A stretch of 64,000 nucleotides of DNA from Lysobacter antibioticus HS124 (lineage in GTDB: Bacteria; Pseudomonadota; Gammaproteobacteria; Xanthomonadales; Xanthomonadaceae), in the NCBI RefSeq assembly GCF_000336385.2, contig NZ_HG424460.1:1-64000 (forward strand), read 5' to 3'. Positions 1 through 64,000 of this stretch are shown here, piece after piece. A model generated the notes under the pieces. It saw nothing but the letters and a program-made list of their open reading frames with translations. It made no database searches and was not told the origin of the DNA. Position 1 is the first letter of the stretch, and every line of letters starts with the position of its first letter. Both the position numbers and the translations under genes were made by a program.

Positions 1-54
1 GCTGAAGTCGTGGCTGGTGGGAAAGCGGAAGAACGTCAGGTTGCGAAAGAACAT
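1..54 (-). CDS. rdgC: RdgC-like recombination-associated protein, N-terminal 18 codons
   Basis: The reading frame starts with ATG at 54 and runs off the left edge. The first residues read MFFRNLTFFRFPTSHDFS, close to the conserved N-terminus of RdgC (MxFRNL...R). RdgC is a ring-shaped DNA-binding protein that modulates RecA; phage copies are common in early recombination operons. It is the last visible gene of the leftward operon, 34 nt after the preceding stop. Only 18 codons are visible, so the call rests on the N-terminal signature alone. Confidence 0.7.
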   Translation of the reverse strand, partial: MFFRNLTFFRFPTSHDFS

Positions 55-88
55 AGTGGGTCCAGATTTGATGTAGAGGTTGGGTGGC

Positions 89-277
89 TTAGGGCAGGGA
101 GACCGCGATTGCGGACAACACCAGCAAGCCGGCTGTGCAGATCAGGACGACGCGGACTGCCCGGCGCTCCCTGGCTCTTGCGCGAAGGCGCGCTGCAGGG
201 CTGGCCTCATGCGACCTGGTCGCGTCGCATACATCCATGGACTCGATGATGCCGAGGACGATCTGGCGGGCTGACAT
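89..277 (-). CDS. Small single-span membrane protein of the leftward operon
   Basis: Encodes 62 residues beginning MSARQIVLGI. The N-terminal two thirds are polar and arginine-rich, and the last 20 residues form one hydrophobic segment (VVLICTAGLLVLSAIAVSLP). The tail-anchored layout suggests the polar part faces the cytoplasm. It starts 2 nt after the stop of the preceding membrane peptide gene, so the two are probably made together. Family not recognised. Confidence 0.6.
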   Translation of the reverse strand: MSARQIVLGIIESMDVCDATRSHEASPAARLRARARERRAVRVVLICTAGLLVLSAIAVSLP

Positions 278-279
278 GC

Positions 280-378
280 TCAGTCCTCCATGGCCGCGAA
301 GGCGATCAAGAGGACGGCGCCGCAGACCATGCCGAGGACGAACAGGCCCACGCAGAATCCGATGTGGACGGTAATCAC
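280..378 (-). CDS. Very small hydrophobic peptide (32 aa), GTG start
   Basis: The start GTG (378-376) overlaps the stop of the upstream gene in a GTGA junction, the coupling style of this whole operon. The 32-residue product is almost entirely one hydrophobic segment (GLFVLGMVCGAVLLIAFAA) ending in MED, so it is probably an inner-membrane peptide. It is next to another single-span membrane protein gene. Support is positional (no gap in a packed operon, coupled start). The function is unknown. Confidence 0.5.
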   Translation of the reverse strand: MITVHIGFCVGLFVLGMVCGAVLLIAFAAMED

Positions 379-626
379 GCGATGGCCCTCCCGTAGACAT
401 GCCAGAACAAGTCAACGAGCTCCCTGGGCGGATTGCTCAGGCCCTTGAGTGCGAGAAATGCCCGTTCGATGTACCGGCTGGCTTCGGGGTCACCGCATTG
501 GGACCGCGCACGGTCTGCTACGACCTGGGCCTGTTCCGGGGTGAGGTTCGAAACCAGGGTATCGACGTCGACATCAACTTCGGCCTCGACGTAGGTCTCG
601 ACGGTTGCGGAAATGGTGCGCATCAC
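375..626 (-). CDS. Phage early protein, unknown, 83 aa
   Basis: Encodes 83 residues beginning MMRTISATVETYVEAEVDVDVD. The first half has an alternating Val/acidic strand-like pattern and the second half is helical. Two adjacent ATG codons (626 and 623) could start it; the upstream stop overlaps them. Member of the translationally coupled leftward operon. I do not recognise the family. Confidence 0.6.
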   Translation of the reverse strand: MMRTISATVETYVEAEVDVDVDTLVSNLTPEQAQVVADRARSQCGDPEASRYIERAFLALKGLSNPPRELVDLFWHVYGRAIA

Positions 627-862
627 GCCGCCTCCGGCCCGTTGGAGCTGAAACCGCTGTGGATGGCGCGACGGAGATAGTTGCAGCCCTCTTGGATCGC
701 GCCGCCGACCGATCGCCCGTGCATGGCAGCGGACAGCCCAATGGAGATGGCGTGACGCCGGATGTCGTCACTGACGCCGGTGTTTCTGGCGCGTTCGTTG
801 ATGCCCTTGCGGATGACGTGCAGGGTTTTCGGGTTGGTGGGGAATTCGGTGACGGTGCCCAT
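623..862 (-). CDS. Phage early protein, unknown, 79 aa
   Basis: Encodes 79 residues (MGTVTEFPTNPKTLHVIRKG...). Basic in the middle and predicted mostly helical, without cysteine pairs for zinc binding and without a clear HTH. The stop overlaps the start of the downstream gene by 4 nt (ATGA). Possibly a small DNA- or host-protein-binding early protein, but nothing in it allows a functional call. Confidence 0.6.
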   Translation of the reverse strand: MGTVTEFPTNPKTLHVIRKGINERARNTGVSDDIRRHAISIGLSAAMHGRSVGGAIQEGCNYLRRAIHSGFSSNGPEAA

Positions 863-864
863 GA

Positions 865-1041
865 TCAGACTCCGGTTGAGGCGTCGTCGCGGGTGAAGTC
901 CGAGCGGTCCTCGGGCACTTCGACGACAGGGAACAGCGGTTGAGGGGAGACCGGGCGCGGAATGTCCCGATAGAGCTGAGGCTTCTCGGTGCCGAAGATC
1001 TCGGCCATGTCTTCGTCGAGGCGTTGCAGCAGCGTGTTCAT
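865..1041 (-). CDS. Phage early protein, unknown, 58 aa
   Basis: Start ATG at 1041 overlaps the preceding stop in an ATGA junction. The 58-residue product (MNTLLQRLDEDMAEIFGTEK...) has an N-terminal helix and a Pro-rich, probably extended C-terminal half. Longer in-frame extension upstream exists but would overlap two neighbours, so the coupled start is preferred. Function unknown. Confidence 0.55.
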   Translation of the reverse strand: MNTLLQRLDEDMAEIFGTEKPQLYRDIPRPVSPQPLFPVVEVPEDRSDFTRDDASTGV

Positions 1042-1232
1042 GCGGACTGCCTCCCTAGAATCCGAATCAGCTCTTCGCGCGCCTCGGTGTAGCGGTTGCT
1101 TGCGGCGGCGAAGGCGTCCTTCATCGGGCGCGACATGTGGGGGTAGCCGCGCAGTCGGCCCATCTCGGCCTCGCTCTTCAAGAACTTGGCCCAGGCCTGG
1201 CGGGCGCGTTCCAGGGATTCGGCGGACGTCAC
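1038..1232 (-). CDS. Phage early protein, unknown, 64 aa
   Basis: Encodes a 64-residue, charged, all-helical protein (MTSAESLERARQAWAKFLKS...). Overlaps both neighbours by 4 nt, so it is translated as part of the leftward operon. No recognised domain. Confidence 0.6.
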   Translation of the reverse strand: MTSAESLERARQAWAKFLKSEAEMGRLRGYPHMSRPMKDAFAAASNRYTEAREELIRILGRQSA

Positions 1233-1567
1233 GACTCACCCCGGGCCTTGGCGAGGGCGGCAATTGCACGACGCAGATCCTCGGCCGTGATTTCGGCGCT
1301 GCCAGCAGACGAGTTGACCGCCCATAGCACACCGTCCTTTGCGGTGTTGCCACCCATCGCGTTGCGAACACGCTCGAACTCTGCGAACGGTGCCAGCGCC
1401 TCATACAGCTCCGGCGCCGCGGCGATCAACGCTCGGTCGGCATCCTTCACGATACAGCCCGCATCACCGTAGCCTCCAAACCACATGATGAGTTCGCCCG
1501 ACGCGCTCTGCGCACCTTCGTACTCGTCTACCACCCAAGGCCCCGGCGTGAACTTGGGCGCGGTCAT
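1229..1567 (-). CDS. Conserved phage protein with GPW...LIAAAPELYEAL signature
   Basis: Encodes 112 residues beginning MTAPKFTPGPWVVDEYEG. It has the hallmarks of a protein widespread in phage early operons: an N-terminal (F)TPGPW motif, a short beta region, then DA-x-LIAAAPELYEAL leading into a helix. The biochemical role of that family is not known to me. The start at 1567 overlaps the preceding stop (ATGA), which is why I chose it over the longer in-frame extension. Confidence 0.7.
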   Translation of the reverse strand: MTAPKFTPGPWVVDEYEGAQSASGELIMWFGGYGDAGCIVKDADRALIAAAPELYEALAPFAEFERVRNAMGGNTAKDGVLWAVNSSAGSAEITAEDLRRAIAALAKARGES

Positions 1568-1866
1568 GGCGCACCCCCGACGCGGGCGAGGGCGGCAGCC
1601 CGGCGGGCTTTGGCGGCCTTGAGCCGTTCGCGGGCCTTCCTGCGGTAGCCGGCGAGTTCCCGAGTCACGGCGGGCGAGTGCCACGGCCGCACCGGCTCGC
1701 AGGCGTTGTAGGCCGCCAGGGCCGCGTCGTACTCCCGATCCGCCTCGATCAGCTCGGCCAGGGCGGCGTCGGCCGCCATCGCCTGGAAATGCTCGAGGCC
1801 CTCGGCCGCTGTGTCGCGGATCAACTGTTGAAGTACGCCGCGCACATCCACAGTGGGCTCAGCCAT
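1564..1866 (-). CDS. Helical phage early protein, 100 aa
   Basis: Encodes 100 residues beginning MAEPTVDVRGVLQQLIRD. Rich in Ala, Glu and Arg, probably a helical bundle or coiled coil, with a basic C-terminal helix (RRKARERLKAAKARRAAA). Chosen start (1866) overlaps the upstream gene by 8 nt. No family recognised. Confidence 0.55.
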   Translation of the reverse strand: MAEPTVDVRGVLQQLIRDTAAEGLEHFQAMAADAALAELIEADREYDAALAAYNACEPVRPWHSPAVTRELAGYRRKARERLKAAKARRAAALARVGGAP

Positions 1867-2077
1867 GGCGGCGGGCCTCCTGGTCAGATGCCGGCTGGTA
1901 GTGGGCAAGAAAGGCGTCCATCGCCTTGCCCGTAATGCCCTTCGCCGTCCACGGCGCGTGGAACCGGACGTAGCCGTCGCGCGACCAGAGCACAGTGGCG
2001 ATAGCGGGCTTCCCGGCGTGGTCCGACTTCCGGCGCCACTTGCTGTTAGGCAGCACATCCACAGCCCCGGCGCTCAT
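1859..2077 (-). CDS. Phage early protein, unknown, 72 aa
   Basis: Encodes 72 residues (MSAGAVDVLPNSKWRRKSDH...). Mixed beta/alpha pattern with several aromatic residues (WSRDGYVRFHAPW), consistent with a small globular domain. ATGA overlap with the upstream gene. Function unknown. Confidence 0.6.
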   Translation of the reverse strand: MSAGAVDVLPNSKWRRKSDHAGKPAIATVLWSRDGYVRFHAPWTAKGITGKAMDAFLAHYQPASDQEARRHG

Positions 2078-2370
2078 GCCGCACCGCCTTTGCCAAAGGC
2101 CAGCGGGTACTTGGCGCGCTCGTCGGCCAGCAAGTCGTCCAGGCTGCGGCGGACGCTCCCGAACTCGCGCACAACATGCAACCAGCCGGAGACAGATCCC
2201 TGGACCATCGTGAGGGCGTGCAGGCGGGGGTACTCCCGCCCCCAGCTCAGGACGGAGGAGGTCTCAGCCTCCGGGTGGGCGTCGAACTCGGCGTCGGTGG
2301 CGCGCTCAAGCCGGTCGACCACGGCTTCAGCATTCTCGACTTCGTCACGGTGTGGCTTGTGAGCGCTCAT
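2074..2370 (-). CDS. Phage early protein, unknown, 98 aa
   Basis: Encodes 98 residues beginning MSAHKPHRDEVENAEAVVDR. Acidic N-terminal helix, central Trp-containing region and a charged C-terminal helix. The start overlaps the stop of the small gene at 2367-2534. No recognised domain. Confidence 0.6.
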   Translation of the reverse strand: MSAHKPHRDEVENAEAVVDRLERATDAEFDAHPEAETSSVLSWGREYPRLHALTMVQGSVSGWLHVVREFGSVRRSLDDLLADERAKYPLAFGKGGAA

Positions 2371-2534
2371 GCCGCCACCTCGGCCGCCAGCTCAGCAGCC
2401 TCGCGCTGCGCCTCAGCCAGCGCCGCGGACTTCGCCAGCGACTCGGACGGCTGCACGTACTCGTAGGTGTCGGCCCGCTGCGCAGCCGCGGCATCGGCCT
2501 GCGACAGGAAGTAGTCGGCGGTCAGGCGGCTCAC
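2367..2534 (-). CDS. Small Ala/Glu-rich peptide (55 aa), GTG start
   Basis: The start GTG (2534-2532) overlaps the TGA of the preceding gene, and its own TGA overlaps the next ATG. It therefore fills exactly the gap between two coupled genes. The product (VSRLTADYFLSQADAAAAQR...) is a helical, amphipathic peptide ending in repeated Ala-Glu segments. Function unknown. Confidence 0.5.
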   Translation of the reverse strand: MSRLTADYFLSQADAAAAQRADTYEYVQPSESLAKSAALAEAQREAAELAAEVAA

Positions 2535-2761
2535 GGCGCACCGTCCTGGCCCTGTTCGGCCACCGGCGCGGCGTCCTGCAGGAGGACGACGGCCTTGTTG
2601 GTGTAGAGGATCGAGGTAGAGACCTCGTTGGCGGCGATGTCCAGGCCAGAGGCCCGGAGGGCGGTCTCGAGCTGCTTGAGCTCAGCCCAGATCCAGTTCG
2701 CGCGGATCCACAGGGGGTGGCGAAGGGAGCCGGGGCTCCCGGTGTTACGGATGGTGTTCAC
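2531..2761 (-). CDS. First gene of the leftward early operon, 76 aa
   Basis: Start chosen at GTG 2761 because a good ribosome site (GGAGG) lies six bases upstream. The alternative ATG at 2806 lies inside an operator, upstream of the likely transcription start. The product (VNTIRNTGSPGSLRHPLW...) has a basic, Trp-containing N-terminal half and a helical centre. As the first gene after the leftward promoter it holds the position of lambda N. I see no arginine-rich N motif strong enough to call it an antiterminator. Confidence 0.6.
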   Translation of the reverse strand: MNTIRNTGSPGSLRHPLWIRANWIWAELKQLETALRASGLDIAANEVSTSILYTNKAVVLLQDAAPVAEQGQDGAP

Positions 2762-2797
2762 TGTTGCCTCCAGTGGCCGAGGGCCATGGGAGGCATA

Positions 2798-2831
2798 GTT
2801 AGCCAATAGCTAACGTTAGTCAACAGCTAAT
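2798..2831 (-). promoter_or_regulatory. Leftward operator pair (OL-like) over the early promoter
   Basis: Two adjacent 17-bp palindromes: GTTAGCCAATAGCTAAC (2798-2814, perfect 6-bp arms) and GTTAGTCAACAGCTAAT (2815-2831). The same palindrome occurs at the cI/cro intergenic region. On the minus strand TTGACT (2823-2818) forms a plausible -35 box, with a weak -10 about 17 bp downstream inside the first operator. Repressor bound here would block the leftward operon, as at lambda OL. Confidence 0.85.
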
Positions 2832-3200
2832 TTTTAGTTCCAGACGAACGGTAGTCGTAGGCGCGACCCGGTGGGTCAGCGGGGGCACAAGGAAGACAGG
2901 GGAGGGAGACGCGCCTTTCGGCTACCTCGAAAGACCGTTCACGCTGGGCGCCTCTGGGCGATCTGAGGGTGAGCGACGCCGATCGGCGACCCTGTAGTTG
3001 ACGGCTTCGTCAACAAGTCATTGATTTAATTGGCACTGTTTCGACGTGGCCGAGACTCGCGCCAAACCTCGTCAATTTGGGTCAAAGCGTTCGATGAATG
3101 ATCGTCTCAATTCCTAAGATCGCTTCACGCGTCAGAACGTAGGCTTTGCTAATGTTCGCGCCGTAACTAGGGTGTAACGCCTCCGGGGGGAGGTCCAACA
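2832..3200. other. Intergenic region between leftward promoter and hicB
   Basis: No gene is supported. It holds a perfect hairpin (GTTGACG 2997-3003, CGTCAAC 3008-3014). Abutting it is a 21-base element (3014-3034) that recurs at the right prophage end (32932-32952). Just before hicB there are two direct GTAAC repeats 11 bp apart (3163 and 3174), which could be an autoregulatory site of the toxin-antitoxin pair. The hicB ribosome site is in the last bases. Confidence 0.5.
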
Positions 3201-3530
3201 ATGAGCCAGAAACCCAATTTGGTAAGCTGCTATTTCGAGCGAGACGGCGATCAGTGGCTCGGCTTTTGCCTGGACTTCACGCTGGTCACGCAGGCTCGTT
3301 CGCTTGAAGAAGCGCACCGCAAACTGGATTCGCAAATCCGCGACTATGTGTCAGATGCGCTCGTTGGCCAAGATCGTGCGTATGCCAATCAACTGCTGAA
3401 TCGCCGCGCACCGCTAAAGTACTGGGCCAAGTTCTACTGGACGATGTTCCAGCAGGTTCTTCGGCACCGAAAGTCGAAGCGCCGTAGAGCAGTCAAAGAA
3501 CATATGTCGATTCCTGCGACTTGCGCCTAA
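3201..3530 (+). CDS. hicB: HicB-like antitoxin
   Basis: Encodes 109 residues. The first 55 resemble the HicB fold: CYFERDGDQWLGFCLDF, then a helix (SLEEAHRKLDSQIRDYV). In canonical HicB this domain binds HicA, and a C-terminal HTH or RHH domain binds DNA. Here the C-terminus is a basic tail (RHRKSKRRRAVKEH) without an evident HTH. It has a strong ribosome site (GGGGAGGT) and lies 3 nt before hicA. Antitoxin-first order is common in phage-borne pairs. The partial match leaves some doubt. Confidence 0.6.
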   Translation: MSQKPNLVSCYFERDGDQWLGFCLDFTLVTQARSLEEAHRKLDSQIRDYVSDALVGQDRAYANQLLNRRAPLKYWAKFYWTMFQQVLRHRKSKRRRAVKEHMSIPATCA

Positions 3531-3533
3531 TGC

Positions 3534-3779
3534 ATGGGCGGACACTTTCCTCCGGTTGGAACCCGGGAAGTTGAAGCCGTCCTAAAGCACCTTGGATACG
3601 AGAAGCGTCCTCAGAACGGGACGAGTCACGTCAAGTGGGTCAAGGATGAGAACGGTAAACGTAGAGTCGTTATCGTCGACGACAACAACGCGCCGTTCAA
3701 AGACCAGGCGCTAGCTTGGATCATCAACCCGATGGGTATCACCAAAAAGCAGTTCTACGAGATCTTGGCGAGCCTCTAG
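3534..3779 (+). CDS. hicA: HicA-like mRNA interferase toxin
   Basis: Encodes 81 residues in the usual HicA size range. It shows the dsRBD-like pattern of HicA: REVEAVLKHLGYEKRPQNGTSHVKW, with the catalytic His in the G-(S/T)-H strand, then a beta hairpin and a C-terminal helix (TKKQFYEIL). HicA cleaves mRNA until neutralised by HicB. It follows the hicB-like gene and ends just before a bidirectional terminator. In a prophage the pair may stabilise lysogeny or act in phage exclusion. Confidence 0.7.
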   Translation: MGGHFPPVGTREVEAVLKHLGYEKRPQNGTSHVKWVKDENGKRRVVIVDDNNAPFKDQALAWIINPMGITKKQFYEILASL

Positions 3780-3781
3780 AC

Positions 3782-3806
3782 AAAAGCCCCGCAATGCGGG
3801 GCTTTT
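3782..3806. terminator. Bidirectional terminator between hicA and the lipoprotein gene
   Basis: A perfect 11-bp stem (AAAAGCCCCGC 3782-3792, GCGGGGCTTTT 3796-3806) with a 3-nt loop and T-runs in both directions. It serves hicA (+) and the convergent lipoprotein gene (-). Confidence 0.9.
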
Positions 3807-3813
3807 TGTTTGG

Positions 3814-4359
3814 CTATTTGATCCGCAGATTCCTACAAGAAATGCAGTCCTCGTTCTGCTTAGCCGCATTTGGAAACGGGCTTGCCCCAAGTCCTTCCAT
3901 TGGATGCTGTAGGCCCTCAAGCTGCGACTTGATCTCGTTTAGTGCGGTCTGCGCCTTAGCCGCGATGTCTCCATTTGTAATGGGCTTCCTATCAACGCGG
4001 CCAAAGGCCGTCTGGTTCTGCAGGAACATGTCCATTGAGACAAAAACCTGTCCAGCATTCTCAACAAAGCTGTATCTGACCTTCATCTCTGGATTGGTCG
4101 AGTTCGCTGGCGTTGCAAGAGCGCGGTACATAAGGGATCTGAAGGAATCATCCATTGGGCTGCTACATATCACCTGATGAGCAGTGTTCTCTTCTATTGC
4201 TCCACCGCCATTAACGCAGCGTTGCACCAAGTGCATCTTCACTGCTTCAGTCGTCGTGCCGCTGATTGTTGCCTGCGGCGTCCGATATGGCGCCGATGAT
4301 GTCGTAGCGCATGCGGTTGTCGAGACTGCGATCGATGCGCCAAGAAGAATCCATTTCAC
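3814..4359 (-). CDS. Prophage-encoded lipoprotein downstream of cI
   Basis: Encodes 181 residues from a GTG start (4359) with GGGGG upstream. The N-terminus (VKWILLGASIAVSTTAC) is a lipoprotein signal with cysteine at position 17. The mature part has Cys pairs (RCVNGG, VICSS, CISC) and no domain I recognise. It lies 17 nt after cI on the same strand, so it is probably expressed from the repressor promoter in lysogens. That makes it a candidate lysogenic-conversion (moron) gene, for example for superinfection exclusion at the envelope. Confidence 0.7.
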   Translation of the reverse strand: MKWILLGASIAVSTTACATTSSAPYRTPQATISGTTTEAVKMHLVQRCVNGGGAIEENTAHQVICSSPMDDSFRSLMYRALATPANSTNPEMKVRYSFVENAGQVFVSMDMFLQNQTAFGRVDRKPITNGDIAAKAQTALNEIKSQLEGLQHPMEGLGASPFPNAAKQNEDCISCRNLRIK

Positions 4360-4376
4360 GGCTACCCCCTTGATTG

Positions 4377-5069
4377 TCAGACTGATTTTATCCCAAGCAC
4401 TGATACCACCTTCCCCCCAACAACAATTCCCTCGCGCTCTATCCTGTAGGCCGGGTAGTCTGGGTTTGCGCTCACGACATACAAGCCGTCTCCACGCATC
4501 TGCAGCATCTTGATCAGGGTCTCGCCCCCAATGTTGATCACATAGACAGCGTCCCCATCGAACCCGTTGACCTCTGTGTCAACCATCACAACGTCGCCGT
4601 TGTCGATCATTGGGCGCATTGATGGGCCGCGGCCGGTAAGCAGTTTGATCCGCCCAGATCTAGGAATTGATCCCAGCTTCCGCCGGACTTCCCAGCCTGC
4701 GATATCAACCTCCCGGATGACTTCTGGGTAGTCTTCATTCTCGACCCCGTCGCCCATGCCTGCAGCTCCGTCCAGCAACTGGAAGCGAACGTATCCGGGC
4801 GGGGTCTCATCGGATGTGACGACCGTCATATCCGAAGATGCGTCTTCCCACTGCGGCCTATCCATCCAGCCGCCGTCGTGGCCGAGAGCAATCGAGATCT
4901 TCTTAGCAACCTCCTCCCCCATGAACTTGCCGCCAAGCAGCTGGGACAGGTAGGAGGGGGCCAGGCCGCCAAGGCGCGCGCCCTGGGCCGTTCGCGTCGT
5001 CGCACCGCGCCTCTTTAGCGCGGACACAACATACGCCAGATTTCGTTTTCGTATGGCGGCGATATCCAT
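4377..5069 (-). CDS. cI: CI-type repressor with S24 (LexA-like) self-cleavage domain
   Basis: Encodes 230 residues. Residues about 5-65 form an HTH_XRE-like DNA-binding domain (AQGARLGGLAPSYLSQLLGGK). Residues 95-230 are a LexA/UmuD-type peptidase with catalytic Ser150 (GPSM), Lys187 (LIKM) and a likely scissile Ala103-Gly104. RecA-stimulated cleavage should trigger induction. It is divergent from the cro-like gene across an operator array. The ATG lies only 8 nt from a GCTAAT box with no Shine-Dalgarno, so the maintenance transcript may be leaderless. Confidence 0.9.
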   Translation of the reverse strand: MDIAAIRKRNLAYVVSALKRRGATTRTAQGARLGGLAPSYLSQLLGGKFMGEEVAKKISIALGHDGGWMDRPQWEDASSDMTVVTSDETPPGYVRFQLLDGAAGMGDGVENEDYPEVIREVDIAGWEVRRKLGSIPRSGRIKLLTGRGPSMRPMIDNGDVVMVDTEVNGFDGDAVYVINIGGETLIKMLQMRGDGLYVVSANPDYPAYRIEREGIVVGGKVVSVLGIKSV

Positions 5070-5077
5070 CGGCTGAG

Positions 5078-5144
5078 ATTAGCCGACCGCTAATCGGAAA
5101 GTGTTCGCTGCGGGCTTGCGATCTTCCGTTAGCTGTGGGCTAAT
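5078..5144. promoter_or_regulatory. OR-like operator array between cI and cro
   Basis: Three 17-bp sites with the pattern RTTAGC-N5-GCTAAY: ATTAGCCGACCGCTAAT (5078-5094, perfect palindrome), a degenerate GTTCGCTGCGGGCTTGC (5103-5119), and GTTAGCTGTGGGCTAAT (5128-5144). Their centres are exactly 25 bp apart. The outer sites contain GCTAAT, which reads as a -10 box for cI (leftward) and cro (rightward; TTGCGA at 5116-5121 with 17-bp spacing). Binding should thus repress both promoters differentially. Confidence 0.85.
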
Positions 5145-5151
5145 CATCGCC

Positions 5152-5394
5152 ATGAGTACAGAACCCCTTGATCGCGCCATCGCCATCTTGTCTGGCCAGA
5201 AGGCGCTTGCAGACGCCATCGGCGTCAAGTCGCCTTCGATATCTGGTTGGTACAGCCGCGGTGTGGTTCCGGCAAAACGATGTCGAGCGATTGAGATGGC
5301 CACCGGCGGTCAAGTGACCTGTCACGACCTTCGCCCCGACATCTTCGGCCCGAAGCCTGCGAACGACGAACCCTCGGCAGAGGAGGCGGCTTGA
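5152..5394 (+). CDS. cro: Cro-like transcriptional regulator (YdaS-type)
   Basis: Encodes 80 residues beginning MSTEPLDRAIAILSGQ. The HTH pattern (QKALADAIGVKSPSISGWYSRGVVPAKRCRAIEMATGG) is typical of short Cro/YdaS regulators next to phage repressors. It should bind the operators at 5078-5144 and favour lytic growth. The ATG is 7 nt past the presumed -10, with no ribosome site, so the message may be leaderless. The in-frame codon at 5101 was rejected as a start because it lies inside the operator region. Confidence 0.8.
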   Translation: MSTEPLDRAIAILSGQKALADAIGVKSPSISGWYSRGVVPAKRCRAIEMATGGQVTCHDLRPDIFGPKPANDEPSAEEAA

Positions 5395-5411
5395 GATGGC
5401 CGCCTTGGCGA

Positions 5412-5657
5412 TCAGTTCGTTGGACCTGCCGGCGCTGACATCCCGGCGGTTTCCGCCCTGTCTGCCGCCTGGATCATGGCTTGTCCCAGCTCGCGAAGTT
5501 GAGCTGTTTGAAACACGAAATTTGGCGATCGATGAGATTGCGCAGCTGTCTCCATCGGGCTCACGAGGTAATGCAGCGTGAGCGCGACCGCGCCGTATGC
5601 GGGGATGGTTCGGAGATCCCAGCCTGATACGGGGCGCAGGGGTAGGTCGTCCGTCAT
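5412..5657 (-). CDS. BssS-like small protein, opposite strand
   Basis: Encodes 81 residues with the pattern GWDLRTIPAYGAVALTLHYLVSPME... followed by QLRELGQAMIQAADRAE. This is reminiscent of BssS-family proteins, which are regulators linked to biofilm formation in enterobacteria and occur in many phages. It is transcribed toward cro between two rightward genes and has GGAG upstream of the ATG. Opposite-strand reading is preferred because this frame has a coherent fold pattern. Confidence 0.5.
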   Translation of the reverse strand: MTDDLPLRPVSGWDLRTIPAYGAVALTLHYLVSPMETAAQSHRSPNFVFQTAQLRELGQAMIQAADRAETAGMSAPAGPTN

Positions 5658-5792
5658 GTCGGTCTCCGGTGTGGGTTGGGCTGGGCAGTCCCGAGCCTAC
5701 ACCGGCAGACCGGCTCCACTTCCCTGAGCAGTTCTCCATGCCGCAATGGTGCGGCACAGCAAATCCACAGTCTCCATTCGTGAGATCGAGCG

Positions 5793-6254
5793 ATGAATGT
5801 CAGCGACGCAGCACACCAGACCGTGAAGAGCTACCCCGGCGGGGCAGAGGCACTGGCGCCGCGGATGGGGATGAGTGGGGCGCTGCTCCGGGGGAAGGTG
5901 AACCCGAACAGCGACCGCAACCATCTGACCTTGCAGGAGGCAGACGAGCTCATGGGACTGACCGGCGACTACCGGATCCTGCATGCGCTCAATGCCGCCC
6001 ATGGCTTCGTGGCGACGCCGGCCGAAGCGGAAGAGGGCGCGGACCTGCTGACCTCGAGCTTGGCCGCGCAAGGCGGATTTGGGGAGCTGGCGCTGACGTT
6101 GCAGCAGGCATTGGCTGACGGGGTGATCACCTCGAACGAGCTGAAGCAGTTCGAGGCGATCGGCGCCAGCGTGCAGGCCTTGGTGCTGCGCCTGGTGAGT
6201 TCGGCGCGGGCGCACCACGAGGCGAGTAGGCCTCGGCAACTGAGGGCGGCGTGA
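5793..6254 (+). CDS. CII-family phage regulatory protein (CP76-like)
   Basis: Encodes 153 residues. The N-terminal third (SYPGGAEALAPRMGMSGALLRGKVNPNSDR, then LTLQEADELMGLTGD) matches the phage regulatory CII / CP76 family found in Xanthomonas and Pseudomonas phages. The C-terminal part is helical (GELALTLQQALADGVITSNELKQFEAI). The likely role is transcription activation in the lysogeny decision. Its stop overlaps the next start (TGATG). Confidence 0.75.
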   Translation: MNVSDAAHQTVKSYPGGAEALAPRMGMSGALLRGKVNPNSDRNHLTLQEADELMGLTGDYRILHALNAAHGFVATPAEAEEGADLLTSSLAAQGGFGELALTLQQALADGVITSNELKQFEAIGASVQALVLRLVSSARAHHEASRPRQLRAA

Positions 6255-6541
6255 TGGCTAAGTTCAAGCCGGGAACCAGGATCAAGAAGACACGCGGTAA
6301 GGCGTGGATCGGGATGACCGGGATTGTGGTGCCTGACCCGCCGAATTTACCGGACCGGCACGACCACACGATCCAAGTCGATCAGCCGTTCATCGGCAGT
6401 GATGGCAAGCAGCAGCCGGCAGGGACGATCGCGCAGATCGTGGGCGAGCAATGGGACCCGATCATTCCCGAGGGGATGAAGCCGGTGGAGTGGTCGGAGT
6501 GTCATTGGCAGCCCACCAAGACGCCAGAGAAGGCGGGATGA
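6254..6541 (+). CDS. Phage early protein with SH3-like pattern, unknown
   Basis: Encodes 95 residues (MAKFKPGTRIKKTRGKAWIG...). It reads as a small beta-barrel: KFKPGTRIKKTRG...GMTGIVV...HTIQVDQPF, similar in style to KOW/SH3 domains. The ATG at 6254 overlaps the CII-like stop. Function unknown. Confidence 0.55.
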   Translation: MAKFKPGTRIKKTRGKAWIGMTGIVVPDPPNLPDRHDHTIQVDQPFIGSDGKQQPAGTIAQIVGEQWDPIIPEGMKPVEWSECHWQPTKTPEKAG

Positions 6542-6542
6542 G

Positions 6543-6728
6543 ATGGAGCGCCGAGCCGGCCAGATCCCTGATGGGTTCAGGCAAGCGCGCGAGGCGCTGG
6601 AAGGCCCCGAGCGGCCGATGACCTGGCGGGAACGGGTCGAGTTCGAAGCGCAGAAAGCAGAAGAGATGGCAAGGGCAGAAGCCCGGCGCCTGCACACCCC
6701 GCAACTACCCCTGGAATTAGAAGCATGA
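6543..6728 (+). CDS. Small charged helical protein, 61 aa
   Basis: Encodes 61 residues (MERRAGQIPDGFRQAREALE...), rich in Glu and Arg and probably helical. It starts 1 nt after the preceding stop and overlaps the next gene by 4 nt. Function unknown. Confidence 0.5.
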   Translation: MERRAGQIPDGFRQAREALEGPERPMTWRERVEFEAQKAEEMARAEARRLHTPQLPLELEA

Positions 6729-7033
6729 CCATCGATCTCAAAGCGTCCTTAGGCACCGGCGCCCGCGTAACTCCGCGATGGATAGGGATGCGCGTTGGAG
6801 GTGAGCCGCAGCAGCAGCCGAAGAACTGCGACAGCCGCCAAGTAGAAATCGTATTCAGGTTTGTCTGCTGGGCGCACAGAACCAGGCAGTTCCCGAATGC
6901 AACCCAGATCTGTGACCGCTTCGGCGTGAGCCGCGCAACGGCATTCAGATGGAGAGAAAGCCTCGCCGCCGCCATGGGCATTGCTCTGCCTCCGGACACC
7001 AGCAGGGATGAAGCAGGGGAGATCAGGTCGTGA
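6725..7033 (+). CDS. HTH protein upstream of replication gene
   Basis: Encodes 102 residues. Residues 55-85 contain a helix-turn-helix (PNATQICDRFGVSRATAFRWRESL). It overlaps the upstream gene by 4 nt and the replication gene by 4 nt. It could bind DNA near the replication region or help recruit the initiator; the specific role is inference. Confidence 0.6.
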   Translation: MTIDLKASLGTGARVTPRWIGMRVGGEPQQQPKNCDSRQVEIVFRFVCWAHRTRQFPNATQICDRFGVSRATAFRWRESLAAAMGIALPPDTSRDEAGEIRS

Positions 7034-7938
7034 GCCTCTACGGCAAGGTCTACGCGAAGTTCTGGGAAAGCGAGGACATGCGGGCCTTGTCAGATGACGG
7101 GCGGATGTTGGCCCTGTACCTCTTGACGTGTAAGCACCGAACTATTGCGGGTTGCTTCAGGCTACCTGATGGCTACGCAAGCGAAGACTTGCAATGGGGT
7201 TTCGAAAGGGTTTCGAAAGGGTTCTGTGAACTGTCTGAGAAGGGTTTTGCAACCCGATGTGACGTCACGAATTGGGTCTGGATCCGCCGATACCTGGAAC
7301 AGAACCCGCTGGAGAACCCAAATCAACGTAAGGCGGCAGCTAAGCTAGTCCTGACGATCCCGTCACGCTGCACCTGGGGGGCTGAGTTCCTGGCCTGGTG
7401 TGCAGACGAGATGGCGATCGACCTGAGCAGAGAAGAGTTCGCGAACCGTTTCGAAAGGGTTTCGGAACAGTCGTCTAACCAGTATCAGTATCAGGAACAG
7501 AAGCAGGAAGAGCAAAAGCAAAATCCCCCCAAACCCCCCGCTGCCGCGGGGGGCTCCCCTGGGCGGAAGAGGGAGGGGGTTACCTACCAGCAGTTCGTTC
7601 AAGCTTGCCGGGAGCAGGGTGAGCGCCCGTTGCCGGCTGATCACTCCGTTTTCGCCTTCGCCACCGATTCCGGCATCCCCCGCGAATACCTCGAGCTCGC
7701 ATGGCGCGAGTTTGCTAGGCAGTACCGGGACACCCAGAAGACTCAGGCCGGCGTCCTTGGTTGGCGGAAGAAGTTCGAGAACTGCGTGCGTCGGAACTGG
7801 TTCAAGCTCTGGTGGTTCACGCCTGAACAGGCCTGTGAGCTGACCACGGCAGGACAGCAGCTGAAGCGCGAGCGTGAGGCTGATCAGAAACGCAAGGCCG
7901 AGGAGCAAACGACGTCTGGTCAGGAGCAGGCGGCATGA
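7030..7938 (+). CDS. O-like phage replication initiation protein
   Basis: Encodes 302 residues from a GTG start overlapping the preceding stop. The N-terminal half (MSLYGKVYAKFWESEDMRALSDDGRMLALYLLT) is a winged-helix-type DNA-binding region seen in phage replisome organisers. A Gln/Glu- and Pro-rich linker (residues about 155-180) follows. The C-terminal half (TYQQFVQACREQGERPLP...) has the DnaT-like pattern of helicase-loader segments. The gene overlaps a DnaB helicase gene. Repeats and a GC hairpin inside it may be the replication origin. Confidence 0.7.
   Translation: MSLYGKVYAKFWESEDMRALSDDGRMLALYLLTCKHRTIAGCFRLPDGYASEDLQWGFERVSKGFCELSEKGFATRCDVTNWVWIRRYLEQNPLENPNQRKAAAKLVLTIPSRCTWGAEFLAWCADEMAIDLSREEFANRFERVSEQSSNQYQYQEQKQEEQKQNPPKPPAAAGGSPGRKREGVTYQQFVQACREQGERPLPADHSVFAFATDSGIPREYLELAWREFARQYRDTQKTQAGVLGWRKKFENCVRRNWFKLWWFTPEQACELTTAGQQLKREREADQKRKAEEQTTSGQEQAA
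7197..7465 (+). repeat. TTTCGAAAG repeats inside the replication gene (possible iterons)
   Basis: Tandem copies of GGGTTTCGAAAG at 7197-7208 and 7208-7219 are spaced 11 bp. A second pair (GTTTCGAAAG 7448-7457, then GGGTTTCGGAA from 7457) has the same 11-bp spacing. Each contains the palindrome TTCGAA. Lambda O binds iterons within its own gene, so an origin here is plausible but unproven. Confidence 0.45.
7534..7553. repeat. GC-rich hairpin in replication gene linker
   Basis: Perfect 8-bp inverted repeat CCCCCCGC (7534-7541) and GCGGGGGG (7546-7553) with a 4-nt loop. It falls in the Pro/Ala/Gly linker of the O-like protein and follows an A-rich tract from about 7500. It may be part of the origin or simply codon-driven. 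Confidence 0.5.
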
Positions 7939-9440
7939 ATTCCCTCCGCGTTCCGCCGCAGTCCGTTGAAGCTGAGCAGGCCGTGTTGGGCGGCCTGATG
8001 CTGGCACCTGAAGCCTACGATCACATTGCAGACCTGGTTTCAGAGGGCGACTTCTATCGCCGGGACCATCGGCTGATTTTTCGGGCCGTGAGTGAACTGG
8101 CTGAAAAGAACCGACCGTTCGACGCGGTAACCCTGGGCGAATGGTTCGATTCGCGCGGCCTGTCCGAGCATGTCGCCGGCGGCGCCTACCTGATCGAGCT
8201 GGCCAGCACCACGCCGTCGGCGGCCAACATCGCTGCCTACGCCGAGATCGTTCGCGACAAGGCGTTGGCGCGGGCGGTCATCGAGGTCGGAACGGAAATG
8301 GTCAACTCCGGCTTTCAACCTGAGGGTAGGGCAGGATCCGATCTGGTCGTCGATGCGCAGGCCGCGGTTAACAACATCGCCAGTGTTGGGGGGGGTAATG
8401 GCGGGCTTCAGCCTGTTGGGTCTGGCCTCGTGGAGCTATACCAAGACATTCAGGGCTATTACGAGGGCACGATCAGCCCTGGAATCCCGCTTCCCTGGGC
8501 GGCTATGCGCGACATCGTCCCCGGGCTTGGTGATGGGGATCTGGTCATCGGCGCTGGGCGGCCTGGAATGGGAAAGACGGTCTGGCTGTTCGACATAGGC
8601 GTCGACATCGCCGAGAACGAGGGGGATTTCGCAGGGTTCTCGCTGGAGATGTCCAGGCGCCAGCTTGACCTACGGCTACTGTCCAAGCTGAGCGGGGTTC
8701 CTATGCAACGCCTGAGGACGCAGGGCGGTGTGGAGGAAATGGAGTGGCCGCAAATTGCCGAGGCAATGCGGCGCATGAAGGAAATGCGGTTGCACATTGA
8801 CGACCAGGCCGATCTGACAGTTCACCAGATTCGGGCCAGGGCCAGACGGCTGAATGCCCAGCTGAAGGCTTCGTCGGGTGGCAAGCGGCGACTGCGTGGG
8901 ATCGGGGTGGACTACCTCCAGTTGGTATCTGGCCCGGCAAAGCGCGACGTCAATCGGGCTGAGGTGGTCGGGGAGGTTTCGCGCAACCTGAAACTGATGG
9001 CTAAGGAATTGCAGTGCCCGGTGATTGCTTTGTCCCAGCTGAATCGGGCATCTGAGACCAGGCAGAACAAGCGACCTGGCATGGCCGATCTCCGCGAGTC
9101 TGGCGCGATCGAGCAGGATGCAGACGTCATCGTGTTTCTCTATCGGGAGGACTACTACAACCCGGAGACGTCAGCTCGAGGAATTTCTGAGGCCATTGTC
9201 GCCAAGCAGCGGAGTGGGAGGACCGATACCGCCTACCTTCGACACGACCTGGCCTGCTCAAGGTTCCTGGACTACAGCGGCGGAAAGCCGAACTACAAGG
9301 GGGCAAACGGATGCTTCTCCCAGGATAACCACGACGGGTTCGAAGATGATCAGGTGTCTTCGAACCCGTCCCGGACTCCCGCGCGCCGCTCACGCGCGCA
9401 TGGCAATTCTGCGGCCGATAGGCAGGCGGGTCCGCAATGA
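7935..9440 (+). CDS. dnaB: Replicative DNA helicase, DnaB family
   Basis: Encodes 501 residues. The N-terminal domain is the DnaB helical domain (VPPQSVEAEQAVLGGLML). The RecA-like C-terminal domain has Walker A GRPGMGKT near residues 207-214, a DnaB-typical GFSLEMS, and IGVDYLQLV as Walker B. The H4 region reads SQLNRASETR. A disordered Ser/Arg tail follows residue 460. It unwinds DNA at the phage origin, probably loaded by the O-like protein whose gene overlaps it by 4 nt. Confidence 0.92.
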   Translation: MNSLRVPPQSVEAEQAVLGGLMLAPEAYDHIADLVSEGDFYRRDHRLIFRAVSELAEKNRPFDAVTLGEWFDSRGLSEHVAGGAYLIELASTTPSAANIAAYAEIVRDKALARAVIEVGTEMVNSGFQPEGRAGSDLVVDAQAAVNNIASVGGGNGGLQPVGSGLVELYQDIQGYYEGTISPGIPLPWAAMRDIVPGLGDGDLVIGAGRPGMGKTVWLFDIGVDIAENEGDFAGFSLEMSRRQLDLRLLSKLSGVPMQRLRTQGGVEEMEWPQIAEAMRRMKEMRLHIDDQADLTVHQIRARARRLNAQLKASSGGKRRLRGIGVDYLQLVSGPAKRDVNRAEVVGEVSRNLKLMAKELQCPVIALSQLNRASETRQNKRPGMADLRESGAIEQDADVIVFLYREDYYNPETSARGISEAIVAKQRSGRTDTAYLRHDLACSRFLDYSGGKPNYKGANGCFSQDNHDGFEDDQVSSNPSRTPARRSRAHGNSAADRQAGPQ

Positions 9441-9796
9441 AGCGAGGCAGATCGACCAACGCACCGACCAAGGCGCAGCAGCGGCGGTTTGAGCTGATCA
9501 AGGAGCGCGGGTGCGTGGCCTGCTGGCTCCACTGCCAGGTCCACCGGTACCCGGAGATCCATCACCTGACGATCGGTGGCAAGCACGGCCAGAAGCGCCG
9601 GGGCCATGACTTCACGATCGGGTTGTGCGCCTGGCACCACCGCGGGATCAATGCATTCGGGAACGCTGATCTTGGCCGGCAGACCTACGGGCCGAGTCTG
9701 CATCACCACGCCAGGGAGTTCCGGGCTGCCTTCGGCAGTGATGACTCCCTGCTCGAGTTCCAGAACGCGATCTTGGACCTGAGGAAGGCTGCATGA
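9437..9796 (+). CDS. Ref-like HNH-superfamily nuclease
   Basis: Encodes 119 residues with the pattern of P1 Ref-family recombination nucleases: ERGCVACW, EIHHLTIGGK, GLCAWHHRG, and GPSLHHHAREFRAAFG. Ref is a RecA-dependent nuclease that cuts at D-loops. The Cys and His residues are placed for zinc and metal binding. It overlaps dnaB by 4 nt. Confidence 0.75.
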   Translation: MKRGRSTNAPTKAQQRRFELIKERGCVACWLHCQVHRYPEIHHLTIGGKHGQKRRGHDFTIGLCAWHHRGINAFGNADLGRQTYGPSLHHHAREFRAAFGSDDSLLEFQNAILDLRKAA

Positions 9797-10116
9797 GGCG
9801 GCCTAAGGCGAAGCGGGATGCGAACCATGGCCCGGTAGTGAAGCGGTTCGAGGAATTGGGCTGCAGCGTGGTGGAGCTGCATCACGCTGGAATCCCGGGA
9901 TTTCCCGACTTGGTGGTGGGTTGCTTGGGTGTGAACCATCTCGTCGAGGTGAAGAACCCAGATACGGCCTACGGCCGGGCCGGGCTGAATGCGAATCAGC
10001 AGACCTTCAACAGGGACTGGAGAGGGGAGCGGATGTTTGCGGTGTCGAGCCTGGATGAGGCGGCGGCACTGGTCCAGAACTGGAGGCGGGCGGCGAAGTC
10101 CCGGACAGCGGCATGA
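9793..10116 (+). CDS. VRR-NUC domain nuclease
   Basis: Encodes 107 residues. It shows the PD-(D/E)XK core of VRR-NUC proteins: GIPGFPDLVVG followed by NHLVEVKNPD, then the Q of NANQQTFNRDW. Stand-alone phage VRR-NUC proteins are structure-selective nucleases and may resolve branched DNA. Overlaps both neighbours by 4 nt. Confidence 0.75.
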   Translation: MRRPKAKRDANHGPVVKRFEELGCSVVELHHAGIPGFPDLVVGCLGVNHLVEVKNPDTAYGRAGLNANQQTFNRDWRGERMFAVSSLDEAAALVQNWRRAAKSRTAA

Positions 10117-10274
10117 AATCGGCAAAGCAGCGGGCACGGGAGATGACGGATCAGCAGCTCCACGACATGGACAGGGCTCTGCGTAAGGAGATCCCTGCGG
10201 CCCAGTCGTTGCACGACGCGATCAAGCGGGAGAGGCAGGCCAGGTACAAGCGTCGATTGAAGGAGGCGGCATGA
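10113..10274 (+). CDS. Small basic helical peptide, 53 aa
   Basis: Fills the space between the nuclease and antiterminator genes with 4-nt overlaps on both sides. The product (MKSAKQRAREMTDQQLHDMD...) is a basic, entirely helical peptide. No function can be assigned. Confidence 0.55.
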   Translation: MKSAKQRAREMTDQQLHDMDRALRKEIPAAQSLHDAIKRERQARYKRRLKEAA

Positions 10275-10807
10275 GCGGGGGTGTCGACTTGAAGGCAGAG
10301 CTGAAGCGCTGGGGCTACTACAGCGTCACCCGATTCGCGGCGAACGACGATGGGCTGAGTGGCGGCGACAGCTACTTGGCGAAAGCCAAGGATCTTGCGC
10401 CTGGGACGAAAGAGCGGGCCTTGCGCGTTCTCATCGGACGAGACGGAGAGTCCAGGCGCCGCCTGATGGCAGACGGTGCCGGCGTGAAGGGGATGCACGT
10501 GGTGCCGACTTGGGCCTGCGACCCTGTCCCTGCAAAGAATGACGCCTCGCCGCCAAGCACGACCTTTGCGGTGGTGGACCTGGGCATACCTGACGACCTG
10601 CGTTGGATTGACGACGCGGTGCGGTCGCTGTCGCGCCGGTACCCGGTCAGGGCTCAGGTGCTGCGGGAGGAGTTCTGTGGGGTGGGTACTCAGCGGATGA
10701 AGGCGGGCAGGGTGTCTCGCGGGTATGGCGGGGCACTGTCCTTGAGGCAGTACAAGTACGAGCTACAGCTGGCAATGGATTGGATGCGGATGAGAGTTGC
10801 GGCTTGA
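10271..10807 (+). CDS. Probable late-gene antiterminator (Q-like)
   Basis: Encodes 178 residues. The C-terminal half (IDDAVRSLSRRYPVRAQVLREEFCG...LSLRQYKYELQLAMDWM) resembles the sigma-r4-like helical region of phage antitermination proteins. It is the last early gene, directly before a strong promoter and a closely following terminator, the position of lambda Q. The family match is by pattern only, so the role relies mainly on position. Confidence 0.5.
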   Translation: MSGGVDLKAELKRWGYYSVTRFAANDDGLSGGDSYLAKAKDLAPGTKERALRVLIGRDGESRRRLMADGAGVKGMHVVPTWACDPVPAKNDASPPSTTFAVVDLGIPDDLRWIDDAVRSLSRRYPVRAQVLREEFCGVGTQRMKAGRVSRGYGGALSLRQYKYELQLAMDWMRMRVAA

Positions 10808-10820
10808 TGCAAGAAAGTGC

Positions 10821-10850
10821 TTGACAAAGGGCGTACCGATTCTGTTGAAT
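10821..10850 (+). promoter_or_regulatory. Probable late promoter (pR'-like)
   Basis: TTGACA (10821-10826) and TTGAAT (10845-10850) separated by 18 bp, just after the Q-like gene. The box is inside an inverted repeat CTTGACA (10820-10826) and TGTCAAG (10859-10865). Transcription would enter the terminator at 10877-10901 about 20 nt later. Confidence 0.7.
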
Positions 10851-10876
10851 ATTGGTACTGTCAAGAATTGTCCCTG

Positions 10877-10901
10877 AAGCCCTGGCCCAGCGCCGGGGCT
10901 T
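10877..10901 (+). terminator. Terminator just after the late promoter (tR'-like)
   Basis: Stem AAGCCCTGGC (10877-10886) with GCCGGGGCTT (10892-10901), one T-G wobble, followed by CTTCGTT. In lambda-type phages such a terminator blocks the late transcript until Q acts. Confidence 0.7.
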
Positions 10902-11012
10902 CTTCGTTCCAACGCCTTCTCAGCACCACCAACAGGCCGCCCAAGAAGCCTTAAGGCTCAACTGGTTACGGCTGAATTGAGTGGCCGAACAGGCCGCCTC
11001 AGCACCACCACC

Positions 11013-11038
11013 AAGCCCTGCGAGTGATCGCGGGGCTT
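11013..11038 (+). terminator. Second terminator before the amidase gene
   Basis: Stem AAGCCCTGCG (11013-11022) with CGCGGGGCTT (11029-11038), followed by TGCGTTT. Similar in sequence to the first terminator. The segment between them repeats CAGCACCACCA and AACAGGCCGCC, suggesting a duplicated regulatory unit. Confidence 0.6.
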
Positions 11039-11060
11039 TGCGTTTGCGGAGCCACAACGC

Positions 11061-11489
11061 ATGCGACAGATCACTGCTTTGGTTGTGCATTGCAGCGCGA
11101 CTCCCGCCGGTAAGCCGTTCAGGGCTGCAGACATCGATCGATGGCATCGGGAGAAGGGATGGGTCTGCATCGGGTATCACTTCGTGATCCCGCTGGACGG
11201 AAGTGTCGAACCTGGCCGGCCGGTTGCTGAGCCTGGCGCCCATGTTGAGGGGCATAACCGCGACACGATCGGGATCTGCTTGATCGGAGGTGTGGACTCG
11301 CTCGGCAAGCCTGCCAATACGTTCAATGAGCGCCAGTTCGAAGCACTTGAGATGCAGTTGCGTGCTCTGCGCAGCCGGTTTCCTCAAGCGAAGATCCAGG
11401 GGCACCGCGACTTCCCAGGCGTGAAGAAGGCCTGTCCGTCTTTCGACGTGCGCGCCTGGTGCCGCGCCCGCGGCCTGGACCCGAAGTGA
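11061..11489 (+). CDS. Endolysin: N-acetylmuramoyl-L-alanine amidase (T7 lysozyme type)
   Basis: Encodes 142 residues of an Amidase_2 domain. Predicted zinc ligands are His10 (VVHCSATP), His115 (GHRDF) and Cys125 (KACPSFD); Tyr39 and Lys123 match the catalytic Tyr and Lys of T7 lysozyme. It cleaves the amide between muramic acid and the peptide stem at the end of infection. No signal peptide is visible, so a holin is expected; the next gene is a candidate. It is the first gene of the late operon. Confidence 0.9.
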   Translation: MRQITALVVHCSATPAGKPFRAADIDRWHREKGWVCIGYHFVIPLDGSVEPGRPVAEPGAHVEGHNRDTIGICLIGGVDSLGKPANTFNERQFEALEMQLRALRSRFPQAKIQGHRDFPGVKKACPSFDVRAWCRARGLDPK

Positions 11490-11782
11490 TGGACGGCGAT
11501 TCGGTGGGTTACGCCGTCGGCGCCGGCGGGCTGCTGCTGGCGCTGGGCCAGGCCGCTTGGCAGCGGTTCTTCAGCGCCGAAGGAAAGGCAAACGATGCGT
11601 TGGTCCAGCAACTCGGCGAACGCATCACTGCGCAGGAAACGCGCATGACGAACCTGGAGCAGGGGCTGGACGAAGAGCGCAAGCTCCGGCGCGAGGCCGA
11701 AAGCCAGGTATTCGCCCTACGCCTGCGCGTGACCCAGCTCGAAACCGAGCTTCGCCACCACGGAATCGAGGTCCCAACATGA
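11489..11782 (+). CDS. Membrane/coiled-coil protein, putative holin
   Basis: Encodes 97 residues from ATG 11489, overlapping the amidase stop. One hydrophobic segment (residues 7-22, YAVGAGGLLLALGQAAW) is followed by a long coiled coil (TAQETRMTNLEQGLDEERKL). Position between the endolysin and spanin genes makes it the best holin candidate, although most of it is coiled coil. Confidence 0.55.
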   Translation: MDGDSVGYAVGAGGLLLALGQAAWQRFFSAEGKANDALVQQLGERITAQETRMTNLEQGLDEERKLRREAESQVFALRLRVTQLETELRHHGIEVPT

Positions 11783-12255
11783 GCATCATGAGTCGCGTCC
11801 TGCTGGCTTTGTTGATCGGGCTAGCTGCCCTGGTCCTGTGGCAGCGTGGCTCGTTGTCTGCGGCCGAGCGGGCACGTGACGCCGCGGTGGAGCAGCGCGA
11901 CTCCGCCGTCGCCGAGCGCGACAACGCCAACAAGATAATCGCCGACGAGCGCAGGCGGGCTGACGAGGCCAACGCCATCGCCGCCAAGTTCGAACAGGAG
12001 AAGCGTGATGCAGAAGCGAATGGTGCTGCTGTTGCTGCTGGCCTGCGCGCTGGCAGCCTCAGCCTGCGGAAGCGTTGGGAAGGCTGTGAAGCCCGAATGT
12101 CCGCGGCCGGCGCCGGTGGCGGCGAGCCTGATGCAGGAGCCGCAGACCGAGCGGAAAGTGCGGGCCGAATTGTTCGAGCCGCTGCCGAGTGCGACGCCCA
12201 GGTCCGCGGGCTCCAAGCCCAAGTGAAGGCCGATCGTGCCGAGGTGACCAAGTGA
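11779..12255 (+). CDS. Rz-like inner-membrane spanin
   Basis: Encodes 158 residues. An N-terminal membrane anchor (VLLALLIGLAALVLW) is followed by a coiled-coil periplasmic region (RDSAVAERDNANKII...). This is the i-spanin layout. A lipoprotein gene (12008-12226) is nested in the +1 frame, the hallmark of Rz/Rz1. Together they fuse inner and outer membranes after peptidoglycan is cut. Confidence 0.85.
   Translation: MSIMSRVLLALLIGLAALVLWQRGSLSAAERARDAAVEQRDSAVAERDNANKIIADERRRADEANAIAAKFEQEKRDAEANGAAVAAGLRAGSLSLRKRWEGCEARMSAAGAGGGEPDAGAADRAESAGRIVRAAAECDAQVRGLQAQVKADRAEVTK
12008..12226 (+). CDS. Rz1-like outer-membrane spanin lipoprotein, nested in Rz
   Basis: Lies wholly inside the Rz gene in the +1 frame. 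Encodes 72 residues beginning MQKRMVLLLLLACALAASAC; the signal peptide ends in a lipobox with cysteine at residue 20. The mature part is short and Pro-containing (CPRPAPVAAS), as in Rz1. ATG 12008 is preferred over the adjacent GTG at 12005. Confidence 0.85.
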   Translation: MQKRMVLLLLLACALAASACGSVGKAVKPECPRPAPVAASLMQEPQTERKVRAELFEPLPSATPRSAGSKPK

Positions 12256-12530
12256 ACGTTACCCAAGCCGTTGGCGGGTTCATCGCAGTGACTGCGCTCG
12301 GTCTGGTTGGCGCGTTCTGTTACGGCTTCGACGCTGGTAAGCGCGAGCTGAGCATCGACCTGCGCATCGCCTCCTACGACCTGCGCCTGGCTGAGCAGGA
12401 GCTGCGCCGCGCCGAACGTGCCCTCCGCAAGATTGCCGACGAGGCCAGAACATTTGAGTACTGCGCCAGCTACGCTGGTAGCGCGGTCGCCGATAGGGTT
12501 GAGGGCGACGATCAGGAGGTAGCGAAATGA
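12252..12530 (+). CDS. Single-span membrane protein after the spanin genes
   Basis: Encodes 92 residues from GTG 12252, whose last two bases are in the Rz stop (GTGA). One N-terminal transmembrane segment (GGFIAVTALGLVGAFCYGF) is followed by a charged coiled coil. It could be an accessory holin or a second spanin-like factor. Not recognised. Confidence 0.55.
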   Translation: MNVTQAVGGFIAVTALGLVGAFCYGFDAGKRELSIDLRIASYDLRLAEQELRRAERALRKIADEARTFEYCASYAGSAVADRVEGDDQEVAK

Positions 12531-12724
12531 GCCTGTCTGAGAGGTTGCGTTCTATTGAGAGGCGACTGGATGCGCTTGAGGCGCGCGCTGAGCATGGCGC
12601 AGCGCTGCAGGCCAGCATCATCGACGCGCTGAGCGAGCAGTGCCATGAGGATGAGTCGACCCAGTTGCTGACACTGGATGGGCACGAGGACGGTGCAGAA
12701 CGAGATCAGAGACAGGAGCTGTGA
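12527..12724 (+). CDS. Small coiled-coil protein, 65 aa
   Basis: Encodes 65 residues; the first half is a short coiled coil (SLSERLRSIERRLDALEARA) and the rest is acidic. It overlaps the preceding gene by 4 nt and the HNH gene by one base. Unknown function. Confidence 0.5.
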   Translation: MSLSERLRSIERRLDALEARAEHGAALQASIIDALSEQCHEDESTQLLTLDGHEDGAERDQRQEL

Positions 12725-13086
12725 TGCCTAAGGCCGCACCGAAGCATAAGCCCATGCCTCACCTGGCGCGGGTTCATCGGATACTTCAGCCCGATGAGAA
12801 CTATGGCAAGGGTCGCGGCGGTCGCCCGTGGCGCCGGAAGCGCGATGAAGTGATGAAGCGCGATGCCTTCCTATGTCAGAAGTGCAAGGCGGATGGCCGC
12901 CTCACCCTGGGCACTCAAGTCGACCATAGAGTTCCGAAGGCTGAAGGCGGAACAGATGATCTCGGCAACCTGCAACTGATGTGCAGTCGCTGCCACGACG
13001 AGAAGTCGAAGGCAGAGGCATCTCGTGGTCGCAACGGACGTGGGTCGTGGAACAGAAAGCATCCGGGTGGCGTTCCACAAACATGA
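12724..13086 (+). CDS. HNH endonuclease next to terminase
   Basis: Encodes 120 residues. The HNH core is clear: FLCQKCKADGR, QVDHRVPKAEGGTDDLGNLQLMCSRCHDEK. The two Cys-x2-Cys pairs bind zinc, and the DH and N...H residues form the nuclease site. In HK97-like phages an HNH protein works with the large terminase to cut DNA at cos. The gene lies immediately before the terminase genes. Confidence 0.88.
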   Translation: MPKAAPKHKPMPHLARVHRILQPDENYGKGRGGRPWRRKRDEVMKRDAFLCQKCKADGRLTLGTQVDHRVPKAEGGTDDLGNLQLMCSRCHDEKSKAEASRGRNGRGSWNRKHPGGVPQT

Positions 13087-13199
13087 ACAGGGAGGGGGGG
13101 GGATTCCGAAAGTCTGGAAGCCCTCCTAACGGACACCGGCCGCCCAGCCATTTTTTCGCACCGTCAATTCGCAAAATCTGATTTTTCGGGGGTGGTCGG
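13087..13199 (+). other. HNH-terS intergenic region, candidate cos
   Basis: A 113-bp non-coding gap in an otherwise packed operon, between the HNH gene and terS. It holds a G8 run (GGGAGGGGGGGGATT) with a CCCTCC complement 30 nt later, and a T6 tract. In cos phages with HNH plus HK97-type terminase, cos usually lies here. No cohesive-end sequence can be proven by eye. Confidence 0.35.
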
Positions 13200-13625
13200 A
13201 TGCCCCGGCCCAAGAAGCATCACAACCTGAAGGTCGTGCAGGGGACCGCTCGGCCCGATCGTGATGGTCCACCCCTCGTCGATCTGCCGCTCGTGTCGGA
13301 TGTGCCGGCGCCCCCGGACTGGTTACCCAATGCGCATGCGATCAAGGAGTGGAACCGCCTGGCCCCGATCCTTCATGCCAACAAGCTGCTGACCGAAGCC
13401 GGGATTTCCACCCTCGGCCAGCTGTGCGCACTCCACGGAAAGATCGTCCAGCTCTATGCCGCTGGTGAAGCGCCAGTCGCTTCGATGGTGGCGCAGCTAC
13501 GCGGGTTCTCGAATGACTTCGGATTGACACCGGTTGCGCAAGGCAAAGTGAGACCGAATGGCAACCCGGAAAAGCCCGACAACCCGTTCGCGGCGATCGG
13601 TAAGCCCCCCGCCCAAAAGCGGTGA
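13200..13625 (+). CDS. terS: Terminase small subunit (P27 family)
   Basis: Encodes 141 residues beginning MPRPKKHHNLKVVQGTARPD, typical of P27-family small terminases. The centre (NAHAIKEWNRLAPILHANKLLTEAGISTLGQLC) is the conserved helical region. It binds the packaging site and delivers DNA to TerL. It overlaps terL by 68 nt in another frame. Confidence 0.85.
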   Translation: MPRPKKHHNLKVVQGTARPDRDGPPLVDLPLVSDVPAPPDWLPNAHAIKEWNRLAPILHANKLLTEAGISTLGQLCALHGKIVQLYAAGEAPVASMVAQLRGFSNDFGLTPVAQGKVRPNGNPEKPDNPFAAIGKPPAQKR

Positions 13626-15357
13626 CTACGTTGATGTGGCTGTCGCGTATGCACGCGACGCCGTGGCGAACCGAGGAGGGAAGTACGGTCGCCTGATCCA
13701 GTTGGCGGCAAAGCGGTTCTTGGACGACCTCGCCCGGGCAAAGAAGAAGGGGGCGCCGTTCTGGTTCTCCCGGGAGCATGCGAACCACGCTTGCGGGTGG
13801 ATAGAGCTACTCCCGCATGTAGAGGGCAAATGGAAGAACCCAGACGGGACAGATCAGCCGACCATTCGGCTGCACCCGTCCCACGTGTGGTTCGTTGTCC
13901 AACTGTTCGGGTTCAGAAAGGCTGATGGCACCCGGCGATTCACCTCCGCACTTTTCGCGGTGGCGCGCAAGAACGCCAAGTCGACCCTGGCCGCGGCGAT
14001 TCTTCTGTACTGCCAGTGCTGTGAGGACGAAGAGGGGGCGCAAGTCATCTCTGCGGCAACGACAGGGAGTCAGGCCCGAATCATTTTCAACGTCGCAAAG
14101 CGCATGGCGGAAAAGACCCATGCGCTTCGTGAGGCGTACGGAGTTGAGTGCTGGGCCAATGCGATCAGCCGGGTAGAGACCGGTGCGACGTTCAAGCCCA
14201 TCAACGCCAAGGCCAGTACACAGGACGGCTTGAACCCGTCCCATGTCGGTCTAGACGAGATTCATGCTCACAAATCTCCGGATCTGCTGAACGTTCTTCA
14301 GTCAGCGGCCGGCGCGAGAAGCAATCCGCTATGGCTGTTCACGACTACAGAGGGGTATGCCAATCCAGGCCCCTGGGCCGAGCTCAGGCAGTTCGCGAAG
14401 CAGCTTCTTGAGGGGCTGTTCGGCAACGAGGCGGACCACTTCCTGGCTGTGTTCTATGCCATGGACGATGAGGATAAGGAAACAGGCCGAAAGGCCGACG
14501 ACACCTTCGACGAGTCAAAGTGGATCAAGGCTAATCCGCTGATAGACGTGAACCCGCACCTCCTGGCCGCCATCCGAAAGGAGGCTGTTGAGGCTAAGCG
14601 GATGCCTTCTAAGCAGGCTGAGTTTGAGATCAAGCGTGCGAACCGGCCTGCGGCATCTGCGAATAGCTGGATCCTGCTTCGTAAGTGGAAGACATGCGAC
14701 GGGGCCGTCGACCTTGCCGCACTTCGCGATGTGCCTTGTTGGGGCGGGTTGGACCTAGCCAGTACGCGCGACCTGACCTCGCTGCGGCTGGTCTGGAAGG
14801 TCGACGGCATGCTCCTGACCTGGGGGCGACGTTGGGTTCCGTCCTCAGCTGTGGAGCAGAGGACGGAGCGCGGGACGGTGCCGTATGCGGGGTGGGTGGC
14901 ATCTGGTTTGCTGGAGCAAACCGAAGGAGAAGTCACCGACTACGCGGTGATCGAACAGGCAGTTCTGGAAGTCAAGAAACGGTTCAACCTGCAGGCAATG
15001 GCATTCGACCGCTGGAACGCGACGGAAATGGTCAGCCGGCTAGTTGTGGCTGAGGTGCCCATGGTCGAGTTCATTCAGGGCACCAAGTCGTATCACCCTG
15101 CAATGCAAGAGTTAGAGCGAGCTTACATAGGCGGCCAGCTTGCACATGCTGGTGATCCGGTGCTCGGGTGGTGCGCTGCGAACCTAGTCGCGAGGCAGGA
15201 CCAGAACCTGAACATGGCCCCGGATAAGAAGCGCTCTGCGGACAAGATCGACGACATGACGGCTCTTCTGATGGCGATCGGCATTTCACTAGCGCCGGCA
15301 GAGGATGGATTCGACTTCGACTCGGCGGTTGACGTGGTCAAACTGAGGCATCACTGA
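13558..15357 (+). CDS. terL: Terminase large subunit (HK97 type)
   Basis: Encodes 599 residues. The ATPase domain has a variant Walker A (FAVARKNAKST, about residues 133-143), and Walker B with catalytic Glu at HVGLDEIH (229-236). LWLFTTTEG is the coupling motif. The C-terminal nuclease domain begins at about residue 385 (WGGLDLASTRDLTSL), with an acidic residue near DDM. It pumps DNA into the prohead and cuts it. Confidence 0.92.
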   Translation: MATRKSPTTRSRRSVSPPPKSGDYVDVAVAYARDAVANRGGKYGRLIQLAAKRFLDDLARAKKKGAPFWFSREHANHACGWIELLPHVEGKWKNPDGTDQPTIRLHPSHVWFVVQLFGFRKADGTRRFTSALFAVARKNAKSTLAAAILLYCQCCEDEEGAQVISAATTGSQARIIFNVAKRMAEKTHALREAYGVECWANAISRVETGATFKPINAKASTQDGLNPSHVGLDEIHAHKSPDLLNVLQSAAGARSNPLWLFTTTEGYANPGPWAELRQFAKQLLEGLFGNEADHFLAVFYAMDDEDKETGRKADDTFDESKWIKANPLIDVNPHLLAAIRKEAVEAKRMPSKQAEFEIKRANRPAASANSWILLRKWKTCDGAVDLAALRDVPCWGGLDLASTRDLTSLRLVWKVDGMLLTWGRRWVPSSAVEQRTERGTVPYAGWVASGLLEQTEGEVTDYAVIEQAVLEVKKRFNLQAMAFDRWNATEMVSRLVVAEVPMVEFIQGTKSYHPAMQELERAYIGGQLAHAGDPVLGWCAANLVARQDQNLNMAPDKKRSADKIDDMTALLMAIGISLAPAEDGFDFDSAVDVVKLRHH

Positions 15358-16574
15358 TGTACTTCATCTCGACGGCGTGGGGCTGGTTGACCACCGGACT
15401 TCGCCGCTTGGTCGGCCTTCAGATCCCGACGCCCGGGTCGCGATCTTCGCTGCCGGCGAAGGACGTCAACTTCGACACTGCAATGCAGGTCTCTGCCTTC
15501 TGGGCCTGTGCCAGGCTGATCTCAGAGACAGTCGCCAGCCTACCGGTTGTCTTCTACAGAGTGCAGGGAAAGCAGCGAACCCCAGACGACAGCCATCCGC
15601 TGTACCCGGTTCTGGCGATGAAGCCCAACCGCTACCAGACCAGGGTCGATTTCTTCATGACTCTGGTTCTGAACCTAGTCACGTGGGGCAACGCCTACGC
15701 CCAGATCACCAAGAATTCGCAGGGGCAGATCATTTCATTGTTGCCGCTGATGTCATCCCAGATGCAAGTCAGGTTGCTATCTGACGGGGCGGTGATCTAC
15801 CAGTACACCAACAGCGCCGGCGTGAATGTATTTGCCGAAGGTTCCATCTGGCATATCAAGATCTTCGGCAATGGAATCATCGGACTGTCGCCACTCGGCT
15901 ATGCAACAAACAGCATTGCGATTGCACAGGCGTCCGAAGACCGGGTCAGTCAGGTGTTCAGAAACGGAGCAAAGCCGGCTGGCGTGTTGATGGTTGACGG
16001 CGCCCTGAACCGGGAGCAGCGCGCCGAGATTCGCGCGAGCTTTGCGGACCTTGCCGAAGGAAACAACGATAGCCTGATCGTCCTCGACAAGTTCATGAAG
16101 TATGAGCAGGTATCGATGTCGCCGCAGGACATCGAGCTGTTGCAGTCTCGTCGCTTCCAGGTTGAGGACATCGCGAGATTCATGGGCGTGCCTTCGGTCT
16201 TGATCAATGACACCCAGAGCACCACGGCTTGGGGCTCTGGCATCCAGCAGATCATTGAGGGCTGGTACAAGCTGGGCCTGCGGCCATACCTGGAGAACAT
16301 CGAACTTTCGGCCCGTCTGAACCTGCTGCCGGTCGCAGAGCGCCGCGGATGGGAGATCGAGTTGGATTTCGATGCGCTTTTGCGTGCGGACATGCTGGCT
16401 CGCTATCAGGCGTATCAGACAGCGATCAACGGCGGCTTCATGAAGCCAGGCGAGGCTCGTTCACAGGAAGGGTGGTCGCCTGCTGATGGCGACGATCAGC
16501 TGCTGGTGAACAGCACGATGGTGCCAATCTCACAGGCCGGCAGGCCGAAGCAAACCACCGCGGGGGTGGAGTGA
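15357..16574 (+). CDS. Portal protein (HK97 family)
   Basis: Encodes 405 residues, standard for HK97-type portals. Conserved signatures include MQVSAFWACARLISETVASLPVVFY, HPLYPVLAMKPN and a long stem helix (QSRRFQVEDIARFMGVPSVLIND). It forms the dodecameric vertex for packaging and tail joining. The start overlaps the terL stop. Confidence 0.92.
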   Translation: MYFISTAWGWLTTGLRRLVGLQIPTPGSRSSLPAKDVNFDTAMQVSAFWACARLISETVASLPVVFYRVQGKQRTPDDSHPLYPVLAMKPNRYQTRVDFFMTLVLNLVTWGNAYAQITKNSQGQIISLLPLMSSQMQVRLLSDGAVIYQYTNSAGVNVFAEGSIWHIKIFGNGIIGLSPLGYATNSIAIAQASEDRVSQVFRNGAKPAGVLMVDGALNREQRAEIRASFADLAEGNNDSLIVLDKFMKYEQVSMSPQDIELLQSRRFQVEDIARFMGVPSVLINDTQSTTAWGSGIQQIIEGWYKLGLRPYLENIELSARLNLLPVAERRGWEIELDFDALLRADMLARYQAYQTAINGGFMKPGEARSQEGWSPADGDDQLLVNSTMVPISQAGRPKQTTAGVE

Positions 16575-17218
16575 TGGAAGTCAAGCGCATCGACCTAGAG
16601 AGCGTCGACGTCAAGTTCTTGGACTCCAGGCAAGGCGTGTTCGCCGGCTATGCCTCAAAGTTCGGTGGCGTCGATAGCTACGGCGATACCATTCTGTCAG
16701 GGGCTTACAAGCGAACGCTGAAGAAGCGCGATCGACCCATCCGTCTGCGTTGGAACCACTGGGGGCCGGTAATCGGGAAATGGCTGGAAGTCCGTGAGGA
16801 CGATATCGGTCTCTACGTTGAAGGCGAGCTGACTCCCGGGCACCGTACGGCTGAGGACGTATTTGCGTCCATGAAGCATGGTGCCGTGGATGGCCTCTCG
16901 ATTGGGTTCCGACCGCTGCAGTTCCGAGACCTCGGCGATGGGAGGCGGGAGCTCAAGGAGATCGAACTTCTCGAGATCAGCATCGTTGAGGAGCCCGCCG
17001 ATCTGGGTGCGCGCGTATCCGATGTGAAATCGGCTCTCGACGAAGCGGAATCCCTCAAAGAAATCGAGACCATCCTGCGCGAGGCAGGGCGGTTCTCTCG
17101 GGCAGACGCGACTGCGCTGGTTGCTCGCGTCAAGGCCTTGGCACGCGGTGAGCGCGGCGCCGAAACCGTTGGTGCGGAGGATATCCGCACGCTGTTCCAG
17201 CGCTTCGCTACCGGCTGA
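16574..17218 (+). CDS. HK97-type prohead protease
   Basis: Encodes 214 residues with the herpes-assemblin-like fold: GYASKFGGVDSYGDTILSGAY, catalytic His in LRWNHW, and Ser in GLSIGF, then LLEISIVEEPA. It removes the capsid scaffold domain during maturation. ATG 16574 is preferred to the GTG one codon earlier. The C-terminal tail (residues 150-214) is charged. Confidence 0.92.
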   Translation: MEVKRIDLESVDVKFLDSRQGVFAGYASKFGGVDSYGDTILSGAYKRTLKKRDRPIRLRWNHWGPVIGKWLEVREDDIGLYVEGELTPGHRTAEDVFASMKHGAVDGLSIGFRPLQFRDLGDGRRELKEIELLEISIVEEPADLGARVSDVKSALDEAESLKEIETILREAGRFSRADATALVARVKALARGERGAETVGAEDIRTLFQRFATG

Positions 17219-17284
17219 CCGCCGGACAACGCAATTCATAGCCACGGCCGCCGAGAGGCGGTTTCTCATTTCTGGAGCAATGAA

Positions 17285-18433
17285 ATGGAAAACACTGAAA
17301 TCAAAAAGGCCATCGAGGATGGCATCAAGGCCATTGAGTACAAGATGGCGACGCAAGCCTTGGACTACGAGAAGCAGATCAAGGACGTCGGCGAGGCCAA
17401 TACCGAGCTGAAGAAGGATTTGGAGAAGGCGGCTGAGGAGCGCAAGTCGCTCATTGACCGCCTGACCGATCTGGAACAGAAGGGTGTCCGGGCTACCGAC
17501 GAGCAGGTCGAGCGGCGTACCTTGGGCCAGCAGTTCGCCGCCAGCGATCAGGTCAAGGCGATGCAGAAGGACAATGCCAGTGCTCGCGCTCGGGTCGAGG
17601 TCAAGAACACCTTGCTGTCCAATGCGAGCACCGTGCTGCCGCAGCAGGTTCAGGAAATCCGCCCCGGTGCGTCGCTGCCCCTGACGATCTACGGTTCGCT
17701 GCCGCACGCGCCGGCGACTTCGAATAGCGTCGAGGGCTTGCGCGAAACCGCCTTCACAAACAGCGCCGCGGAAGTTAGCGAAGGCGCCCTGAAGCCGGAG
17801 TCGGACCTGACCTTTGGCCCGTGGGACTACCCGGTCCGGACGATCGCGCACTGGATCAAGGTCTCGAAGAACCTGCTTTCGGACAACGGCGCCATGGCGG
17901 CGTACATCGACAACCGTCTCAGCTATGGCCTGATGGAACGGGTCGATCGGCAACTGGCTGTCGGCAACGGAACCAGCCCGAACCTGTCCGGCATCTTGGA
18001 CAGCGGAAACTACACCGTTTACACGCCCACCAGCGACGACAACTTGGTCGATGCGATCGGCCGTGCGAAGTGGCAGCTTTGGGCTGCGGGTTGGATCCCG
18101 AATGCGGTGTATGTCAATCCGGCCGATTGGGGCGCCATGGAGCTTGCCAAGGGCAGCGACGGACACTACCTCTACGGCATCCCGGGCCTGACGATTTCGC
18201 AGAACCCGTTCAACGTGAGCGTCATCCCGTCGCCGTTCATTCCGGCCGGCCAGTTCGCGATCGGTGCGTTCAATCGGGCGGTTACGGTCTGGGACCGAGA
18301 AGGCGTTGTGATCGAGGCGGGCTACGTCGACGATGACTTCATCCGCAATCTCGTCACTCTGCGTGCCGAGATGCGCATGGCGCTGGAGATCACGATCCCG
18401 TCGGCGATCTTGGGCGGCGCCTTCACCGCGTAA
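17285..18433 (+). CDS. Major capsid protein (HK97 fold)
   Basis: Encodes 382 residues. Residues 1-105 are a charged coiled-coil delta/scaffold region, probably removed by the protease. The HK97 core follows (PLTIYGSLPHAPATSNSVEG, KVSKNLLSDNGAMAAYIDNR, AIGAFNRAVTVWDREGVVIE). It builds the icosahedral shell. Confidence 0.92.
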   Translation: MENTEIKKAIEDGIKAIEYKMATQALDYEKQIKDVGEANTELKKDLEKAAEERKSLIDRLTDLEQKGVRATDEQVERRTLGQQFAASDQVKAMQKDNASARARVEVKNTLLSNASTVLPQQVQEIRPGASLPLTIYGSLPHAPATSNSVEGLRETAFTNSAAEVSEGALKPESDLTFGPWDYPVRTIAHWIKVSKNLLSDNGAMAAYIDNRLSYGLMERVDRQLAVGNGTSPNLSGILDSGNYTVYTPTSDDNLVDAIGRAKWQLWAAGWIPNAVYVNPADWGAMELAKGSDGHYLYGIPGLTISQNPFNVSVIPSPFIPAGQFAIGAFNRAVTVWDREGVVIEAGYVDDDFIRNLVTLRAEMRMALEITIPSAILGGAFTA

Positions 18434-18490
18434 GCGGATGGAGCTGTGGCTGGGCCGCATCGAGCGGCCCAGCTTCTTCTGGAGGTACCG

Positions 18491-18826
18491 ATGCGAGTTG
18501 TTCCTATCAGGGGATTTCCCCATGACCGTCGCGGTCAGTTGGCCGCCGGCAAGGTCTATGAGTTCGATGACGCAGAAGCCAAACGACTGATCCTTATCGG
18601 GCTTGTGCGTCAGGCATCTCCCGATGAGTACGAGACGAAAGTGGTGTCAAGGAAGCCGAACGCCGGACCGCTCCCTTCGCTGGCCGTTGGCGAGGCGCAA
18701 CCGTCGTCTGCATCGCAAGCGGCCCAAGCCTCACAGCAGACGACTGTGACCGAGTCCGAGTGTGGCGATTCGGGCCAGGCGGCATCCAAGGCGGAGAAGA
18801 AGCGCAAACGCAAGCTCGGCGAGTAG
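18491..18826 (+). CDS. Small protein after the capsid gene, unknown
   Basis: Encodes 111 residues from ATG 18491, which has GGAGGT seven bases upstream. The N-terminal half (MRVVPIRGFPHDRRGQLAAGKVYEFDDAEAKRLILIGLV) is a small alpha/beta domain often placed after capsid genes. The second half is low-complexity Ser/Gln with a Lys-rich tail. Possibly a head accessory protein. Confidence 0.6.
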   Translation: MRVVPIRGFPHDRRGQLAAGKVYEFDDAEAKRLILIGLVRQASPDEYETKVVSRKPNAGPLPSLAVGEAQPSSASQAAQASQQTTVTESECGDSGQAASKAEKKRKRKLGE

Positions 18827-19299
18827 TCGTCGCGAACACGTCGTTCAGGCTCGCGCCATGGGCGGATACGTTGTTCGCGATGGACGAGGCTTGGTGGAAA
18901 GTACATGTGGACGAGGTTCGTAGAGTCTTTGCCGGAGAGTGTCTCGGCTTCGGAAGCGATTCCGGCCGGCATGGCGTACGCCCTATGCGGAGCGTTCGCG
19001 GAGACTGGAATCCGTTCGGGAATAGTGGGGCTGGAGCAATCGCTGTGGCGGCGCTCTCCGGCGCTGCTCGCGTTGTGATGCTTGGGTACGACTGCCAGCA
19101 CACAGGCGGCAAGAAGCACTGGCATGGCGATCACCCGCCAGGCACTGCCGGCAATGCCGCGCCGCACACTGTGGCGAAGTGGCCGGTTCATTTCCGCAAG
19201 CTGCGCGACGCCTACCGCGGCGTGCAGATCATCAACTGTTCCCGCGATACGGCGCTTGACGTCTTCCCGCTAGCGGCCCTTGAGGAAGCACTGACGTGA
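18760..19299 (+). CDS. Phage protein resembling a sugar-related family, N-terminus apparently short
   Basis: Residues 22-179 resemble a phage protein family with SFRLAPWADTLFAMDEAWW, GNSGAGAIAVAALSGAARVVMLGYD, then KKHWHGDHP and NCSRDTALDVFP. As I recall, related proteins begin with a further GPS-containing strand-loop, which is missing here. The start is uncertain: GTG 18760 lies inside the preceding gene and has no ribosome site, and the next in-frame ATG is 18880. The family may be related to DUF115-type glycan enzymes; biochemical role not established. Confidence 0.55.
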   Translation: MWRFGPGGIQGGEEAQTQARRVVVANTSFRLAPWADTLFAMDEAWWKVHVDEVRRVFAGECLGFGSDSGRHGVRPMRSVRGDWNPFGNSGAGAIAVAALSGAARVVMLGYDCQHTGGKKHWHGDHPPGTAGNAAPHTVAKWPVHFRKLRDAYRGVQIINCSRDTALDVFPLAALEEALT

Positions 19300-19646
19300 G
19301 CGTGATCGACATAGCGATCGCCAGAAGCAGGCTACGAATCATAGGTACGTGGTCGGATGCGGACCTTCAGCAGGCGCTGGACGGAGCCGAGCAGGAGGCC
19401 TGTCGGTTCATGAATCGGAGGATGCTGCCGACGCTGCCCCTTGAGTACCCCCAAGAGTCGAGCAGCGAGGCCCCGTACTCCGAAGAGGTTCCAAGCAGTG
19501 ATGATCCCGTGGCGCCGGATGTTGTCGAGGCTGTGCTGCTCCTGGTCAAGGCCTCATTTGAGGGAACTACACCGGAGGAGGTCGGCGGGTACCGGTCGGC
19601 TGCTGAGGTGAAGCTGTTTCCGTATCGGGCGGCGATGGGCGTATGA
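19296..19646 (+). CDS. Head-tail connector (gp6-like)
   Basis: Encodes 116 residues. It has the helical pattern of HK97 gp6 connectors (SRLRIIGTWSDADLQQALDGAEQEACRFMNRR) and a C-terminal helix (PDVVEAVLLLVKASFEG). The position before the adaptor gene agrees. It forms the ring below the portal. Confidence 0.7.
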   Translation: MSVIDIAIARSRLRIIGTWSDADLQQALDGAEQEACRFMNRRMLPTLPLEYPQESSSEAPYSEEVPSSDDPVAPDVVEAVLLLVKASFEGTTPEEVGGYRSAAEVKLFPYRAAMGV

Positions 19647-20008
19647 GCACGTTGGCACCGCGGCTCCGCCACGCGATCACCTTTGAAGAGCAGATAGAGG
19701 TCAGAGACAGCGAGGGCGTCGTCTCCGTGAGTTGGGCTCCTGTCTACTTGGATTCCGAAACACCGTTGATCGATGTTCCCGCCGAGGTCCTGACTGGCCC
19801 TGGCCGAGAGTTCCTGCAGTCCGGCCAAATGCAGTCCGATGTCGCTGCGCGCATTACTTGCCGCTGGTTCCCGGGCGGCATCAATTCATCCTGGCGAATC
19901 CTTTGGGATGGTCGGATTTTCAACATCAAAGGCGTTCCCGACACAGATTCAACTGGCCGGCGGGAATGGCGAATCAAGGCGACGGCTGGCATCAACGACG
20001 GACAGTGA
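19643..20008 (+). CDS. Head closure / head-tail joining protein
   Basis: Encodes 121 residues with the small beta-barrel pattern of phage head-tail joining proteins: RLRHAITFEEQIEVRDSEG, then GREFLQSGQ, ARITCRWFPGG and RIFNIKGVPDTD. It overlaps the connector gene by 4 nt. Confidence 0.8.
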   Translation: MSTLAPRLRHAITFEEQIEVRDSEGVVSVSWAPVYLDSETPLIDVPAEVLTGPGREFLQSGQMQSDVAARITCRWFPGGINSSWRILWDGRIFNIKGVPDTDSTGRREWRIKATAGINDGQ

Positions 20009-20026
20009 GCAGGGGCGCAAGGAGCC

Positions 20027-20656
20027 ATGGCAGACCACGAGTACTCGATAATCGGAAGCCTGAAGAAGTTGCTGGTTGATATGCGTGATGGAGCACATGC
20101 CGATCGCGTCATCGCTGCCCCTCCGTTCGATCTAATGACGGATGGCGGGAGTGGTCCGAACCGGCGCTTGCGGGTCGACGTAGGGCAGACCGGGTTCTTC
20201 GCTGGACGCGAGTTCCGCACCTTCAAAGAACTGAACGTCGCCAATGGATCGACCTATGTAGTCAAGGCGTTGGTCCCGATCAACATCATACTTTTCGGGC
20301 TGGAGATCGTTCTTGATCAAGGGTTCGCGCGCGTATCGACCCATGTCGGAGGTACGGAAGGAGGTAGCTTCAGCGAGACGCTGCCGGTGATTCCACGCAA
20401 TAACATGAGTGAGCGACCGCTGCCGCTTTATACGCCGCAGGTCATGTTGGCCGCTGGCGGGACGCATTCCGGCGGAACCGAGATCGACCTGATTCGGATC
20501 AAGGTCGAGAACGCGACCGGAGCTCAGGCCAGCGTCGGAAGCGCGCAGCAGGATGAGCGCGGCATTGCAGCTGCTACGTATTACATCAGGGTCGCCAATG
20601 TAGGGTCCGGCTCTCTGACTGGCACCTTCAAGGCGCGATGGGAGGAGAGGCCGTGA
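20027..20656 (+). CDS. Beta-rich virion protein, possible head decoration/fibre
   Basis: Encodes 209 residues, strongly beta-rich. It contains NVANGSTYVVKALVPINIILFG and, near the end, TYYIRVANVGSGSLTGTFKARWEE, similar in style to phage head-fibre or decoration proteins. Position among connector genes fits a virion component. Not assigned to a named family. Confidence 0.4.
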   Translation: MADHEYSIIGSLKKLLVDMRDGAHADRVIAAPPFDLMTDGGSGPNRRLRVDVGQTGFFAGREFRTFKELNVANGSTYVVKALVPINIILFGLEIVLDQGFARVSTHVGGTEGGSFSETLPVIPRNNMSERPLPLYTPQVMLAAGGTHSGGTEIDLIRIKVENATGAQASVGSAQQDERGIAAATYYIRVANVGSGSLTGTFKARWEERP

Positions 20657-21207
20657 AGCTGCCGATGACCAGCGTACGCGGTCGAATCCGCGCATTCATC
20701 GAGCGCAACGAAGCCGGCCTAGGTGACGATGTCCTTGAGGTCGGGAGCCGGATTCACGACCCCAAGGCCTGGTGGTGCACGAATCGCGACCTAGCGCGCG
20801 GGCGGTGGACGGGCATCGACATGCAGGCCGGGCAGGGCGTGGATCTGGTCGCGGACATGCACGCCCTGCCGCCGGAGTGGGAGGGCAGGTTCTCTGGCGT
20901 GGTCTGTTCCGAGGTGCTGGAGCATGTCGCACGGCCATGGCTGGCGCTTCCGGAGCTGCGACGCGTCATGGCTCCCGGGTCTCTGCTGGTGGTCACTACC
21001 CTGTTCGCGTTCCCGGAACACGGTTACCCAGACGACTACTACCGGTACAGCCGCTCGGGCCTGGCCCTGCTGCTGACCGACGCCGGGTTCGCCGAGGTGC
21101 AGACCGAGTACGCCGGCGAGGTGCCTGTTGATCTGAATGATCATGGTGAGCGCGGCGTGACGCGTCGCAGGCTCCCCATGCATGTGTTCGCAACCGCACG
21201 ATGCTGA
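20653..21207 (+). CDS. SAM-dependent methyltransferase (class I)
   Basis: Encodes 184 residues from GTG 20653 overlapping the preceding stop. Motif I is VLEVGSR. GIDMQAGQGVDLVADMHALP supplies the acidic ribose ligand. FSGVVCSEVLEHVARPW and LPELRRVMAPGSLLVVTT follow the Methyltransf_11 pattern. The DYYRYSRSGL region resembles methyltransferases acting on sugars or small molecules. It sits with a glycosyltransferase-like gene inside the head-tail module, suggesting a glycan modification role (inference). Confidence 0.75.
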   Translation: MKLPMTSVRGRIRAFIERNEAGLGDDVLEVGSRIHDPKAWWCTNRDLARGRWTGIDMQAGQGVDLVADMHALPPEWEGRFSGVVCSEVLEHVARPWLALPELRRVMAPGSLLVVTTLFAFPEHGYPDDYYRYSRSGLALLLTDAGFAEVQTEYAGEVPVDLNDHGERGVTRRRLPMHVFATARC

Positions 21208-21881
21208 CCCTACTGACCGCTACTGGTGCAAGGCCGCGAGCCTGGGCGATCTGCGAGCGCCTGATGGCAGCGCAGGACTACACCGGGCAAGTGCGCTGGG
21301 TCGTGGTCGACGATGGCCCCGTAGCGCAGCCTGTCTCGTTCTGCCGGCCTAGCTGGTCGCTGGAGGTGGTCCGGCCGGTGCCGTACTGGACTCCGGGCCA
21401 GAACACTCAGGCTCGGAATCTGTTGGCCGGCCTGGCTGTGATCAAGCCCGACGCCAGGGTGGCGGTGATCGAGGACGATGACTGGTATGCCCCGGACTGG
21501 CTGACTCACGTTGCCTCGCAGTTGGAGCGCGCCGAGCTGGTAGGCGAGTGCCGTGCCCGCTACTACAACATCACCTTGCACAGGGGGCGCCAACTCAGCA
21601 ATACCGGCCATGCCAGCCTGTGCAGTACGGCCGTACGCGGCCGAGCGCTTGCAGGGCTGCGCGAGGCATGCCGACGGGCACCCAAGTTCATCGACCTCGA
21701 TCTCTGGCGGCAGCCAAGATCACGGCTGCTCTTCGGCGGCCACCGCGTCGTCGGAATCAAGGGGCTGCCTGGACGTTGCGGTATCGGAATGGGGCACCGG
21801 GATGATTTCCGGGGGGCAGAGGATCAGACCGGAGCGCTGCTGCGGGAATGGGTCGGGCCGGACGCGGAGCTATACCTGTGA
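21201..21881 (+). CDS. Glycosyltransferase family 2-like (GT-A) protein
   Basis: Encodes 226 residues. The N-terminal strand (MLTLLTATGARPRAWAICER) and VVVDDGP are GT-A features. IEDDDWYAPDWL carries a DxD-type metal motif. NTGHASLCSTAVRG and a C-terminal GMGHRDDFRGAEDQ with acidic residues complete the fold. It overlaps the methyltransferase gene by 7 nt. Substrate unknown; virion or host-surface glycan are the obvious options. Confidence 0.7.
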   Translation: MLTLLTATGARPRAWAICERLMAAQDYTGQVRWVVVDDGPVAQPVSFCRPSWSLEVVRPVPYWTPGQNTQARNLLAGLAVIKPDARVAVIEDDDWYAPDWLTHVASQLERAELVGECRARYYNITLHRGRQLSNTGHASLCSTAVRGRALAGLREACRRAPKFIDLDLWRQPRSRLLFGGHRVVGIKGLPGRCGIGMGHRDDFRGAEDQTGALLREWVGPDAELYL

Positions 21882-22366
21882 AAGTCGAGGTAAAGATCAC
21901 TGGAATTGATGGCGTGCTGAGGACGTTGTCGAGTCTGCCGGCCGAGATCGTCAGCAAGCGCGGTGGACCCGTGAAGCTGTCCCTCGCGAAAGGCGCGCGA
22001 GCGCTCCGTGATGTGGCCCGCCAGAATCTGCGCCAGTCGATCGCGCAGGACGGGCAACGGTCCACGGGCATGACCGAGAAGGCGGTGATCGCCAGCCGCG
22101 GCAAGGCCCCCAGTGCCGGCCAGGGTGAGCGCTATTTGGTCCGAGTGAAGAAGGGGACCTTCGTCAATGCGCTTGGGTTCCCCACATCCACTCTGATGAC
22201 GGCGAACCTCCTGGAGTACGGCTCCGCTCACCAGCCCCCGACGCCCTGGCTCCGTCCGGCCGTGCAGACCGCGGGTGGCCGCGTGATCGACGTCATCACT
22301 CAGGACTTGATCCGCAGGATCGAGAAGACAGTCGCCCAGCAGGCGGCCAAGAACGGGATGAAGTGA
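21878..22366 (+). CDS. HK97 gp10-like tail completion protein
   Basis: Encodes 162 residues from GTG 21878 (GTGA overlap with the previous gene). The start KVEVKITGIDGVLRTLSSLP, the basic centre, and LLEYGSAHQPPTPWLRPA are the signature of HK97 gp10 family proteins. It joins head to tail. Confidence 0.88.
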   Translation: MKVEVKITGIDGVLRTLSSLPAEIVSKRGGPVKLSLAKGARALRDVARQNLRQSIAQDGQRSTGMTEKAVIASRGKAPSAGQGERYLVRVKKGTFVNALGFPTSTLMTANLLEYGSAHQPPTPWLRPAVQTAGGRVIDVITQDLIRRIEKTVAQQAAKNGMK

Positions 22367-22368
22367 CG

Positions 22369-22722
22369 ATGTTCCCTCCGGTTTACAAGACCATTCGTAC
22401 GCCGGAGGTCATAGCGATCGTGGCTGATCGTATCGGCCGCCACGGTGAAATCGGACAAGACGAGCAGAGGCCCTATATCACGTGGTCGATCGTGATCGGT
22501 AACCCCCACGATCAGATCAGTGGGGCGCCTTGCTCCGACTTCACTTCGGTCGATATCAACTGCTGGCACCCGACGGACGGTGGAGTCGAACAACTCGCCC
22601 TTGAAGTGCGCGCCGCCCTCGATGCGGCGGGGCACCACAATCGGGTCAGGGTGAATCTCAGAGACCCCGAAACCAGGCTTTACAGAGTCGGCATCGAAGC
22701 CGACTTCATCACTCAGCGCTGA
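22369..22722 (+). CDS. Tail terminator protein (DUF3168-like)
   Basis: Encodes 117 residues beginning MFPPVYKTIRTPEVIAIV. The order of elements (RPYITWSIVIGNPHDQ..., VDINCWH, ALEVRAALDA) matches DUF3168 tail-end proteins. A GTG at 22363 overlapping the previous stop is an alternative start. Confidence 0.8.
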   Translation: MFPPVYKTIRTPEVIAIVADRIGRHGEIGQDEQRPYITWSIVIGNPHDQISGAPCSDFTSVDINCWHPTDGGVEQLALEVRAALDAAGHHNRVRVNLRDPETRLYRVGIEADFITQR

Positions 22723-22727
22723 ACCGG

Positions 22728-22745
22728 GCCCCGAAAGGGGCTTTT
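22728..22745 (+). terminator. Intra-operon terminator/attenuator before the tail tube gene
   Basis: A perfect GCCCC-GAAA-GGGGC hairpin (22728-22741) followed by TTTT. It lies between the tail terminator and tail tube genes. A GNRA-like loop adds stability. It may also mark mRNA processing that lets the tube gene be made at a different level. Confidence 0.6.
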
Positions 22746-22767
22746 CTTTGACCAGAGGAACCCTGAA

Positions 22768-23271
22768 ATGACCATCGGAACGCTTCGAACCCAGGGCACC
22801 GAGCTGTTCTTCGTCGACTCGCTGTCGTCCAGCGTTGCGGCGGTCATCAAGCTCGCCTGTCCCACCGGCATCACCGGTCTCGGCGGTGCCGCCGACCAGC
22901 TCGAGGACACGTGCCTCGACAACATCGACGACAAGACCTACAAGCGCGGCCTCGGCAATCCGGGCCAAGTCTCGGTGCCGTTCAACTTCATCCCGTCCAA
23001 CTCCTCGCACCAGGTCCTGTTCGACCTGAAGGAATCCGGCGATGTGATCCAGTGGCTGATCGGCCTCAGCGACGGGACTGCCGATCCCACGCTCGACAGC
23101 AACGACAACATCGTGCCGCCGCCGGCGCCGCAGCGTACCTCGCTGGGGTTCGATGCCTACATCGCCGACGTCAACATCGACATCGCAACCAACGAGATCG
23201 TGCGCGGAACGCTCACGCTGCAGCGCAGCGGCCCCGTCCGCACCTACTGGAACGGGCCGATCCCGACCTGA
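22768..23271 (+). CDS. Major tail tube protein
   Basis: Encodes 167 residues, beta-rich. It starts MTIGTLRTQGTELFFVDS and contains the tube-protein features TGITGLGGAADQLEDTCLD and GQVSVPFNFIPSNSSHQVLFDL. It polymerises around the tape measure protein. It is preceded by an intra-operon hairpin and followed by the chaperone genes. Confidence 0.85.
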   Translation: MTIGTLRTQGTELFFVDSLSSSVAAVIKLACPTGITGLGGAADQLEDTCLDNIDDKTYKRGLGNPGQVSVPFNFIPSNSSHQVLFDLKESGDVIQWLIGLSDGTADPTLDSNDNIVPPPAPQRTSLGFDAYIADVNIDIATNEIVRGTLTLQRSGPVRTYWNGPIPT

Positions 23272-23321
23272 CCACCACGGCCGGCTCTGCCACGGCATCC
23301 GGCCCATTCGCAGGAATCCAA

Positions 23322-23657
23322 ATGAGCCTCCCCGATTCATTCTTCGTTTCTCCCGGAGTGCAGGCCCGCCAAGTCAAGTTGGCCGATGGCTCCAGCCATA
23401 CGATCCACTTCAAGCAGCTGCCTGCGGTCGATTTCCTTGCTGTCATGGATGCAACTGACGCAAGTACCTCAGAGGCAAGGAACCGCGGAATCGCGATGCT
23501 GCTCGTAAAGGGTGTGTGCAACGCGGACGGTTCCCAGGCTATGACGATTGATCAAGCGATGAAGCTTAGGGCTGGCCCGATGCGATCGCTCTACGATGCC
23601 TTGATGGAAGTCAACGGCGTTAGCGATGAAGCTCGCGAGAAAGCGGGAAACGACTAG
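23322..23657 (+). CDS. Tail assembly chaperone G
   Basis: Encodes 111 residues beginning MSLPDSFFVSPGVQARQVKL. Size and position (between tube and tape measure) match lambda gpG. Near the 3' end is the in-frame slippery heptamer GGGAAAC (23645-23651), two codons before the stop. A fraction of ribosomes should shift -1 and make GT. Confidence 0.82.
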   Translation: MSLPDSFFVSPGVQARQVKLADGSSHTIHFKQLPAVDFLAVMDATDASTSEARNRGIAMLLVKGVCNADGSQAMTIDQAMKLRAGPMRSLYDALMEVNGVSDEAREKAGND

Positions 23658-23974
23658 CCGCCAAGGGACGAGACTGGGCATGGTTCCAGCTGGCCCTCGC
23701 ACTCGGAGGCCGAACGGTCTCCGAGTGGCAAGCGTGCATGACGCATCGGGAGTTCGAGGAGTGGGTCGTGTTCATGCGGCTCTATCCGTTCGACGACTTC
23801 CATCGATTCCATAGACCTGCGGCTCTAGTCGCTCAGGCCATGGGGGGCGGATCGATGAGGGACAAGCTCGAGTTCTTGCAGCCCACGCCGCCTGATCCGG
23901 CCCTCGCCGGCTACTCCAGCGCAGACGCCCGAACCTTGGCGGCGTTTGGCATTACTCCACCGAAGAGGCATTGA
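23322..23974 (+). CDS. Tail assembly chaperone GT, -1 frameshift fusion
   Basis: The -1 frame is open from 23630 to 23974 and contains convincing coding sequence upstream of its first ATG (23738): AWFQLALALGGRTVSEWQAC, then MTHREFEEWVVFMRLYPFDDF. Slipping at GGGAAAC joins the first 110 codons of G to 107 residues of T. The product is about 217 residues, as in lambda GT, which escorts the tape measure protein. Confidence 0.82.
23645..23651 (+). promoter_or_regulatory. Programmed -1 frameshift site GGGAAAC
   Basis: The heptamer fits X XXY YYZ in the G reading frame (gcG GGA AAC gac tag). The lambda site is GGGAAAG. The zero-frame stop TAG (23655-23657) follows after one codon. Confidence 0.85.
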
Positions 23975-23975
23975 G

Positions 23976-26372
23976 ATGGCTACGGCCGGCAGTATTGTCG
24001 TTGATCTGCTGATGCGTACGGGGTCGTTCATTACCGATTCCGCGCGCGCCGAAAAGCAGATGAAGCAGCTGGAGAAAGCTGCGCACTCACTAGGTCGTTC
24101 TATTGGGTCGTCAATAACCAGCAATCTAGCTGGAATGGCTGCTGGATTCCTGTCGCTACAGGCTGGCCTACAATTCTTTAAGGGGGTCATCGACCAAGCT
24201 GACAAGATCGACGAGATGTCAGCAAAGCTGAAAATATCGACAGAAATGCTATCCGGACTGGGTTATGCCGCAAAACTGTCCGGGACTGATCTCGAAACGC
24301 TTGACGGCGCCATCGTCAAGATCTCTCGCAACATGGCTGAAGCGCTGGATAAGAACAGTAAGTCGGCAGCCTTGTTCAAGGCCCTTGGTATCAGTGTCAC
24401 GGATGCTGCTGGAAAGTTGAGGTCAGTAGATGCAGTACTTCCAGAGATAGCGGACAGATTCGCGGCGCTGAACAATCAGACGCTTGAAACATCGTTGGCG
24501 ATGGAACTGGCCGGGCGTTCTGGCGCTGATCTTCTAGAATTCTTCAATCGCGGAAGCCAAGGGCTTCGTAGCCTGAGGGAAGAAGCTGCAAGCATCGGTG
24601 CAATCATTTCACCCGAGGAGGCGGAACGTGCCGCTGCGTTCAAAGATGAACTGGACCGATTGGTTTCTTTGATACAGGGTGCTGGGCGTAGGATCGCCTC
24701 GGAATTTCTTCCCCAGTTGGAAAAGCTCGCGATAGCCACGGAAGACTGGATCAAAGACGGAGACAAGGCTGCGGAGCTTGCCGATAACATTGGCCGCACC
24801 TTTGAGTTCACTGCGGGCGCCGCAAAGCTGTTTGGGGGTGCCCTGGATTTGATTGGCGATAAAATAGAGGGTTTGTCTGAAGGGCTATATGGGCTGAACA
24901 TCGCGGCTCGAGGTGTCTTTTCTCTTGATTTTGGAAAGGTCCGGGAAGGACTTATTGTAGCTGGGGAAGGAGCTAGGCTGAATCTATTCGGTGATAACAA
25001 GAAGAATGACAAGAAGATCAGAGATCCAAGAATCGTATTTGCTGGATCTGGTAAGGAGCCGCCGAACTTCTTCGCCAAGGATGTCGGCCAGGTAATGGCT
25101 GAAGGCGAAGTAAAGGCGCTAAACGACAGAATACAGAAGTTGCTGAGTGGTGATGGCAAGGCGCCGAAGGGTGGTAAAGGGAAAGACCCTGCCGCTGAGA
25201 TGGCTCGTCAAGCAAGGGCTTTGAAAGAGATGCAGCGCGCCGCTGACCAATGGGCCGCTGAACTTGATGGTCGTTCAAACCCAGCATTGGAGAACTACAA
25301 GAAACGACTTGATGAAATCACCGACTCGGCTGAGAAGTTCAAGGAAGACGGTCTTTCCACTGGAAAGATCGAGGAGTTCTCCACGAAGATGAAGGGTTTA
25401 GCGGAGGCGCTGAAGCTCAAGGAGCTATCTGATCTCCAGAAGCAGTTTGAATTTGACACAAGGGCGATTGCAGCTTCGGTTACTGGCGTCGTGAGCCCAG
25501 CGTTAGTCAAGTATGAAGAGGATCTGCGTGCCATCGACAAGCAACTGAATGATGGTGTCGTAACTCAGGAGCAGTACCAGAAGCGGTTGGAGGCGATCAC
25601 CGCCGAGCGTCATCAAAACGCCACCCAGATGTTCAAGGACTACCAGTTCGAGATCGATCTGCTCGGCCAGACCCGCGAGGCACAAGAGCTTCTGAATGCA
25701 GTCCGGTATCTCGGTGCTGATGCTGCAACGGCACAAGGCGAGGCAGCGATCGCGGCTCTGAAGGAGTACCAGGACCTACGGAAGTTGATCGACGATCAGG
25801 TCACGGCTATGGATGGGCTACGTGACGCATCCCGAGGGTTTTTCCATGACCTGAAGGAGGGCGAAGGCATCCTCGACTCGCTGAAGAATGCAGCAGACCG
25901 GTTCGCGGACGTCCTGTTCGATCTGGCCGCAAACAACGTGGTCGAGCGCATCTTCGGCCAGCAGGGTAGTGCTGGTGGCGGGAGCGCCGGTTGGCTTGGA
26001 AAGATCGTCGGCTTGTTCACTGGTGGCGGCGGCGGTGGGGCTTCTGCCGCGCCGTCGGCATCGTTCGCGGGTTCCTTTGGGAACAATTTCGGCTGGCTGT
26101 TCGGCGGGGGCAAGGCTGGCGGCGGCGATGTATTCGGTGATCGGGCCTACTTGGTCGGCGAGATGGGGCCGGAACTGTTCGTGCCCCGAACTGCCGGCTC
26201 CGTGCTGCCTGCCGATATGACGCGCACGGCTCTTCGGCAAGGGAGTGATTCCAGCAATACGGTGAATCAGACCTTCATCACCACCGGCGACAACTCCAGG
26301 CGGACTGCCCAGCAGCAGGCATACCAGGCAGGGGCGGCTGCTCGTCGTGCAATGTCGAGGAACGGACGCTGA
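23976..26372 (+). CDS. Tail tape measure protein
   Basis: Encodes 798 residues from ATG 23976. Long helical stretches dominate (ARAEKQMKQLEKAAHSLGRSI, then LEQ-rich coiled coils). A hydrophobic segment lies near residues 50-65. The C-terminus is Gly/Ser-rich (GGGGGGASAAPSASFAG) with YLVGEMGPELFVPR, the usual end of lambda-like tape measures. Length sets tail length: by the common rule of about 1.5 A per residue, roughly 120 nm. The first 1.4 kb is more AT-rich than its neighbours. Confidence 0.9.
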   Translation: MATAGSIVVDLLMRTGSFITDSARAEKQMKQLEKAAHSLGRSIGSSITSNLAGMAAGFLSLQAGLQFFKGVIDQADKIDEMSAKLKISTEMLSGLGYAAKLSGTDLETLDGAIVKISRNMAEALDKNSKSAALFKALGISVTDAAGKLRSVDAVLPEIADRFAALNNQTLETSLAMELAGRSGADLLEFFNRGSQGLRSLREEAASIGAIISPEEAERAAAFKDELDRLVSLIQGAGRRIASEFLPQLEKLAIATEDWIKDGDKAAELADNIGRTFEFTAGAAKLFGGALDLIGDKIEGLSEGLYGLNIAARGVFSLDFGKVREGLIVAGEGARLNLFGDNKKNDKKIRDPRIVFAGSGKEPPNFFAKDVGQVMAEGEVKALNDRIQKLLSGDGKAPKGGKGKDPAAEMARQARALKEMQRAADQWAAELDGRSNPALENYKKRLDEITDSAEKFKEDGLSTGKIEEFSTKMKGLAEALKLKELSDLQKQFEFDTRAIAASVTGVVSPALVKYEEDLRAIDKQLNDGVVTQEQYQKRLEAITAERHQNATQMFKDYQFEIDLLGQTREAQELLNAVRYLGADAATAQGEAAIAALKEYQDLRKLIDDQVTAMDGLRDASRGFFHDLKEGEGILDSLKNAADRFADVLFDLAANNVVERIFGQQGSAGGGSAGWLGKIVGLFTGGGGGGASAAPSASFAGSFGNNFGWLFGGGKAGGGDVFGDRAYLVGEMGPELFVPRTAGSVLPADMTRTALRQGSDSSNTVNQTFITTGDNSRRTAQQQAYQAGAAARRAMSRNGR

Positions 26373-26956
26373 TGGCCTTCATCAACTCAAGACTGTCGAG
26401 CTGTGTGGCGTATGGATTCAGTGGCGGCCCGGAGTACTCGACCTTAGTCGTCCCGCTGGACAACGGCCGCGAGCAGCGAAACCGCCAGTGGCTGTACCCG
26501 CTGCACCGGTACTCAGCCCAGTTCCTGCACCTTGCGAAAGACGCCCAGGCCGAGATCATCGCGGTGTTTCACGCTGCGGTCGGCCGGTTGTACGCATTTC
26601 GTTTCAAGGACTGGAACGACTACACGGCTGTCGCGGAACCGATCGCGCCTGCTATTGGGACATCCCAGCCAGTCCAACTGGTGAAGACCTACGTCTTCGG
26701 CGCTGCGGCCACGACACGGCTGATCCAGGCTCCTGTCGGTGGGGTTGTGGTCAAGCGCAACGGGGTGGCTGTGGCTGGTACTCTGGATACGACCACCGGG
26801 CTGTTCACGCCTTCATCGCCGTGGACGTCGGGGGCGTACACCTGGGACGGGGAGTTTGACGTCTGGGTGCGGTTCGCATCTGACCACAATGCTTTCGCGA
26901 TTGGCGGCCCTAATGCCAGCACCTCGGACATTGAACTGGTCGAGGTGCGGCTGTGA
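26372..26956 (+). CDS. Distal tail protein (DUF2460-like)
   Basis: Encodes 194 residues. It matches the DUF2460 style of proteins: F..GPEYSTLVVPLDNGREQRNRQW, VFHAAVGRLYAFRFKDWNDY, and FDVWVRFASDHN. In phages and gene transfer agents this protein forms the baseplate hub just below the tube. One-base overlap with the tape measure gene (TGATG). Confidence 0.85.
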   Translation: MAFINSRLSSCVAYGFSGGPEYSTLVVPLDNGREQRNRQWLYPLHRYSAQFLHLAKDAQAEIIAVFHAAVGRLYAFRFKDWNDYTAVAEPIAPAIGTSQPVQLVKTYVFGAAATTRLIQAPVGGVVVKRNGVAVAGTLDTTTGLFTPSSPWTSGAYTWDGEFDVWVRFASDHNAFAIGGPNASTSDIELVEVRL

Positions 26957-27867
26957 AGTCGATCCCGGTAGCCCTCAAGAGTCACCTGGCACTTCCTGCG
27001 ACATCGTGGACGCTGCTGCTGAAAGTCGTTTGCAAAGACGGCACGGTGCTCGGGTTCACTCGTCTGGATGCCGCGCTTACGTACGACGATGGCGGTGGTG
27101 CAATCACCTATAGCCCGGACCAGGGGTTCACTCCGGCCCGTTTGCAGGCCGCTGCTGACCTCGGTGTCGACAATACCGAGCTGCAGGGGTGGTACTCAGC
27201 GGGCGGGGTCACCGAGCAGCGGATCAGGGCAGGCCTCCTGGACAAGGCCGAGGTCTGGATCTATCGGGTCAACTTCATGGACCTCTCGCAGGGCCACGAG
27301 GTCTGGGGATACGGAACCCTGGGCGAGACTCGGTTCGTCGAGACGGGTTGGGTTACCGAGTTTCGGAGCCTGAAGCAGCAGCTGAAGCAGCCGCTGTGCC
27401 AACTGATATCGCTGACTTGTCGGGCTCGGTTCGGCTCGAAGCCGATAGGAACGCCAGGGGCGGAAATCACGGAGCGCAAGCCTTGCAACAAGGACATGGT
27501 TTGGCATGCCGGAACTGTTACGTCGGTAGGGATCGACCCTCGGAAGACGTTCACAGACTCCGCCAGAACCGAGGCGGACGGGTTCTTTGAGCCCGGGGTG
27601 ATTCGTTGGCTGACCGGCGCCAACGCGGGCGCCCAGATCGAGGTCTACACCTTCGCGGCCGATCAGTTCACGCTGATCTTGCCGATGCCGTATCCGGTTG
27701 CGCCGGGTGACACCTACGAGGTCCGTCAAGACTGCGACCACACCTTCGCCATGTGCAAGGACCGGCACGCCAATACCCTGCATTTCCGCGGTGAACACCT
27801 GACGCCGGTGCAGGACGCAGACTCGATCATGGTCCCAGGCGCGAACATCTCTCAGGTGGGCGGATGA
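26953..27867 (+). CDS. Tail tip protein, DUF2163 / BR0599 family
   Basis: Encodes 304 residues. The N-terminal two thirds fit DUF2163 (LLLKVVCKDGTVLGFTRLD..., VDNTELQGW), and the C-terminal end fits BR0599 (GDTYEVRQDCDHTFAMCKDRHANTLHFRGE). Conserved Cys residues suggest a metal or disulphide. Part of the tip assembly between DUF2460 and the NlpC protein. Confidence 0.85.
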   Translation: MKSIPVALKSHLALPATSWTLLLKVVCKDGTVLGFTRLDAALTYDDGGGAITYSPDQGFTPARLQAAADLGVDNTELQGWYSAGGVTEQRIRAGLLDKAEVWIYRVNFMDLSQGHEVWGYGTLGETRFVETGWVTEFRSLKQQLKQPLCQLISLTCRARFGSKPIGTPGAEITERKPCNKDMVWHAGTVTSVGIDPRKTFTDSARTEADGFFEPGVIRWLTGANAGAQIEVYTFAADQFTLILPMPYPVAPGDTYEVRQDCDHTFAMCKDRHANTLHFRGEHLTPVQDADSIMVPGANISQVGG

Positions 27868-28268
27868 AGCCGCTACACGAATCCGCCAGGGGCTACCTGG
27901 GCACCCCATTTCGCCACCAAGGCCGCTCCCGTAGCGGCCTTGATTGTGTGGGGCTGGTGGTCGTGGCCTTGGTGGATGCCGGGCGGCCCGTGCAGGACGT
28001 CACGGACTACGGACGGGACCCGCACGACGGGCTGCTAGAGGCGAATCTGGTCAGAGAGTTCGGGCCGTCCTTGGGACGGTTCGACCTTCATCCAGGGGAC
28101 GTTGTAGCGATCGCCTACGCGAGAGCGACCCGCCATGTCGGGATCGTTGGCGACTACCCGTTTGGCGGTCTCTCGTTGATCCATACCGACCAGATGGTCG
28201 GGCGGGTTACTGAACACCGCCTCGATTCGAAGTGGCATAGCCGCATAACTGGAGCCTGGCGCCCGTGA
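27864..28268 (+). CDS. Tail tip NlpC/P60 peptidase
   Basis: Encodes 134 residues of a C40-family peptidase. The catalytic Cys is in GLDCVGLVV, the His in ATRHVGIVG, and a third polar residue follows in SLIHTDQM. It probably opens peptidoglycan locally during DNA entry. Its gene overlaps those of the DUF2163 protein and the hub by 4 nt. Confidence 0.88.
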   Translation: MKPLHESARGYLGTPFRHQGRSRSGLDCVGLVVVALVDAGRPVQDVTDYGRDPHDGLLEANLVREFGPSLGRFDLHPGDVVAIAYARATRHVGIVGDYPFGGLSLIHTDQMVGRVTEHRLDSKWHSRITGAWRP

Positions 28269-31200
28269 GTGGATCTACGATTGGTGGCGTAGTCGGCGCA
28301 TTCGTCGGCTTCTTCGTAGGCGCGCCGCAGCTCGGATTCATGATCGGCTCCGCGCTGGGCGGTTACATCGCCCCGGACAAGGTATACGGCCCCAGGCTTA
28401 CCGATGCGCAGACCCAGACCAGCCAAGTAGGCGTTCCGCTAGCCTTTGGCTACGGGACCTTCGCCTGCAAGGGAACGATCATTTGGGCGGACAAACGCAA
28501 GGAGCGCAAGAAGAAGAAGCGGGCCGGCAAGGGTGGTGGCCCTACCCAGGTGACGTACACCTATTCCCGCAGCTACGCGATCGCGATTTGCGAGGGGTCG
28601 ATCAAGGCGATTCGGACGATCAAGCGAAACGGCAAGGTCGTCTATGAGGCAAGCGCGAATGCGGCCGGCGAGTACACTGGAGACACCTCCGGCCTCACCG
28701 CTGCATCCCGCAAGTTTTTACAGAAATGCAAGATCTACTTGGGAGATGAGACGCAGTTGCCGGACCCCACGATCGAGGCGGTAGAAGGTGTCGGCAATGT
28801 CGCCCCATTCCGCGGGACGGCCTATGTAGTCATCAAGGATGATGACCTGACTGACTTGGCTGGTGCTGTGCCGCAGTACGAGTTTGTGGTGGTCATGGAC
28901 GGGGAGGACGGTGAAACAGAGGGCGAGTACGAGGCGCCAGGCTTCGGACTTGGTGGCATGTTCCCGTGGAAGACTGGTTCAGTAGGACAGCGAGAGCCGC
29001 GGCGACCCTATATCACGTACCAGTACGGGAATGGCAACACTGACACTTGGTTCGATACCCTGGAAGAGGCGCTTCAGGACATTGCCGATTACACAGGATA
29101 CAGCTCGATCAGTGGATACACGCTTCGGGGGTGGTCCAGGCAGCTGCAGTTTACCGACTCCAATTGGTACGGCCCTCAGTTTGCTACCAATGGGACTTGG
29201 AATCCTGCGGTAAACGATCCAAACAAGATACTAGGGGTAACTCCCGCTGGCGCAGCGAGACTGAGTCTAACCTTCAGTCGATACTCGTACGGTTCTGAGC
29301 ATCCATACTCGGTTGATAGTTCTGCCACACTTGAGGCCACCAAGGGTGGGTGGTATCCACACAATATCTCAAACACTGGGTCTGCGGTCTGGGTTCCAGT
29401 TGGGATGGCCCCATCTGGCTATAACAGAACTACCAGCTTCGGCCCTGGGCAACCGGTATATGCGGTGTATCACGACGTCATTGTCGCGGTTCGTGCAGTT
29501 CCAACATGCGAAGGGAATACCCCAGAGGCCACTCCTGTTCCGGATGCGCCAGGCTACTACGTATTTGCGGATGGGTCGGTGGTGTTTCACGGTGAATGCA
29601 CGGATCTCGCTGGTACTTACAAGCAGCTGGGAAGGGCCATTATCGGAAGTGGAGGTCCTTACAGCTCTCTTCCGCAGGGGCCTGTATTGGACCCCTCAGA
29701 TCCCAACTACAGCAACATGTCATTCTGGCAGAGCGCATACAATGCGGCTGTCGCAGCAGGGAAGATTCAATCTGGCTGGGTCTATTCGTCTGGTGGGTCC
29801 ACGTCTGCGGGGTTCTATCCGCAGCTCGTGACGACCGCATGCCAGTGCGAGTCGCCGCTTCAGACCGTGGCGCGTAATCGAGTCTCCTTGTCCAGCATCG
29901 TCGCAGACTTATGCTTGCGGTCTGGAATTCCGGCCTCTCGCTTTGACGTCAGCCAGCTGGTCGACATGGTGGACGGGTTCGTGGTAGCCACGATCGGTGG
30001 CGCCGACTCCTTCATCGAGCCGCTGTCGCAGGCCTACTTCTTCGATGCTGCTGAATGGGATGCGAAACTCCGTTTCATCAAGCGCGGTGGAGCTTCGGTA
30101 TTCAACCTGACCGCCGATGACTTGGCAGAGCGCGATGGAGACTCAATCGAAGAGACTCGCGTTCAAGAAGTCGAGTTGCTCCGGAAGACAACGGTCGCTT
30201 ACGTCGATCCAGTGGCTGGCTTTTCGCCGGCAACACAGGTCGCTCAGAGGCGTGCCGCGACAGTAGCCGCACAGGGGGAGAGTGCGATTGAGCTGCCGGT
30301 CGCAATGACGGCGTCAGATGCCGCAAAGGTCGTAGACAAGCGGATCAAGGTAGCCTGGGGCGAGCCCTCAAAGTTCAAGTATGAGCTGCCGTACAGATTC
30401 AGCTACATCACGCCGACGGATACCGGATACATCACTGACAAGGCAGGCCTGGTCCATCGAGTTAGGGTGATGGAGTCCGAGGAGGACAGTGGAAAGTTGG
30501 TGGTTGAGAGCTCTCAGGATGAGCAATCAGCCTACGTCTCCAACGCGGCCGGAATTGAGCCGACGCCGCCGGAGGTGACGAACCCCGGTGTCATTGGCGG
30601 AACGCTTCTGGAACTTCTGAACATCGCGGTCCTGCGTGATGAGCACGATCAGTTGGGTATCTATGTGGCCGCGGCGGGCCAGCTGCCTGGCTGGCGCGGC
30701 GCCGACGTCCAGATCAGCACGAATGGTGGCGCGAATTGGGACTCCTTCGTGGAGATCACGGAAGCTGCAACGATCGGTTACACCCTTACGGCGTTGGCCG
30801 CAACCGTGGCGGACTATCCGGCGGAGCAAACCATCGACGTGTTCCTGCCGGACGCTCCTGAGTCCGTGGACTACACGACACTGCTCAGGTTCTACAACCG
30901 TGCGGTGATAGGGGATGAGATCATCCAGTACCAGACGGTTACAGACCTAGGTTCCAACAACTACCGGCTGTCAGGACTGATTCGAAACCGCTACGACTCG
31001 ATTCCAACCGCTCACGCGGCTGGCGTTCGGTTTGTCCTGTTGGACTCGTCGGTGGTCTTCGTCCAGGCGCAGCAATGGATGCTAGGTCAGACATTGCAAT
31101 TCCGCGCTGTTTCGTTCGGGACGTCTGAGGACGCATACCAGGGGCAGCCCTATACCTTCGCAACTGCAGCCAGTCAGACCGAGTGGAAGCCCACGATGGT

Positions 31201-31468
31201 AAGGGCGCAGGACATAGGGGCGGACATTGTTGTGACGTGGCTTGGGCGTGGACGGCTTGGAACTCCTTCGAATGCCTACCACTCACAGCACTTCCGCGGC
31301 TACCGGGTTACCTACACAAACGGTTCTAACGTCGTGACTCACGACGTTACCGGGACCACCGACACGCTCGTAGGAGGCGCCAGTCTCCCGGGTGTAGTGA
31401 CGATCACCATTGCCGGTCTCAACGCCATTACTGGGCCAGGCACGCCAAGCGAGAGTATCAGCGCATGA
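28265..31468 (+). CDS. Large tail tip / host-specificity hub protein
   Basis: Encodes 1,067 residues from GTG 28265. The N-terminus has Gly-rich hydrophobic repeats (GAFVGFFVGAPQLGFMIGSALGGYI) and ADAQTQTS-like pattern shared by phage tip proteins. The middle third (about residues 235-540) is Ser/Tyr/Gly-rich and more AT-rich, and looks like an inserted domain. From about 540 the Phage-tail_3-like part follows (VARNRVSLSSIVADLCLRSGIPASRFD), then fibronectin-like beta domains. It probably forms the central fibre and determines host range with the next gene. Confidence 0.82.
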   Translation: MSGSTIGGVVGAFVGFFVGAPQLGFMIGSALGGYIAPDKVYGPRLTDAQTQTSQVGVPLAFGYGTFACKGTIIWADKRKERKKKKRAGKGGGPTQVTYTYSRSYAIAICEGSIKAIRTIKRNGKVVYEASANAAGEYTGDTSGLTAASRKFLQKCKIYLGDETQLPDPTIEAVEGVGNVAPFRGTAYVVIKDDDLTDLAGAVPQYEFVVVMDGEDGETEGEYEAPGFGLGGMFPWKTGSVGQREPRRPYITYQYGNGNTDTWFDTLEEALQDIADYTGYSSISGYTLRGWSRQLQFTDSNWYGPQFATNGTWNPAVNDPNKILGVTPAGAARLSLTFSRYSYGSEHPYSVDSSATLEATKGGWYPHNISNTGSAVWVPVGMAPSGYNRTTSFGPGQPVYAVYHDVIVAVRAVPTCEGNTPEATPVPDAPGYYVFADGSVVFHGECTDLAGTYKQLGRAIIGSGGPYSSLPQGPVLDPSDPNYSNMSFWQSAYNAAVAAGKIQSGWVYSSGGSTSAGFYPQLVTTACQCESPLQTVARNRVSLSSIVADLCLRSGIPASRFDVSQLVDMVDGFVVATIGGADSFIEPLSQAYFFDAAEWDAKLRFIKRGGASVFNLTADDLAERDGDSIEETRVQEVELLRKTTVAYVDPVAGFSPATQVAQRRAATVAAQGESAIELPVAMTASDAAKVVDKRIKVAWGEPSKFKYELPYRFSYITPTDTGYITDKAGLVHRVRVMESEEDSGKLVVESSQDEQSAYVSNAAGIEPTPPEVTNPGVIGGTLLELLNIAVLRDEHDQLGIYVAAAGQLPGWRGADVQISTNGGANWDSFVEITEAATIGYTLTALAATVADYPAEQTIDVFLPDAPESVDYTTLLRFYNRAVIGDEIIQYQTVTDLGSNNYRLSGLIRNRYDSIPTAHAAGVRFVLLDSSVVFVQAQQWMLGQTLQFRAVSFGTSEDAYQGQPYTFATAASQTEWKPTMVRAQDIGADIVVTWLGRGRLGTPSNAYHSQHFRGYRVTYTNGSNVVTHDVTGTTDTLVGGASLPGVVTITIAGLNAITGPGTPSESISA

Positions 31469-32493
31469 GCATTCCTTACACTGCGTGGTCTGACGGGGCA
31501 CTCCAGGGCAACATCCCGGTCAATGACTCGATGCAGGCGTTTGCCGCACTTGGGCAAGCCAACGTCGAGACAACAACGAACACGCCTCCGACAACCGTTC
31601 TTGGCGATGTGATGAAGATGTGGCTGATCGGTACTTCCCCAACAGGGGTTTGGGCCGGGCGTGCGAATCAGCTTGCTCTCTGCACTGCGGCCAACGTGTG
31701 GCGCTATTTCATCCCCGGTACCAATGCGTGGATCATATGGGACAAGACCGCGCTAAATGTATTGCGCTGGAATGGCAGCTCATGGGTAGTATTTGCGGCC
31801 CTGAGCACTCCTGCGTCGCAAATCGACGGCTTGCGCCTGGTGTACGTCGGGCCGAACGCGCTCACGTTGGAGTCGGGCAGCGCATACGTCCAGAGCCTAG
31901 CGCGTCGAGTTGACGTCCCATCCGCCATCGCTAAGTCAAGCCTGTCGTTGTCGGCCAGTTCCTGGTATCACGCCTATCTGTTTGAAAGCGCAGGGGTAGC
32001 GGACTACGAGTTGTCGACCACCGCGCCGGCCTCGGCCTACAACGGCGTAGCTCGGAGCAAGACCGGGGACCAGTCGCGGCGTTATCTCGGCAGCGTGAAA
32101 ACGCTCGCATCCGGTGGAATCGCGCAGTTCATTCAAACGGGTAACTACATCGGTTACCTCGGAAACATCAACACGGCGCCATTCTTCGTGCTTATCGGCG
32201 GCACCGCCACAACCCGTACGACGATCGATTTTTCTGGGGTCGTTCCTGTCACTTCCACGATCGCGAACGCCTGCGCGCAGAACATCGATCCCGCGAACAA
32301 GGTTGTCATGGCAACCCCGGATCTGGCGACGCTCACGGACACGGTGAACCAGTTGGTTGTCCCACCGTCATGGACCAGCCTGCTTCCGGCTGCTTTTCAG
32401 TTGAGCTCAGCGCGATCATTGGACTACCGATATCTTTCGGCGCCAAGCGGTAGTTTCTACCTTGCTGTCAATGGCTATTGGTACGAGAGGTGA
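31465..32493 (+). CDS. Tail fibre / receptor-binding protein with DUF2793 domain
   Basis: Encodes 342 residues. Residues 45-110 match DUF2793 (GDVMKMWLIGTSPTGVWAGRANQLALC...W...WNGSSWVVF). A beta-rich domain (SSWYHAYLFESAGVADYELS...) follows and the end is TPDLATLTD-QLVVPPSW-YLAVNGYWYE. It is a likely receptor-binding unit at the tail tip. Confidence 0.75.
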   Translation: MSIPYTAWSDGALQGNIPVNDSMQAFAALGQANVETTTNTPPTTVLGDVMKMWLIGTSPTGVWAGRANQLALCTAANVWRYFIPGTNAWIIWDKTALNVLRWNGSSWVVFAALSTPASQIDGLRLVYVGPNALTLESGSAYVQSLARRVDVPSAIAKSSLSLSASSWYHAYLFESAGVADYELSTTAPASAYNGVARSKTGDQSRRYLGSVKTLASGGIAQFIQTGNYIGYLGNINTAPFFVLIGGTATTRTTIDFSGVVPVTSTIANACAQNIDPANKVVMATPDLATLTDTVNQLVVPPSWTSLLPAAFQLSSARSLDYRYLSAPSGSFYLAVNGYWYER

Positions 32494-32496
32494 TGC

Positions 32497-32832
32497 GTGT
32501 ACGCGATTACTGAGTCCGGCTACAGGGCAATCGCATCCGAGATGCAGCTAGCACCGGGTGAGACGCTGGCCTATGAAATCCCTACGGCGCTTCTTGTTAG
32601 AGCAAAGGGAAACCAGATGAGGGGCGAACGCCGCCAGCTTCTTCGCGCGACCGACTGGACGCAGATGCCCGATGCTCCGTTGTCGCTCGTTGACCGACAG
32701 GCCTGGGCCGCCTACCGCCAGGCGCTCCGCGACCTGCCCCAGCTCCCTGGCTTCCCCGATGTCGAGTGGCCGCGGCCGCCGGTGTTGGCGGATGGCACGG
32801 CCGACGCCGGCGACGGGGTAGGGGATCTCTGA
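32497..32832 (+). CDS. Tail fibre assembly chaperone-like protein
   Basis: Encodes 111 residues from GTG 32497. The second half has the phage tail-chaperone signature RRQLLRATDWTQMPDAPLS, then AWAAYRQALRDLPQLPGFPDVEWPRPP. Related proteins follow fibre genes and help fold them. It is the last gene of the prophage late operon. Confidence 0.75.
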   Translation: MYAITESGYRAIASEMQLAPGETLAYEIPTALLVRAKGNQMRGERRQLLRATDWTQMPDAPLSLVDRQAWAAYRQALRDLPQLPGFPDVEWPRPPVLADGTADAGDGVGDL

Positions 32833-33138
32833 CGGGGTGCAACGCTAGGCATCAGGCGGTCCATAACTGGACTGTGCTAGCTGTGCTATCCACAGTGCAT
32901 TTCTTGCAACTTTACCGCGCGTATGCGCCTGCAAGTGGTTGATTTAATTGGCGTACATCCATGCTGATTCCCCTTAGGAGGGGGATGCTCTATCCAGCTG
33001 AGCTACGGGGCCGGCGATGCATGGCTGCGTTCCCGCCGATGCGCGGGGCGCATACGCGCGGCCGCGGCCATCCGCCGATTGTACCCGGCGGCGCGGGGCG
33101 GCGGCCACGGCGCGGCCGGATGGCCGGCCCGGCCGGCT
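32833..33138. other. Right prophage junction region
   Basis: Holds an inverted repeat CTTGCA (32903-32908) and TGCAAG (32930-32935) with GCGC-GTAT-GCGC inside, the TTGATTTAATTGGC element (32939-32952), and the tRNA-Arg 5' part (32969-33012). From 33013 the sequence is chromosomal and GC-rich with no gene to 33138. The inverted repeats may be integrase arm sites. Confidence 0.6.
32969..33012 (-). tRNA. tRNA-Arg(CCU), 5' part only, at the prophage attachment site
   Basis: On the minus strand the acceptor 5' strand (GGCCCCG), D arm (GCTC...GAGC) and a full anticodon arm (TCCCC-CTCCTAA-GGGGA, anticodon CCT) are present. No T arm, acceptor 3' strand or CCA follows; the sequence continues into prophage DNA. 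The gene is therefore split here, with the crossover probably in or just after the anticodon arm. The remainder should be at attL outside the window. Confidence 0.85.
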
Positions 33139-33708
33139 TCAGGCGCTGCGCCACAGGCGCTGCAGCAGGGCCTGCGCGGCCGCGCCGGCGGCGACCGGGT
33201 CGAAGCGTTCGACCGGCTGCGCCAGGGCCCAGCGATCGGCCGCGCGCAGCACCGCCAGCGAAGCGGTTTCGATCAGGCGGCGGTCCGGCGTGCCGTCGAT
33301 CAGGCCCAGCCGGGCGGCGTCGGCGAAGAAGGCGGCGAACCAGGACGAGGGCGCGTCGCCGGGCGTCTGTTCGAGCAGAGCGCGATGATCGGGATGGGCG
33401 GCGAGAAACGCGCCGAGACGCTCGTTAGCGGCATGGAACTGCCGCCACAAACCATCGGCGTCGGCCGCCGGCGACCATTCGCCCAGGGTCTGCGCGGCGC
33501 GTTGCAGCGAATCGGCGGCGACGGTTTCGAACAAGTCGCCCTTGCCGTCGAAGTAGTGGTAGGCCGAGGACTTGGAGATGCCCGAGTCGTCGATGATCCG
33601 GTTGAGCGAAGCGCCGTCGCGGCCGTCGCGGGCGAAATGCGCGCGCGCGGTGTCGAGGAAGGCGGCTCGGGCCGCGGCGGGCAGGCGTTCGAAGCGGGGC
33701 AAGGGCAT
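33139..33708 (-). CDS. TetR-family transcriptional regulator
   Basis: Encodes 189 residues. Residues 10-55 are a TetR HTH (AFLDTARAHFARDGRDGASLNRIIDDSGISKSSAYHYFDGKGDLF). The helical ligand-binding domain follows. It ends the transcription unit that starts at the palindrome 34282-34302, so it probably autoregulates. The ligand is unknown. Confidence 0.88.
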   Translation of the reverse strand: MPLPRFERLPAAARAAFLDTARAHFARDGRDGASLNRIIDDSGISKSSAYHYFDGKGDLFETVAADSLQRAAQTLGEWSPAADADGLWRQFHAANERLGAFLAAHPDHRALLEQTPGDAPSSWFAAFFADAARLGLIDGTPDRRLIETASLAVLRAADRWALAQPVERFDPVAAGAAAQALLQRLWRSA

Positions 33709-33718
33709 GGCGCAGCGG

Positions 33719-34279
33719 TCAGCGGGCGGGAGTGGCGACGTCCGCGGCGGCTGTCGGCGTCGACGGCGCTGTGTCGCGCAGGCCTCGCAGGATGTGCAGG
33801 GTCGCGCGCCAATGCGCGGCCCACAGCGCCAGCGCCGCGGCGCCGGCGAGCACGCCGGCCGCGCCGGGCCACAGCGAGGCGATTTGCGGTGCGCACCAGC
33901 CCAGGCCCAGCCGCTGCCAGCGCCGCTGCTGCGCCGTCGCGATGCGGCCGTCGGCGCGCAGCGAGCCGGCGATCGCCGCGACGATGAAGAAGTCTTCCAC
34001 GAAGTTGTAGGGGATCGCGAACATCCACCACACCGAGCCCGGCGGCGCGCGTCGCGCCGATGCCGGGATCGCCTGCAGCACGGCCTGCAGGTGGCGGCAG
34101 TAGCAGGCGACCAGGGCGAAGAACGCCAGCATCGCGGCGATGGCGCCGGCCGGCTCCAGGGCCCGCACCTCGCCGAGGAGGCCGGCGCCCCATTGCGACG
34201 CTCACCAGGGTTGGGTCAGCAGGGCCGCGACGGCGAGGGTCGCGGCGAACTTGAGCCAGGGCATGCAGGCCCGCTCCAT
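33719..34279 (-). pseudogene. Integral membrane protein gene with an in-frame stop (TGA at 34204-34202)
   Basis: From ATG 34279 the frame reads MERACMPWLKFAATLAVAAL...QPW, then TGA (codon 26), and continues in frame as ASQWGAGLLGEVRALEPAGA with three further membrane spans to 33719. The continuity and sensible membrane-protein pattern on both sides suggest one gene broken by a nonsense codon. Translation could restart at GTG 34168 to give a 149-residue protein. It precedes the TetR gene by 10 nt. The function is unknown. Confidence 0.5.
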
Positions 34280-34281
34280 GG

Positions 34282-34302
34282 TGTGTACCGGTAGTGTACA
34301 CA
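34282..34302 (-). promoter_or_regulatory. Palindromic operator, probably for the TetR regulator
   Basis: Perfect 7-bp inverted repeat TGTGTAC (34282-34288) and GTACACA (34296-34302) with a 7-nt spacer. It lies 2 bp before the ATG of the membrane protein gene, so binding would block transcription or its start. Confidence 0.7.
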
Positions 34303-34446
34303 GTTGGTTTCATGGCCGGGCCGGCCGCTCGCGGGCGCGCAGGCGCGTGAGATTCCTCCGCTCATAAGCCGCGCCTGCCGCAGCGGCGTGTGCAAGCGTC
34401 CCTCGCCCCTGGGCCCATCGACGGCGTTTCAACGCTGGCGCGTTGC

Positions 34447-35049
34447 TTACGGCGTCAGGCATTCGCCGTGCTGCTTGAGCTTGTCCAGCAGCTCAGGGTG
34501 GGTATCGGCGACATGCCGGCACACCAGTGCTTTGCCGTACTCGCCGGAGATGCGCCGCCCGGGTTCGGAGGAGATGACGGCCAGGGTCTTGGCGTAACAC
34601 TCGGTGCCGACGAAACGCTCCAATGCTTGCTGTCGTTGCGGCGGCAGCGCCTGCAACTGCGCCAGGAGATCGTTCGACGAGGCGGCCTTGCGGCTGGCCG
34701 CCATCGCCGCCGCGCCGTCTTCGGACTCGATGAACCTCAGGCAGGGTTCGAACTGTTGCGCCGGCAGCGCCTGCGACAACAGCGGTTCGAGCTTGGCGGC
34801 CAAGGCGCCGGTGTCGAAGCCGGCGACCGCGGCTTCCGCGACCGCGCGAAGCTTGGGATCGCTGGCGGTTTGCGCCACGATCTGCTGGTTCAGCGCATGC
34901 TTGCCGTGAAACACTTCGAACAGATAGACGACCAGCTTGGCCGGACCGGTCGGCGCGGTTTCGGCGGGGGCGGGCGGAGCGGCGAAGCAGGCCGAACCGA
35001 ACAGCAACGCAGGAAGAGCCGCCGCGAGGGCGAGCCTGGAAAGACGCAT
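34447..35049 (-). CDS. Secreted helical protein, unknown (DUF2059-like)
   Basis: Encodes 200 residues with a signal peptide (MRLSRLALAAALPALLFGSACFA). The mature part is helical with three Cys (EPCLRF, GTECYAKT, ALVCRHVAD). The pattern is like DUF2059-type periplasmic proteins, but I cannot place it firmly. No obvious operon partner. Confidence 0.65.
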   Translation of the reverse strand: MRLSRLALAAALPALLFGSACFAAPPAPAETAPTGPAKLVVYLFEVFHGKHALNQQIVAQTASDPKLRAVAEAAVAGFDTGALAAKLEPLLSQALPAQQFEPCLRFIESEDGAAAMAASRKAASSNDLLAQLQALPPQRQQALERFVGTECYAKTLAVISSEPGRRISGEYGKALVCRHVADTHPELLDKLKQHGECLTP

Positions 35050-35437
35050 CGAATCATCCCCTGAAGTGCGGCGCGCGAATCGCGCCGACGGATAGCGCCG
35101 CCCGTCGCTGCGGCGGCATGACGCATTCTGGCAGAGTCTGTCGCGGCCTTGCGAGGCATGCGCTTCCCCTTCGCCGATCGGTGCGTGCTACCCGTTCGGC
35201 GTTTTTGTAGGAGCGGCGTGAGCCGCGACCACCGCAGCCGCGTACGCAAGCGGTGCCTGGCGAAGCACGGATGACCGGCCGCACTCGACCGCGACAGGCT
35301 CCATCCCCGCTTGGGAGACGTTCCGGGCATCGCATCGCTTCGGCGGTCGCGGCCGGTGACCGGAGGCCATCCCGTGGGACGCCGCTCCAACCGGAAGGCG
35401 GCAGGTTCCGTCGGCGGACGCACAGGCGGCGAAAACA
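35050..35437. other. Intergenic region with a REP-like palindrome
   Basis: No convincing gene. At about 35206-35230 the sequence TGTAGGAGCGGCGTGAGCC plus GCGACC forms a GCGGC-GTGA-GCCGC hairpin. Such GTAGGAGCGGC...GCCGCGACC units are abundant between genes in Lysobacter and relatives (known pattern, not searched). The remainder is GC-rich with no other signal. Confidence 0.5.
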
Positions 35438-35466
35438 CGAACGCCCCGCGCGAGGCGGGGCGTTCG
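35438..35466 (-). terminator. parC terminator
   Basis: Perfect 12-bp stem CGAACGCCCCGC (35438-35449) and GCGGGGCGTTCG (35455-35466), 32 nt after the parC stop on the minus strand, followed by TTTTCG on that strand. Confidence 0.85.
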
Positions 35467-35498
35467 GGCTCTGCGGCGGACGCAGGCGGCGTGCCGGT

Positions 35499-37742
35499 TT
35501 ATTCCACCGACAGCCCTTCGACCTTCTGCCAGCCGCGCGGCAACAGGCCGCCGCGGGTGGCGCGGGCGCCGAGGTAGGTGTCCAGCTCCTTATACGACAG
35601 GCCCATGGTGCGCGCGCCGGACTTGATGCTCAGGGTCTGTCCCGGGGCGACCACCGCCACCGCGACCACGCGCTCGGTGCCGAGCTTGGCCTTGGGGATG
35701 TCGATGATCTTGTTGCCCTTGCCCTTGTCGAGTTCGGGCAGCTCCGAGACCGGGAAGGCCAGCAAATGGCCGACGTTGGTGACCGCGACCACCCGGTCCT
35801 GTTCGACGTCGCCGACCGGGGACGGCTGCAGCACCTTGGCGTTCGGCGTCAGCGACAGCATCGCCTTGCCGGCCTTGTTGCGGCCGGTCAGGTTCTCGAA
35901 GCGGGTCACGAAGCCGTAGCCGTGGCTGCTGGAAAGGACGAAACGCTGGTCGTTGTCGCCGGCGGCGATGGCCTGGAACGCCGCGCCGGCCGCGGGCGAG
36001 AAGCGCCCCGTCAGCGGCTCGCCGTTGCCTCGCGCGGAGGGCAGGCTGTGGATCAGGGTCGAGTAGGCGCGGCCGGTCGAATCCAGGAACGCGACCTGCT
36101 GGGTGCTGCGGCCCTTGGCCGCGGCCAGCAGGCCGTCGCCTTCGCGGTAGCTCAGGGTGGCGGCGTCGATGTCGTGGCCCTTGGCCGCGCGCACCCAGCC
36201 TTTCTCGCTGACCACCACGGTCATCGGTTCGCTGGCGACCAGTTCGGTCTCCGACAGGGCCTGCGCGGCGTTGCGCGCGACCAGCGGCGAACGGCGCGCG
36301 TCGCCGAACTTCTTGGCGTCGGCGAGCAGTTCGTCCTTGATCAGCTTCTTCAGCTTGGTCTTGCTGGCCAAGGTGGCGACCAGTTGCTCGCGCTCCTTCT
36401 CCAACTCGGCCTGTTCGCCGCGGATCTTCATTTCCTCCAGGCGCGCCAACTGGCGCAGGCGGGTCTCGAGGATGTAGTCGGTCTGCTCTTCGGTCAGGCC
36501 GAAGCGCTTCATCAGCACCGGACGCGGCTCGTCCTCGGTGCGGATGATGCGGATCACCTCGTCCAGGTTCAGGAACGCGACCAGCAAGCCTTCCAACAGG
36601 TGCAGGCGGCGGTTGACCTTGTCCAGGCGGTGGTTGAGGCGGCGGGTGACGGTGTCGCTGCGGAAGCTCAGCCACTCGGTCAGGAAGGCCTTGAGGCCCT
36701 TGACCTGCGGGCGGCCGTCCAGCCCGATCACGTTGAAGTTGATGCGGTAGCTGCGTTCCAGGTCGGTGGTCGCGAACAGATGGCCCATCAGCTGTTCGAC
36801 GTCGACCCGGTTGGAGCGCGGCACCAACACGATCCGGGTCGGGTTGGCATGGTCGGACTCGTCGCGGATGTCTTCCAGCCACGGCAACTTCTTGGCCCGC
36901 ATCTGGGTCGCGATCTGCTCGATGACCTTGCTCGGCGAGGTCTGGTAGGGCAGCGCGGTGACGACGATGTTGGCGCCGTCCTTCTCGAAAATGGCGCGGG
37001 CGCGCACGCTGCCCAGGCCGGTTTCGTACATCGCGATCAGGTCCGCACGCGGGGTGATGATCTCGGCCGTGGTCGGGTAGTCCGGGCCGAGCACGTGCTC
37101 GCACAGGTCGCGGGTGGTCGCGTCCGGGTCGTCGAGCAGGCGCACGCAGGCGCTGACCACTTCGTTGAGGTTGTGCGGCGGCACGTCGGTGGCCATGCCG
37201 ACCGCGATGCCGGTGGTGCCGTTGAGCAGCAGATGCGGCAGGCGCGCCGGCATCCAGGTCGGCTCTTCCAGGGTGCCGTCGAAGTTCGGGTCCCAGTCGA
37301 CCGTGCCCTGGCCGAGCTCGCCGAGCAGGACCTCGGCGATCGGGGTCAGCTTGGACTCGGTGTAGCGCATCGCCGCGAACGACTTGGGATCGTCGCTGGA
37401 GCCGAAGTTGCCCTGGCCCTCGACCAGCGGATAGCGGTACGAGAACGGCTGCGCCATGAGGACCATGGCCTCGTAGCAGGCGCTGTCGCCGTGCGGGTGG
37501 TATTTGCCGATCACGTCGCCGACGGTGCGGGCGGACTTCTTCGGCTTGGCCGCGGCGTTGAGGCCGAGTTCGCTCATCGAATAGATGATGCGGCGCTGCA
37601 CCGGCTTGAGGCCGTCGCCGAGGAAGGGCAGGGCGCGGTCCAGGACCACGTACATCGAGTAGTCGAGGTAGGCGCGCTCGGCATACTCGCGCAGGGGGAT
37701 CTGTTCGAAGCCGTGGAACACCGGACGTACGGAATCGGTCAT
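35499..37742 (-). CDS. parC: DNA topoisomerase IV subunit A
   Basis: Encodes 747 residues from ATG 37742 ([20 protein letters not shown]). The catalytic Tyr is Tyr127 ([10 protein letters not shown]). The quinolone-resistance region reads [16 protein letters not shown], with Ser87 and Glu91 (E. coli Ser80/Glu84), that is, wild type. The C-terminal beta-propeller has the short ParC form without the GyrA box. Together with ParE it decatenates daughter chromosomes. parE is not in the window. Confidence 0.95.
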
Positions 37743-37914
37743 GGAACCTGTGGCTGGGTAGGGCTGACCGGGGATTCTAACCGGGCAGGGGGTGGCGGGG
37801 ATGTCGTGGCGGCCGCGACGCCCCGCGAGGTGCGCCGCGGAGCCCGCTGGCGCTGCGGCCGGGCGGGCCGGCGCGGTATCCTGCCCGCCCGCCATCGCTC
37901 AGCCTGAGACCGCC

Positions 37915-38751
37915 ATGCCGCGTCGCTTCCGCCGCCTGCGTACGTCGATCCTGTGCCTGGCCGCGGCCGGCATCGGCATCGCCGCGGCGACCGCGGCGCA
38001 GGCGCCGTCGCGCGCCGCGCCGGTCTGGTCCTATAAAGTCGTCGCCCGCTACCCGCACGACCCGGGCGCGTTCACCCAGGGCCTGATCTTCCGCGACGGC
38101 TTCCTGTACGAAAGCACCGGTCTCAACGGCCGTTCGACGGTGCGCAAGGTCAAGCTCGATACCGGCGAGGTGGTGCAGCGTGCCAGCCTACCGGCCTCGG
38201 TGTTCGGCGAGGGCCTGACCGATCGCCAGACCGAGCGCGGCCGCCAGCTGCTGGTGCTGACCTGGACTTCGCGCGCCGGCTACATCCTCGACATGGGCAG
38301 CTTCGCCACCGCCGGCACCTTCAGCTATCCCGGCGAGGGCTGGGGCCTGACCCGTTCGCAGGACACGGTCTACCTCAGCGACGGCAGCGCCCAGATCCGC
38401 CTGCTCGATCCGAAGACGCTGAAAGAGCGCGGCCGGATCGAGGTGCGCGAGGGCGGCCGCCCGGTCGAGCAGCTCAACGAGCTGGAATGGGTCAAGGGCG
38501 AGATCTACGCCAATGTGTGGCAGACCGACCGCATCGTCCGGATCGACCCCAAGAGCGGGCGCGTGCTCGGCTGGATCGACCTCAGCGGCCTGTTGTCGCG
38601 CCACGGCAGCGGCGGCAGCGGCGGCCGCGGCGCCGACGTGCTCAACGGCATCGCCTACGACGCCGCGCGCGACCGCTTGTTCGTGACCGGCAAATGGTGG
38701 CCGGACCTGTTCGAGATCAAGCCGGTGCCGCCCGCCGGCGGCAAGCGCTGA
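37915..38751 (+). CDS. Glutaminyl-peptide cyclotransferase (plant/bacterial type)
   Basis: Encodes 278 residues with a signal peptide (RRLRTSILCLAAAGIGIAAATAAQA). The five-bladed propeller features of this family are present: YPHDPGAFTQGLIFRDGFLYESTGLNG, GEGLTDRQ, GEGWGLTRSQDTVYLSDG, LNELEWVKGEIYANVWQTDRI and LNGIAYD. It converts N-terminal Gln to pyroglutamate on exported proteins. Divergently oriented from parC. Confidence 0.88.
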   Translation: MPRRFRRLRTSILCLAAAGIGIAAATAAQAPSRAAPVWSYKVVARYPHDPGAFTQGLIFRDGFLYESTGLNGRSTVRKVKLDTGEVVQRASLPASVFGEGLTDRQTERGRQLLVLTWTSRAGYILDMGSFATAGTFSYPGEGWGLTRSQDTVYLSDGSAQIRLLDPKTLKERGRIEVREGGRPVEQLNELEWVKGEIYANVWQTDRIVRIDPKSGRVLGWIDLSGLLSRHGSGGSGGRGADVLNGIAYDAARDRLFVTGKWWPDLFEIKPVPPAGGKR

Positions 38752-38822
38752 ACCCGCGGCGCGGCATCGGCCGCGTCGTCGCCCTGCATCGTCGCAAGCC
38801 GCATTGAGCCGAGCGCCGCGCA

Positions 38823-38878
38823 GCTGACGGATTTGTCAGCGGCGCGACAGCCTGCCGTCCGCGGCCGCGGCCTAGAGT
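38823..38878 (+). promoter_or_regulatory. Candidate response-regulator box and promoter of the efflux operon
   Basis: A perfect inverted repeat GCTGAC-GGATTT-GTCAGC (38823-38840) resembles CusR/CopR-type boxes (TGAC...GTCA). A -10-like TAGAGT is at 38873-38878. The efflux operon starts at 38969 with AAGGA before the ATG. The assignment to the downstream regulator is inference. Confidence 0.5.
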
Positions 38879-38968
38879 CGGCGCAGGTTCCGCGTGCCTC
38901 CCACCGCGGTCCTGCGCGGCGTCGCGGTTTGCGGCGTCGCGTCCTCCCCGTTGCCAAGGACGCCGCCC

Positions 38969-40132
38969 ATGCCGCCTGCCGCCGATCGTTCACTGTCGCC
39001 CCGCGCCCGCAAACGCGCCTACGCCGTCTCCGTCCTGGCCGCCGCGCTGGCGGCGGGGCTGGCCTGGGGCGGCTTCGGCAGCCGCGGCGCGCCGAAGCCC
39101 AAGCCGCCCTCGCCGGTGCCAGTGACCTTCGCCAGCGTCGAACGCCGCGACGTGCCGCATTGGCAGGAAACCATCGGCACCGTGACCTCGCTGCAAAGCG
39201 CGGTGTTGCGGCCGCAGGTCGACGGCGTGTTGACCCAGGTGCTGTTCCACGAAGGCCAGACGGTCAAACGCGGGCAGTTGCTGGCGCGCATCGACGACCG
39301 CGCGATCCGCGCCGGCCTCGACGGCGCGCAGGCCCAGCGCGAGCGCGACGCGGCGTTGCTGCGCGCGGCTAAGTCCGACCTGAGCCGGTTCCGCCAGTTG
39401 TCCGGCGCGCAACTGATCGCCAAGCAGATGCTCGATCAACAATCGGCCTCGGTGCAGCAGTTGCAGGCCACCGCGCAAGGCAATCAGGCGGCCGTCGATG
39501 CGGCCCAGGTGCAGTTGTCCTACACCCGCATCGTGTCCCCGATCGACGGCCGGGTCGGGCTGCGCCGGGTCGATCCGGGCAATGTCGTGCGCACCGGCGA
39601 TGCGCAAGGCCTGGTCACCGTGCAGCAGGTCGATCCGATCTCGGTGGTGTTCTCCCTGACCCAGGACCAACTGCCGGCGTTGCGTGCGGCGCAGGCCGCC
39701 GGGACGGTCGCAGTGCAGGCGCTGGACCGCGACGCCGGCCGGGTGCTCGGCGAGGGCGAGCTGCGGGTGATCGACAATCGGGTCGACGAGGCCACCGGGA
39801 CGGTGCGCCTGCGCGCGGTGTTCGACAATCCCGGCGATCGCCTGTGGCCGGGGCAACTGGTCAGCGTGCGGGTGCGCACCGGCGAAGAGCGCGGCGCGAC
39901 CGTGGTCGCCGCCGAAGCGCTGCAGCGCGGCGTCGAAGGCAGTTTCGTCTACCGTCTGGGCAGCGACGGCAAGGTCGCGGCGGTGCCGGTGCAGATCGGC
40001 TACCAGGACGATGCCTTGGCGGTGGTGCGCGGTCTGCGTCCCGGCGATACCGTGGTCCGCGACGGTCAGTCGCGGCTCAAGCCCGGGACCGCGGTGGTCG
40101 CGGCCAAGCCTTCCTCGCCGGTGCTGCGATGA
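38969..40132 (+). CDS. RND efflux periplasmic adaptor (membrane fusion protein)
   Basis: Encodes 387 residues. One N-terminal membrane anchor (AYAVSVLAAALAAGLAWGGF), then lipoyl/hairpin domains (VLRPQVDGVLTQVLFHEGQTVKRGQLLARIDDR), a coiled-coil hairpin and a beta-barrel (YTRIVSPIDGRVGLRRVDPGNVV). The type is MdtA/AcrA-like. It overlaps the pump gene by 4 nt. Start chosen at 38969 because of the ribosome site and anchor. Confidence 0.92.
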   Translation: MPPAADRSLSPRARKRAYAVSVLAAALAAGLAWGGFGSRGAPKPKPPSPVPVTFASVERRDVPHWQETIGTVTSLQSAVLRPQVDGVLTQVLFHEGQTVKRGQLLARIDDRAIRAGLDGAQAQRERDAALLRAAKSDLSRFRQLSGAQLIAKQMLDQQSASVQQLQATAQGNQAAVDAAQVQLSYTRIVSPIDGRVGLRRVDPGNVVRTGDAQGLVTVQQVDPISVVFSLTQDQLPALRAAQAAGTVAVQALDRDAGRVLGEGELRVIDNRVDEATGTVRLRAVFDNPGDRLWPGQLVSVRVRTGEERGATVVAAEALQRGVEGSFVYRLGSDGKVAAVPVQIGYQDDALAVVRGLRPGDTVVRDGQSRLKPGTAVVAAKPSSPVLR

Positions 40133-43100
40133 GCGCGCCGGCCGGCGACGGCAACGCCGCTTCCACCACCCAACAGCTGGTGCGGCGTGCCTCGGTTTCG
40201 GACTGGTTCGTGCGCCATCCGGTCGCGACCACGCTGTTGACCGCGGCGGTGGTGCTGCTGGGCGTGTTCGCCCAGCCGCGTTTGCCGGTGGCGCCGCTGC
40301 CGCAAGCCGAGTTCCCGACCATCCGCATCGGCGCCAGTCTGCCCGGGGCCAGCCCGGAGACCATGGCCTCGGCGGTGGCCACGCCGCTGGAGACCGAGCT
40401 GACCGCGGTGCCCGGCATCACCGAGATGACCTCCAGCAGCGCGCTGGGCACGACTTCGATCACGCTGCAGTTCGCGCTCGACAAGAGCATCGACACGGCC
40501 GCGCAGGAAGTGCAGGCGGCGATCAACGCCGCGGCCGGGCGCCTGCCCGCGGACATGCCGTCGCTGCCGACCTGGCGCAAGGTCAATCCGGCCGACAGCC
40601 CGATCCTGGTGCTCAGCGTGGTCGCGCCGCAGATGTCGCTGACCGAGCTCAGCGACCTGGTCGAAACGCGTCTGGCGCGCAACCTGACCCAGATCGACGG
40701 CGTGTCGGAGGTCTTCATCGCCGGCCAGCAGCGGCCGGCGATCCGCATCCAGGCCTCGCCCGAGCGGCTGGCGGCGATGGGGCTGACTCTGGCCGACCTG
40801 CGCGAGGTCGCGCGCAGCGCCAGCGTCAACCAGGCCAAGGGCGCGCTGGTCGGCGAGCGGCGCATGTCGACCTTGGCCGCGAACGATCAGCTGTTCCGCG
40901 CCGAGGACTACCAGAAGCTCGTGGTGAGCTACCTCGACGGCGCGCCGGTGCGGCTGGGCGACGTGGCCAAGATCGGCTTCGGCGCCGAGAACGATTACGT
41001 ATACGCCTGGCCCAACGGCCAGCCCGGCCTGGCCCTGGTGGTCAATCGTCAGCCCGACGCCAATATCATCGCCACCACCGACGCGGTGCTGGCCGCGCTG
41101 CCGCGGTTGCAGGCCGGCCTGCCGGCTAGCGTCGAGGTGGCGGTGCTCAACGACCGCACCCGCACCATCCGCGCGTCCCTGCACGAGGTCGAACTGACCC
41201 TGGGCGTGACCGTGTTGTTGGTGGTGCTGGTGATGGGCCTGTTCCTGCGCCAACTGTCGGCGACCATGATCGTCGGCGCGGTGCTGCTGGTCGCGCTGGT
41301 GGCGACGTTCGCGGCGATGTACGCCCTGGGCTACAGCCTCAACAACCTGACCTTGGTCGCACTGGTGATCGCGGTCGGCTTCGTGGTCGACGACGCCATC
41401 GTGGTGATCGAGAACATCCACCGCCATCGCGAGGCCGGGCTGGGCGCGTTGGAGGCGGCGCTGAAGGGCGCCGGCGAGATCGGCTTCACCGTGGTCTCGA
41501 TCAGCCTGTCGCTGATCGCCGCCTTCATCCCGCTGCTGTTCATGGGCGGCGTGGTCGGGCGCTTGTTCGCCGAGTTCGCGATGACGGTTACCGTGGCGAT
41601 CCTGATCTCGATCGTCGCCTCGCTGACCCTGGCGCCGATGCTGGCGGCGCGCTACATGCGCGCCCCGCCGCACCACGACGCCGCGCGCGCCGGATGGTCG
41701 CAGCGCCTGCTCGCCGGCTACGACCGCAGCCTGCGCTGGGCGCTGGACCGCCAGCGCGCCGTGCTCGCCGCGTTCGCCGCGACCCTGGCGGTCGCGGTGC
41801 TGGCCTACAGCCTGATTCCCAAGGGCTTCTTCCCGTTGCAGGACACCGCCTTCGTGTTCGCCACCACCGAGGCCGCGCAGGACATCTCCTTCGAGCAGAT
41901 GCGCGCCAAGCACCTGCAACTGGCCAAGATCGCCGAGAGCGACCCGGCGATCCAGACCTATATGCATTCGGTCGGCGCCACCGCCGGCAGCCAGAGCCTG
42001 TCCAACGGCCGGTTCTGGTTCATCCTCAAGGACCGCGGCGACCGCGACGTCTCCGCCGACGAGTTCATCGACCGCATGAGGGCCAAGTTCGCCGCGGTGC
42101 CGGGCATCGCCATCTACATGCGCTCGGCGCAGGACATCAATCTCGGCACCGGCCCGGCGCGGACCCAGTACCAGTACGCGTTGCGCGGCCAGGACAGCCG
42201 CGAGTTGTCGGTCTGGGCCGACCGCCTGACCGAGCGCCTGCGCACGCTGCCGGAATTGCGCGACGTGTCCAACGACCAACAGATCGGCGCCGCGGTGACC
42301 CGCCTGACCATCGACCGCACCGCCGCCGCGCGTTTTGGCCTCACTGCGGCCGATATCGACCAGGCGCTGTACGACGCCTTCGGCCAGCGCCAGATCAACG
42401 AGTTCCAGACCGAAACCAACCAGTACAAGGTGATCCTGGAGATCGATCCGCGCTTGCGCGGCCGAGTCGACAGCCTGGCGTACTTCCACCTGCGCTCGCC
42501 GGTCGGCGGACAGATGGTGCCGCTGTCGGCGGTGGCCAAGGTCGAGCCGGCCGAGAACGGCCCGGTTTCGATCAGCCACAACGGCATGCTGCCGGCGGTC
42601 AATCTCTCGTTCAATCTCGCCCCCGGCGTGGCCCTGGGCGACGCGGTGGCGCGGGTCGAGGACGCCGCGCGCGAGATCGGCCTGCCGGCGTCGATCTCCG
42701 GCAATTTCCAGGGCAGCGCCCAGGCCTTCCGCGATTCGCTGGCGACCCAGCCGCTGTTGATCCTGGCCGCCCTGCTGGCGGTCTACATCATTCTCGGCGT
42801 GCTGTACGAAAGCTTCGTCCATCCGTTGACGATTCTTTCGACCCTGCCGTCGGCCGGGGTCGGCGCGGTGCTGATGCTGTGGGTGTGGAAGCTGGATTTC
42901 TCGATCATGGCCCTGATCGGCATCGTGCTGCTGATCGGCATCGTCAAGAAGAACGGCATCCTACTGGTGGACTTCGCCCTCGACGCGCAGCGTCAGCGCG
43001 GCCTGTCGCCGCGCGCGGCGATCCACGAGGCCTGCCTGACCCGGTTCCGGCCGATCATGATGACCACCTTGGCGGCGCTGCTCGGCGCGGTGCCGCTGAT

Positions 43101-43302
43101 GCTCGGCCTGGGCACCGGTTCGGAGCTGCGCCAGCCGCTCGGCGTGGCGGTGGTCGGCGGCCTGTTGGTCAGCCAGTTGTTGACCCTGTACACCACGCCG
43201 GTGATCTATCTGGCCCTGGACCGCTGGTTCCTGCAGCGCCGCCGCGCCGCCGCGGCGCAGAGGCCGACGGCCACCGCGGCGGCGGCCGCAGCGGAAGGGT
43301 AG
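40129..43302 (+). CDS. RND multidrug efflux pump, inner-membrane permease
   Basis: Encodes 1,057 residues, standard RND length. Key features are the N-terminal span (VATTLLTAAVVLLGVFAQPRLPVAPLPQAEFPTI), the proton-relay Asp421-Asp422 in VGFVVDDAIVVIEN, and the second half's GIVLLIGIVKKNGILLVDFA. The sequence is of the HAE-1 (drug) type rather than the metal CusA type; PTIRIGASLPGASPETM is MdtB/MdtC-like. It is followed by a two-component system. Confidence 0.93.
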   Translation: MSAPAGDGNAASTTQQLVRRASVSDWFVRHPVATTLLTAAVVLLGVFAQPRLPVAPLPQAEFPTIRIGASLPGASPETMASAVATPLETELTAVPGITEMTSSSALGTTSITLQFALDKSIDTAAQEVQAAINAAAGRLPADMPSLPTWRKVNPADSPILVLSVVAPQMSLTELSDLVETRLARNLTQIDGVSEVFIAGQQRPAIRIQASPERLAAMGLTLADLREVARSASVNQAKGALVGERRMSTLAANDQLFRAEDYQKLVVSYLDGAPVRLGDVAKIGFGAENDYVYAWPNGQPGLALVVNRQPDANIIATTDAVLAALPRLQAGLPASVEVAVLNDRTRTIRASLHEVELTLGVTVLLVVLVMGLFLRQLSATMIVGAVLLVALVATFAAMYALGYSLNNLTLVALVIAVGFVVDDAIVVIENIHRHREAGLGALEAALKGAGEIGFTVVSISLSLIAAFIPLLFMGGVVGRLFAEFAMTVTVAILISIVASLTLAPMLAARYMRAPPHHDAARAGWSQRLLAGYDRSLRWALDRQRAVLAAFAATLAVAVLAYSLIPKGFFPLQDTAFVFATTEAAQDISFEQMRAKHLQLAKIAESDPAIQTYMHSVGATAGSQSLSNGRFWFILKDRGDRDVSADEFIDRMRAKFAAVPGIAIYMRSAQDINLGTGPARTQYQYALRGQDSRELSVWADRLTERLRTLPELRDVSNDQQIGAAVTRLTIDRTAAARFGLTAADIDQALYDAFGQRQINEFQTETNQYKVILEIDPRLRGRVDSLAYFHLRSPVGGQMVPLSAVAKVEPAENGPVSISHNGMLPAVNLSFNLAPGVALGDAVARVEDAAREIGLPASISGNFQGSAQAFRDSLATQPLLILAALLAVYIILGVLYESFVHPLTILSTLPSAGVGAVLMLWVWKLDFSIMALIGIVLLIGIVKKNGILLVDFALDAQRQRGLSPRAAIHEACLTRFRPIMMTTLAALLGAVPLMLGLGTGSELRQPLGVAVVGGLLVSQLLTLYTTPVIYLALDRWFLQRRRAAAAQRPTATAAAAAAEG

Positions 43303-43343
43303 GATGAGGCCCCGGAACTCCTTGCGATGAAGCGCCTGCCGCG

Positions 43344-44054
43344 ATGAAGCTGCTGATCGTCGAAGACGAGGTCAAGACCGCCGACTACCTGCGCGACGGC
43401 CTGGCCGAGCAGGGCTGGGCCGTCGACGTCGCCCGCGACGGCGTGTCCGGCCTGCACCTGGCGCGCGAGCTGGATTACGACGTGATCGTGCTCGACGTGA
43501 TGCTGCCGGGCATGGACGGTTTCGCCGTGCTGCGCGAACTGCGCACGCGCAAGCAGACCCCGGTGATCATGCTGACCGCGCGCGATCGCATCGACGACCG
43601 CGTGCACGGCCTGGGCGCCGGCGCCGACGACTATCTGGTCAAGCCCTTTTCCTTCATCGAACTGCTGGCGCGCCTGCAGGCGCTGGTGCGGCGCGGCCGC
43701 CAGCAGGAGCCGACCGAACTGGCCGTCGGCGACCTGCAGATCAACCTGATCGCGCGCCGCGCCTTCCGCGACGGCGTGCGGCTGGACCTGACCGGCAAAG
43801 AATTCGCCCTGCTGGCTTTGCTCGCCCAGCGCCGCAGCCAGATCCTGTCCAAGACGGTGATCGCCGCGCAGGTCTGGGACATCAACTTCGACAGCAACAC
43901 CAACGTGGTCGAAGTCGCGATCAAGCGCCTGCGGACCAAGATCGACGGCCCGTTCCGCAGCAAGCTGCTGCATACCGTGCGCGGCATGGGCTATGTGCTG
44001 GAGGTGCGCGAGGACGAGCGCGAAGGTTCGGCATCCGGGCGGTCGCCGGCATGA
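43344..44054 (+). CDS. OmpR-family response regulator (CusR/CopR-like)
   Basis: Encodes 236 residues. Receiver domain with phospho-acceptor Asp51 (VIVLDVMLPGMDG), Lys100 (DDYLVKPFSF), then a winged-helix domain (LTGKEFALLALLAQRRSQILSKTVIAAQVWDINFDSNTNVVEVAIKRLR). The sequence resembles heavy-metal regulators. Overlaps the kinase gene by 4 nt and probably regulates the efflux genes. Confidence 0.92.
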   Translation: MKLLIVEDEVKTADYLRDGLAEQGWAVDVARDGVSGLHLARELDYDVIVLDVMLPGMDGFAVLRELRTRKQTPVIMLTARDRIDDRVHGLGAGADDYLVKPFSFIELLARLQALVRRGRQQEPTELAVGDLQINLIARRAFRDGVRLDLTGKEFALLALLAQRRSQILSKTVIAAQVWDINFDSNTNVVEVAIKRLRTKIDGPFRSKLLHTVRGMGYVLEVREDEREGSASGRSPA

Positions 44055-45445
44055 CGTGGCTGTCGATCGCCCAGCGCTTGGCGGCGATGTTCGCCCTGGC
44101 CGCGCTGCTGGTGTTCGCCCTGGTCGGAGTGGTGCTGCACCAGGTGCTGCGCGACCAGATCGTGCGCTACCAGCACGCCGAACTCAGCACCAAGCTGCGC
44201 TCGGTCGCGCACAGCGTGGCGATGTGCGATTCGCCGGAACGCTGGCGCAAGGTCCAGGACAAGATCGAGAACCTGACCACCAGCGAGCGCAATACGCGTT
44301 TCTGGGCCTGGAGCGAAAGCGCGGACTTCCGCATCGGCGCCGACCGCGCGTTGCCGGTGCGCACCGGCAACGCCCGCGACTACGGCATGGGCACGCTCGA
44401 TCGGCCCGGCATGACCTCGCCTTACCGGACCCTGGAGCAGATCGTGCCGGCCCACGGCCAGCGGCCGCCGGTGCGGTTGTGGATCGGCATCGATTCGCAG
44501 CCCTACGTGGCCGCGTTGCGCACGTTCGCGCTGGCCTTCGTCGCGCTCGCCCTGGTCGGCACCGCATTGGTGGCGCTGCTTGGGCACTGGATCGCGCGGG
44601 TCGGCCTGCGCCCGCTGCAGCGGCTGTCGAGCCAGGCGCGCACGTTGAGCCCGAGCAACCTGTCGCAGCGTCTGCGCACCGAGCAATTGCCGCCGGAACT
44701 CGGCCATCTCAGCGGCGCCTTCAACGGCGCGCTGGACCGCCTGGAGGCGGCCTATACCCGGCTGGATGCTTTCAATGCCGACGTCGCCCACGAACTGCGC
44801 ACGCCGCTGGCCAATCTGATGGGCCAGACCCAGGTGGCGCTGTCGCGGCCGCGCGAGGCGGCGCAGTTGGAAGAGGTGCTGCAGTCGAACCTGGAAGAGC
44901 TCGAACGCATGCGCGGCATCGTCAACGACATGCTGTTCCTGTCGCGCGCCGACCAGGGCGATATCGCCCTGGACCGTGCCTGCGTGCCCTTGGCCGCGGA
45001 GGTGGCCAAGACCGGCGAGTTCCTCGAGTACCTGTTGGAGGAAGCCGGCATGCGCCTGCGCATCGACGGCGCGGCCGATGCCTGGATCGACTCGGCGCTG
45101 TTCCGCCGGGCCATGACCAACCTGCTGCACAACGCGGTCCAGCACGGTACGCCGGGCTCCGAGATCGTGGTCGAGCTGGCGACGGGCCGGAGCCCGGGCG
45201 AGGCCCGGGTGGCCGTGCGCAACCGCGGCCAGACCGTGGCCGCGGAGCATCTGGGACGGATGTTCGACCGCTTCTACCGCGCCGACGCGGCGCGCGAGCA
45301 CCGCGGCGAGCGCCACCACGGGCTCGGCCTGTCGATCGTCAAGGCGATCGCCGTGCTGCACGGCGGGGCGGTGTTCGCCGACAGCGGCGATGGCGTCACC
45401 ACGGTCGGCTTCAGCCTGGCCGAGCCGGCCGCGCTGCGCGCCTGA
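44051..45445 (+). CDS. Sensor histidine kinase (heavy-metal sensor type)
   Basis: Encodes 464 residues. Two membrane spans (about 8-30 and 158-180) flank a periplasmic sensor domain. HAMP follows, then the H box with His247 (DVAHELRTPLANLMGQ), and ATPase N (LLHNAVQHG) and G boxes (HGLGLSIVKAIAVLHGG). The overall layout is CusS/CzcS-like. The signal is not evident from sequence: no Met-rich or His-rich metal motif is seen in the periplasmic part. Confidence 0.92.
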   Translation: MTWLSIAQRLAAMFALAALLVFALVGVVLHQVLRDQIVRYQHAELSTKLRSVAHSVAMCDSPERWRKVQDKIENLTTSERNTRFWAWSESADFRIGADRALPVRTGNARDYGMGTLDRPGMTSPYRTLEQIVPAHGQRPPVRLWIGIDSQPYVAALRTFALAFVALALVGTALVALLGHWIARVGLRPLQRLSSQARTLSPSNLSQRLRTEQLPPELGHLSGAFNGALDRLEAAYTRLDAFNADVAHELRTPLANLMGQTQVALSRPREAAQLEEVLQSNLEELERMRGIVNDMLFLSRADQGDIALDRACVPLAAEVAKTGEFLEYLLEEAGMRLRIDGAADAWIDSALFRRAMTNLLHNAVQHGTPGSEIVVELATGRSPGEARVAVRNRGQTVAAEHLGRMFDRFYRADAAREHRGERHHGLGLSIVKAIAVLHGGAVFADSGDGVTTVGFSLAEPAALRA

Positions 45446-45469
45446 GGCGGGCGCGGCGGCAAGCGCCGC

Positions 45470-45904
45470 TCAGCGGTGCAGGTCGCCCGCTGCTTCGGGC
45501 TGGTAGCGCAGGCCGAGTACGCGCAGTTGCGCGCTGCGTCCGCCCGGCAGGGGCCAGGCGATGCGCGCGCCGACCCGCAGGCCGAGCAGGGCGCTGCCGA
45601 CCGGGGCCAGGATCGAGATACGGTCGCTGCGCCCGTCGGCGTCGCGCGGATAGACCAGGGCGGCCTCGCGTTCCTCGCCGCTGGCTTCGTCGACGAAGCG
45701 GATCACGGAATTCATGGTGATGACGTCGGCCGGCACCTGGGCCGGTTCGACCACCTCGGCGCGGTCGAGCTCGCGGCGCAGGCCGCCGGTGTCCAGGCCG
45801 GGCGGGGCCTGGTCGAGCAGGGCCTCCAGGCGGTCGCAGTCCAGCCGCGACAGGAGCAGCGGCGGCGGCAGGCCGGAGGGGTGGGGCAGTTGCTGATCGT
45901 TCAT
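45470..45904 (-). CDS. rnk: Rnk-like regulator of nucleoside diphosphate kinase
   Basis: Encodes 144 residues from ATG 45904 (MNDQQLPHPSGLPPPLLLSR). N-terminal coiled-coil segment (LDCDRLEALLDQAPPGLDTGGLRRELDRAEVV) and a GreA/GreB-type C-terminal FKBP-like domain (VTMNSVIRFVD...SILAPVGSALLGLRVGARIAWPLPGG). Rnk binds RNA polymerase. Divergently placed from tRNA-Leu. Confidence 0.88.
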   Translation of the reverse strand: MNDQQLPHPSGLPPPLLLSRLDCDRLEALLDQAPPGLDTGGLRRELDRAEVVEPAQVPADVITMNSVIRFVDEASGEEREAALVYPRDADGRSDRISILAPVGSALLGLRVGARIAWPLPGGRSAQLRVLGLRYQPEAAGDLHR

Positions 45905-46091
45905 TGCGGACTCCATAAGCGATAACGGGCGACGCACTGCGTGCGCCGCCCGCGGTTCAGGGATGTCCGGCGACCTTAGCCCGCGGCCGGAGGCGCTTCA
46001 AGCCGGCACGGACGGGCGATGCCGCGCAGCGCGCCGGGCCTGTGCCGGATCGGGCGACAACCGGCCGGTGAAAAAATTTATGACAAAGTCG

Positions 46092-46120
46092 TTGACAGCC
46101 GGTCCGCTGCAAAGCAACAT
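46092..46120 (+). promoter_or_regulatory. Candidate tRNA-Leu promoter
   Basis: TTGACA (46092-46097), 17-bp spacer, CAACAT (46115-46120). The likely start is about 28 nt before the mature tRNA 5' end. The -35 box is perfect, the -10 weak. Confidence 0.55.
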
Positions 46121-46154
46121 ACGCGCCTCGCAACGCTGAACGGCGACGCGAAAG

Positions 46155-46239
<85 letters not shown>

Positions 46240-46792
46240 ACGATATACGACGACGAAGCGGTTCCAAACCTTCGGCGTTGAAGACAAGGCGAGCCATCGG
46301 CTCGCCTTTTTCTTTTCCGATTCGTTTCCGGCATGCCGTCCGCGCAGTCCCGGCCCCTCTCGCTGATCGGCGCCGGGCCGCGCTGCGGGCGCATGCGCGC
46401 CCGCCGGACCGTCGCTCCTTGGCCGTGCCCGGCTGGGCGGCACGTTTCTTTTTTCATGTCTGCGGCGCCGTCCGGCCCGCCGGGCGGCGCTCAGGAGCTC
46501 GGTTCCGATTCGCCGGGGCGGGATCGGGCCCCTCGGCCCGCGGGTGGAGCGAATACTCCAGGGATGGATTCATAAACTTGACTCCGGTCACATGCTGATT
46601 CAGGAAATTGCCTGGTCATAGGCCATGGGCTAGGCTTTGCCGTGCGGCACCGGCTGCCCAGGCCGCCGCCGAGGGGAAGGCGAGAGCGCATCTCGGGTTT
46701 CCGGCGGGACGGTTGTGCGGTGGCCCCTGGCGCGTAACCGTCGCGTCTGTCGGGCCACGTTAGGAATACTCAGTTCACTAAGGAGAGGTCTC
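46240..46792. other. Intergenic region after tRNA-Leu
   Basis: Holds the tRNA terminator (46286-46308). The rest is GC-rich, with no ribosome-site-supported gene. The final 30 bases have AAGGAGAGG before the secreted-protein gene at 46793. Confidence 0.6.
46286..46308 (+). terminator. tRNA-Leu terminator
   Basis: Perfect 10-bp stem AAGGCGAGCC (46286-46295) and GGCTCGCCTT (46299-46308), followed by TTTTTCTTTT. Confidence 0.93.
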
Positions 46793-47326
46793 ATGAAGAA
46801 GTTGGGTCTGGCGGTCGCGCTGATGCTCGCGACGACGTCCGCCGCGGCGAATGAATTCATTCCCTACTACGGCAACAACCCGTTCGTGTTCTGCAAGGTC
46901 GGCGTGCCGCAGGACTGCTGGGTGCCGAAGAACATCGCCACCGGCGAGTACCGCGTGCTCAGCCGCAAGTGCTTCAAGCCATGGTCGGCCAAGCTGTTCT
47001 CGCGCGTGTGCAAGCAGGCCTTCCCGAACGGCATGCCGGCCGGCGGCGACGCCGCCCTAGGCGCCGCGGCGGTCGGCCAGGCGGCGACCACCGGCAACTA
47101 CGACGACATCAAGGACAAGGCCGACGCTTACAGTAAGCAGAACTCCTCGTATGCCGACGCCTACGAGAAGCAGATGAACTTCTCGCAGATCGAGAAGAAG
47201 GCCAACGCCAGCGGCCAGAACTTCAACGACATCAAGGCCCGCGCCGACGAGTACAGCCGCAGCACCGGCTTCGATCCGAACGCGTATGTCAGCGAGCAGC
47301 GCGATCCGGCCCGCGTCGATCCCTGA
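46793..47326 (+). CDS. Secreted protein, unknown, 177 aa
   Basis: Encodes 177 residues with a signal peptide (MKKLGLAVALMLATTSAAA, likely cleavage before NEF). The mature N-terminal part is Cys-rich (FVFCKVGVPQDCWVPK, SRKCFKPW, SRVCKQAF). The C-terminal part is a repetitive Tyr/Ala/Asp helix (IKDKADAYSKQNSSYADAYE). No family recognised. Good ribosome site AAGGAGAGG. Possibly a cell-envelope or biofilm protein. Confidence 0.75.
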   Translation: MKKLGLAVALMLATTSAAANEFIPYYGNNPFVFCKVGVPQDCWVPKNIATGEYRVLSRKCFKPWSAKLFSRVCKQAFPNGMPAGGDAALGAAAVGQAATTGNYDDIKDKADAYSKQNSSYADAYEKQMNFSQIEKKANASGQNFNDIKARADEYSRSTGFDPNAYVSEQRDPARVDP

Positions 47327-47617
47327 TCGAAGCCGCTTCGTTTGCGCTTTGCGACGGCCCCGAGCGATCGGGGCCGTCGCCGTTTCTGCATCCGTGCGCA
47401 CGGACGTGGCGATCGCGACGGTCGCGGGACGGAGGCCGGCGACGCCGTCGGCATAACCCCGGCATAACTTATCGGACGAGACGAGCACCGCACCCGCGCC
47501 GAGACGCGCGCCGCGCCGCGGGCATCGCGCCGGCGCCGGCTTGCGCGGCCGTGACGCCTCGCACGGATGCGCGCGGCAGCGCTGGCATAGTCCTGTCCGG
47601 GGAAAGAGGGGCCGCCG

Positions 47618-48172
47618 ATGGAAGAGCGACTGATCCTGGTCGATGGCGATGACCGAGCCATCGGCGTCGGGGAGAAAATGCGCGTGCACCGCGAGGGGGC
47701 GCTGCACCGTGCGTTCTCGATTTTCGTGTTCGACGAAACCGGACGCCTGATGCTGCAGCAGCGCGCATCCGGCAAATACCACTCCGGCGGACTGTGGAGC
47801 AACACCTGTTGCGGCCATCCGCGCGAAGGCGAGGCCACCGATGCCGCCGCGCATCGGCGTCTGGGCGAGGAAATGGGCTTCGACTGCCGGTTGCGCAGCG
47901 TCGCCCGCATCGTCTATCGGATCGAAGTCTCGCAGGGGCTGATCGAACACGAGTACGACCATATTTTCGTCGGCCGCTACGACGGTCGGCCGCGGCCGAA
48001 TCCGCTGGAGGTGCGCGACTGGGCCTGGCGCAGCGCGGCCGACCTGGATGCGGCGTTGCGCGAGCGGCCGCAAGACTTCAGCGGCTGGCTGCGCTACATC
48101 CTCGATCGCGGCGGGCCGGAGGAATTGGAGCGCTGGCGCGAGGCGGCGAGCGAGGGCGTGGCCTCGCGTTAG
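47618..48172 (+). CDS. idi: Isopentenyl-diphosphate delta-isomerase, type I
   Basis: Encodes 184 residues of a Nudix-fold IDI. The catalytic Cys is in SNTCCGHPRE (Cys65 of the CC pair), and the catalytic Glu is in EHEYDHIF (residues about 110-117). GLW-SN and GEEMGF are family features. It interconverts IPP and DMAPP for isoprenoids such as quinones and carotenoids. It is monocistronic as far as I can see. Confidence 0.93.
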   Translation: MEERLILVDGDDRAIGVGEKMRVHREGALHRAFSIFVFDETGRLMLQQRASGKYHSGGLWSNTCCGHPREGEATDAAAHRRLGEEMGFDCRLRSVARIVYRIEVSQGLIEHEYDHIFVGRYDGRPRPNPLEVRDWAWRSAADLDAALRERPQDFSGWLRYILDRGGPEELERWREAASEGVASR

Positions 48173-48246
48173 CCCCTTGCGGGACGGGCCAAGCGTGGCG
48201 CGGGGGCGTGGCGGATCGGCCGCGTGCGTGGCGGCGGCCGCGCGGT

Positions 48247-48702
48247 TCATAACGACCTCGTCATGAACACGCTGTTGGGGTCCTCGACGTAATCGCCGAA
48301 CGGTGCGCACTCGACGAAACCGAACTGCGCATACAGGGTCCGCGCCGGCGCGAAGCCGGCCATCGAACCGGTTTCCAGGCTCAGCCGGCGATAACCGCGG
48401 CGGCTGGCTTCGTCGAGGATATGGCCCAGCATGCGCGCGGCCACGCCCTTGCGCCGATGCGCGTCGGCGGTGCGCATCGATTTGATCTCGCCGTGGGTCG
48501 AATCGAGTTCGCGCAGGGCGCCGCAGCCGAGCAGCTGGTCTTTCTCCCAGACCGTCCAGAAGCGGATGTCCGGCCGGCGCAGACCGTCCAGATCGAGGGC
48601 GTGAATGCTTTCCGGCGGCGAAAGCTCGGCCATGTCGCGCAGGTGCTCTTGCAGCAAGGCGTGGATTTGCGAGCCGGTGAGATCGTCGATGCGTATGTCC
48701 AT
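48247..48702 (-). CDS. GNAT-family N-acetyltransferase
   Basis: Encodes 151 residues from ATG 48702 (MDIRIDDLTGSQIHALLQEH). The acetyl-CoA loop is HRRKGVAARMLGHIL, followed by GYRRLSLETGSMAGFAPARTLYAQFGFVECAPFG. Similar to YafP/PanZ-type small-molecule acetyltransferases; the substrate is unknown. Confidence 0.88.
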   Translation of the reverse strand: MDIRIDDLTGSQIHALLQEHLRDMAELSPPESIHALDLDGLRRPDIRFWTVWEKDQLLGCGALRELDSTHGEIKSMRTADAHRRKGVAARMLGHILDEASRRGYRRLSLETGSMAGFAPARTLYAQFGFVECAPFGDYVEDPNSVFMTRSL

Positions 48703-48959
48703 GAGCGCAAACCGCGACGGCGCAGGGGAAGGACCGAGCATGCAGCAGTCGCCGCGGCGAGGGAATCCGTGTCGCGCTCCCGGCCATCGCGGGCGCTTGC
48801 GGCCGTGGCCCGGGTTTTCTCGTCCAAGTGCCGCGCAAATGCCTTCGGGCGCTTCGTCGCCCGGGGCCGTCACGCGGCCTGCCGGCGGTATCCGTTAAAG
48901 TCCGGCCGATCCGGGAAGCGGCGATGCTCCGCCGCGTTGCCGCCGCGAGGAGACGATCC

Positions 48960-49355
48960 ATGCCCACCCAAGCGCGCCCCTTCCTGATGTTCACCGGCCG
49001 GGCCGAGGAGGCGATGACCCGCTATGTCTCGCTGTTCGCCGATGGCCGCGTGCTCGAAGTGAACCGCTACGGCGCCGAGGGCCCTGGGCCCGAAGGCTCG
49101 GTGATGGTCGCGCGCTTCCGTATCGCCGGTCTCGAAGTCATGTGCAGTGACAGTTACGTGCAGCATGCTTTCGGCTTCACGCCGTCGATGTCGCTGTTCG
49201 TGGATTGCCGCAGCGAGGAGGAAGTCGACGCCCTGGCCGCCCGACTGAGCGAGGGCGGCTCGGTGTTGATGCCGCTGGACGACTACGGTTTCAGCCGTCG
49301 CTTCGCTTGGGTCGCCGACTGTTTCGGCGTGTCCTGGCAACTCAATCTGCCTTGA
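48960..49355 (+). CDS. VOC-superfamily protein (PhnB-like)
   Basis: Encodes 131 residues with the 3-demethylubiquinone methyltransferase/PhnB pattern: PFLMFTGRAEEAMTRYVSLFADGRV, GSVMVARFRIAGLEVMCSD, FTPSMSLFVDC, and FGVSWQLN at the end. No known catalytic function. Longer upstream in-frame sequence lacks a ribosome site. Confidence 0.85.
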   Translation: MPTQARPFLMFTGRAEEAMTRYVSLFADGRVLEVNRYGAEGPGPEGSVMVARFRIAGLEVMCSDSYVQHAFGFTPSMSLFVDCRSEEEVDALAARLSEGGSVLMPLDDYGFSRRFAWVADCFGVSWQLNLP

Positions 49356-49520
49356 ATCGGTACGAAGCGACGACCCGCCGCCACGGCGCCGGCAATGTGA
49401 TTTGTGCGGGGTACTGGACGCGGCCGTTTGGACCCCGCGGCACCCGCAGGTAGGATGGATGCCAATGCAGGTCCGGATTTTCGCCCGCGTAGGCGAAGGC
49501 GGGCGAATACCGAGGGCGTC

Positions 49521-49769
49521 ATGGTCGATCGCGAACGTCGCAACAGCGACAAGAAACTCAACGCCGCCGAGCTGCGCGCCGGATTGACGCCGGCGCAACT
49601 GGACGCTCTGACGACATTGGAGTTCTTTCGCTGGGAACTGCGCTTCGTGCGCCGGCCGCTGTTTCAGGACCCGATTCCGGTGGTGTTCAACCGCGACGGC
49701 AAGCGCTATGCCGTGCTCGAGCCCGACGGCAGCCTCAACGAGAACCCGGGCTTCAAGATCCGCGACTGA
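49521..49769 (+). CDS. Conserved small protein, unknown, 82 aa
   Basis: Encodes 82 residues beginning MVDRERRNSDKKLNAAELRAG. The middle (DALTTLEFFRWELRFVRRPLFQDPIPVVFN) and the end (GKRYAVLEPDGSLNENPGFKIRD) look like a compact alpha/beta protein. I believe similar proteins occur in related bacteria but cannot name a family. Confidence 0.65.
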   Translation: MVDRERRNSDKKLNAAELRAGLTPAQLDALTTLEFFRWELRFVRRPLFQDPIPVVFNRDGKRYAVLEPDGSLNENPGFKIRD

Positions 49770-49874
49770 GCCGCTTGCCGGTGGCGCAGGCGCGTTGCAA
49801 GATCGGAGCGTGACCGCATCGCGACCGCGCTCGCTGCTTGCGACGGCATTCGTTTCCCTCCCGGATGCAATCCC

Positions 49875-50258
49875 ATGGACGCCGCCCAGGCCCGCGCCCT
49901 GATCGAACGCTATATCGCCGCCTACAACGCCTTCGACATCGACGGGATGCTCGCGACCCTGGCGCCGCAGCTGCGGTTCGAGAACTGGAGCGGCGGCCAG
50001 CTGACCGCCGAGGCCGACGGCATCGAAGCGTTTCGTGTGTTGGCCGAACAGGGCGCCCAGTTGTTCGCGCAGCGCGAGCAGCGCGTGCTCGACCTGCGCC
50101 TGGACAGCGCCCGAGCCGAAGCCGACATCGGCTATCGCGGCCGGCTGGCGCTGGACCTGCCCGGCGGCCCGCCGGCCGGCACGGTGCTGGAACTGCAGGG
50201 CACCAGCGAGTTCGGCTTCGCCGACGGCCGCATCGCCCGCATCGTCGACCGCAGTTGA
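49875..50258 (+). CDS. NTF2-like / SnoaL-like protein
   Basis: Encodes 127 residues with the cone-shaped NTF2 fold pattern: ALIERYIAAYNAFDIDGMLATLAPQLRFENWSGG, then EFGFADGRIARIVDRS. It may be an isomerase- or ligand-binding-type protein; the substrate is unknown. A hairpin at 50283-50300 may end its message. Confidence 0.75.
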   Translation: MDAAQARALIERYIAAYNAFDIDGMLATLAPQLRFENWSGGQLTAEADGIEAFRVLAEQGAQLFAQREQRVLDLRLDSARAEADIGYRGRLALDLPGGPPAGTVLELQGTSEFGFADGRIARIVDRS

Positions 50259-50388
50259 GCTGAGGGGCCCCGTCCGGCGTGTCCGCCATCGGGATGGCGG
50301 GGCGTGGCTTCGTCTAGTTCGCGTGCGCGTCCCCGCTCATTGCCACCAACAGCCGGAGCAAGCCGGGCTTCAGGATTACCGACGGCAT

Positions 50389-50898
50389 TCATCCTTGGGG
50401 GGGCGTGCCGGTTGGCGTAGGCGCAGGCGCTTGCCGGAGCCCGTCGAACATCGTGCAGTAATGGCGTACATCGCCGCGTCTGTCGGTGTAGGGCGGATGC
50501 ATCGCCAAGCATTTGTCCAGGGCCGATTCGCGTTGCGCGGCGGCCAGGACGGCGGGATCCCTTTCGGCCATGACGCCCAGAAGGCCGATGTAGCCCATCG
50601 ACAGCATTCCTTCGTCTCGGGTCTCGATGCGCGTGAGCAAGCGGGCCGCCATCGCGGGAGTTCGCTCGGTCACGTAGCGTTGCGGAAATCCGATGTTGGG
50701 CGGATGCGAAGTGCCCATATTGCAGGCCACCAGATCCAGCAGTTCCTCATCGTCCAGTTCGCCCAACCGGGTGGCCAGCTCCTGTTCGTCCAGGTCCCAG
50801 GTGTTGGTCAGTCCGTAGCAGCTGGGTTCGGCCCAGCGCGGCGGAGCGCAGGCCGCCGCCAGGGCGGTAAGAAGCAGTATCGGCAGGAGTCTGGGCAT
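50389..50898 (-). CDS. Lipoprotein, unknown
   Basis: Encodes 169 residues with a lipobox (LLTALAAAC, Cys17). The mature part has paired Cys (SCYGLT, VACNMGT) and an acidic helical middle. Pro/Thr-rich end. It is the last of a run of small leftward genes. Unknown function. Confidence 0.65.
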   Translation of the reverse strand: MPRLLPILLLTALAAACAPPRWAEPSCYGLTNTWDLDEQELATRLGELDDEELLDLVACNMGTSHPPNIGFPQRYVTERTPAMAARLLTRIETRDEGMLSMGYIGLLGVMAERDPAVLAAAQRESALDKCLAMHPPYTDRRGDVRHYCTMFDGLRQAPAPTPTGTPPQG

Positions 50899-50915
50899 GC
50901 GGCCGAATGTCTGGA

Positions 50916-51317
50916 TCAAGCCGACCCGAGAAGCGGCATCGGCGGGGCGGGGTGTTTCTCTTTCGAGCCCCCGGGCCGATCCGGCGCGCAGACCAGATGA
51001 ACGACGTCCGACGAGCGTTCGTACCGTCCCCAGGGCAGGACCAGATAGCGCTTTATATGCCAAGACCCGTGCAGGTCGAGCGGTACCATGTAGTCAGTCT
51101 CCACCAGGAACGGCCCTGCGACTGTTGCGGACACCATGTCGCGCGTCATCGCGACGGGGGCGCCTCTCATGCCCCTTCCGCGGATGCCTTTGCGTTGCAG
51201 GTCCTGAAACGTGTCGTCGGCGCAGGCGTCCAGGCTTTGCCACGCCGTGAGATAGCCGGCGCCGAGGACGAGCAGGCAAACCGTCGCCACGAGCAGGGTC
51301 TTTTTCCAAATGGTCAC
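50916..51317 (-). CDS. Membrane-anchored protein, unknown
   Basis: Encodes 133 residues from GTG 51317. An N-terminal span (KKTLLVATVCLLVLGAGYLTAW) is followed by a periplasmic part with DACADDTF and RDMVSATVAGPFLVETDYMVPL. An alternative ATG (51347) lies 10 codons upstream. Not recognised. Confidence 0.6.
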   Translation of the reverse strand: MTIWKKTLLVATVCLLVLGAGYLTAWQSLDACADDTFQDLQRKGIRGRGMRGAPVAMTRDMVSATVAGPFLVETDYMVPLDLHGSWHIKRYLVLPWGRYERSSDVVHLVCAPDRPGGSKEKHPAPPMPLLGSA

Positions 51318-51387
51318 GCGGCGCTCCTTAGTTCCTCGAACGGGCACGTCGCTGCACGGCTCCGGCTGGCACGGTCATCACGGCGCA

Positions 51388-51777
51388 TCACGGCGCGGTC
51401 GGCTCGACCTCTTCCGCCTCCACCCCGAATTCCATCTCCATGGCGATCCGTACCAAGGCCGGAAAAGCGAACCAGTACTGTCGCCTCACCGCGTCCTTGA
51501 CGAAATCTTCGCCGAACATCTCGCAGTAATGACGTTGCTCCCATGGGGCCAGCCTGTCCCGATCTGCACGGAGCAGCGCGATCCTGTGCTTGAGCATCAG
51601 ACGGCGGAAATCGCCGACATTGCCTATGCCGACAGCGGAAAGCTCCGTCACCAACTCATCGTACGGCGCATTTCCGTAATCGTTCCGCCGCGGGAATATC
51701 TTGGATAGGACGGCATGTATCGACGCTGCCGTCAGTGGGCGCTGATGGATCCTTTTGCGGGCCGATATTCGTCTCAT
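51388..51777 (-). CDS. Unknown cytoplasmic protein, possible immunity-like
   Basis: Encodes 129 residues, helical and with no signal peptide. Features: [48 protein letters not shown] and an acidic C-terminus ([12 protein letters not shown]). Size and charge resemble immunity proteins, but no family could be assigned. It sits among other small leftward genes. Confidence 0.55.
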
Positions 51778-51802
51778 GGCGTTCTATCGTGTCAAGGCGG
51801 CT

Positions 51803-52342
51803 TTACTGGAACGAATTGTCGGGCGCCGGCCGCTTGGGCGGCAAACAGTCGTGACCGCGGCTGACGATACTGCCCGCCAGCTGATAGCACTCGAACAGCT
51901 GGCGATCATTGCGGTAGCCGGAATACACCAGGAAGGATATGGCGCCGCCTCGCTGAGCCTGGCGGACCCGGCTGGGGGCGCCGGGCAGCCGGCCCAGGCG
52001 TATTGCCGCAACCGGGCCGTCGTCGGTACGGGCAAGGCGATAGACGTAGCCCTCATTGGCCGAAAGGTGGGCCAGTCCGGTAAAGACGAAGACGCCTTCC
52101 GGGTTTTCGACGATTCCATGGACGTTCTCGTTCAGCACCGTCTCCAGGTCGCCGTCGGCGTCCTGAAATACGAGCTTGCCGATCCATTCCCCGGCATCGG
52201 TTCCCGAGAGGCGGCCGCCGAACGCCTCGAGCGTGTGGTCCGCGACCACGACCCGATGCGGACGTTCGGGCACGGGTGCGGATTGCTCGGAGGAGCAGCC
52301 GCAGATCGCGATCAATGCCGTGAGCAGTAATGTACGGGACAT
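51803..52342 (-). CDS. Lipoprotein, unknown, 179 aa
   Basis: Encodes 179 residues from ATG 52342 with a lipobox (LLTALIAICGC). The mature part is beta-rich (HRVVVADHTLEAFGGRLSGTD..., GVFVFTGLAHLSANEGYVYRLARTDDG). No domain recognised. Member of the leftward small-gene run. Confidence 0.65.
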   Translation of the reverse strand: MSRTLLLTALIAICGCSSEQSAPVPERPHRVVVADHTLEAFGGRLSGTDAGEWIGKLVFQDADGDLETVLNENVHGIVENPEGVFVFTGLAHLSANEGYVYRLARTDDGPVAAIRLGRLPGAPSRVRQAQRGGAISFLVYSGYRNDRQLFECYQLAGSIVSRGHDCLPPKRPAPDNSFQ

Positions 52343-52376
52343 GGGGTGGCTTCCGGAGCTCGACTTGCGTCGTCGT

Positions 52377-52745
52377 TCAAAGCGGGGTTCGGCCATGGAA
52401 CCCGACAAACAGCGTTTTGAGATTGGCCGGCACGTGCGGCCAGCCTGTCCGTGCCGCGTCGGTTCCATGGGGCCAGAAAAGGTTCTCGACGTAGTAGACG
52501 TCGATGTACTCGTGCTCGATCGGGGAGCAGTCCAGCAGACGCTTGGACATGAAGGACAGGTAGGCGGTGCCGGTAGCGATATCGTTTTGGGCGAAGGCCT
52601 CGGTGGTGGCGATGGCGAACTGCTCCATCCGATCGGTGAGCATGATGCTGTCGTGGCGTTCCATGCGAGGCTGGATTTCTGGGAAGGCCTTGCAAATGTC
52701 GTTAAGAAAACGCTCGATGAGGGCGTTGTCGACAGCGGATTTCAT
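52377..52745 (-). CDS. Immunity-like cytoplasmic protein, 122 aa
   Basis: Encodes 122 residues, all-helical: LIERFLNDICKAFPEIQPRMER, then EQFAIATTEAFAQNDIATGTAYLSFMSKRL. The IEHEYIDVYYVENLFWP segment is like that of some small helical immunity proteins. No toxin gene is adjacent. The call is tentative. Confidence 0.5.
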   Translation of the reverse strand: MKSAVDNALIERFLNDICKAFPEIQPRMERHDSIMLTDRMEQFAIATTEAFAQNDIATGTAYLSFMSKRLLDCSPIEHEYIDVYYVENLFWPHGTDAARTGWPHVPANLKTLFVGFHGRTPL

Positions 52746-52764
52746 GTCTGTTCCTGGAGTCCCG

Positions 52765-53049
52765 TTAGCCGAACCGAATCCGCCCGACGATGAGGGGACG
52801 GGCCGGCCTGCGGGCGAGTCCTAGACTAAGCCCTGGGCAGCGGGCGGCCAGCCAGATGCCGGATGCCAACAGACCCGCGCCGATGGCCACCTGACACGGC
52901 AACTCACCGATTGAGGGAGGCGGCCCGAACGGATCGTGGTCGTCGGCGAGCTGAGCGCCGCCAGGGTCGGCCATCGCCAGCAATGCGAAGACCAAGATGC
53001 CGGCTCCTAGCGACGAACCCAGATAGCCGACGACTTTGCTGATTCCCAT
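52765..53049 (-). CDS. Small two-span membrane protein
   Basis: Encodes 94 residues (MGISKVVGYLGSSLGAGILV...) with two hydrophobic segments (SSLGAGILVFALLAMA and QVAIGAGLLASGIWLAA) and a Pro/Asp loop between. Unknown function. Confidence 0.55.
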   Translation of the reverse strand: MGISKVVGYLGSSLGAGILVFALLAMADPGGAQLADDHDPFGPPPSIGELPCQVAIGAGLLASGIWLAARCPGLSLGLARRPARPLIVGRIRFG

Positions 53050-53103
53050 GCTGCTGGCTCCAGGGGGCGTTGCGGTTGGGCGAGGAGTCGCTCGTCCGAG
53101 GGC

Positions 53104-53394
53104 TCAGCCGAGTTGGTTGGCGGAGCGAACCCAGGCCATGTCCTCGCAGTCCTCGCTCACCAGCACCCATCCAGCGCTCGGGGTGTCGAGCATGATGCCC
53201 TCGCCGAACTCGGACTTGAACCAGTCCGCACTGCCCGCCTCGTGTTCGGGAAACTGATCGGTGCTGATGATGAAGACGACCGTCGACAGCTCCTCGTCGC
53301 CGGACCAGCGAACCAGGTCGCCGATGCGTATTTCTGTGTCGGTTTCGGGATAGAAGAGGCGTTTCATGAGCGATCTGAAGTTGATTCGAACCAT
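53104..53394 (-). CDS. Small beta-rich protein, unknown, 96 aa
   Basis: Encodes 96 residues; an internal ATG at 53367 is an equally likely start. The pattern (EIRIGDLVRWSGDEELSTVVFIISTDQFPE, SEFGEGIMLDTPSAGWVLVSE) suggests an SH3-like barrel. Neighbouring genes are of the possible immunity type, so an immunity role is conceivable. Confidence 0.55.
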   Translation of the reverse strand: MVRINFRSLMKRLFYPETDTEIRIGDLVRWSGDEELSTVVFIISTDQFPEHEAGSADWFKSEFGEGIMLDTPSAGWVLVSEDCEDMAWVRSANQLG

Positions 53395-53436
53395 GCCGCC
53401 CAGCGCTGCGGCGGTGCATGCGTTGGAGGCTCTGAA

Positions 53437-53679
53437 CTAGCGCGTCTCGTCGCGACGTCTGGTCCTGGTGGCCGTCGCATACAGGCTTAGGCCGATGACG
53501 ATAAACGCTTGCATGAGCAAGCCCACCAGCCACCAGCGCGGCCAGACGAATCCGACCGCGATCGAGACGGCGCAAACGCCGGACACGAAGGCTTTCGCCG
53601 TCAGGCTCGCGCGGGTAGCCGCCAGGAACCAGAGCGTCGCCGCCATGGCGGCCAACAAGGCGGTCAGCGCGTACGGCAT
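53437..53679 (-). CDS. Small membrane protein, 80 aa
   Basis: Encodes 80 residues with three hydrophobic segments (ALTALLAAMAATLWFLAA, FVSGVCAVSIAVGFVW, LVGLLMQAFIVIGLSLYA) and a basic C-terminus. First gene of the leftward run. Unknown function. Confidence 0.55.
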   Translation of the reverse strand: MPYALTALLAAMAATLWFLAATRASLTAKAFVSGVCAVSIAVGFVWPRWWLVGLLMQAFIVIGLSLYATATRTRRRDETR

Positions 53680-53877
53680 GGGCAGGATCGGTCCGATATC
53701 GGAAGGCGTCGTCGCCAGCCTACTGCATGGATCAGGGCGGGCGATCGGGCGGCACGTCCCGGAAGGCTGCGACCGCGATGCCGCCGGACGATCTTCGGCG
53801 CGGCCTCGCAGGCATGCGGCCGCAGCTCGCGAAAACCCGGATCCGGCGCAACGGCCTGAATCGTCCAGGCGAAAAAA

Positions 53878-53899
53878 AACCGACGAAGCATCGTCGGTT
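53878..53899 (-). terminator. tRNA-Ala terminator
   Basis: Perfect 9-bp stem AACCGACGA (53878-53886) and TCGTCGGTT (53891-53899), loop AGCA, with T-runs in both directions. It lies 11 nt after the tRNA 3' end on the minus strand. Confidence 0.9.
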
Positions 53900-53909
53900 T
53901 TTTAGGACT

Positions 53910-53985
<76 letters not shown>

Positions 53986-54025
53986 AAGTCAGGATGGGAA
54001 GTCTAACGGGGACGGACGCGTCGCG

Positions 54026-55129
54026 CTAGTCCCTGTTCGCGAGCAGGGGCGCCAGGGCCGGTTCCAGGGCGCTGCGGCGCCAGCCGGACAAGGCCTCCGG
54101 CCAGATGCCGTGGTCGAGCAGGGCTTCCAGCCAACGGCGCGAGGCGAGCACGCCGTCGGGCAGGCCGAGCGCGGCGCTGCGTTGGGCGACGGCGTCCTGC
54201 AATTGGCGCAGGCGCTGCTTGTCGCGGGTCTCGGCGACGGCGGCGTCGGGGGCCTGGTCTTCGTCGGCCAGCGGCGTCGACAGTGCGGTCCAGATCGCGT
54301 CGGCGAGCTTGCGCGGGGCCTTGGGGTGCGCGTCGAGCAGGCGCTGCAGGGCGTCGCGGTCGCTCGGGGCCTGCTTGGCCAGGGTCGCGGCGAGTTCGTT
54401 GTCGAGGATCCAACTGCGCGGCTTGTCGCTGTCGCGCGCGTAGCCGTCGCGCCAGCGCAGCAGGCGCAGCAGGCGGCGCTGCGCGGCGGCGTCGAGGAAC
54501 TGGGCGCTGCGCATCGACAGGTGCGGCCAGCGCTCGGGCGCTTCGTTCTCGGCGTTGGCAACGGTGCGGGCGGCGTCCTCGGCCAGCCAGTCGCGGCGGC
54601 CGAGTTGGCCGAGCAGGCCGTCGAGGGCGTCGTGCATGGCGAACAGATGGCGCACGTCGTCGGCGGCGTACTCCAACTGCGAAGGCGAGAGCGGGCGACG
54701 CAGCCAGTCGGAGCGGGTCTCGCCCTTGGCCAGGGTCACGCCGGTGAGTTGTTCGACCAGTTTCTGGTAGCCCAGGCCGCCGCCGATGCCGGCCAGGGCC
54801 GCGGCTTGCTGGGTGTCGAACAGCGGCTTGGGCACCACGCCGCAAGCGCGCTTGAACGCGACCAGGTCTTCGCTGGGGCTGTGGGCGATCTTGAGGATGG
54901 CGGTGTCGGCCAGGATCGGCGCCAGCGCCTCGGCGATGCCCGGGCGCAGCGGGTCGATCAACAGGATGACCGGCTCGGCCTCGGCTTCGCGCTCGATCGC
55001 GATCTGCACCAGGGCCAGCTGCGGCCAATACGTGCGTTCGCGGATGAATTCGGTGTCCAGCCCGATCCGAGCGGGCTTGGGGTCGAAGTGCGCGAGCAGC
55101 GCGGCGGGCGTGGTGATCCAGTGGGGCAT
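54026..55129 (-). CDS. rnd: Ribonuclease D
   Basis: Encodes 367 residues from ATG 55129 (MPHWITTPAALLAHFDPKPARIG). DEDDy exonuclease motifs: Exo I IGLDTEF, Exo II HSPSEDLVAF, Exo III QLEYAADDVRHL. Two HRDC-like helical domains follow. RNase D trims tRNA 3' ends, and a tRNA gene follows on the same strand. Confidence 0.93.
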   Translation of the reverse strand: MPHWITTPAALLAHFDPKPARIGLDTEFIRERTYWPQLALVQIAIEREAEAEPVILLIDPLRPGIAEALAPILADTAILKIAHSPSEDLVAFKRACGVVPKPLFDTQQAAALAGIGGGLGYQKLVEQLTGVTLAKGETRSDWLRRPLSPSQLEYAADDVRHLFAMHDALDGLLGQLGRRDWLAEDAARTVANAENEAPERWPHLSMRSAQFLDAAAQRRLLRLLRWRDGYARDSDKPRSWILDNELAATLAKQAPSDRDALQRLLDAHPKAPRKLADAIWTALSTPLADEDQAPDAAVAETRDKQRLRQLQDAVAQRSAALGLPDGVLASRRWLEALLDHGIWPEALSGWRRSALEPALAPLLANRD

Positions 55130-55320
55130 GAGTCGTCGTTCGGGGCGCGGCGGCCGGTGCGGTGCCGGGGCGGGCGACAATAGCCTACTTTCCGCGCCGG
55201 GGCGCGAAGCGCGACCGCCGGCACGCTCGGCGGGGCTGGCACGGGCGCCGCGGCGGCGGGAACGCGGGCTGCGTGGCGGGGTCGAAGCGCTATGCTGGGG
55301 CGGTCCTGGTCGGCGAGGTC

Positions 55321-57159
55321 GTGGGTTTGCGCGCATTGGTGGGTTCGGGCATCGCGGTGTTGGCGCTGCTGGTCGGGTGCTCCGACCGGGACGGCAAGAC
55401 GTCCGCGCCGCCGGCCGCGACGCGCGCACCGATCATTACCGTCAGCGCCGATCAGGCCGTGTCGCCGGTGCCGGCCTGGCGCGCGCCGGCGGTCGCGGTC
55501 GACGCTGGCAATGCCGCGGCGCTGCGCAAGCGCGCCGCCGCCGCCCTGAGCGAGGGGGATTTGTACGCCAGCGCCGACTCGGCGATCCCGATCTATCTGG
55601 CCCTGCGCGAGTTCGCGCCGACCGACCGCCCGGTCGCGGTCGGCCTGGACCGGGCGGTGGCGCTGTTGCTGATGGAAGGCGAGGCCGCGCTCAAGCGCAT
55701 CGACGATGAGCCGCTGGCCTTGCGCGAGGCGCACCAGGCCGCGGCGGTGGCGCGCGCGGTCGCGCCGGAGCATCGCAAGGTCGAGGCCTATCTGGAGCGG
55801 CTGGATCGCGCCGACGAAGCGCAGGAGGCCAATCGGCTCGGCGAGGTCGAGCTCAATGCCGGGCGCATCGGCGAAAGCGGGCAGGGCGGCGCGCTGGCGC
55901 GGTTCCGCGAGGCCTTGGAGCTGCGGCCCGGCGACGTGCGCGCGGCGCAGGGCATCGCCGCGGCCGAAAGCGCGCTGATCCGGCGCGCCGAGGTAGCGGC
56001 CGACCGCGACGATTACGCCGGCGCCGAGCGTTGGCTGGCCGCCGCGGCGCAGGTGCGGCCGAAGCTGGACACCGCCGCCGACGCCCAGGGCCGGATCGCG
56101 GCGCAGCGCCGCGCCCGCATCGGCCATCTGCGCGACGCCGGCATCGCCGCCCTGCCCAAGCTCGGCGGCATCGACGAGGCCCGCGGCAATCTGGCGACCT
56201 TGCTGCGCATCGCTCCGGCCGGCGATCCGGCGGCGATCGAGTTGCGCGAGCGGATCGAATTGGCGACCCACTACGGTTTGTTCCGCCCCGGCCAAGTGTT
56301 CACCGATGCGATGAATCTGGGCGGGCGCGGCCCGGCGATGGTGGTGATCCCGCATGGCGCGTTCCGGATGGGCGCCGACGCGGTCGAATCCGGTTCGAGC
56401 GATGCCGAGCGGCCGCTGCGCACGATCCGTTTCGACCGCGGCCTGGCGGTGTCGCGCTACGAGATCACCGTCGGCGAGTTCCGCCGCTTCATGAACGCCA
56501 GCAAGCACCGCCCGCGCGCCAACCGGCGCGGGTATTCCATCGCCTACGACGAACGCAGCGGCAACCTGGTCCGGCGCGGCGGGGTCGACTGGCGCTCCGA
56601 CTATGCCGGCCGGCCCGCGGCCGACAACATGCCGGTGGTGCACGTCAGCGCCAAGGATGCGGTGGCCTATACCGAGTGGTTGTCGGCGATCACCGGCCAG
56701 CGTTACCGGCTGCCGAGCGAGGCCGAGTTCGAGTACGCCTTGCGCGCCGGCACCCAGGGCCGTTTCCCCTGGGGGGACGGGCCGCCGCCGGCGCGGGCCG
56801 GCAACCTGACCGGCAGCCTCGACGCCTCGCCCAGCGGCCGGCAGTGGCGCAACGCCTTCGACCGCTACGGCGACGGCGCCTGGGGGCCGGCTCCGGTCGG
56901 CCGCTACGCGCCGAATGCATTCGGTCTTCACGACATGGCCGGCAATGTCAGCGAGTGGGTGGCCGATTGCTGGCACGACAACTACCGGCGCGCGCCCCGC
57001 GACGGCGCGGCCTGGTTCAATCCGGGCTGCCGCACGCGGGTGTTCCGCGGGCCGTCGTGGTCGAGTTCGCCGGCGCAGTCGCGCGCGGCCTGGCGCCAGG
57101 GCACCAGCGCCGACACCACCAACGGCCGCCTCGGGTTCCGGGTGGTGCGGGAGATTTGA
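55321..57159 (+). CDS. Lipoprotein with formylglycine-generating-enzyme (SUMF1) fold
   Basis: Encodes about 612 residues from GTG 55321. Lipobox ALLVGC (Cys about 20). Residues about 60-370 are helical and TPR-like. The C-terminal third is a C-type-lectin/FGE fold: VIPHGAFRMGADAVE, VSRYEITVGEFRRFM, PVVHVSAKDAVAYTEWLS, RLPSEAEFEYALRAG, FGLHDMAGNVSEWVADCW, VFRGPSWSSSP, GFRVVR. The Cys pair of true FGE enzymes is not seen (AWRQG where CYRYR is usual), so it is probably non-catalytic or differently catalytic. Confidence 0.8.
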   Translation: MGLRALVGSGIAVLALLVGCSDRDGKTSAPPAATRAPIITVSADQAVSPVPAWRAPAVAVDAGNAAALRKRAAAALSEGDLYASADSAIPIYLALREFAPTDRPVAVGLDRAVALLLMEGEAALKRIDDEPLALREAHQAAAVARAVAPEHRKVEAYLERLDRADEAQEANRLGEVELNAGRIGESGQGGALARFREALELRPGDVRAAQGIAAAESALIRRAEVAADRDDYAGAERWLAAAAQVRPKLDTAADAQGRIAAQRRARIGHLRDAGIAALPKLGGIDEARGNLATLLRIAPAGDPAAIELRERIELATHYGLFRPGQVFTDAMNLGGRGPAMVVIPHGAFRMGADAVESGSSDAERPLRTIRFDRGLAVSRYEITVGEFRRFMNASKHRPRANRRGYSIAYDERSGNLVRRGGVDWRSDYAGRPAADNMPVVHVSAKDAVAYTEWLSAITGQRYRLPSEAEFEYALRAGTQGRFPWGDGPPPARAGNLTGSLDASPSGRQWRNAFDRYGDGAWGPAPVGRYAPNAFGLHDMAGNVSEWVADCWHDNYRRAPRDGAAWFNPGCRTRVFRGPSWSSSPAQSRAAWRQGTSADTTNGRLGFRVVREI

Positions 57160-57287
57160 CCGGCGCCGGTCGCGCGGCATGATGGCGCGATCGTCGTCGG
57201 CGATGGGGGCGGGCGGCGCGCGAGCGCCGCACGGCCGGTCAGCAACGAAGCGGGCGCGGGCCCGCAGGCAGTTTCGGGAGTAGGCAG

Positions 57288-58208
57288 ATGCGGATCGATC
57301 CTATGGGCGGCGCGAGCCGCGGGCAGCGGCGCGGGTTCGGCGGGTTCCGCTGGTGGATCCTGGCCCTGTTCGCGGTCTATGCGGCATGGCAGTGGTTCGG
57401 CAGCGCCAAGACCGATCCCTACACCGGCGAGAAGGCGCACTACGGCACCACCGCCGACGAGGAAGTGCAGCTCGGCGCGCAGGCCTTCCAGCAGGTGCTG
57501 GGCGACGCCAATGCCCAGCGTGCGCTGTTGCCGGCGAACGCGCCGGAAAGCCAGGCGGTGCGCGAGATCGCCCAGCGCCTGATCGGCAAGGTGCCGCAGG
57601 TCGCCGAATCGCTGGCGGCGGCCAACCAGCAGACCGCGCCGACCGATTACCGCAGCTTCCAGTGGGACGTGGCGGTGATCGATTCGCAGGAAGCCAACGC
57701 CTTCTGTCTGCCCGGCGGCAAGATGGCGGTCTACACCGGCCTGCTGCCGGTGACCCAGAACGCCGACGCGTTGGCGGTGGTGATGGGGCACGAGATCGCC
57801 CACGCCCTGCTGCGCCACGGCTCGCAGCGCATGGCCCAGCAGAAGCTGGTGCAGATGGGCCAGATCGCCACCGGCATGGCGGTGGGCGGCATGGACCCGC
57901 AACAGCAGCAGATGATCATGGGCGCGCTCGGCGCCGGTGCCCAGTACGGGCTGATCCTGCCCTACGGGCGCAACCACGAGACCCAGGCCGACCAGGTCGG
58001 ACTGATGCTGGCGGCGGCGGCTTGCTACGACCCGCGCCAGGCGGTACCGCTGTGGGAGCGCATGTCCCAGCTCGGCGGCGGCCAACGCCCGCCGGAGTTC
58101 GCCTCGACCCACCCGGACCCGGCCAACCGCATCCAGAGCCTGCAAGCGCTGATGCCGCGCGCGCTGCAGTTCTACCAGGCGAACTGCGCGAACCGGCCGT
58201 TGCGGTGA
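57288..58208 (+). CDS. M48-family metallopeptidase (membrane-anchored)
   Basis: Encodes 306 residues. One N-terminal span (WWILALFAVYAAWQWF). Zinc motif HEIAH (starting at about residue 168) and the third ligand Glu in NHETQAD. FCLPGGKMAVYTGLLP is typical of the Oma1/LoiP/BepA group. It probably degrades or quality-controls envelope proteins. Convergent with phaB across a terminator. Confidence 0.9.
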   Translation: MRIDPMGGASRGQRRGFGGFRWWILALFAVYAAWQWFGSAKTDPYTGEKAHYGTTADEEVQLGAQAFQQVLGDANAQRALLPANAPESQAVREIAQRLIGKVPQVAESLAAANQQTAPTDYRSFQWDVAVIDSQEANAFCLPGGKMAVYTGLLPVTQNADALAVVMGHEIAHALLRHGSQRMAQQKLVQMGQIATGMAVGGMDPQQQQMIMGALGAGAQYGLILPYGRNHETQADQVGLMLAAAACYDPRQAVPLWERMSQLGGGQRPPEFASTHPDPANRIQSLQALMPRALQFYQANCANRPLR

Positions 58209-58292
58209 GGCTGAGGTAGCAGCGACGGCGACAGCAACTCCTTCCTGCCCCCCCCTTTTTCGAAGGGGAAGAACAGCGAAGGCTAACCACAG

Positions 58293-58328
58293 AACGAAAA
58301 AGCCCGCCGGTCGGCGGGCTTTTTCGTT
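58293..58328. terminator. Strong bidirectional terminator between M48 and phaB genes
   Basis: A perfect 17-bp stem (58293-58309 with 58312-58328; core AGCCCGCCG/CGGCGGGCT) with a 2-nt loop and A/T flanks on both sides, so it can stop transcription in both directions. Confidence 0.92.
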
Positions 58329-58427
58329 GCGCGTGCGGCCTCGTCGTGCGTTGGAAGGAGGTCGGCATCGAACGGCCCCGGCTTCGGCCTTCACCAATCC
58401 CCCGTCCCCCATCCCTAATCCCCGCGT

Positions 58428-59168
58428 TCAGAAACTCATGAACAAGCCGCCGTTGACCGGAATATTGGCGCCGGTGATGAAACCGGCGTCGTCGGCGGTC
58501 AGGAATTCGACGGTGCGGGCGATTTCGCTGGGCTTGCCGAGGCGGCCGACCGGGACGGCGTCGATGATGCGGCTGCGGATGTCCTCGGGCACCGCCATCA
58601 CCATCGCGGTTTCGCAGTAGCCGGGCGAGACCGAGTTGACCGTGACGCCCTTGCGCGCCACTTCGCGCGCCAAGGCCATGGTGAAGCCGTGCATGCCGGC
58701 CTTGGCCGCGGAGTAGTTGGTCTGGCCGAACTGGCCGGTCTGGCCGTTGACCGAGCTGATGTTGACGATGCGGCCGAAGCCGCGCTCGGCCATGCCGTCG
58801 ACCGCGTGCCGGCACAGGTTGAACACGCCGTCGAGATTGACGTCCATGACCTCGTCCCACGCGCGCTTGTCCATCTTGCGCAGGCTGCCGTCGCGGGTGA
58901 TGCCGGCGGCGTTGACCAGGATGTCGACCGAGCCTTCGCGTTCGAGGATGCGGCCGATCGCCGCGCCGCAGTCGTCGTAATCGGCGACGTTGGCGGCTTC
59001 GAAGCCCACGTCCAGGCCTTCGGTCAGGCGGCCGAACTCGGCGATGCGCTCTTTGCGCGAGCCCAGGTCGAGGGCGATCACGCGCCGGCCGGCGCGGGCG
59101 AGGGACTTGCAGATCTCGCTGCCGAGACCGCCGATACCGCCGCTGACGACGGCGATGCGCTTGTGCAT
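58428..59168 (-). CDS. Acetoacetyl-CoA reductase, paralogue 1 (PhaB-like)
   Basis: Encodes 246 residues of a classical short-chain reductase. Cofactor motif SGGIGGLG; catalytic Ser in NISSVNGQTGQ, Tyr-x3-Lys in YSAAKAG. The end of beta-2 is Asp (IALDLGSRKE), which usually indicates NADH rather than NADPH. FGQTNYSAAKAGMHGFTMALA is PhaB-like. It follows phaR by 112 nt on the same strand. Confidence 0.88.
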   Translation of the reverse strand: MHKRIAVVSGGIGGLGSEICKSLARAGRRVIALDLGSRKERIAEFGRLTEGLDVGFEAANVADYDDCGAAIGRILEREGSVDILVNAAGITRDGSLRKMDKRAWDEVMDVNLDGVFNLCRHAVDGMAERGFGRIVNISSVNGQTGQFGQTNYSAAKAGMHGFTMALAREVARKGVTVNSVSPGYCETAMVMAVPEDIRSRIIDAVPVGRLGKPSEIARTVEFLTADDAGFITGANIPVNGGLFMSF

Positions 59169-59280
59169 GGGAACTCCGGAACGGGATGCCGGGCGCGGCG
59201 GGGTCACGCGCCCGCGAACCGCCCGCGGGCGGTCGCGATCGTGCTGGGCGCGCCGGCGGCGCGCAAGAAAAAAGCGCGGC

Positions 59281-59766
59281 TCAACGCTCGCGCTTGTCGG
59301 TCTTGTTCCGTGGCGTGGTCGGTTGGCCTACGCTGCCGGACAGGTTCTGCTGGAACTCTTTCCACAGGCTGAGGTTGCGCTCGGTGAGCTGATTCATCAT
59401 CGCCCACGGGGTCTGGCCGAGCATGCCGCCCATCTGGTTGCGGAACTGCTGCTGCTGGTCCAGGAACAACTGCATCGAGCGTTCCAGGTAGTTGCCCATG
59501 AAGCCCTGCAGCGAGTCGCCGTAGAAGCGGATGATCTGGCTGAGCAACTGGGTCGACAGCACCGGTTCGCCGTCCTGCTCGTGCTCGGCGATGATCTGCA
59601 GCAGCACCTGGCGGGTCAGGTCTTCGCCCGAGCGCGCATCGCGCACTTCGAACTCCTCGCCGTCGACGATGAGCTGGCGCACGTCTTCGATGGTGATGTA
59701 GCTGGAGATCTCGGTGTCGTAGAGACGACGGTTGGGGTACTTCTTGATGACGCGGGTCGAGGCCAT
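59281..59766 (-). CDS. phaR: Polyhydroxyalkanoate synthesis regulator PhaR
   Basis: Encodes 161 residues. The N-terminal domain (RVIKKYPNRRLYDTEISSYITIEDVRQLI) is the PHB/PHA accumulation regulator DNA-binding domain. The DVR..GEDLTRQVLLQII segment follows. It represses phasin and PHA genes and binds PHA granules. It lies between two phaB paralogues; phaC is not in the window. Confidence 0.93.
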   Translation of the reverse strand: MASTRVIKKYPNRRLYDTEISSYITIEDVRQLIVDGEEFEVRDARSGEDLTRQVLLQIIAEHEQDGEPVLSTQLLSQIIRFYGDSLQGFMGNYLERSMQLFLDQQQQFRNQMGGMLGQTPWAMMNQLTERNLSLWKEFQQNLSGSVGQPTTPRNKTDKRER

Positions 59767-59896
59767 GGAGCTTTGGCTCTAAAACGTGGTGCCTTGCAGC
59801 ATGGCTCAGGCCGCGAGGGCTTGCAACAGGGTCGGCACAATGAGCGCGACGGGCGGTCGGAACCGCCGCCGGACGCGGCGCCGTCCGGCCTGCGCA

Positions 59897-59920
59897 CCGG
59901 AGACCTGAACAGGTCTCCGG
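59897..59920 (-). terminator. Hairpin after phaB paralogue 2
   Basis: Perfect 11-bp inverted repeat CCGGAGACCTG (59897-59907) and CAGGTCTCCGG (59910-59920), 13 nt after the stop, without a T-run. It could slow or attenuate read-through to phaR. Confidence 0.55.
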
Positions 59921-59932
59921 CGGCGAACCGGT

Positions 59933-60673
59933 TTACCAGCCCATGTACTGACCGCCGTTGGCGGACAGGTTGGCGCCGGTGATCCAGCCGGCTTCGTCGG
60001 GAATGAAGAAACCGACCGCGTAGGCGATCTCTTCCGGCGTGCCCAGGCGCCCGGTCGGGATCTGGGCGATGATCTTGTTGCGCACGTCCTCGGGCACGGC
60101 CATGACCATGTCGGTGCCGATGTAGCCCGGCGACACGGTGTTGACGGTGATCCCGAACTTGGCGTTTTCCTGCGCCAGCGAGATGGTGAAGCCGTGCATG
60201 CCGGCCTTGGCCGCGGCGTAGTTGGCCTGGCCGTACTGGCCCTTCTGGCCGTTGATCGAGCTGATCTGCACGATCCGGCCCCACTTGCGATCGCGCATGC
60301 CCTCGATCACCGGGCGGGTGACGTTGAAGCAGGAATTGAGGTTGGTGCCGATCACGTCGGTCCACTGCTGCGCCGTCATGCGGTGGAAGGTGGCGTCGCG
60401 GGTGATGCCGGCGTTGTTGACCAGGATGTCGATCGGGCCGAGTTGGCGCTCGACCTCGCGCACCAGCGCTTCGGCCTGCTCCGGCGAGGACACGTCGCCC
60501 TGGGCGATGGCCACGTCGAAGCCCTGTTCCTTCAACTGCGCCTGCCAGGCGCGGCCCTTGGCTTCGTCTCGATAGTTGGTCGCGACCTTGTGCCCCATCT
60601 TGGCGAGGCGTTGGACGATCGAGGTGCCGATGCCACCGGTGCCGCCGGTGACCAGTGCAACGCGTGACTGCAT
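59933..60673 (-). CDS. phaB: Acetoacetyl-CoA reductase, paralogue 2
   Basis: Encodes 246 residues. Cofactor motif TGGTGGIG; catalytic Ser (ISSINGQKGQ) and Tyr (YAAAKAG). Beta-2 ends TNYRDEAKG with basic residues nearby, as in NADPH-dependent PhaB. It reduces acetoacetyl-CoA to (R)-3-hydroxybutyryl-CoA for PHB. Confidence 0.92.
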   Translation of the reverse strand: MQSRVALVTGGTGGIGTSIVQRLAKMGHKVATNYRDEAKGRAWQAQLKEQGFDVAIAQGDVSSPEQAEALVREVERQLGPIDILVNNAGITRDATFHRMTAQQWTDVIGTNLNSCFNVTRPVIEGMRDRKWGRIVQISSINGQKGQYGQANYAAAKAGMHGFTISLAQENAKFGITVNTVSPGYIGTDMVMAVPEDVRNKIIAQIPTGRLGTPEEIAYAVGFFIPDEAGWITGANLSANGGQYMGW

Positions 60674-60715
60674 GCTGTGCTCTCCATGACCGCGCAGCGC
60701 GGTATCGGCCCGATT

Positions 60716-61696
60716 CTAGACAGCATTCGGGGCCGGCGTGTTGTGCACAGCAGCGAGGGTCTCAGCACATTTTGGAATCTGTGCCGGACTGAACGAAACC
60801 CTGGCCTGGTCGAGCAATTGCGTGACAGTCGCTACCGCGGCCAGGGGCTCGGGGTCCTGGCCGAGCGCGTGCCAGGCGGCACGCAATGCGGGCAGCGGGT
60901 CGGACGGGTCCAGCGGCTGCGCAGCGTCGGACTTGGACAGCTTGCGTCCCTGCGCGTCGAGCAGCAGCGGCAGGTGGGCGTAGCGCGGCGTCGGCAGGCG
61001 CAGGGCGCGCTGCAGCAGGATCTGGCGCGCGGTCGAGTCGAGCAGGTCGGCGCCGCGGACCACGTCGGTGATGCCCTGGTCGGCGTCGTCCACCACCACC
61101 GCGAGCTGGTAGGCCCAGTAGCCGTCGGCGCGGCGCAGGACGAAATCGCCGACCTCGGCGGCTACGTCCTGGCGCTGCGGGCCGAGCACGGCGTCGTCGA
61201 AGCCCACCGTGGCGCCGTCGGCCACGCGCAGTCGCACCGCCGCTTGCGGCGCGGCGCGCCCGGGTTCGCGCGCGGCGGCGAGGCAGCGGCGGTGGATGCC
61301 GCCGGCGGCGGCCAGGTCGCTGCGGCTGCAGCGGCATGCGAAGGCCAGCCCGCGTGCGAGCAACTGGTCCAGGGCGGCGCGGTAGAGCTCGCCGCGCTCG
61401 CTCTGGCGCCGCACCGGCTCGTCGCTCTCCAGGCCGAACGCGGCCAAGGCGCGCAGCTGGCGTTCGGCGGCGCCGGGAACTTCGCGCGGCGGATCGAGGT
61501 CTTCGATACGCACCAGCCAGGCGCCGCGGTGGTGGCGCGCGAGCAGCCAGCTGCCGAACGCCGCCAGCAGCGAACCCGGATGCAGGTCGCCGGTGGGCGA
61601 GGGCGCGAAGCGGCCGCGGTAAGGCGCGGGCGCGGCCGCGCCGGGGCTGGCCGGGCCCCCGGCATGCTCGGGTGGGAACGAAGGATGTCCGGACAA
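60716..61696 (-). CDS. gluQ: Glutamyl-Q tRNA(Asp) synthetase
   Basis: Encodes 326 residues. Class I motifs: HPGSL (residues 39-43, HIGH-like) in [15 protein letters not shown], and KLSKS. The GluQ zinc site is [18 protein letters not shown]. No anticodon domain. It transfers Glu to queuosine 34 of tRNA-Asp. The first 24 residues may be overextended. Confidence 0.93.
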
Positions 61697-61852
61697 TGAA
61701 CGAGCGCTCGGGCGACGGCGGGGACGATACGGATTCTCGTTGAATTAACGGCGGGTTCGCCACATTTGAGGACGAGCGGCGGCGACGCCGCACCGACAGG
61801 GAGGTCGCCCGAAGCCGCGCATGGTGCGCGGCAACCAAAGCAAAGTACGACC

Positions 61853-62767
61853 ATGTTCAAACGCATAGCGCTGTTCCTCGCCACCAACCTGGCCGTGCTG
61901 ATCCTGCTCGGCGTCGTCATGTCGGTGCTGCAGAACGTATTCGGCATCCGCCTGGGCAACAACGGCGCGATCCTGGTGATGGCCGCGGTGTTCGGTTTCG
62001 GCGGCTCGCTGATTTCGCTGCTGATGTCGAAGTGGATCGCCAAGCGGACCACCGGCGCCTACGTGATCGAGCAGCCGCGCAACGCCGAGGAGCGCTGGCT
62101 GGTCGAGACCGTGCGCCGCCAGGCCGAGGCGGCCGGCATCGGCATGCCTGAGGTGGCGATCTACCAAGCGCCGGAAATCAATGCCTTCGCCACCGGCGCC
62201 AACCGCAACGACGCGCTGGTCGCGGTGTCGACCGGGTTGCTGGGCGCGATGACCAAGGACGAGGCCGAGGCGGTGCTCGCCCACGAGGTCAGCCACGTCG
62301 CCAACGGCGACATGGTGACCATGGCCCTGATCCAGGGCGTGCTCAACACCTTCGTGCTGTTCGCCGCGCGCATCGTCGGCGGCTGGATCGACGCCATGCT
62401 CAACGGCGGCCGCGAATCGCGCGGGCCGGGCGTGTTCTATTTCGTCGTGGTGATGGTGCTGGACGTGGTGTTCGGCATCCTGGCCAGCATGATCGCCATG
62501 GCGTTCTCGCGTTACCGCGAATTCCGCGCCGACGCCGGCGGTGCCCGCCTGGCCGGACGCGAGAAGATGATCGCCGCGCTCAAGCGCCTGTCGCTGACCT
62601 ACGGCGAGAGCACCCTGCCGAACCAGGTCCAGGCCTTCGGCATCAGCGGCGCGGTCGGCCACGGCCTGTCCAAGCTGCTGCGCAGCCACCCGCCGCTGGA
62701 GGAGCGCATCCAGGCGCTGATCGACGCGCCGCAGGAGCGGTCGAGCGGTCGGACCGTGGTGCGTTGA
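61853..62767 (+). CDS. htpX: Heat-shock protease HtpX
   Basis: Encodes 304 residues. Four hydrophobic segments; zinc motif HEVSH at about residue 144, third ligand Glu in [16 protein letters not shown]-terminal [20 protein letters not shown] is typical. It degrades damaged membrane proteins together with FtsH. Long untranslated leader with no other gene upstream. Confidence 0.95.
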
Positions 62768-62893
62768 GCGAAGGGCGGGGAAAGGCAAGAGCACATCCCG
62801 CTGGCCCCTTTGCAACGCTGGGGCAGCGAAGGCGGCTCCGCCAACGGCCGGGTTTCTAGAGCCATCGGCCGCCGCCGCCCGACTACGATGAAA

Positions 62894-62929
62894 CAACAAA
62901 AAACCCGCCAGACGGCGGGTTTTTTGTTG
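62894..62929. terminator. Strong bidirectional terminator between htpX and fimX
   Basis: Perfect 16-bp stem (CAACAAAAAACCCGCC 62894-62909, GGCGGGTTTTTTGTTG 62914-62929), loop AGAC. T-runs in both directions, between convergent genes. Confidence 0.93.
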
Positions 62930-62978
62930 CTCGCAGGCCCCGGCTTTCTTAGCCCTTCCCGAATCCCGAATCCCAGCC

Positions 62979-64000
62979 TCACTGGAAGTCGTAATCCATC
63001 TCCGGCCCCGCCGCGGCCAGGAAGTGCCCCTGGGCGTAGTCGATGCCGGCGCCGAACAGCAGGCTCATGCTGGCCGCGTCCTGGACGAACTCGGCGATGG
63101 TCTGCTTGCCCAGCTCGCGCGCCTTGTCGGCGATGTCGCGGACGCGCTGCTGGTGGTCGGGGTTGCCGGTCAGGTCTTCGATGTAGCCGCGGTCGATCTT
63201 GAGGAACGCGGCGTCGAAGTGGTTGAGCAGCTGGAACGAGTTGAGGCCGGCGCCGAACTGCTCCAGGCCGATGCGCACGCCGTAAGGGGCGATGCGCGCC
63301 TGCAGTTCCTGCGCCGCGCGCAGGTTGGTGAACACCTTGGACTCGGGCAGCTGCAGCACCAGCAGCTTGCCGTCGGCGCCGTACTTGGCCAACTGTTCGA
63401 CGATGTGCTGCTGCAGGCTTTCGTCCTGCAGCGAGGCCTGGGTGATCTTGACCAGCAAGGTGGTGCGGCGGCCCTGGCGCATGCGCTCGCCGATGATCTG
63501 GATCGCCTTGCCGACCACCCAGCGGTCGATCTCCCACAGCAGGCCGTGTTCCTCGGCGATCTGCAGGAACGACAGCGGCTGCACCAGCTCGCCGCCGGCT
63601 TCGCCCGGGGCCGCGCTCTGCATGCGCAGATAGGCCTCGTACATCTCGATCGGCTCGCCGTGCAGATTGATCAGCGGCTGGTAGTTCATGACGAAGCGAT
63701 CGGCGTCGAGCGCGTCGCGGATGCGCGCGACCCAGGCGGCGATGCGCTCTTCCTCGGCGCGGTCGACCGCGCCGGGGTCGAACAGCTCGCTGCGGTTGCC
63801 GCCGACGTCGCTGGCCGACTGCAGGCATTGGCTGGCCTTGCCGAGCACGGCGGTGATGCTGGCGATCTTCTCGCCGATCTGCACGCCGCCGAGGCTGGCG
63901 GTGGCGCTCAACGCCAGCGGGCCGGCCTCCAGCACCTGGTCGGCGAACGCGGCGCGGATGCGCTCGGCCAGCGCCGCGGTGTGGCTGTGGTCGCTGTGCC
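62979..64000 (-). CDS. fimX: FimX-like degenerate EAL protein, 3' part
   Basis: Runs off the right edge. The visible 340 residues are the end of a GGDEF domain (ASLGGVQIGEKIASIT) and an EAL domain: FVMNYQPLINLHGEPIEMYEAYLRM, ESKVFTNLRAAQEL, GLEQFGAGLNSFQLLNHFDAAFLKIDR, TIAEFVQDAASMSLLFGAGIDYAQGHF. The EAL motif is EAY, and metal residues are altered, as in FimX, which binds c-di-GMP without cleaving it and controls type IV pili. Close in pattern to Xanthomonas FimX. Confidence 0.85.
   Translation of the reverse strand, partial: HSDHSHTAALAERIRAAFADQVLEAGPLALSATASLGGVQIGEKIASITAVLGKASQCLQSASDVGGNRSELFDPGAVDRAEEERIAAWVARIRDALDADRFVMNYQPLINLHGEPIEMYEAYLRMQSAAPGEAGGELVQPLSFLQIAEEHGLLWEIDRWVVGKAIQIIGERMRQGRRTTLLVKITQASLQDESLQQHIVEQLAKYGADGKLLVLQLPESKVFTNLRAAQELQARIAPYGVRIGLEQFGAGLNSFQLLNHFDAAFLKIDRGYIEDLTGNPDHQQRVRDIADKARELGKQTIAEFVQDAASMSLLFGAGIDYAQGHFLAAAGPEMDYDFQ

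Follow-up and report, generated by a model that had tools for sequence, protein, structure and literature searches.

The repeated palindrome TTAGC-N5-GCTAA most probably constitutes the operator set of a lambda-type CI/Cro lysis/lysogeny switch with its own specificity, comprising two left sites (OL1 and OL2) and three right sites (OR1 to OR3), a reading to which we give, from the sequence evidence, a probability of about 0.92. In the window, by which we mean the whole 64-kb stretch of DNA analyzed, the full pattern RTTAGC-N5-GCTAAY was found exactly at 2798-2814 (OL1, GTTAGCCAATAGCTAAC), at 5078-5094 (OR3, adjoining cI) and at 5128-5144 (OR1, adjoining cro). An earlier, sequence-only reading of this DNA had counted four exact palindromes; three are indeed exact, while the copy at 2815-2831 (OL2, GTTAGTCAACAGCTAAT) carries one mismatch. 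That reading had also placed a degenerate fifth copy exactly midway between the two outer right-hand sites, and this copy does lie at 5103-5119 (OR2, TTCGC-N5-GCTTG, three mismatches), so that the right-hand region holds three similar, regularly spaced palindromic sites with centres at 5086, 5111 and 5136. A third OL site was looked for around 2798, and none was present among the matches at up to 3/12 mismatches.

These repeats are genuine and far above chance. The exact ten-base core TTAGC-N5-GCTAA occurs three times in the window, compared to a mean of 0.02 and a maximum of 1 in 100 dinucleotide shuffles, and at up to one mismatch it occurs four times (mean 0.39 and maximum 3, again in 100 dinucleotide shuffles). 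Core copies with up to 3/10 mismatches occupy 114 of 63,986 window positions (0.18%), which makes the midpoint placement of 5103-5119 unlikely to be accidental, an argument that alone is not decisive; the 12-base pattern at up to 3/12 mismatches showed no window-wide excess (41 matches against a mean of 34.4, with 14 of 100 shuffles reaching 41). In the 5.14-Mb genome of the host, an exact search for the 12-base pattern gave three places only, all in the prophage, and a search at up to one mismatch gave seven, four of them in the prophage, with 20 for the backwards-read control. The exact ten-base core was found at four places, namely the three in the prophage and one before an rpoH gene, and at up to one mismatch at 12, including four in the prophage (93 for the backwards-read control). 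It follows from these counts that equally good copies are not scattered at random through the host; such scatter is what the sequence-only reading had named as contrary to its proposal. The copy beside rpoH overlaps a longer inverted repeat, TTAGCAGTC-N9-GACTGCTAA, whose left arm was retained in 19 of 19 further genomes of the genus and whose right arm in 17, with the inner GCTAA present in one. A host-wide regulon was considered and rejected, as the sole extra exact core sits in this genus-conserved repeat, whose inner match is not kept.

The right-hand sites lie between two divergent repressor genes. On the minus strand, the cI gene (4377..5069) encodes a protein predicted to combine a helix-turn-helix domain with a self-cleaving S24 domain: its C-terminal part matched Peptidase_S24 (PF00717, E 2.4e-17), and its N-terminal part, for which Pfam listed no HTH match, was modeled with helix-turn-helix-like helices at residues 3-20, 26-32, 38-45 and 52-61, the third of which reads PSYLSQLL. 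The model had a mean pLDDT of 71 (76-90, by blocks, over residues 1-70), and its fold matches were LexA and the lambda and 186 repressors, several of them covering the S24 part alone. On the plus strand, the product of the Cro-type repressor gene (5152..5394) matched YdaS_toxin (PF15943, E 9.1e-22) and P22_Cro (E 1.3e-7), with 3bd1, 'Cro protein', as its closest solved structure by sequence, and a CII-type regulator gene (5793..6254, plus strand; Phage_CP76) is found downstream. The operators recur beyond cI at a putative left promoter, where the two left sites precede the first leftward gene (2531..2761, minus strand), which has a GTG start with GGAGG upstream and whose product had no match in Pfam, NCBIfam or PHROGs.

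Likely promoter elements overlap several of the sites. At the left, OL1 overlaps a probable PL -10, and the single mismatch of OL2 creates, on the minus strand, TTGACT (2823..2818), a probable PL -35. At the right, TAATCT (5076..5081, minus strand) is the probable PRM -10, which for a leaderless cI would span -12 to -7, with no recognizable -35 beside it; TTGCGA (5116..5121, plus strand), which overlaps OR2, is the probable PR -35, and TAATCA (5141..5146, plus strand) a possible PR -10, separated from it by a 19-bp spacer that is likewise found in the class A relatives described below. Because a sigma-70 consensus scan of the window listed no promoter at OL or OR, and because of this 19-bp spacer, we infer the positions of PR and PL. 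An Rfam search of bases 1-12000 returned nothing at gathering thresholds.

Relatives were collected by protein similarity, without use of the motif, in part through a search covering 395 family genomes. A motif scan of related phages, the check that the sequence-only reading had proposed, found the layout of three OR-type sites and a left pair in L040, L041, L042 and Stenotrophomonas phage S1. The L011/L041 locus encodes a CI 54% identical to that of the window and a Cro 51% identical over 65 residues, and L036/L040 and L042 match the window CI over its N-terminal domain (43-46%); the Cro proteins of L040 and L042 are 70% identical to each other and match the window Cro only over a short C-terminal stretch. 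The left pair is spaced 17 bp in the window, 18 in L041, and 27 in L040 and L042. In S1, OR1 and OR3 carry one mismatch each and OR2 is weaker (TGCGC-N5-GCTTG), and variant OR triples with a weak middle site were found in KS9, BgManors32, IFTN9 and CF63a. No site at up to three mismatches was found in the 61-131 bases examined of SfV, yong2 and Va_PF430-3, which have related repressors, nor in the stretch examined of Xanthomonas phage Rb1, the top-ranked named-phage CI match (33% identity). L005 was dismissed as independent confirmation, being 100% identical to the window.

Further relatives were obtained with the pattern TTCGC-N5-GCTTG-N8-12-TTAGC-N5-GCTAA, which runs from OR2 to OR1. It matched 24 viral contigs, among them the prophage itself, and divergent CI- and Cro-type ORFs flank it in 22 of the 23 other contigs, many of which are mutually related, so that the counts are not independent events. 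These 22 comprise 14 contigs of class A (gap of 10; CI beginning MDVTS or MDAIT) and eight of class B (gap of 8; CI of the MKTIDEI/SQVSQW kind); in the exception, L065, the site pair precedes a HigB_toxin and HTH_3 gene pair. The reverse-order pattern matched the prophage itself only. Among the family genomes, four of 395 (G000, G390, G343 and G286) contain the pattern, always with a CI-type gene on one side and a Cro-type gene on the other, compared to none of 395 for the backwards-read control. Since the contigs were picked by their OR2 and OR1, the conservation of those 20 bases is by construction, and only their other features serve as evidence. The left pair is present in 18 of the 22, at 27 bp in 11 of class A and at 25-35 bp in seven of class B (35 bp in four, 25 in two and 33 in one, the pairs at 33-35 bp having been taken from single sites at up to one mismatch, with automated pairing spanning 15-32 bp); the four contigs lacking it hold only 255-1272 bases leftward. 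L055 has two further single sites at up to one mismatch.

The middle right-hand element was kept in relatives, standing 23-25 bp from the neighbouring sites in L040, L042, S1 and, in weaker form (TTACC-N5-GATTG), L041, and reading TTCGC-N5-GCTTG in L040 and L042, oriented as in the window. This recurrence makes it unlikely that the four good copies alone are operators, with the middle copy matching by chance within a promoter, as its three mismatches in the window, a level at which 12-base matches are no commoner than chance, and the overlap of its right half with a -35-like TTG might suggest; the hexamer overlaps the right half only, yet both TTCGC and GCTTG are kept in L040 and L042. GCTTG runs on into TTGACA, a -35 hexamer, in all 17 class A regions (the 14 contigs, L040, L042 and S1), at the place where the window has TTGCGA. 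In class B, a TTG-hexamer lies 17 bp from TAATAT inside OR1 in five of eight contigs (L052, L055, L064, L070 and L074), and 17 bp from TAACAT or TAAATT in the remaining three. The deviant bases of OR2 and OL2 coincide with likely promoter hexamers, a point that had been overlooked in the sequence-only reading. We propose that the two sites depart from the palindrome because the -35 hexamers use the same bases. In lambda, the last bases of OR2, GTGTTG, are followed by ACT and those of OR1, GTGATA, by AT, which we take to be OR2 running at its right end into the PR -35 and OR1 into the -10.

The position of OR2 relative to cI was also retained. Measured from the cI ATG (where several CAT triplets were listed, the one starting the aligned CI was used), the OR2 centre lies 42 bp away in the window and in all 17 class A regions; six class B contigs and G286 have 43 bp, while L074, KS9, BgManors32, IFTN9 and CF63a have 44; in L041 the distance is 52 bp from the predicted cI start, not 42, and in L073 no OR triple was recognized. 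Lambda has the same 42 bp, from the cI start at 37940 to the centre, at 37982, of OR2 (37974-37990). Given this distance and the TAATCT at -12 to -7, the simplest reading is that of a leaderless cI activated from OR2, which would be placed to activate PRM with its centre at about -42 from the presumed transcription start. The divergent CI and Cro genes, the three and two sites of the relatives and the 42-bp distance bear out what the sequence-only reading had seen, namely the lambda OL/OR layout with a different word and spacing.

The paired sites go with the N-terminal domain of CI. In 24 loci (L010 and L012-L034) in which the CI C-terminal domain is shared with the window and the N-terminal domain is other or diverged, none had two sites at up to two mismatches near the cI start, as extrapolated from the alignment, and three had a single site (L014, L019 and L030); in the same test L011 and L036 had two each. 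These two positives were kept outside the 24, as were L035, L038 and L037, the last being unscored with no tblastn match there. The absence of paired sites from the 24 loci indicates that the sites track the DNA-binding N-terminal domain. L038 (28% identity) has no site, and L035, which matches over the N-terminal domain only (~41% identical, residues 1-91), has none at up to two mismatches near its cI start, where a different inverted repeat, CGGGAACATTCCCG, was found. Two of 20 more distant N-terminal-domain relatives, found at the level of the class (L076 and L095, both of genome G741) have the sites in at least two copies, and so the operator appears to go with the N-terminal domain among close relatives and to be lost with distance. 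An 'SQ' in the recognition helix was rejected as the sole rule: L035, L080 and L092 have it without such sites.

The same operators in L040 and L042 despite a very different Cro, the CI N-terminal domain being what they have in common with the window, together with the lack of paired sites in the 24 loci, make it quite improbable that Cro or a host factor, rather than CI, is the main reader of the repeats, even though the window Cro matches YdaS_toxin, YdaS itself, which takes the place of Cro in CP-933P, is reported to give footprints on its own divergent region (PMC8630535), and the window and L011 combine related Cro proteins with a common operator type. A host factor is further countered by the single exact ten-base copy outside the prophage, which the rpoH repeat explains otherwise. 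That Cro reads the sites as well is less well supported than that CI does. The palindromes might also be promoter words by coincidence, with -10 elements of the TAAT/TTAG type on both strands. This is hardly credible given their spacing and twofold symmetry, the exact copies at both loci, the shuffle statistics and the absence of pairs from the 24 loci, even though start codons or likely promoters are close by and GCTAA can seed a -10.

A more tentative idea, with the odds somewhat against it, is that the SYLSQ/SYLNQ N-terminal domain and the TTAGC-N5-GCTAA operators form one module that has been shuffled, in the manner of a cassette, among C-terminal domains unrelated to one another. Beside this module stand an S24 domain in the window and L041, and, in L053, which is related to phage S1 and has a CI of the L042 kind, a domain that matched nothing in Pfam. 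If the idea is true, phages with different induction triggers have one operator language in common, and cross-immunity and induction evolve separately, with the OR2-to-cI distance nearly fixed at 42-44 bp.

For the CI/Cro switch itself, we infer binding, activation, looping, induction and immunity from the arrangement of sites and genes, CI/Cro occupancy and immunity specificity being its predictions. CI dimers (4377-5069) would bind the palindromes through the N-terminal helix-turn-helix, turning PR and PL off from OR1/OR2 and OL1/OL2, while CI on OR2, whose centre lies 42 bp from the start of cI, would contact RNA polymerase at PRM and raise its own leaderless transcript, and OR3 would limit CI's own transcription. 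Upon DNA damage CI would be removed through its S24 domain, and without it Cro (5152-5394) would keep PRM silent from the same sites. The off-palindrome bases of OR2 and OL2 would be shared with -35 hexamers, as those of OR2 are in lambda.

For a group of temperate phages, most of them unnamed, the analysis offers an operator code open to test, in which a 15-bp word predicts the immunity grouping. It describes a lambda-like right operator that persists in phages with a replaced CI C-terminal domain and a replaced Cro, and gives the weak-looking OR2 a reason. Most interesting to us are the conserved OR2 compromise and the possibility that C-terminal domains are shuffled while the operator word stays the same.

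We recognized no published operator of the TTAGC-N5-GCTAA word among the open-licence papers searched. In CP-933P of E. coli O157:H7, as described in PMC8630535, the footprints of both YdaS and PaaR2 fall on overlapping repeats at PRM and PR, the repressor is encoded by a leaderless gene, PaaR2 at low levels activates PRM, PL carries OL-type operators, and toxin-antitoxin genes lie within the immunity region. The window is similar in its YdaS-family Cro, its repeats over the probable PRM and PR, its presumably leaderless repressor gene, its putative PL with OL-type operators and its toxin-antitoxin genes within the immunity region, but CP-933P is reported to have four equally spaced 18-bp repeats of consensus GTTTAGTAA, as opposed to TTAGC-N5-GCTAA, and toxin-antitoxin genes in the repressor operon. 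Since its repeat consensus was not found here, we regard the window switch as one that probably works alike and do not class it with CP-933P. Burkholderia phage KS9, in which inactivation of the repressor gp41 is reported to lead to lytic virions (PMC8310193), has three OR-type sites with related half-sites, spaced 24/25, but has the operator variant ATAGC-aaaac-GCTAA and a more distant protein. S1 and the class A contigs have the same operator word, 25/25 spacing, 42-bp geometry and a related CI N-terminal domain, and differ in an OL spacing of 27, an OR3 that starts GTAGC, a CI C-terminal domain that matched nothing in Pfam (L053 being the one scanned) and, in L040 and L042, another kind of Cro. 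With lambda (NC_001416), the window shares divergent cI and cro genes around a common control region, three 17-bp OR sites, the 42-bp placement of OR2 and an OL beyond cI; it differs in its operator word, in OR spacing (25/25 versus 23/24), in an OL of two abutting sites versus three, in an OR1-to-cro distance of 16 bp versus 35, and in a region that includes a HicA-type gene and an 81-aa BssS-type gene. This is a known kind of genetic switch, with an operator word and a membership that are new.

Among the viral contigs matching the OR2-OR1 pattern, which joins the middle and right candidate operators of the right control region and permitted 8 to 12 bases between them, the gap between these two sites was found to be either 8 or 10 bases, and in none was it 9. 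In one of these contigs, L065 (about 3327-4068), the genes that follow the pattern encode a toxin of HigB type and an HTH_3 protein, and no CI-type start was found near it; this occurrence may reflect either chance or an operator that was taken over by the toxin-antitoxin pair. At another locus, L035, the CI protein has an N-terminal domain related to that of the window CI and differs in helix 3 (QVQVSQWL), and a different inverted repeat, CGGGAACATTCCCG, lies upstream of its gene; this CI and its repeat possibly represent a second specificity within the same family.

Within the window, two ORFs occupy the region between OL and cI (3201-3779), one with a match to phrog_12841 and the other of HicA type, both directed rightward, toward cI. 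The HicA-type gene is followed by a short stretch (3782-3812) that sequence comparison also placed in several genomes of the genus, and which reads like a common terminator hairpin. Downstream of cI, on the minus strand, lies a gene matching phrog_3152 (3814-4359), whose product has a lipoprotein-like start, as judged by eye, and which occupies the rex position, making it a candidate exclusion protein. A BssS-type gene (5412-5657, minus strand) separates cro from the CII gene and runs antisense to them, and a stretch similar to it (80% over 274 bases) was found in G263, a genome of the same genus.

In the host genome, a 9-N9-9 inverted repeat, TTAGCAGTC-N9-GACTGCTAA, is located immediately 5' of an rpoH gene (G000:C13:23032-23058, corresponding to L049 2033-2059), and its left arm is conserved in 19/19 and its right arm in 17/19 of the other genomes of the genus that were compared. 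This repeat resembles the CIRCE/HrcA operator.
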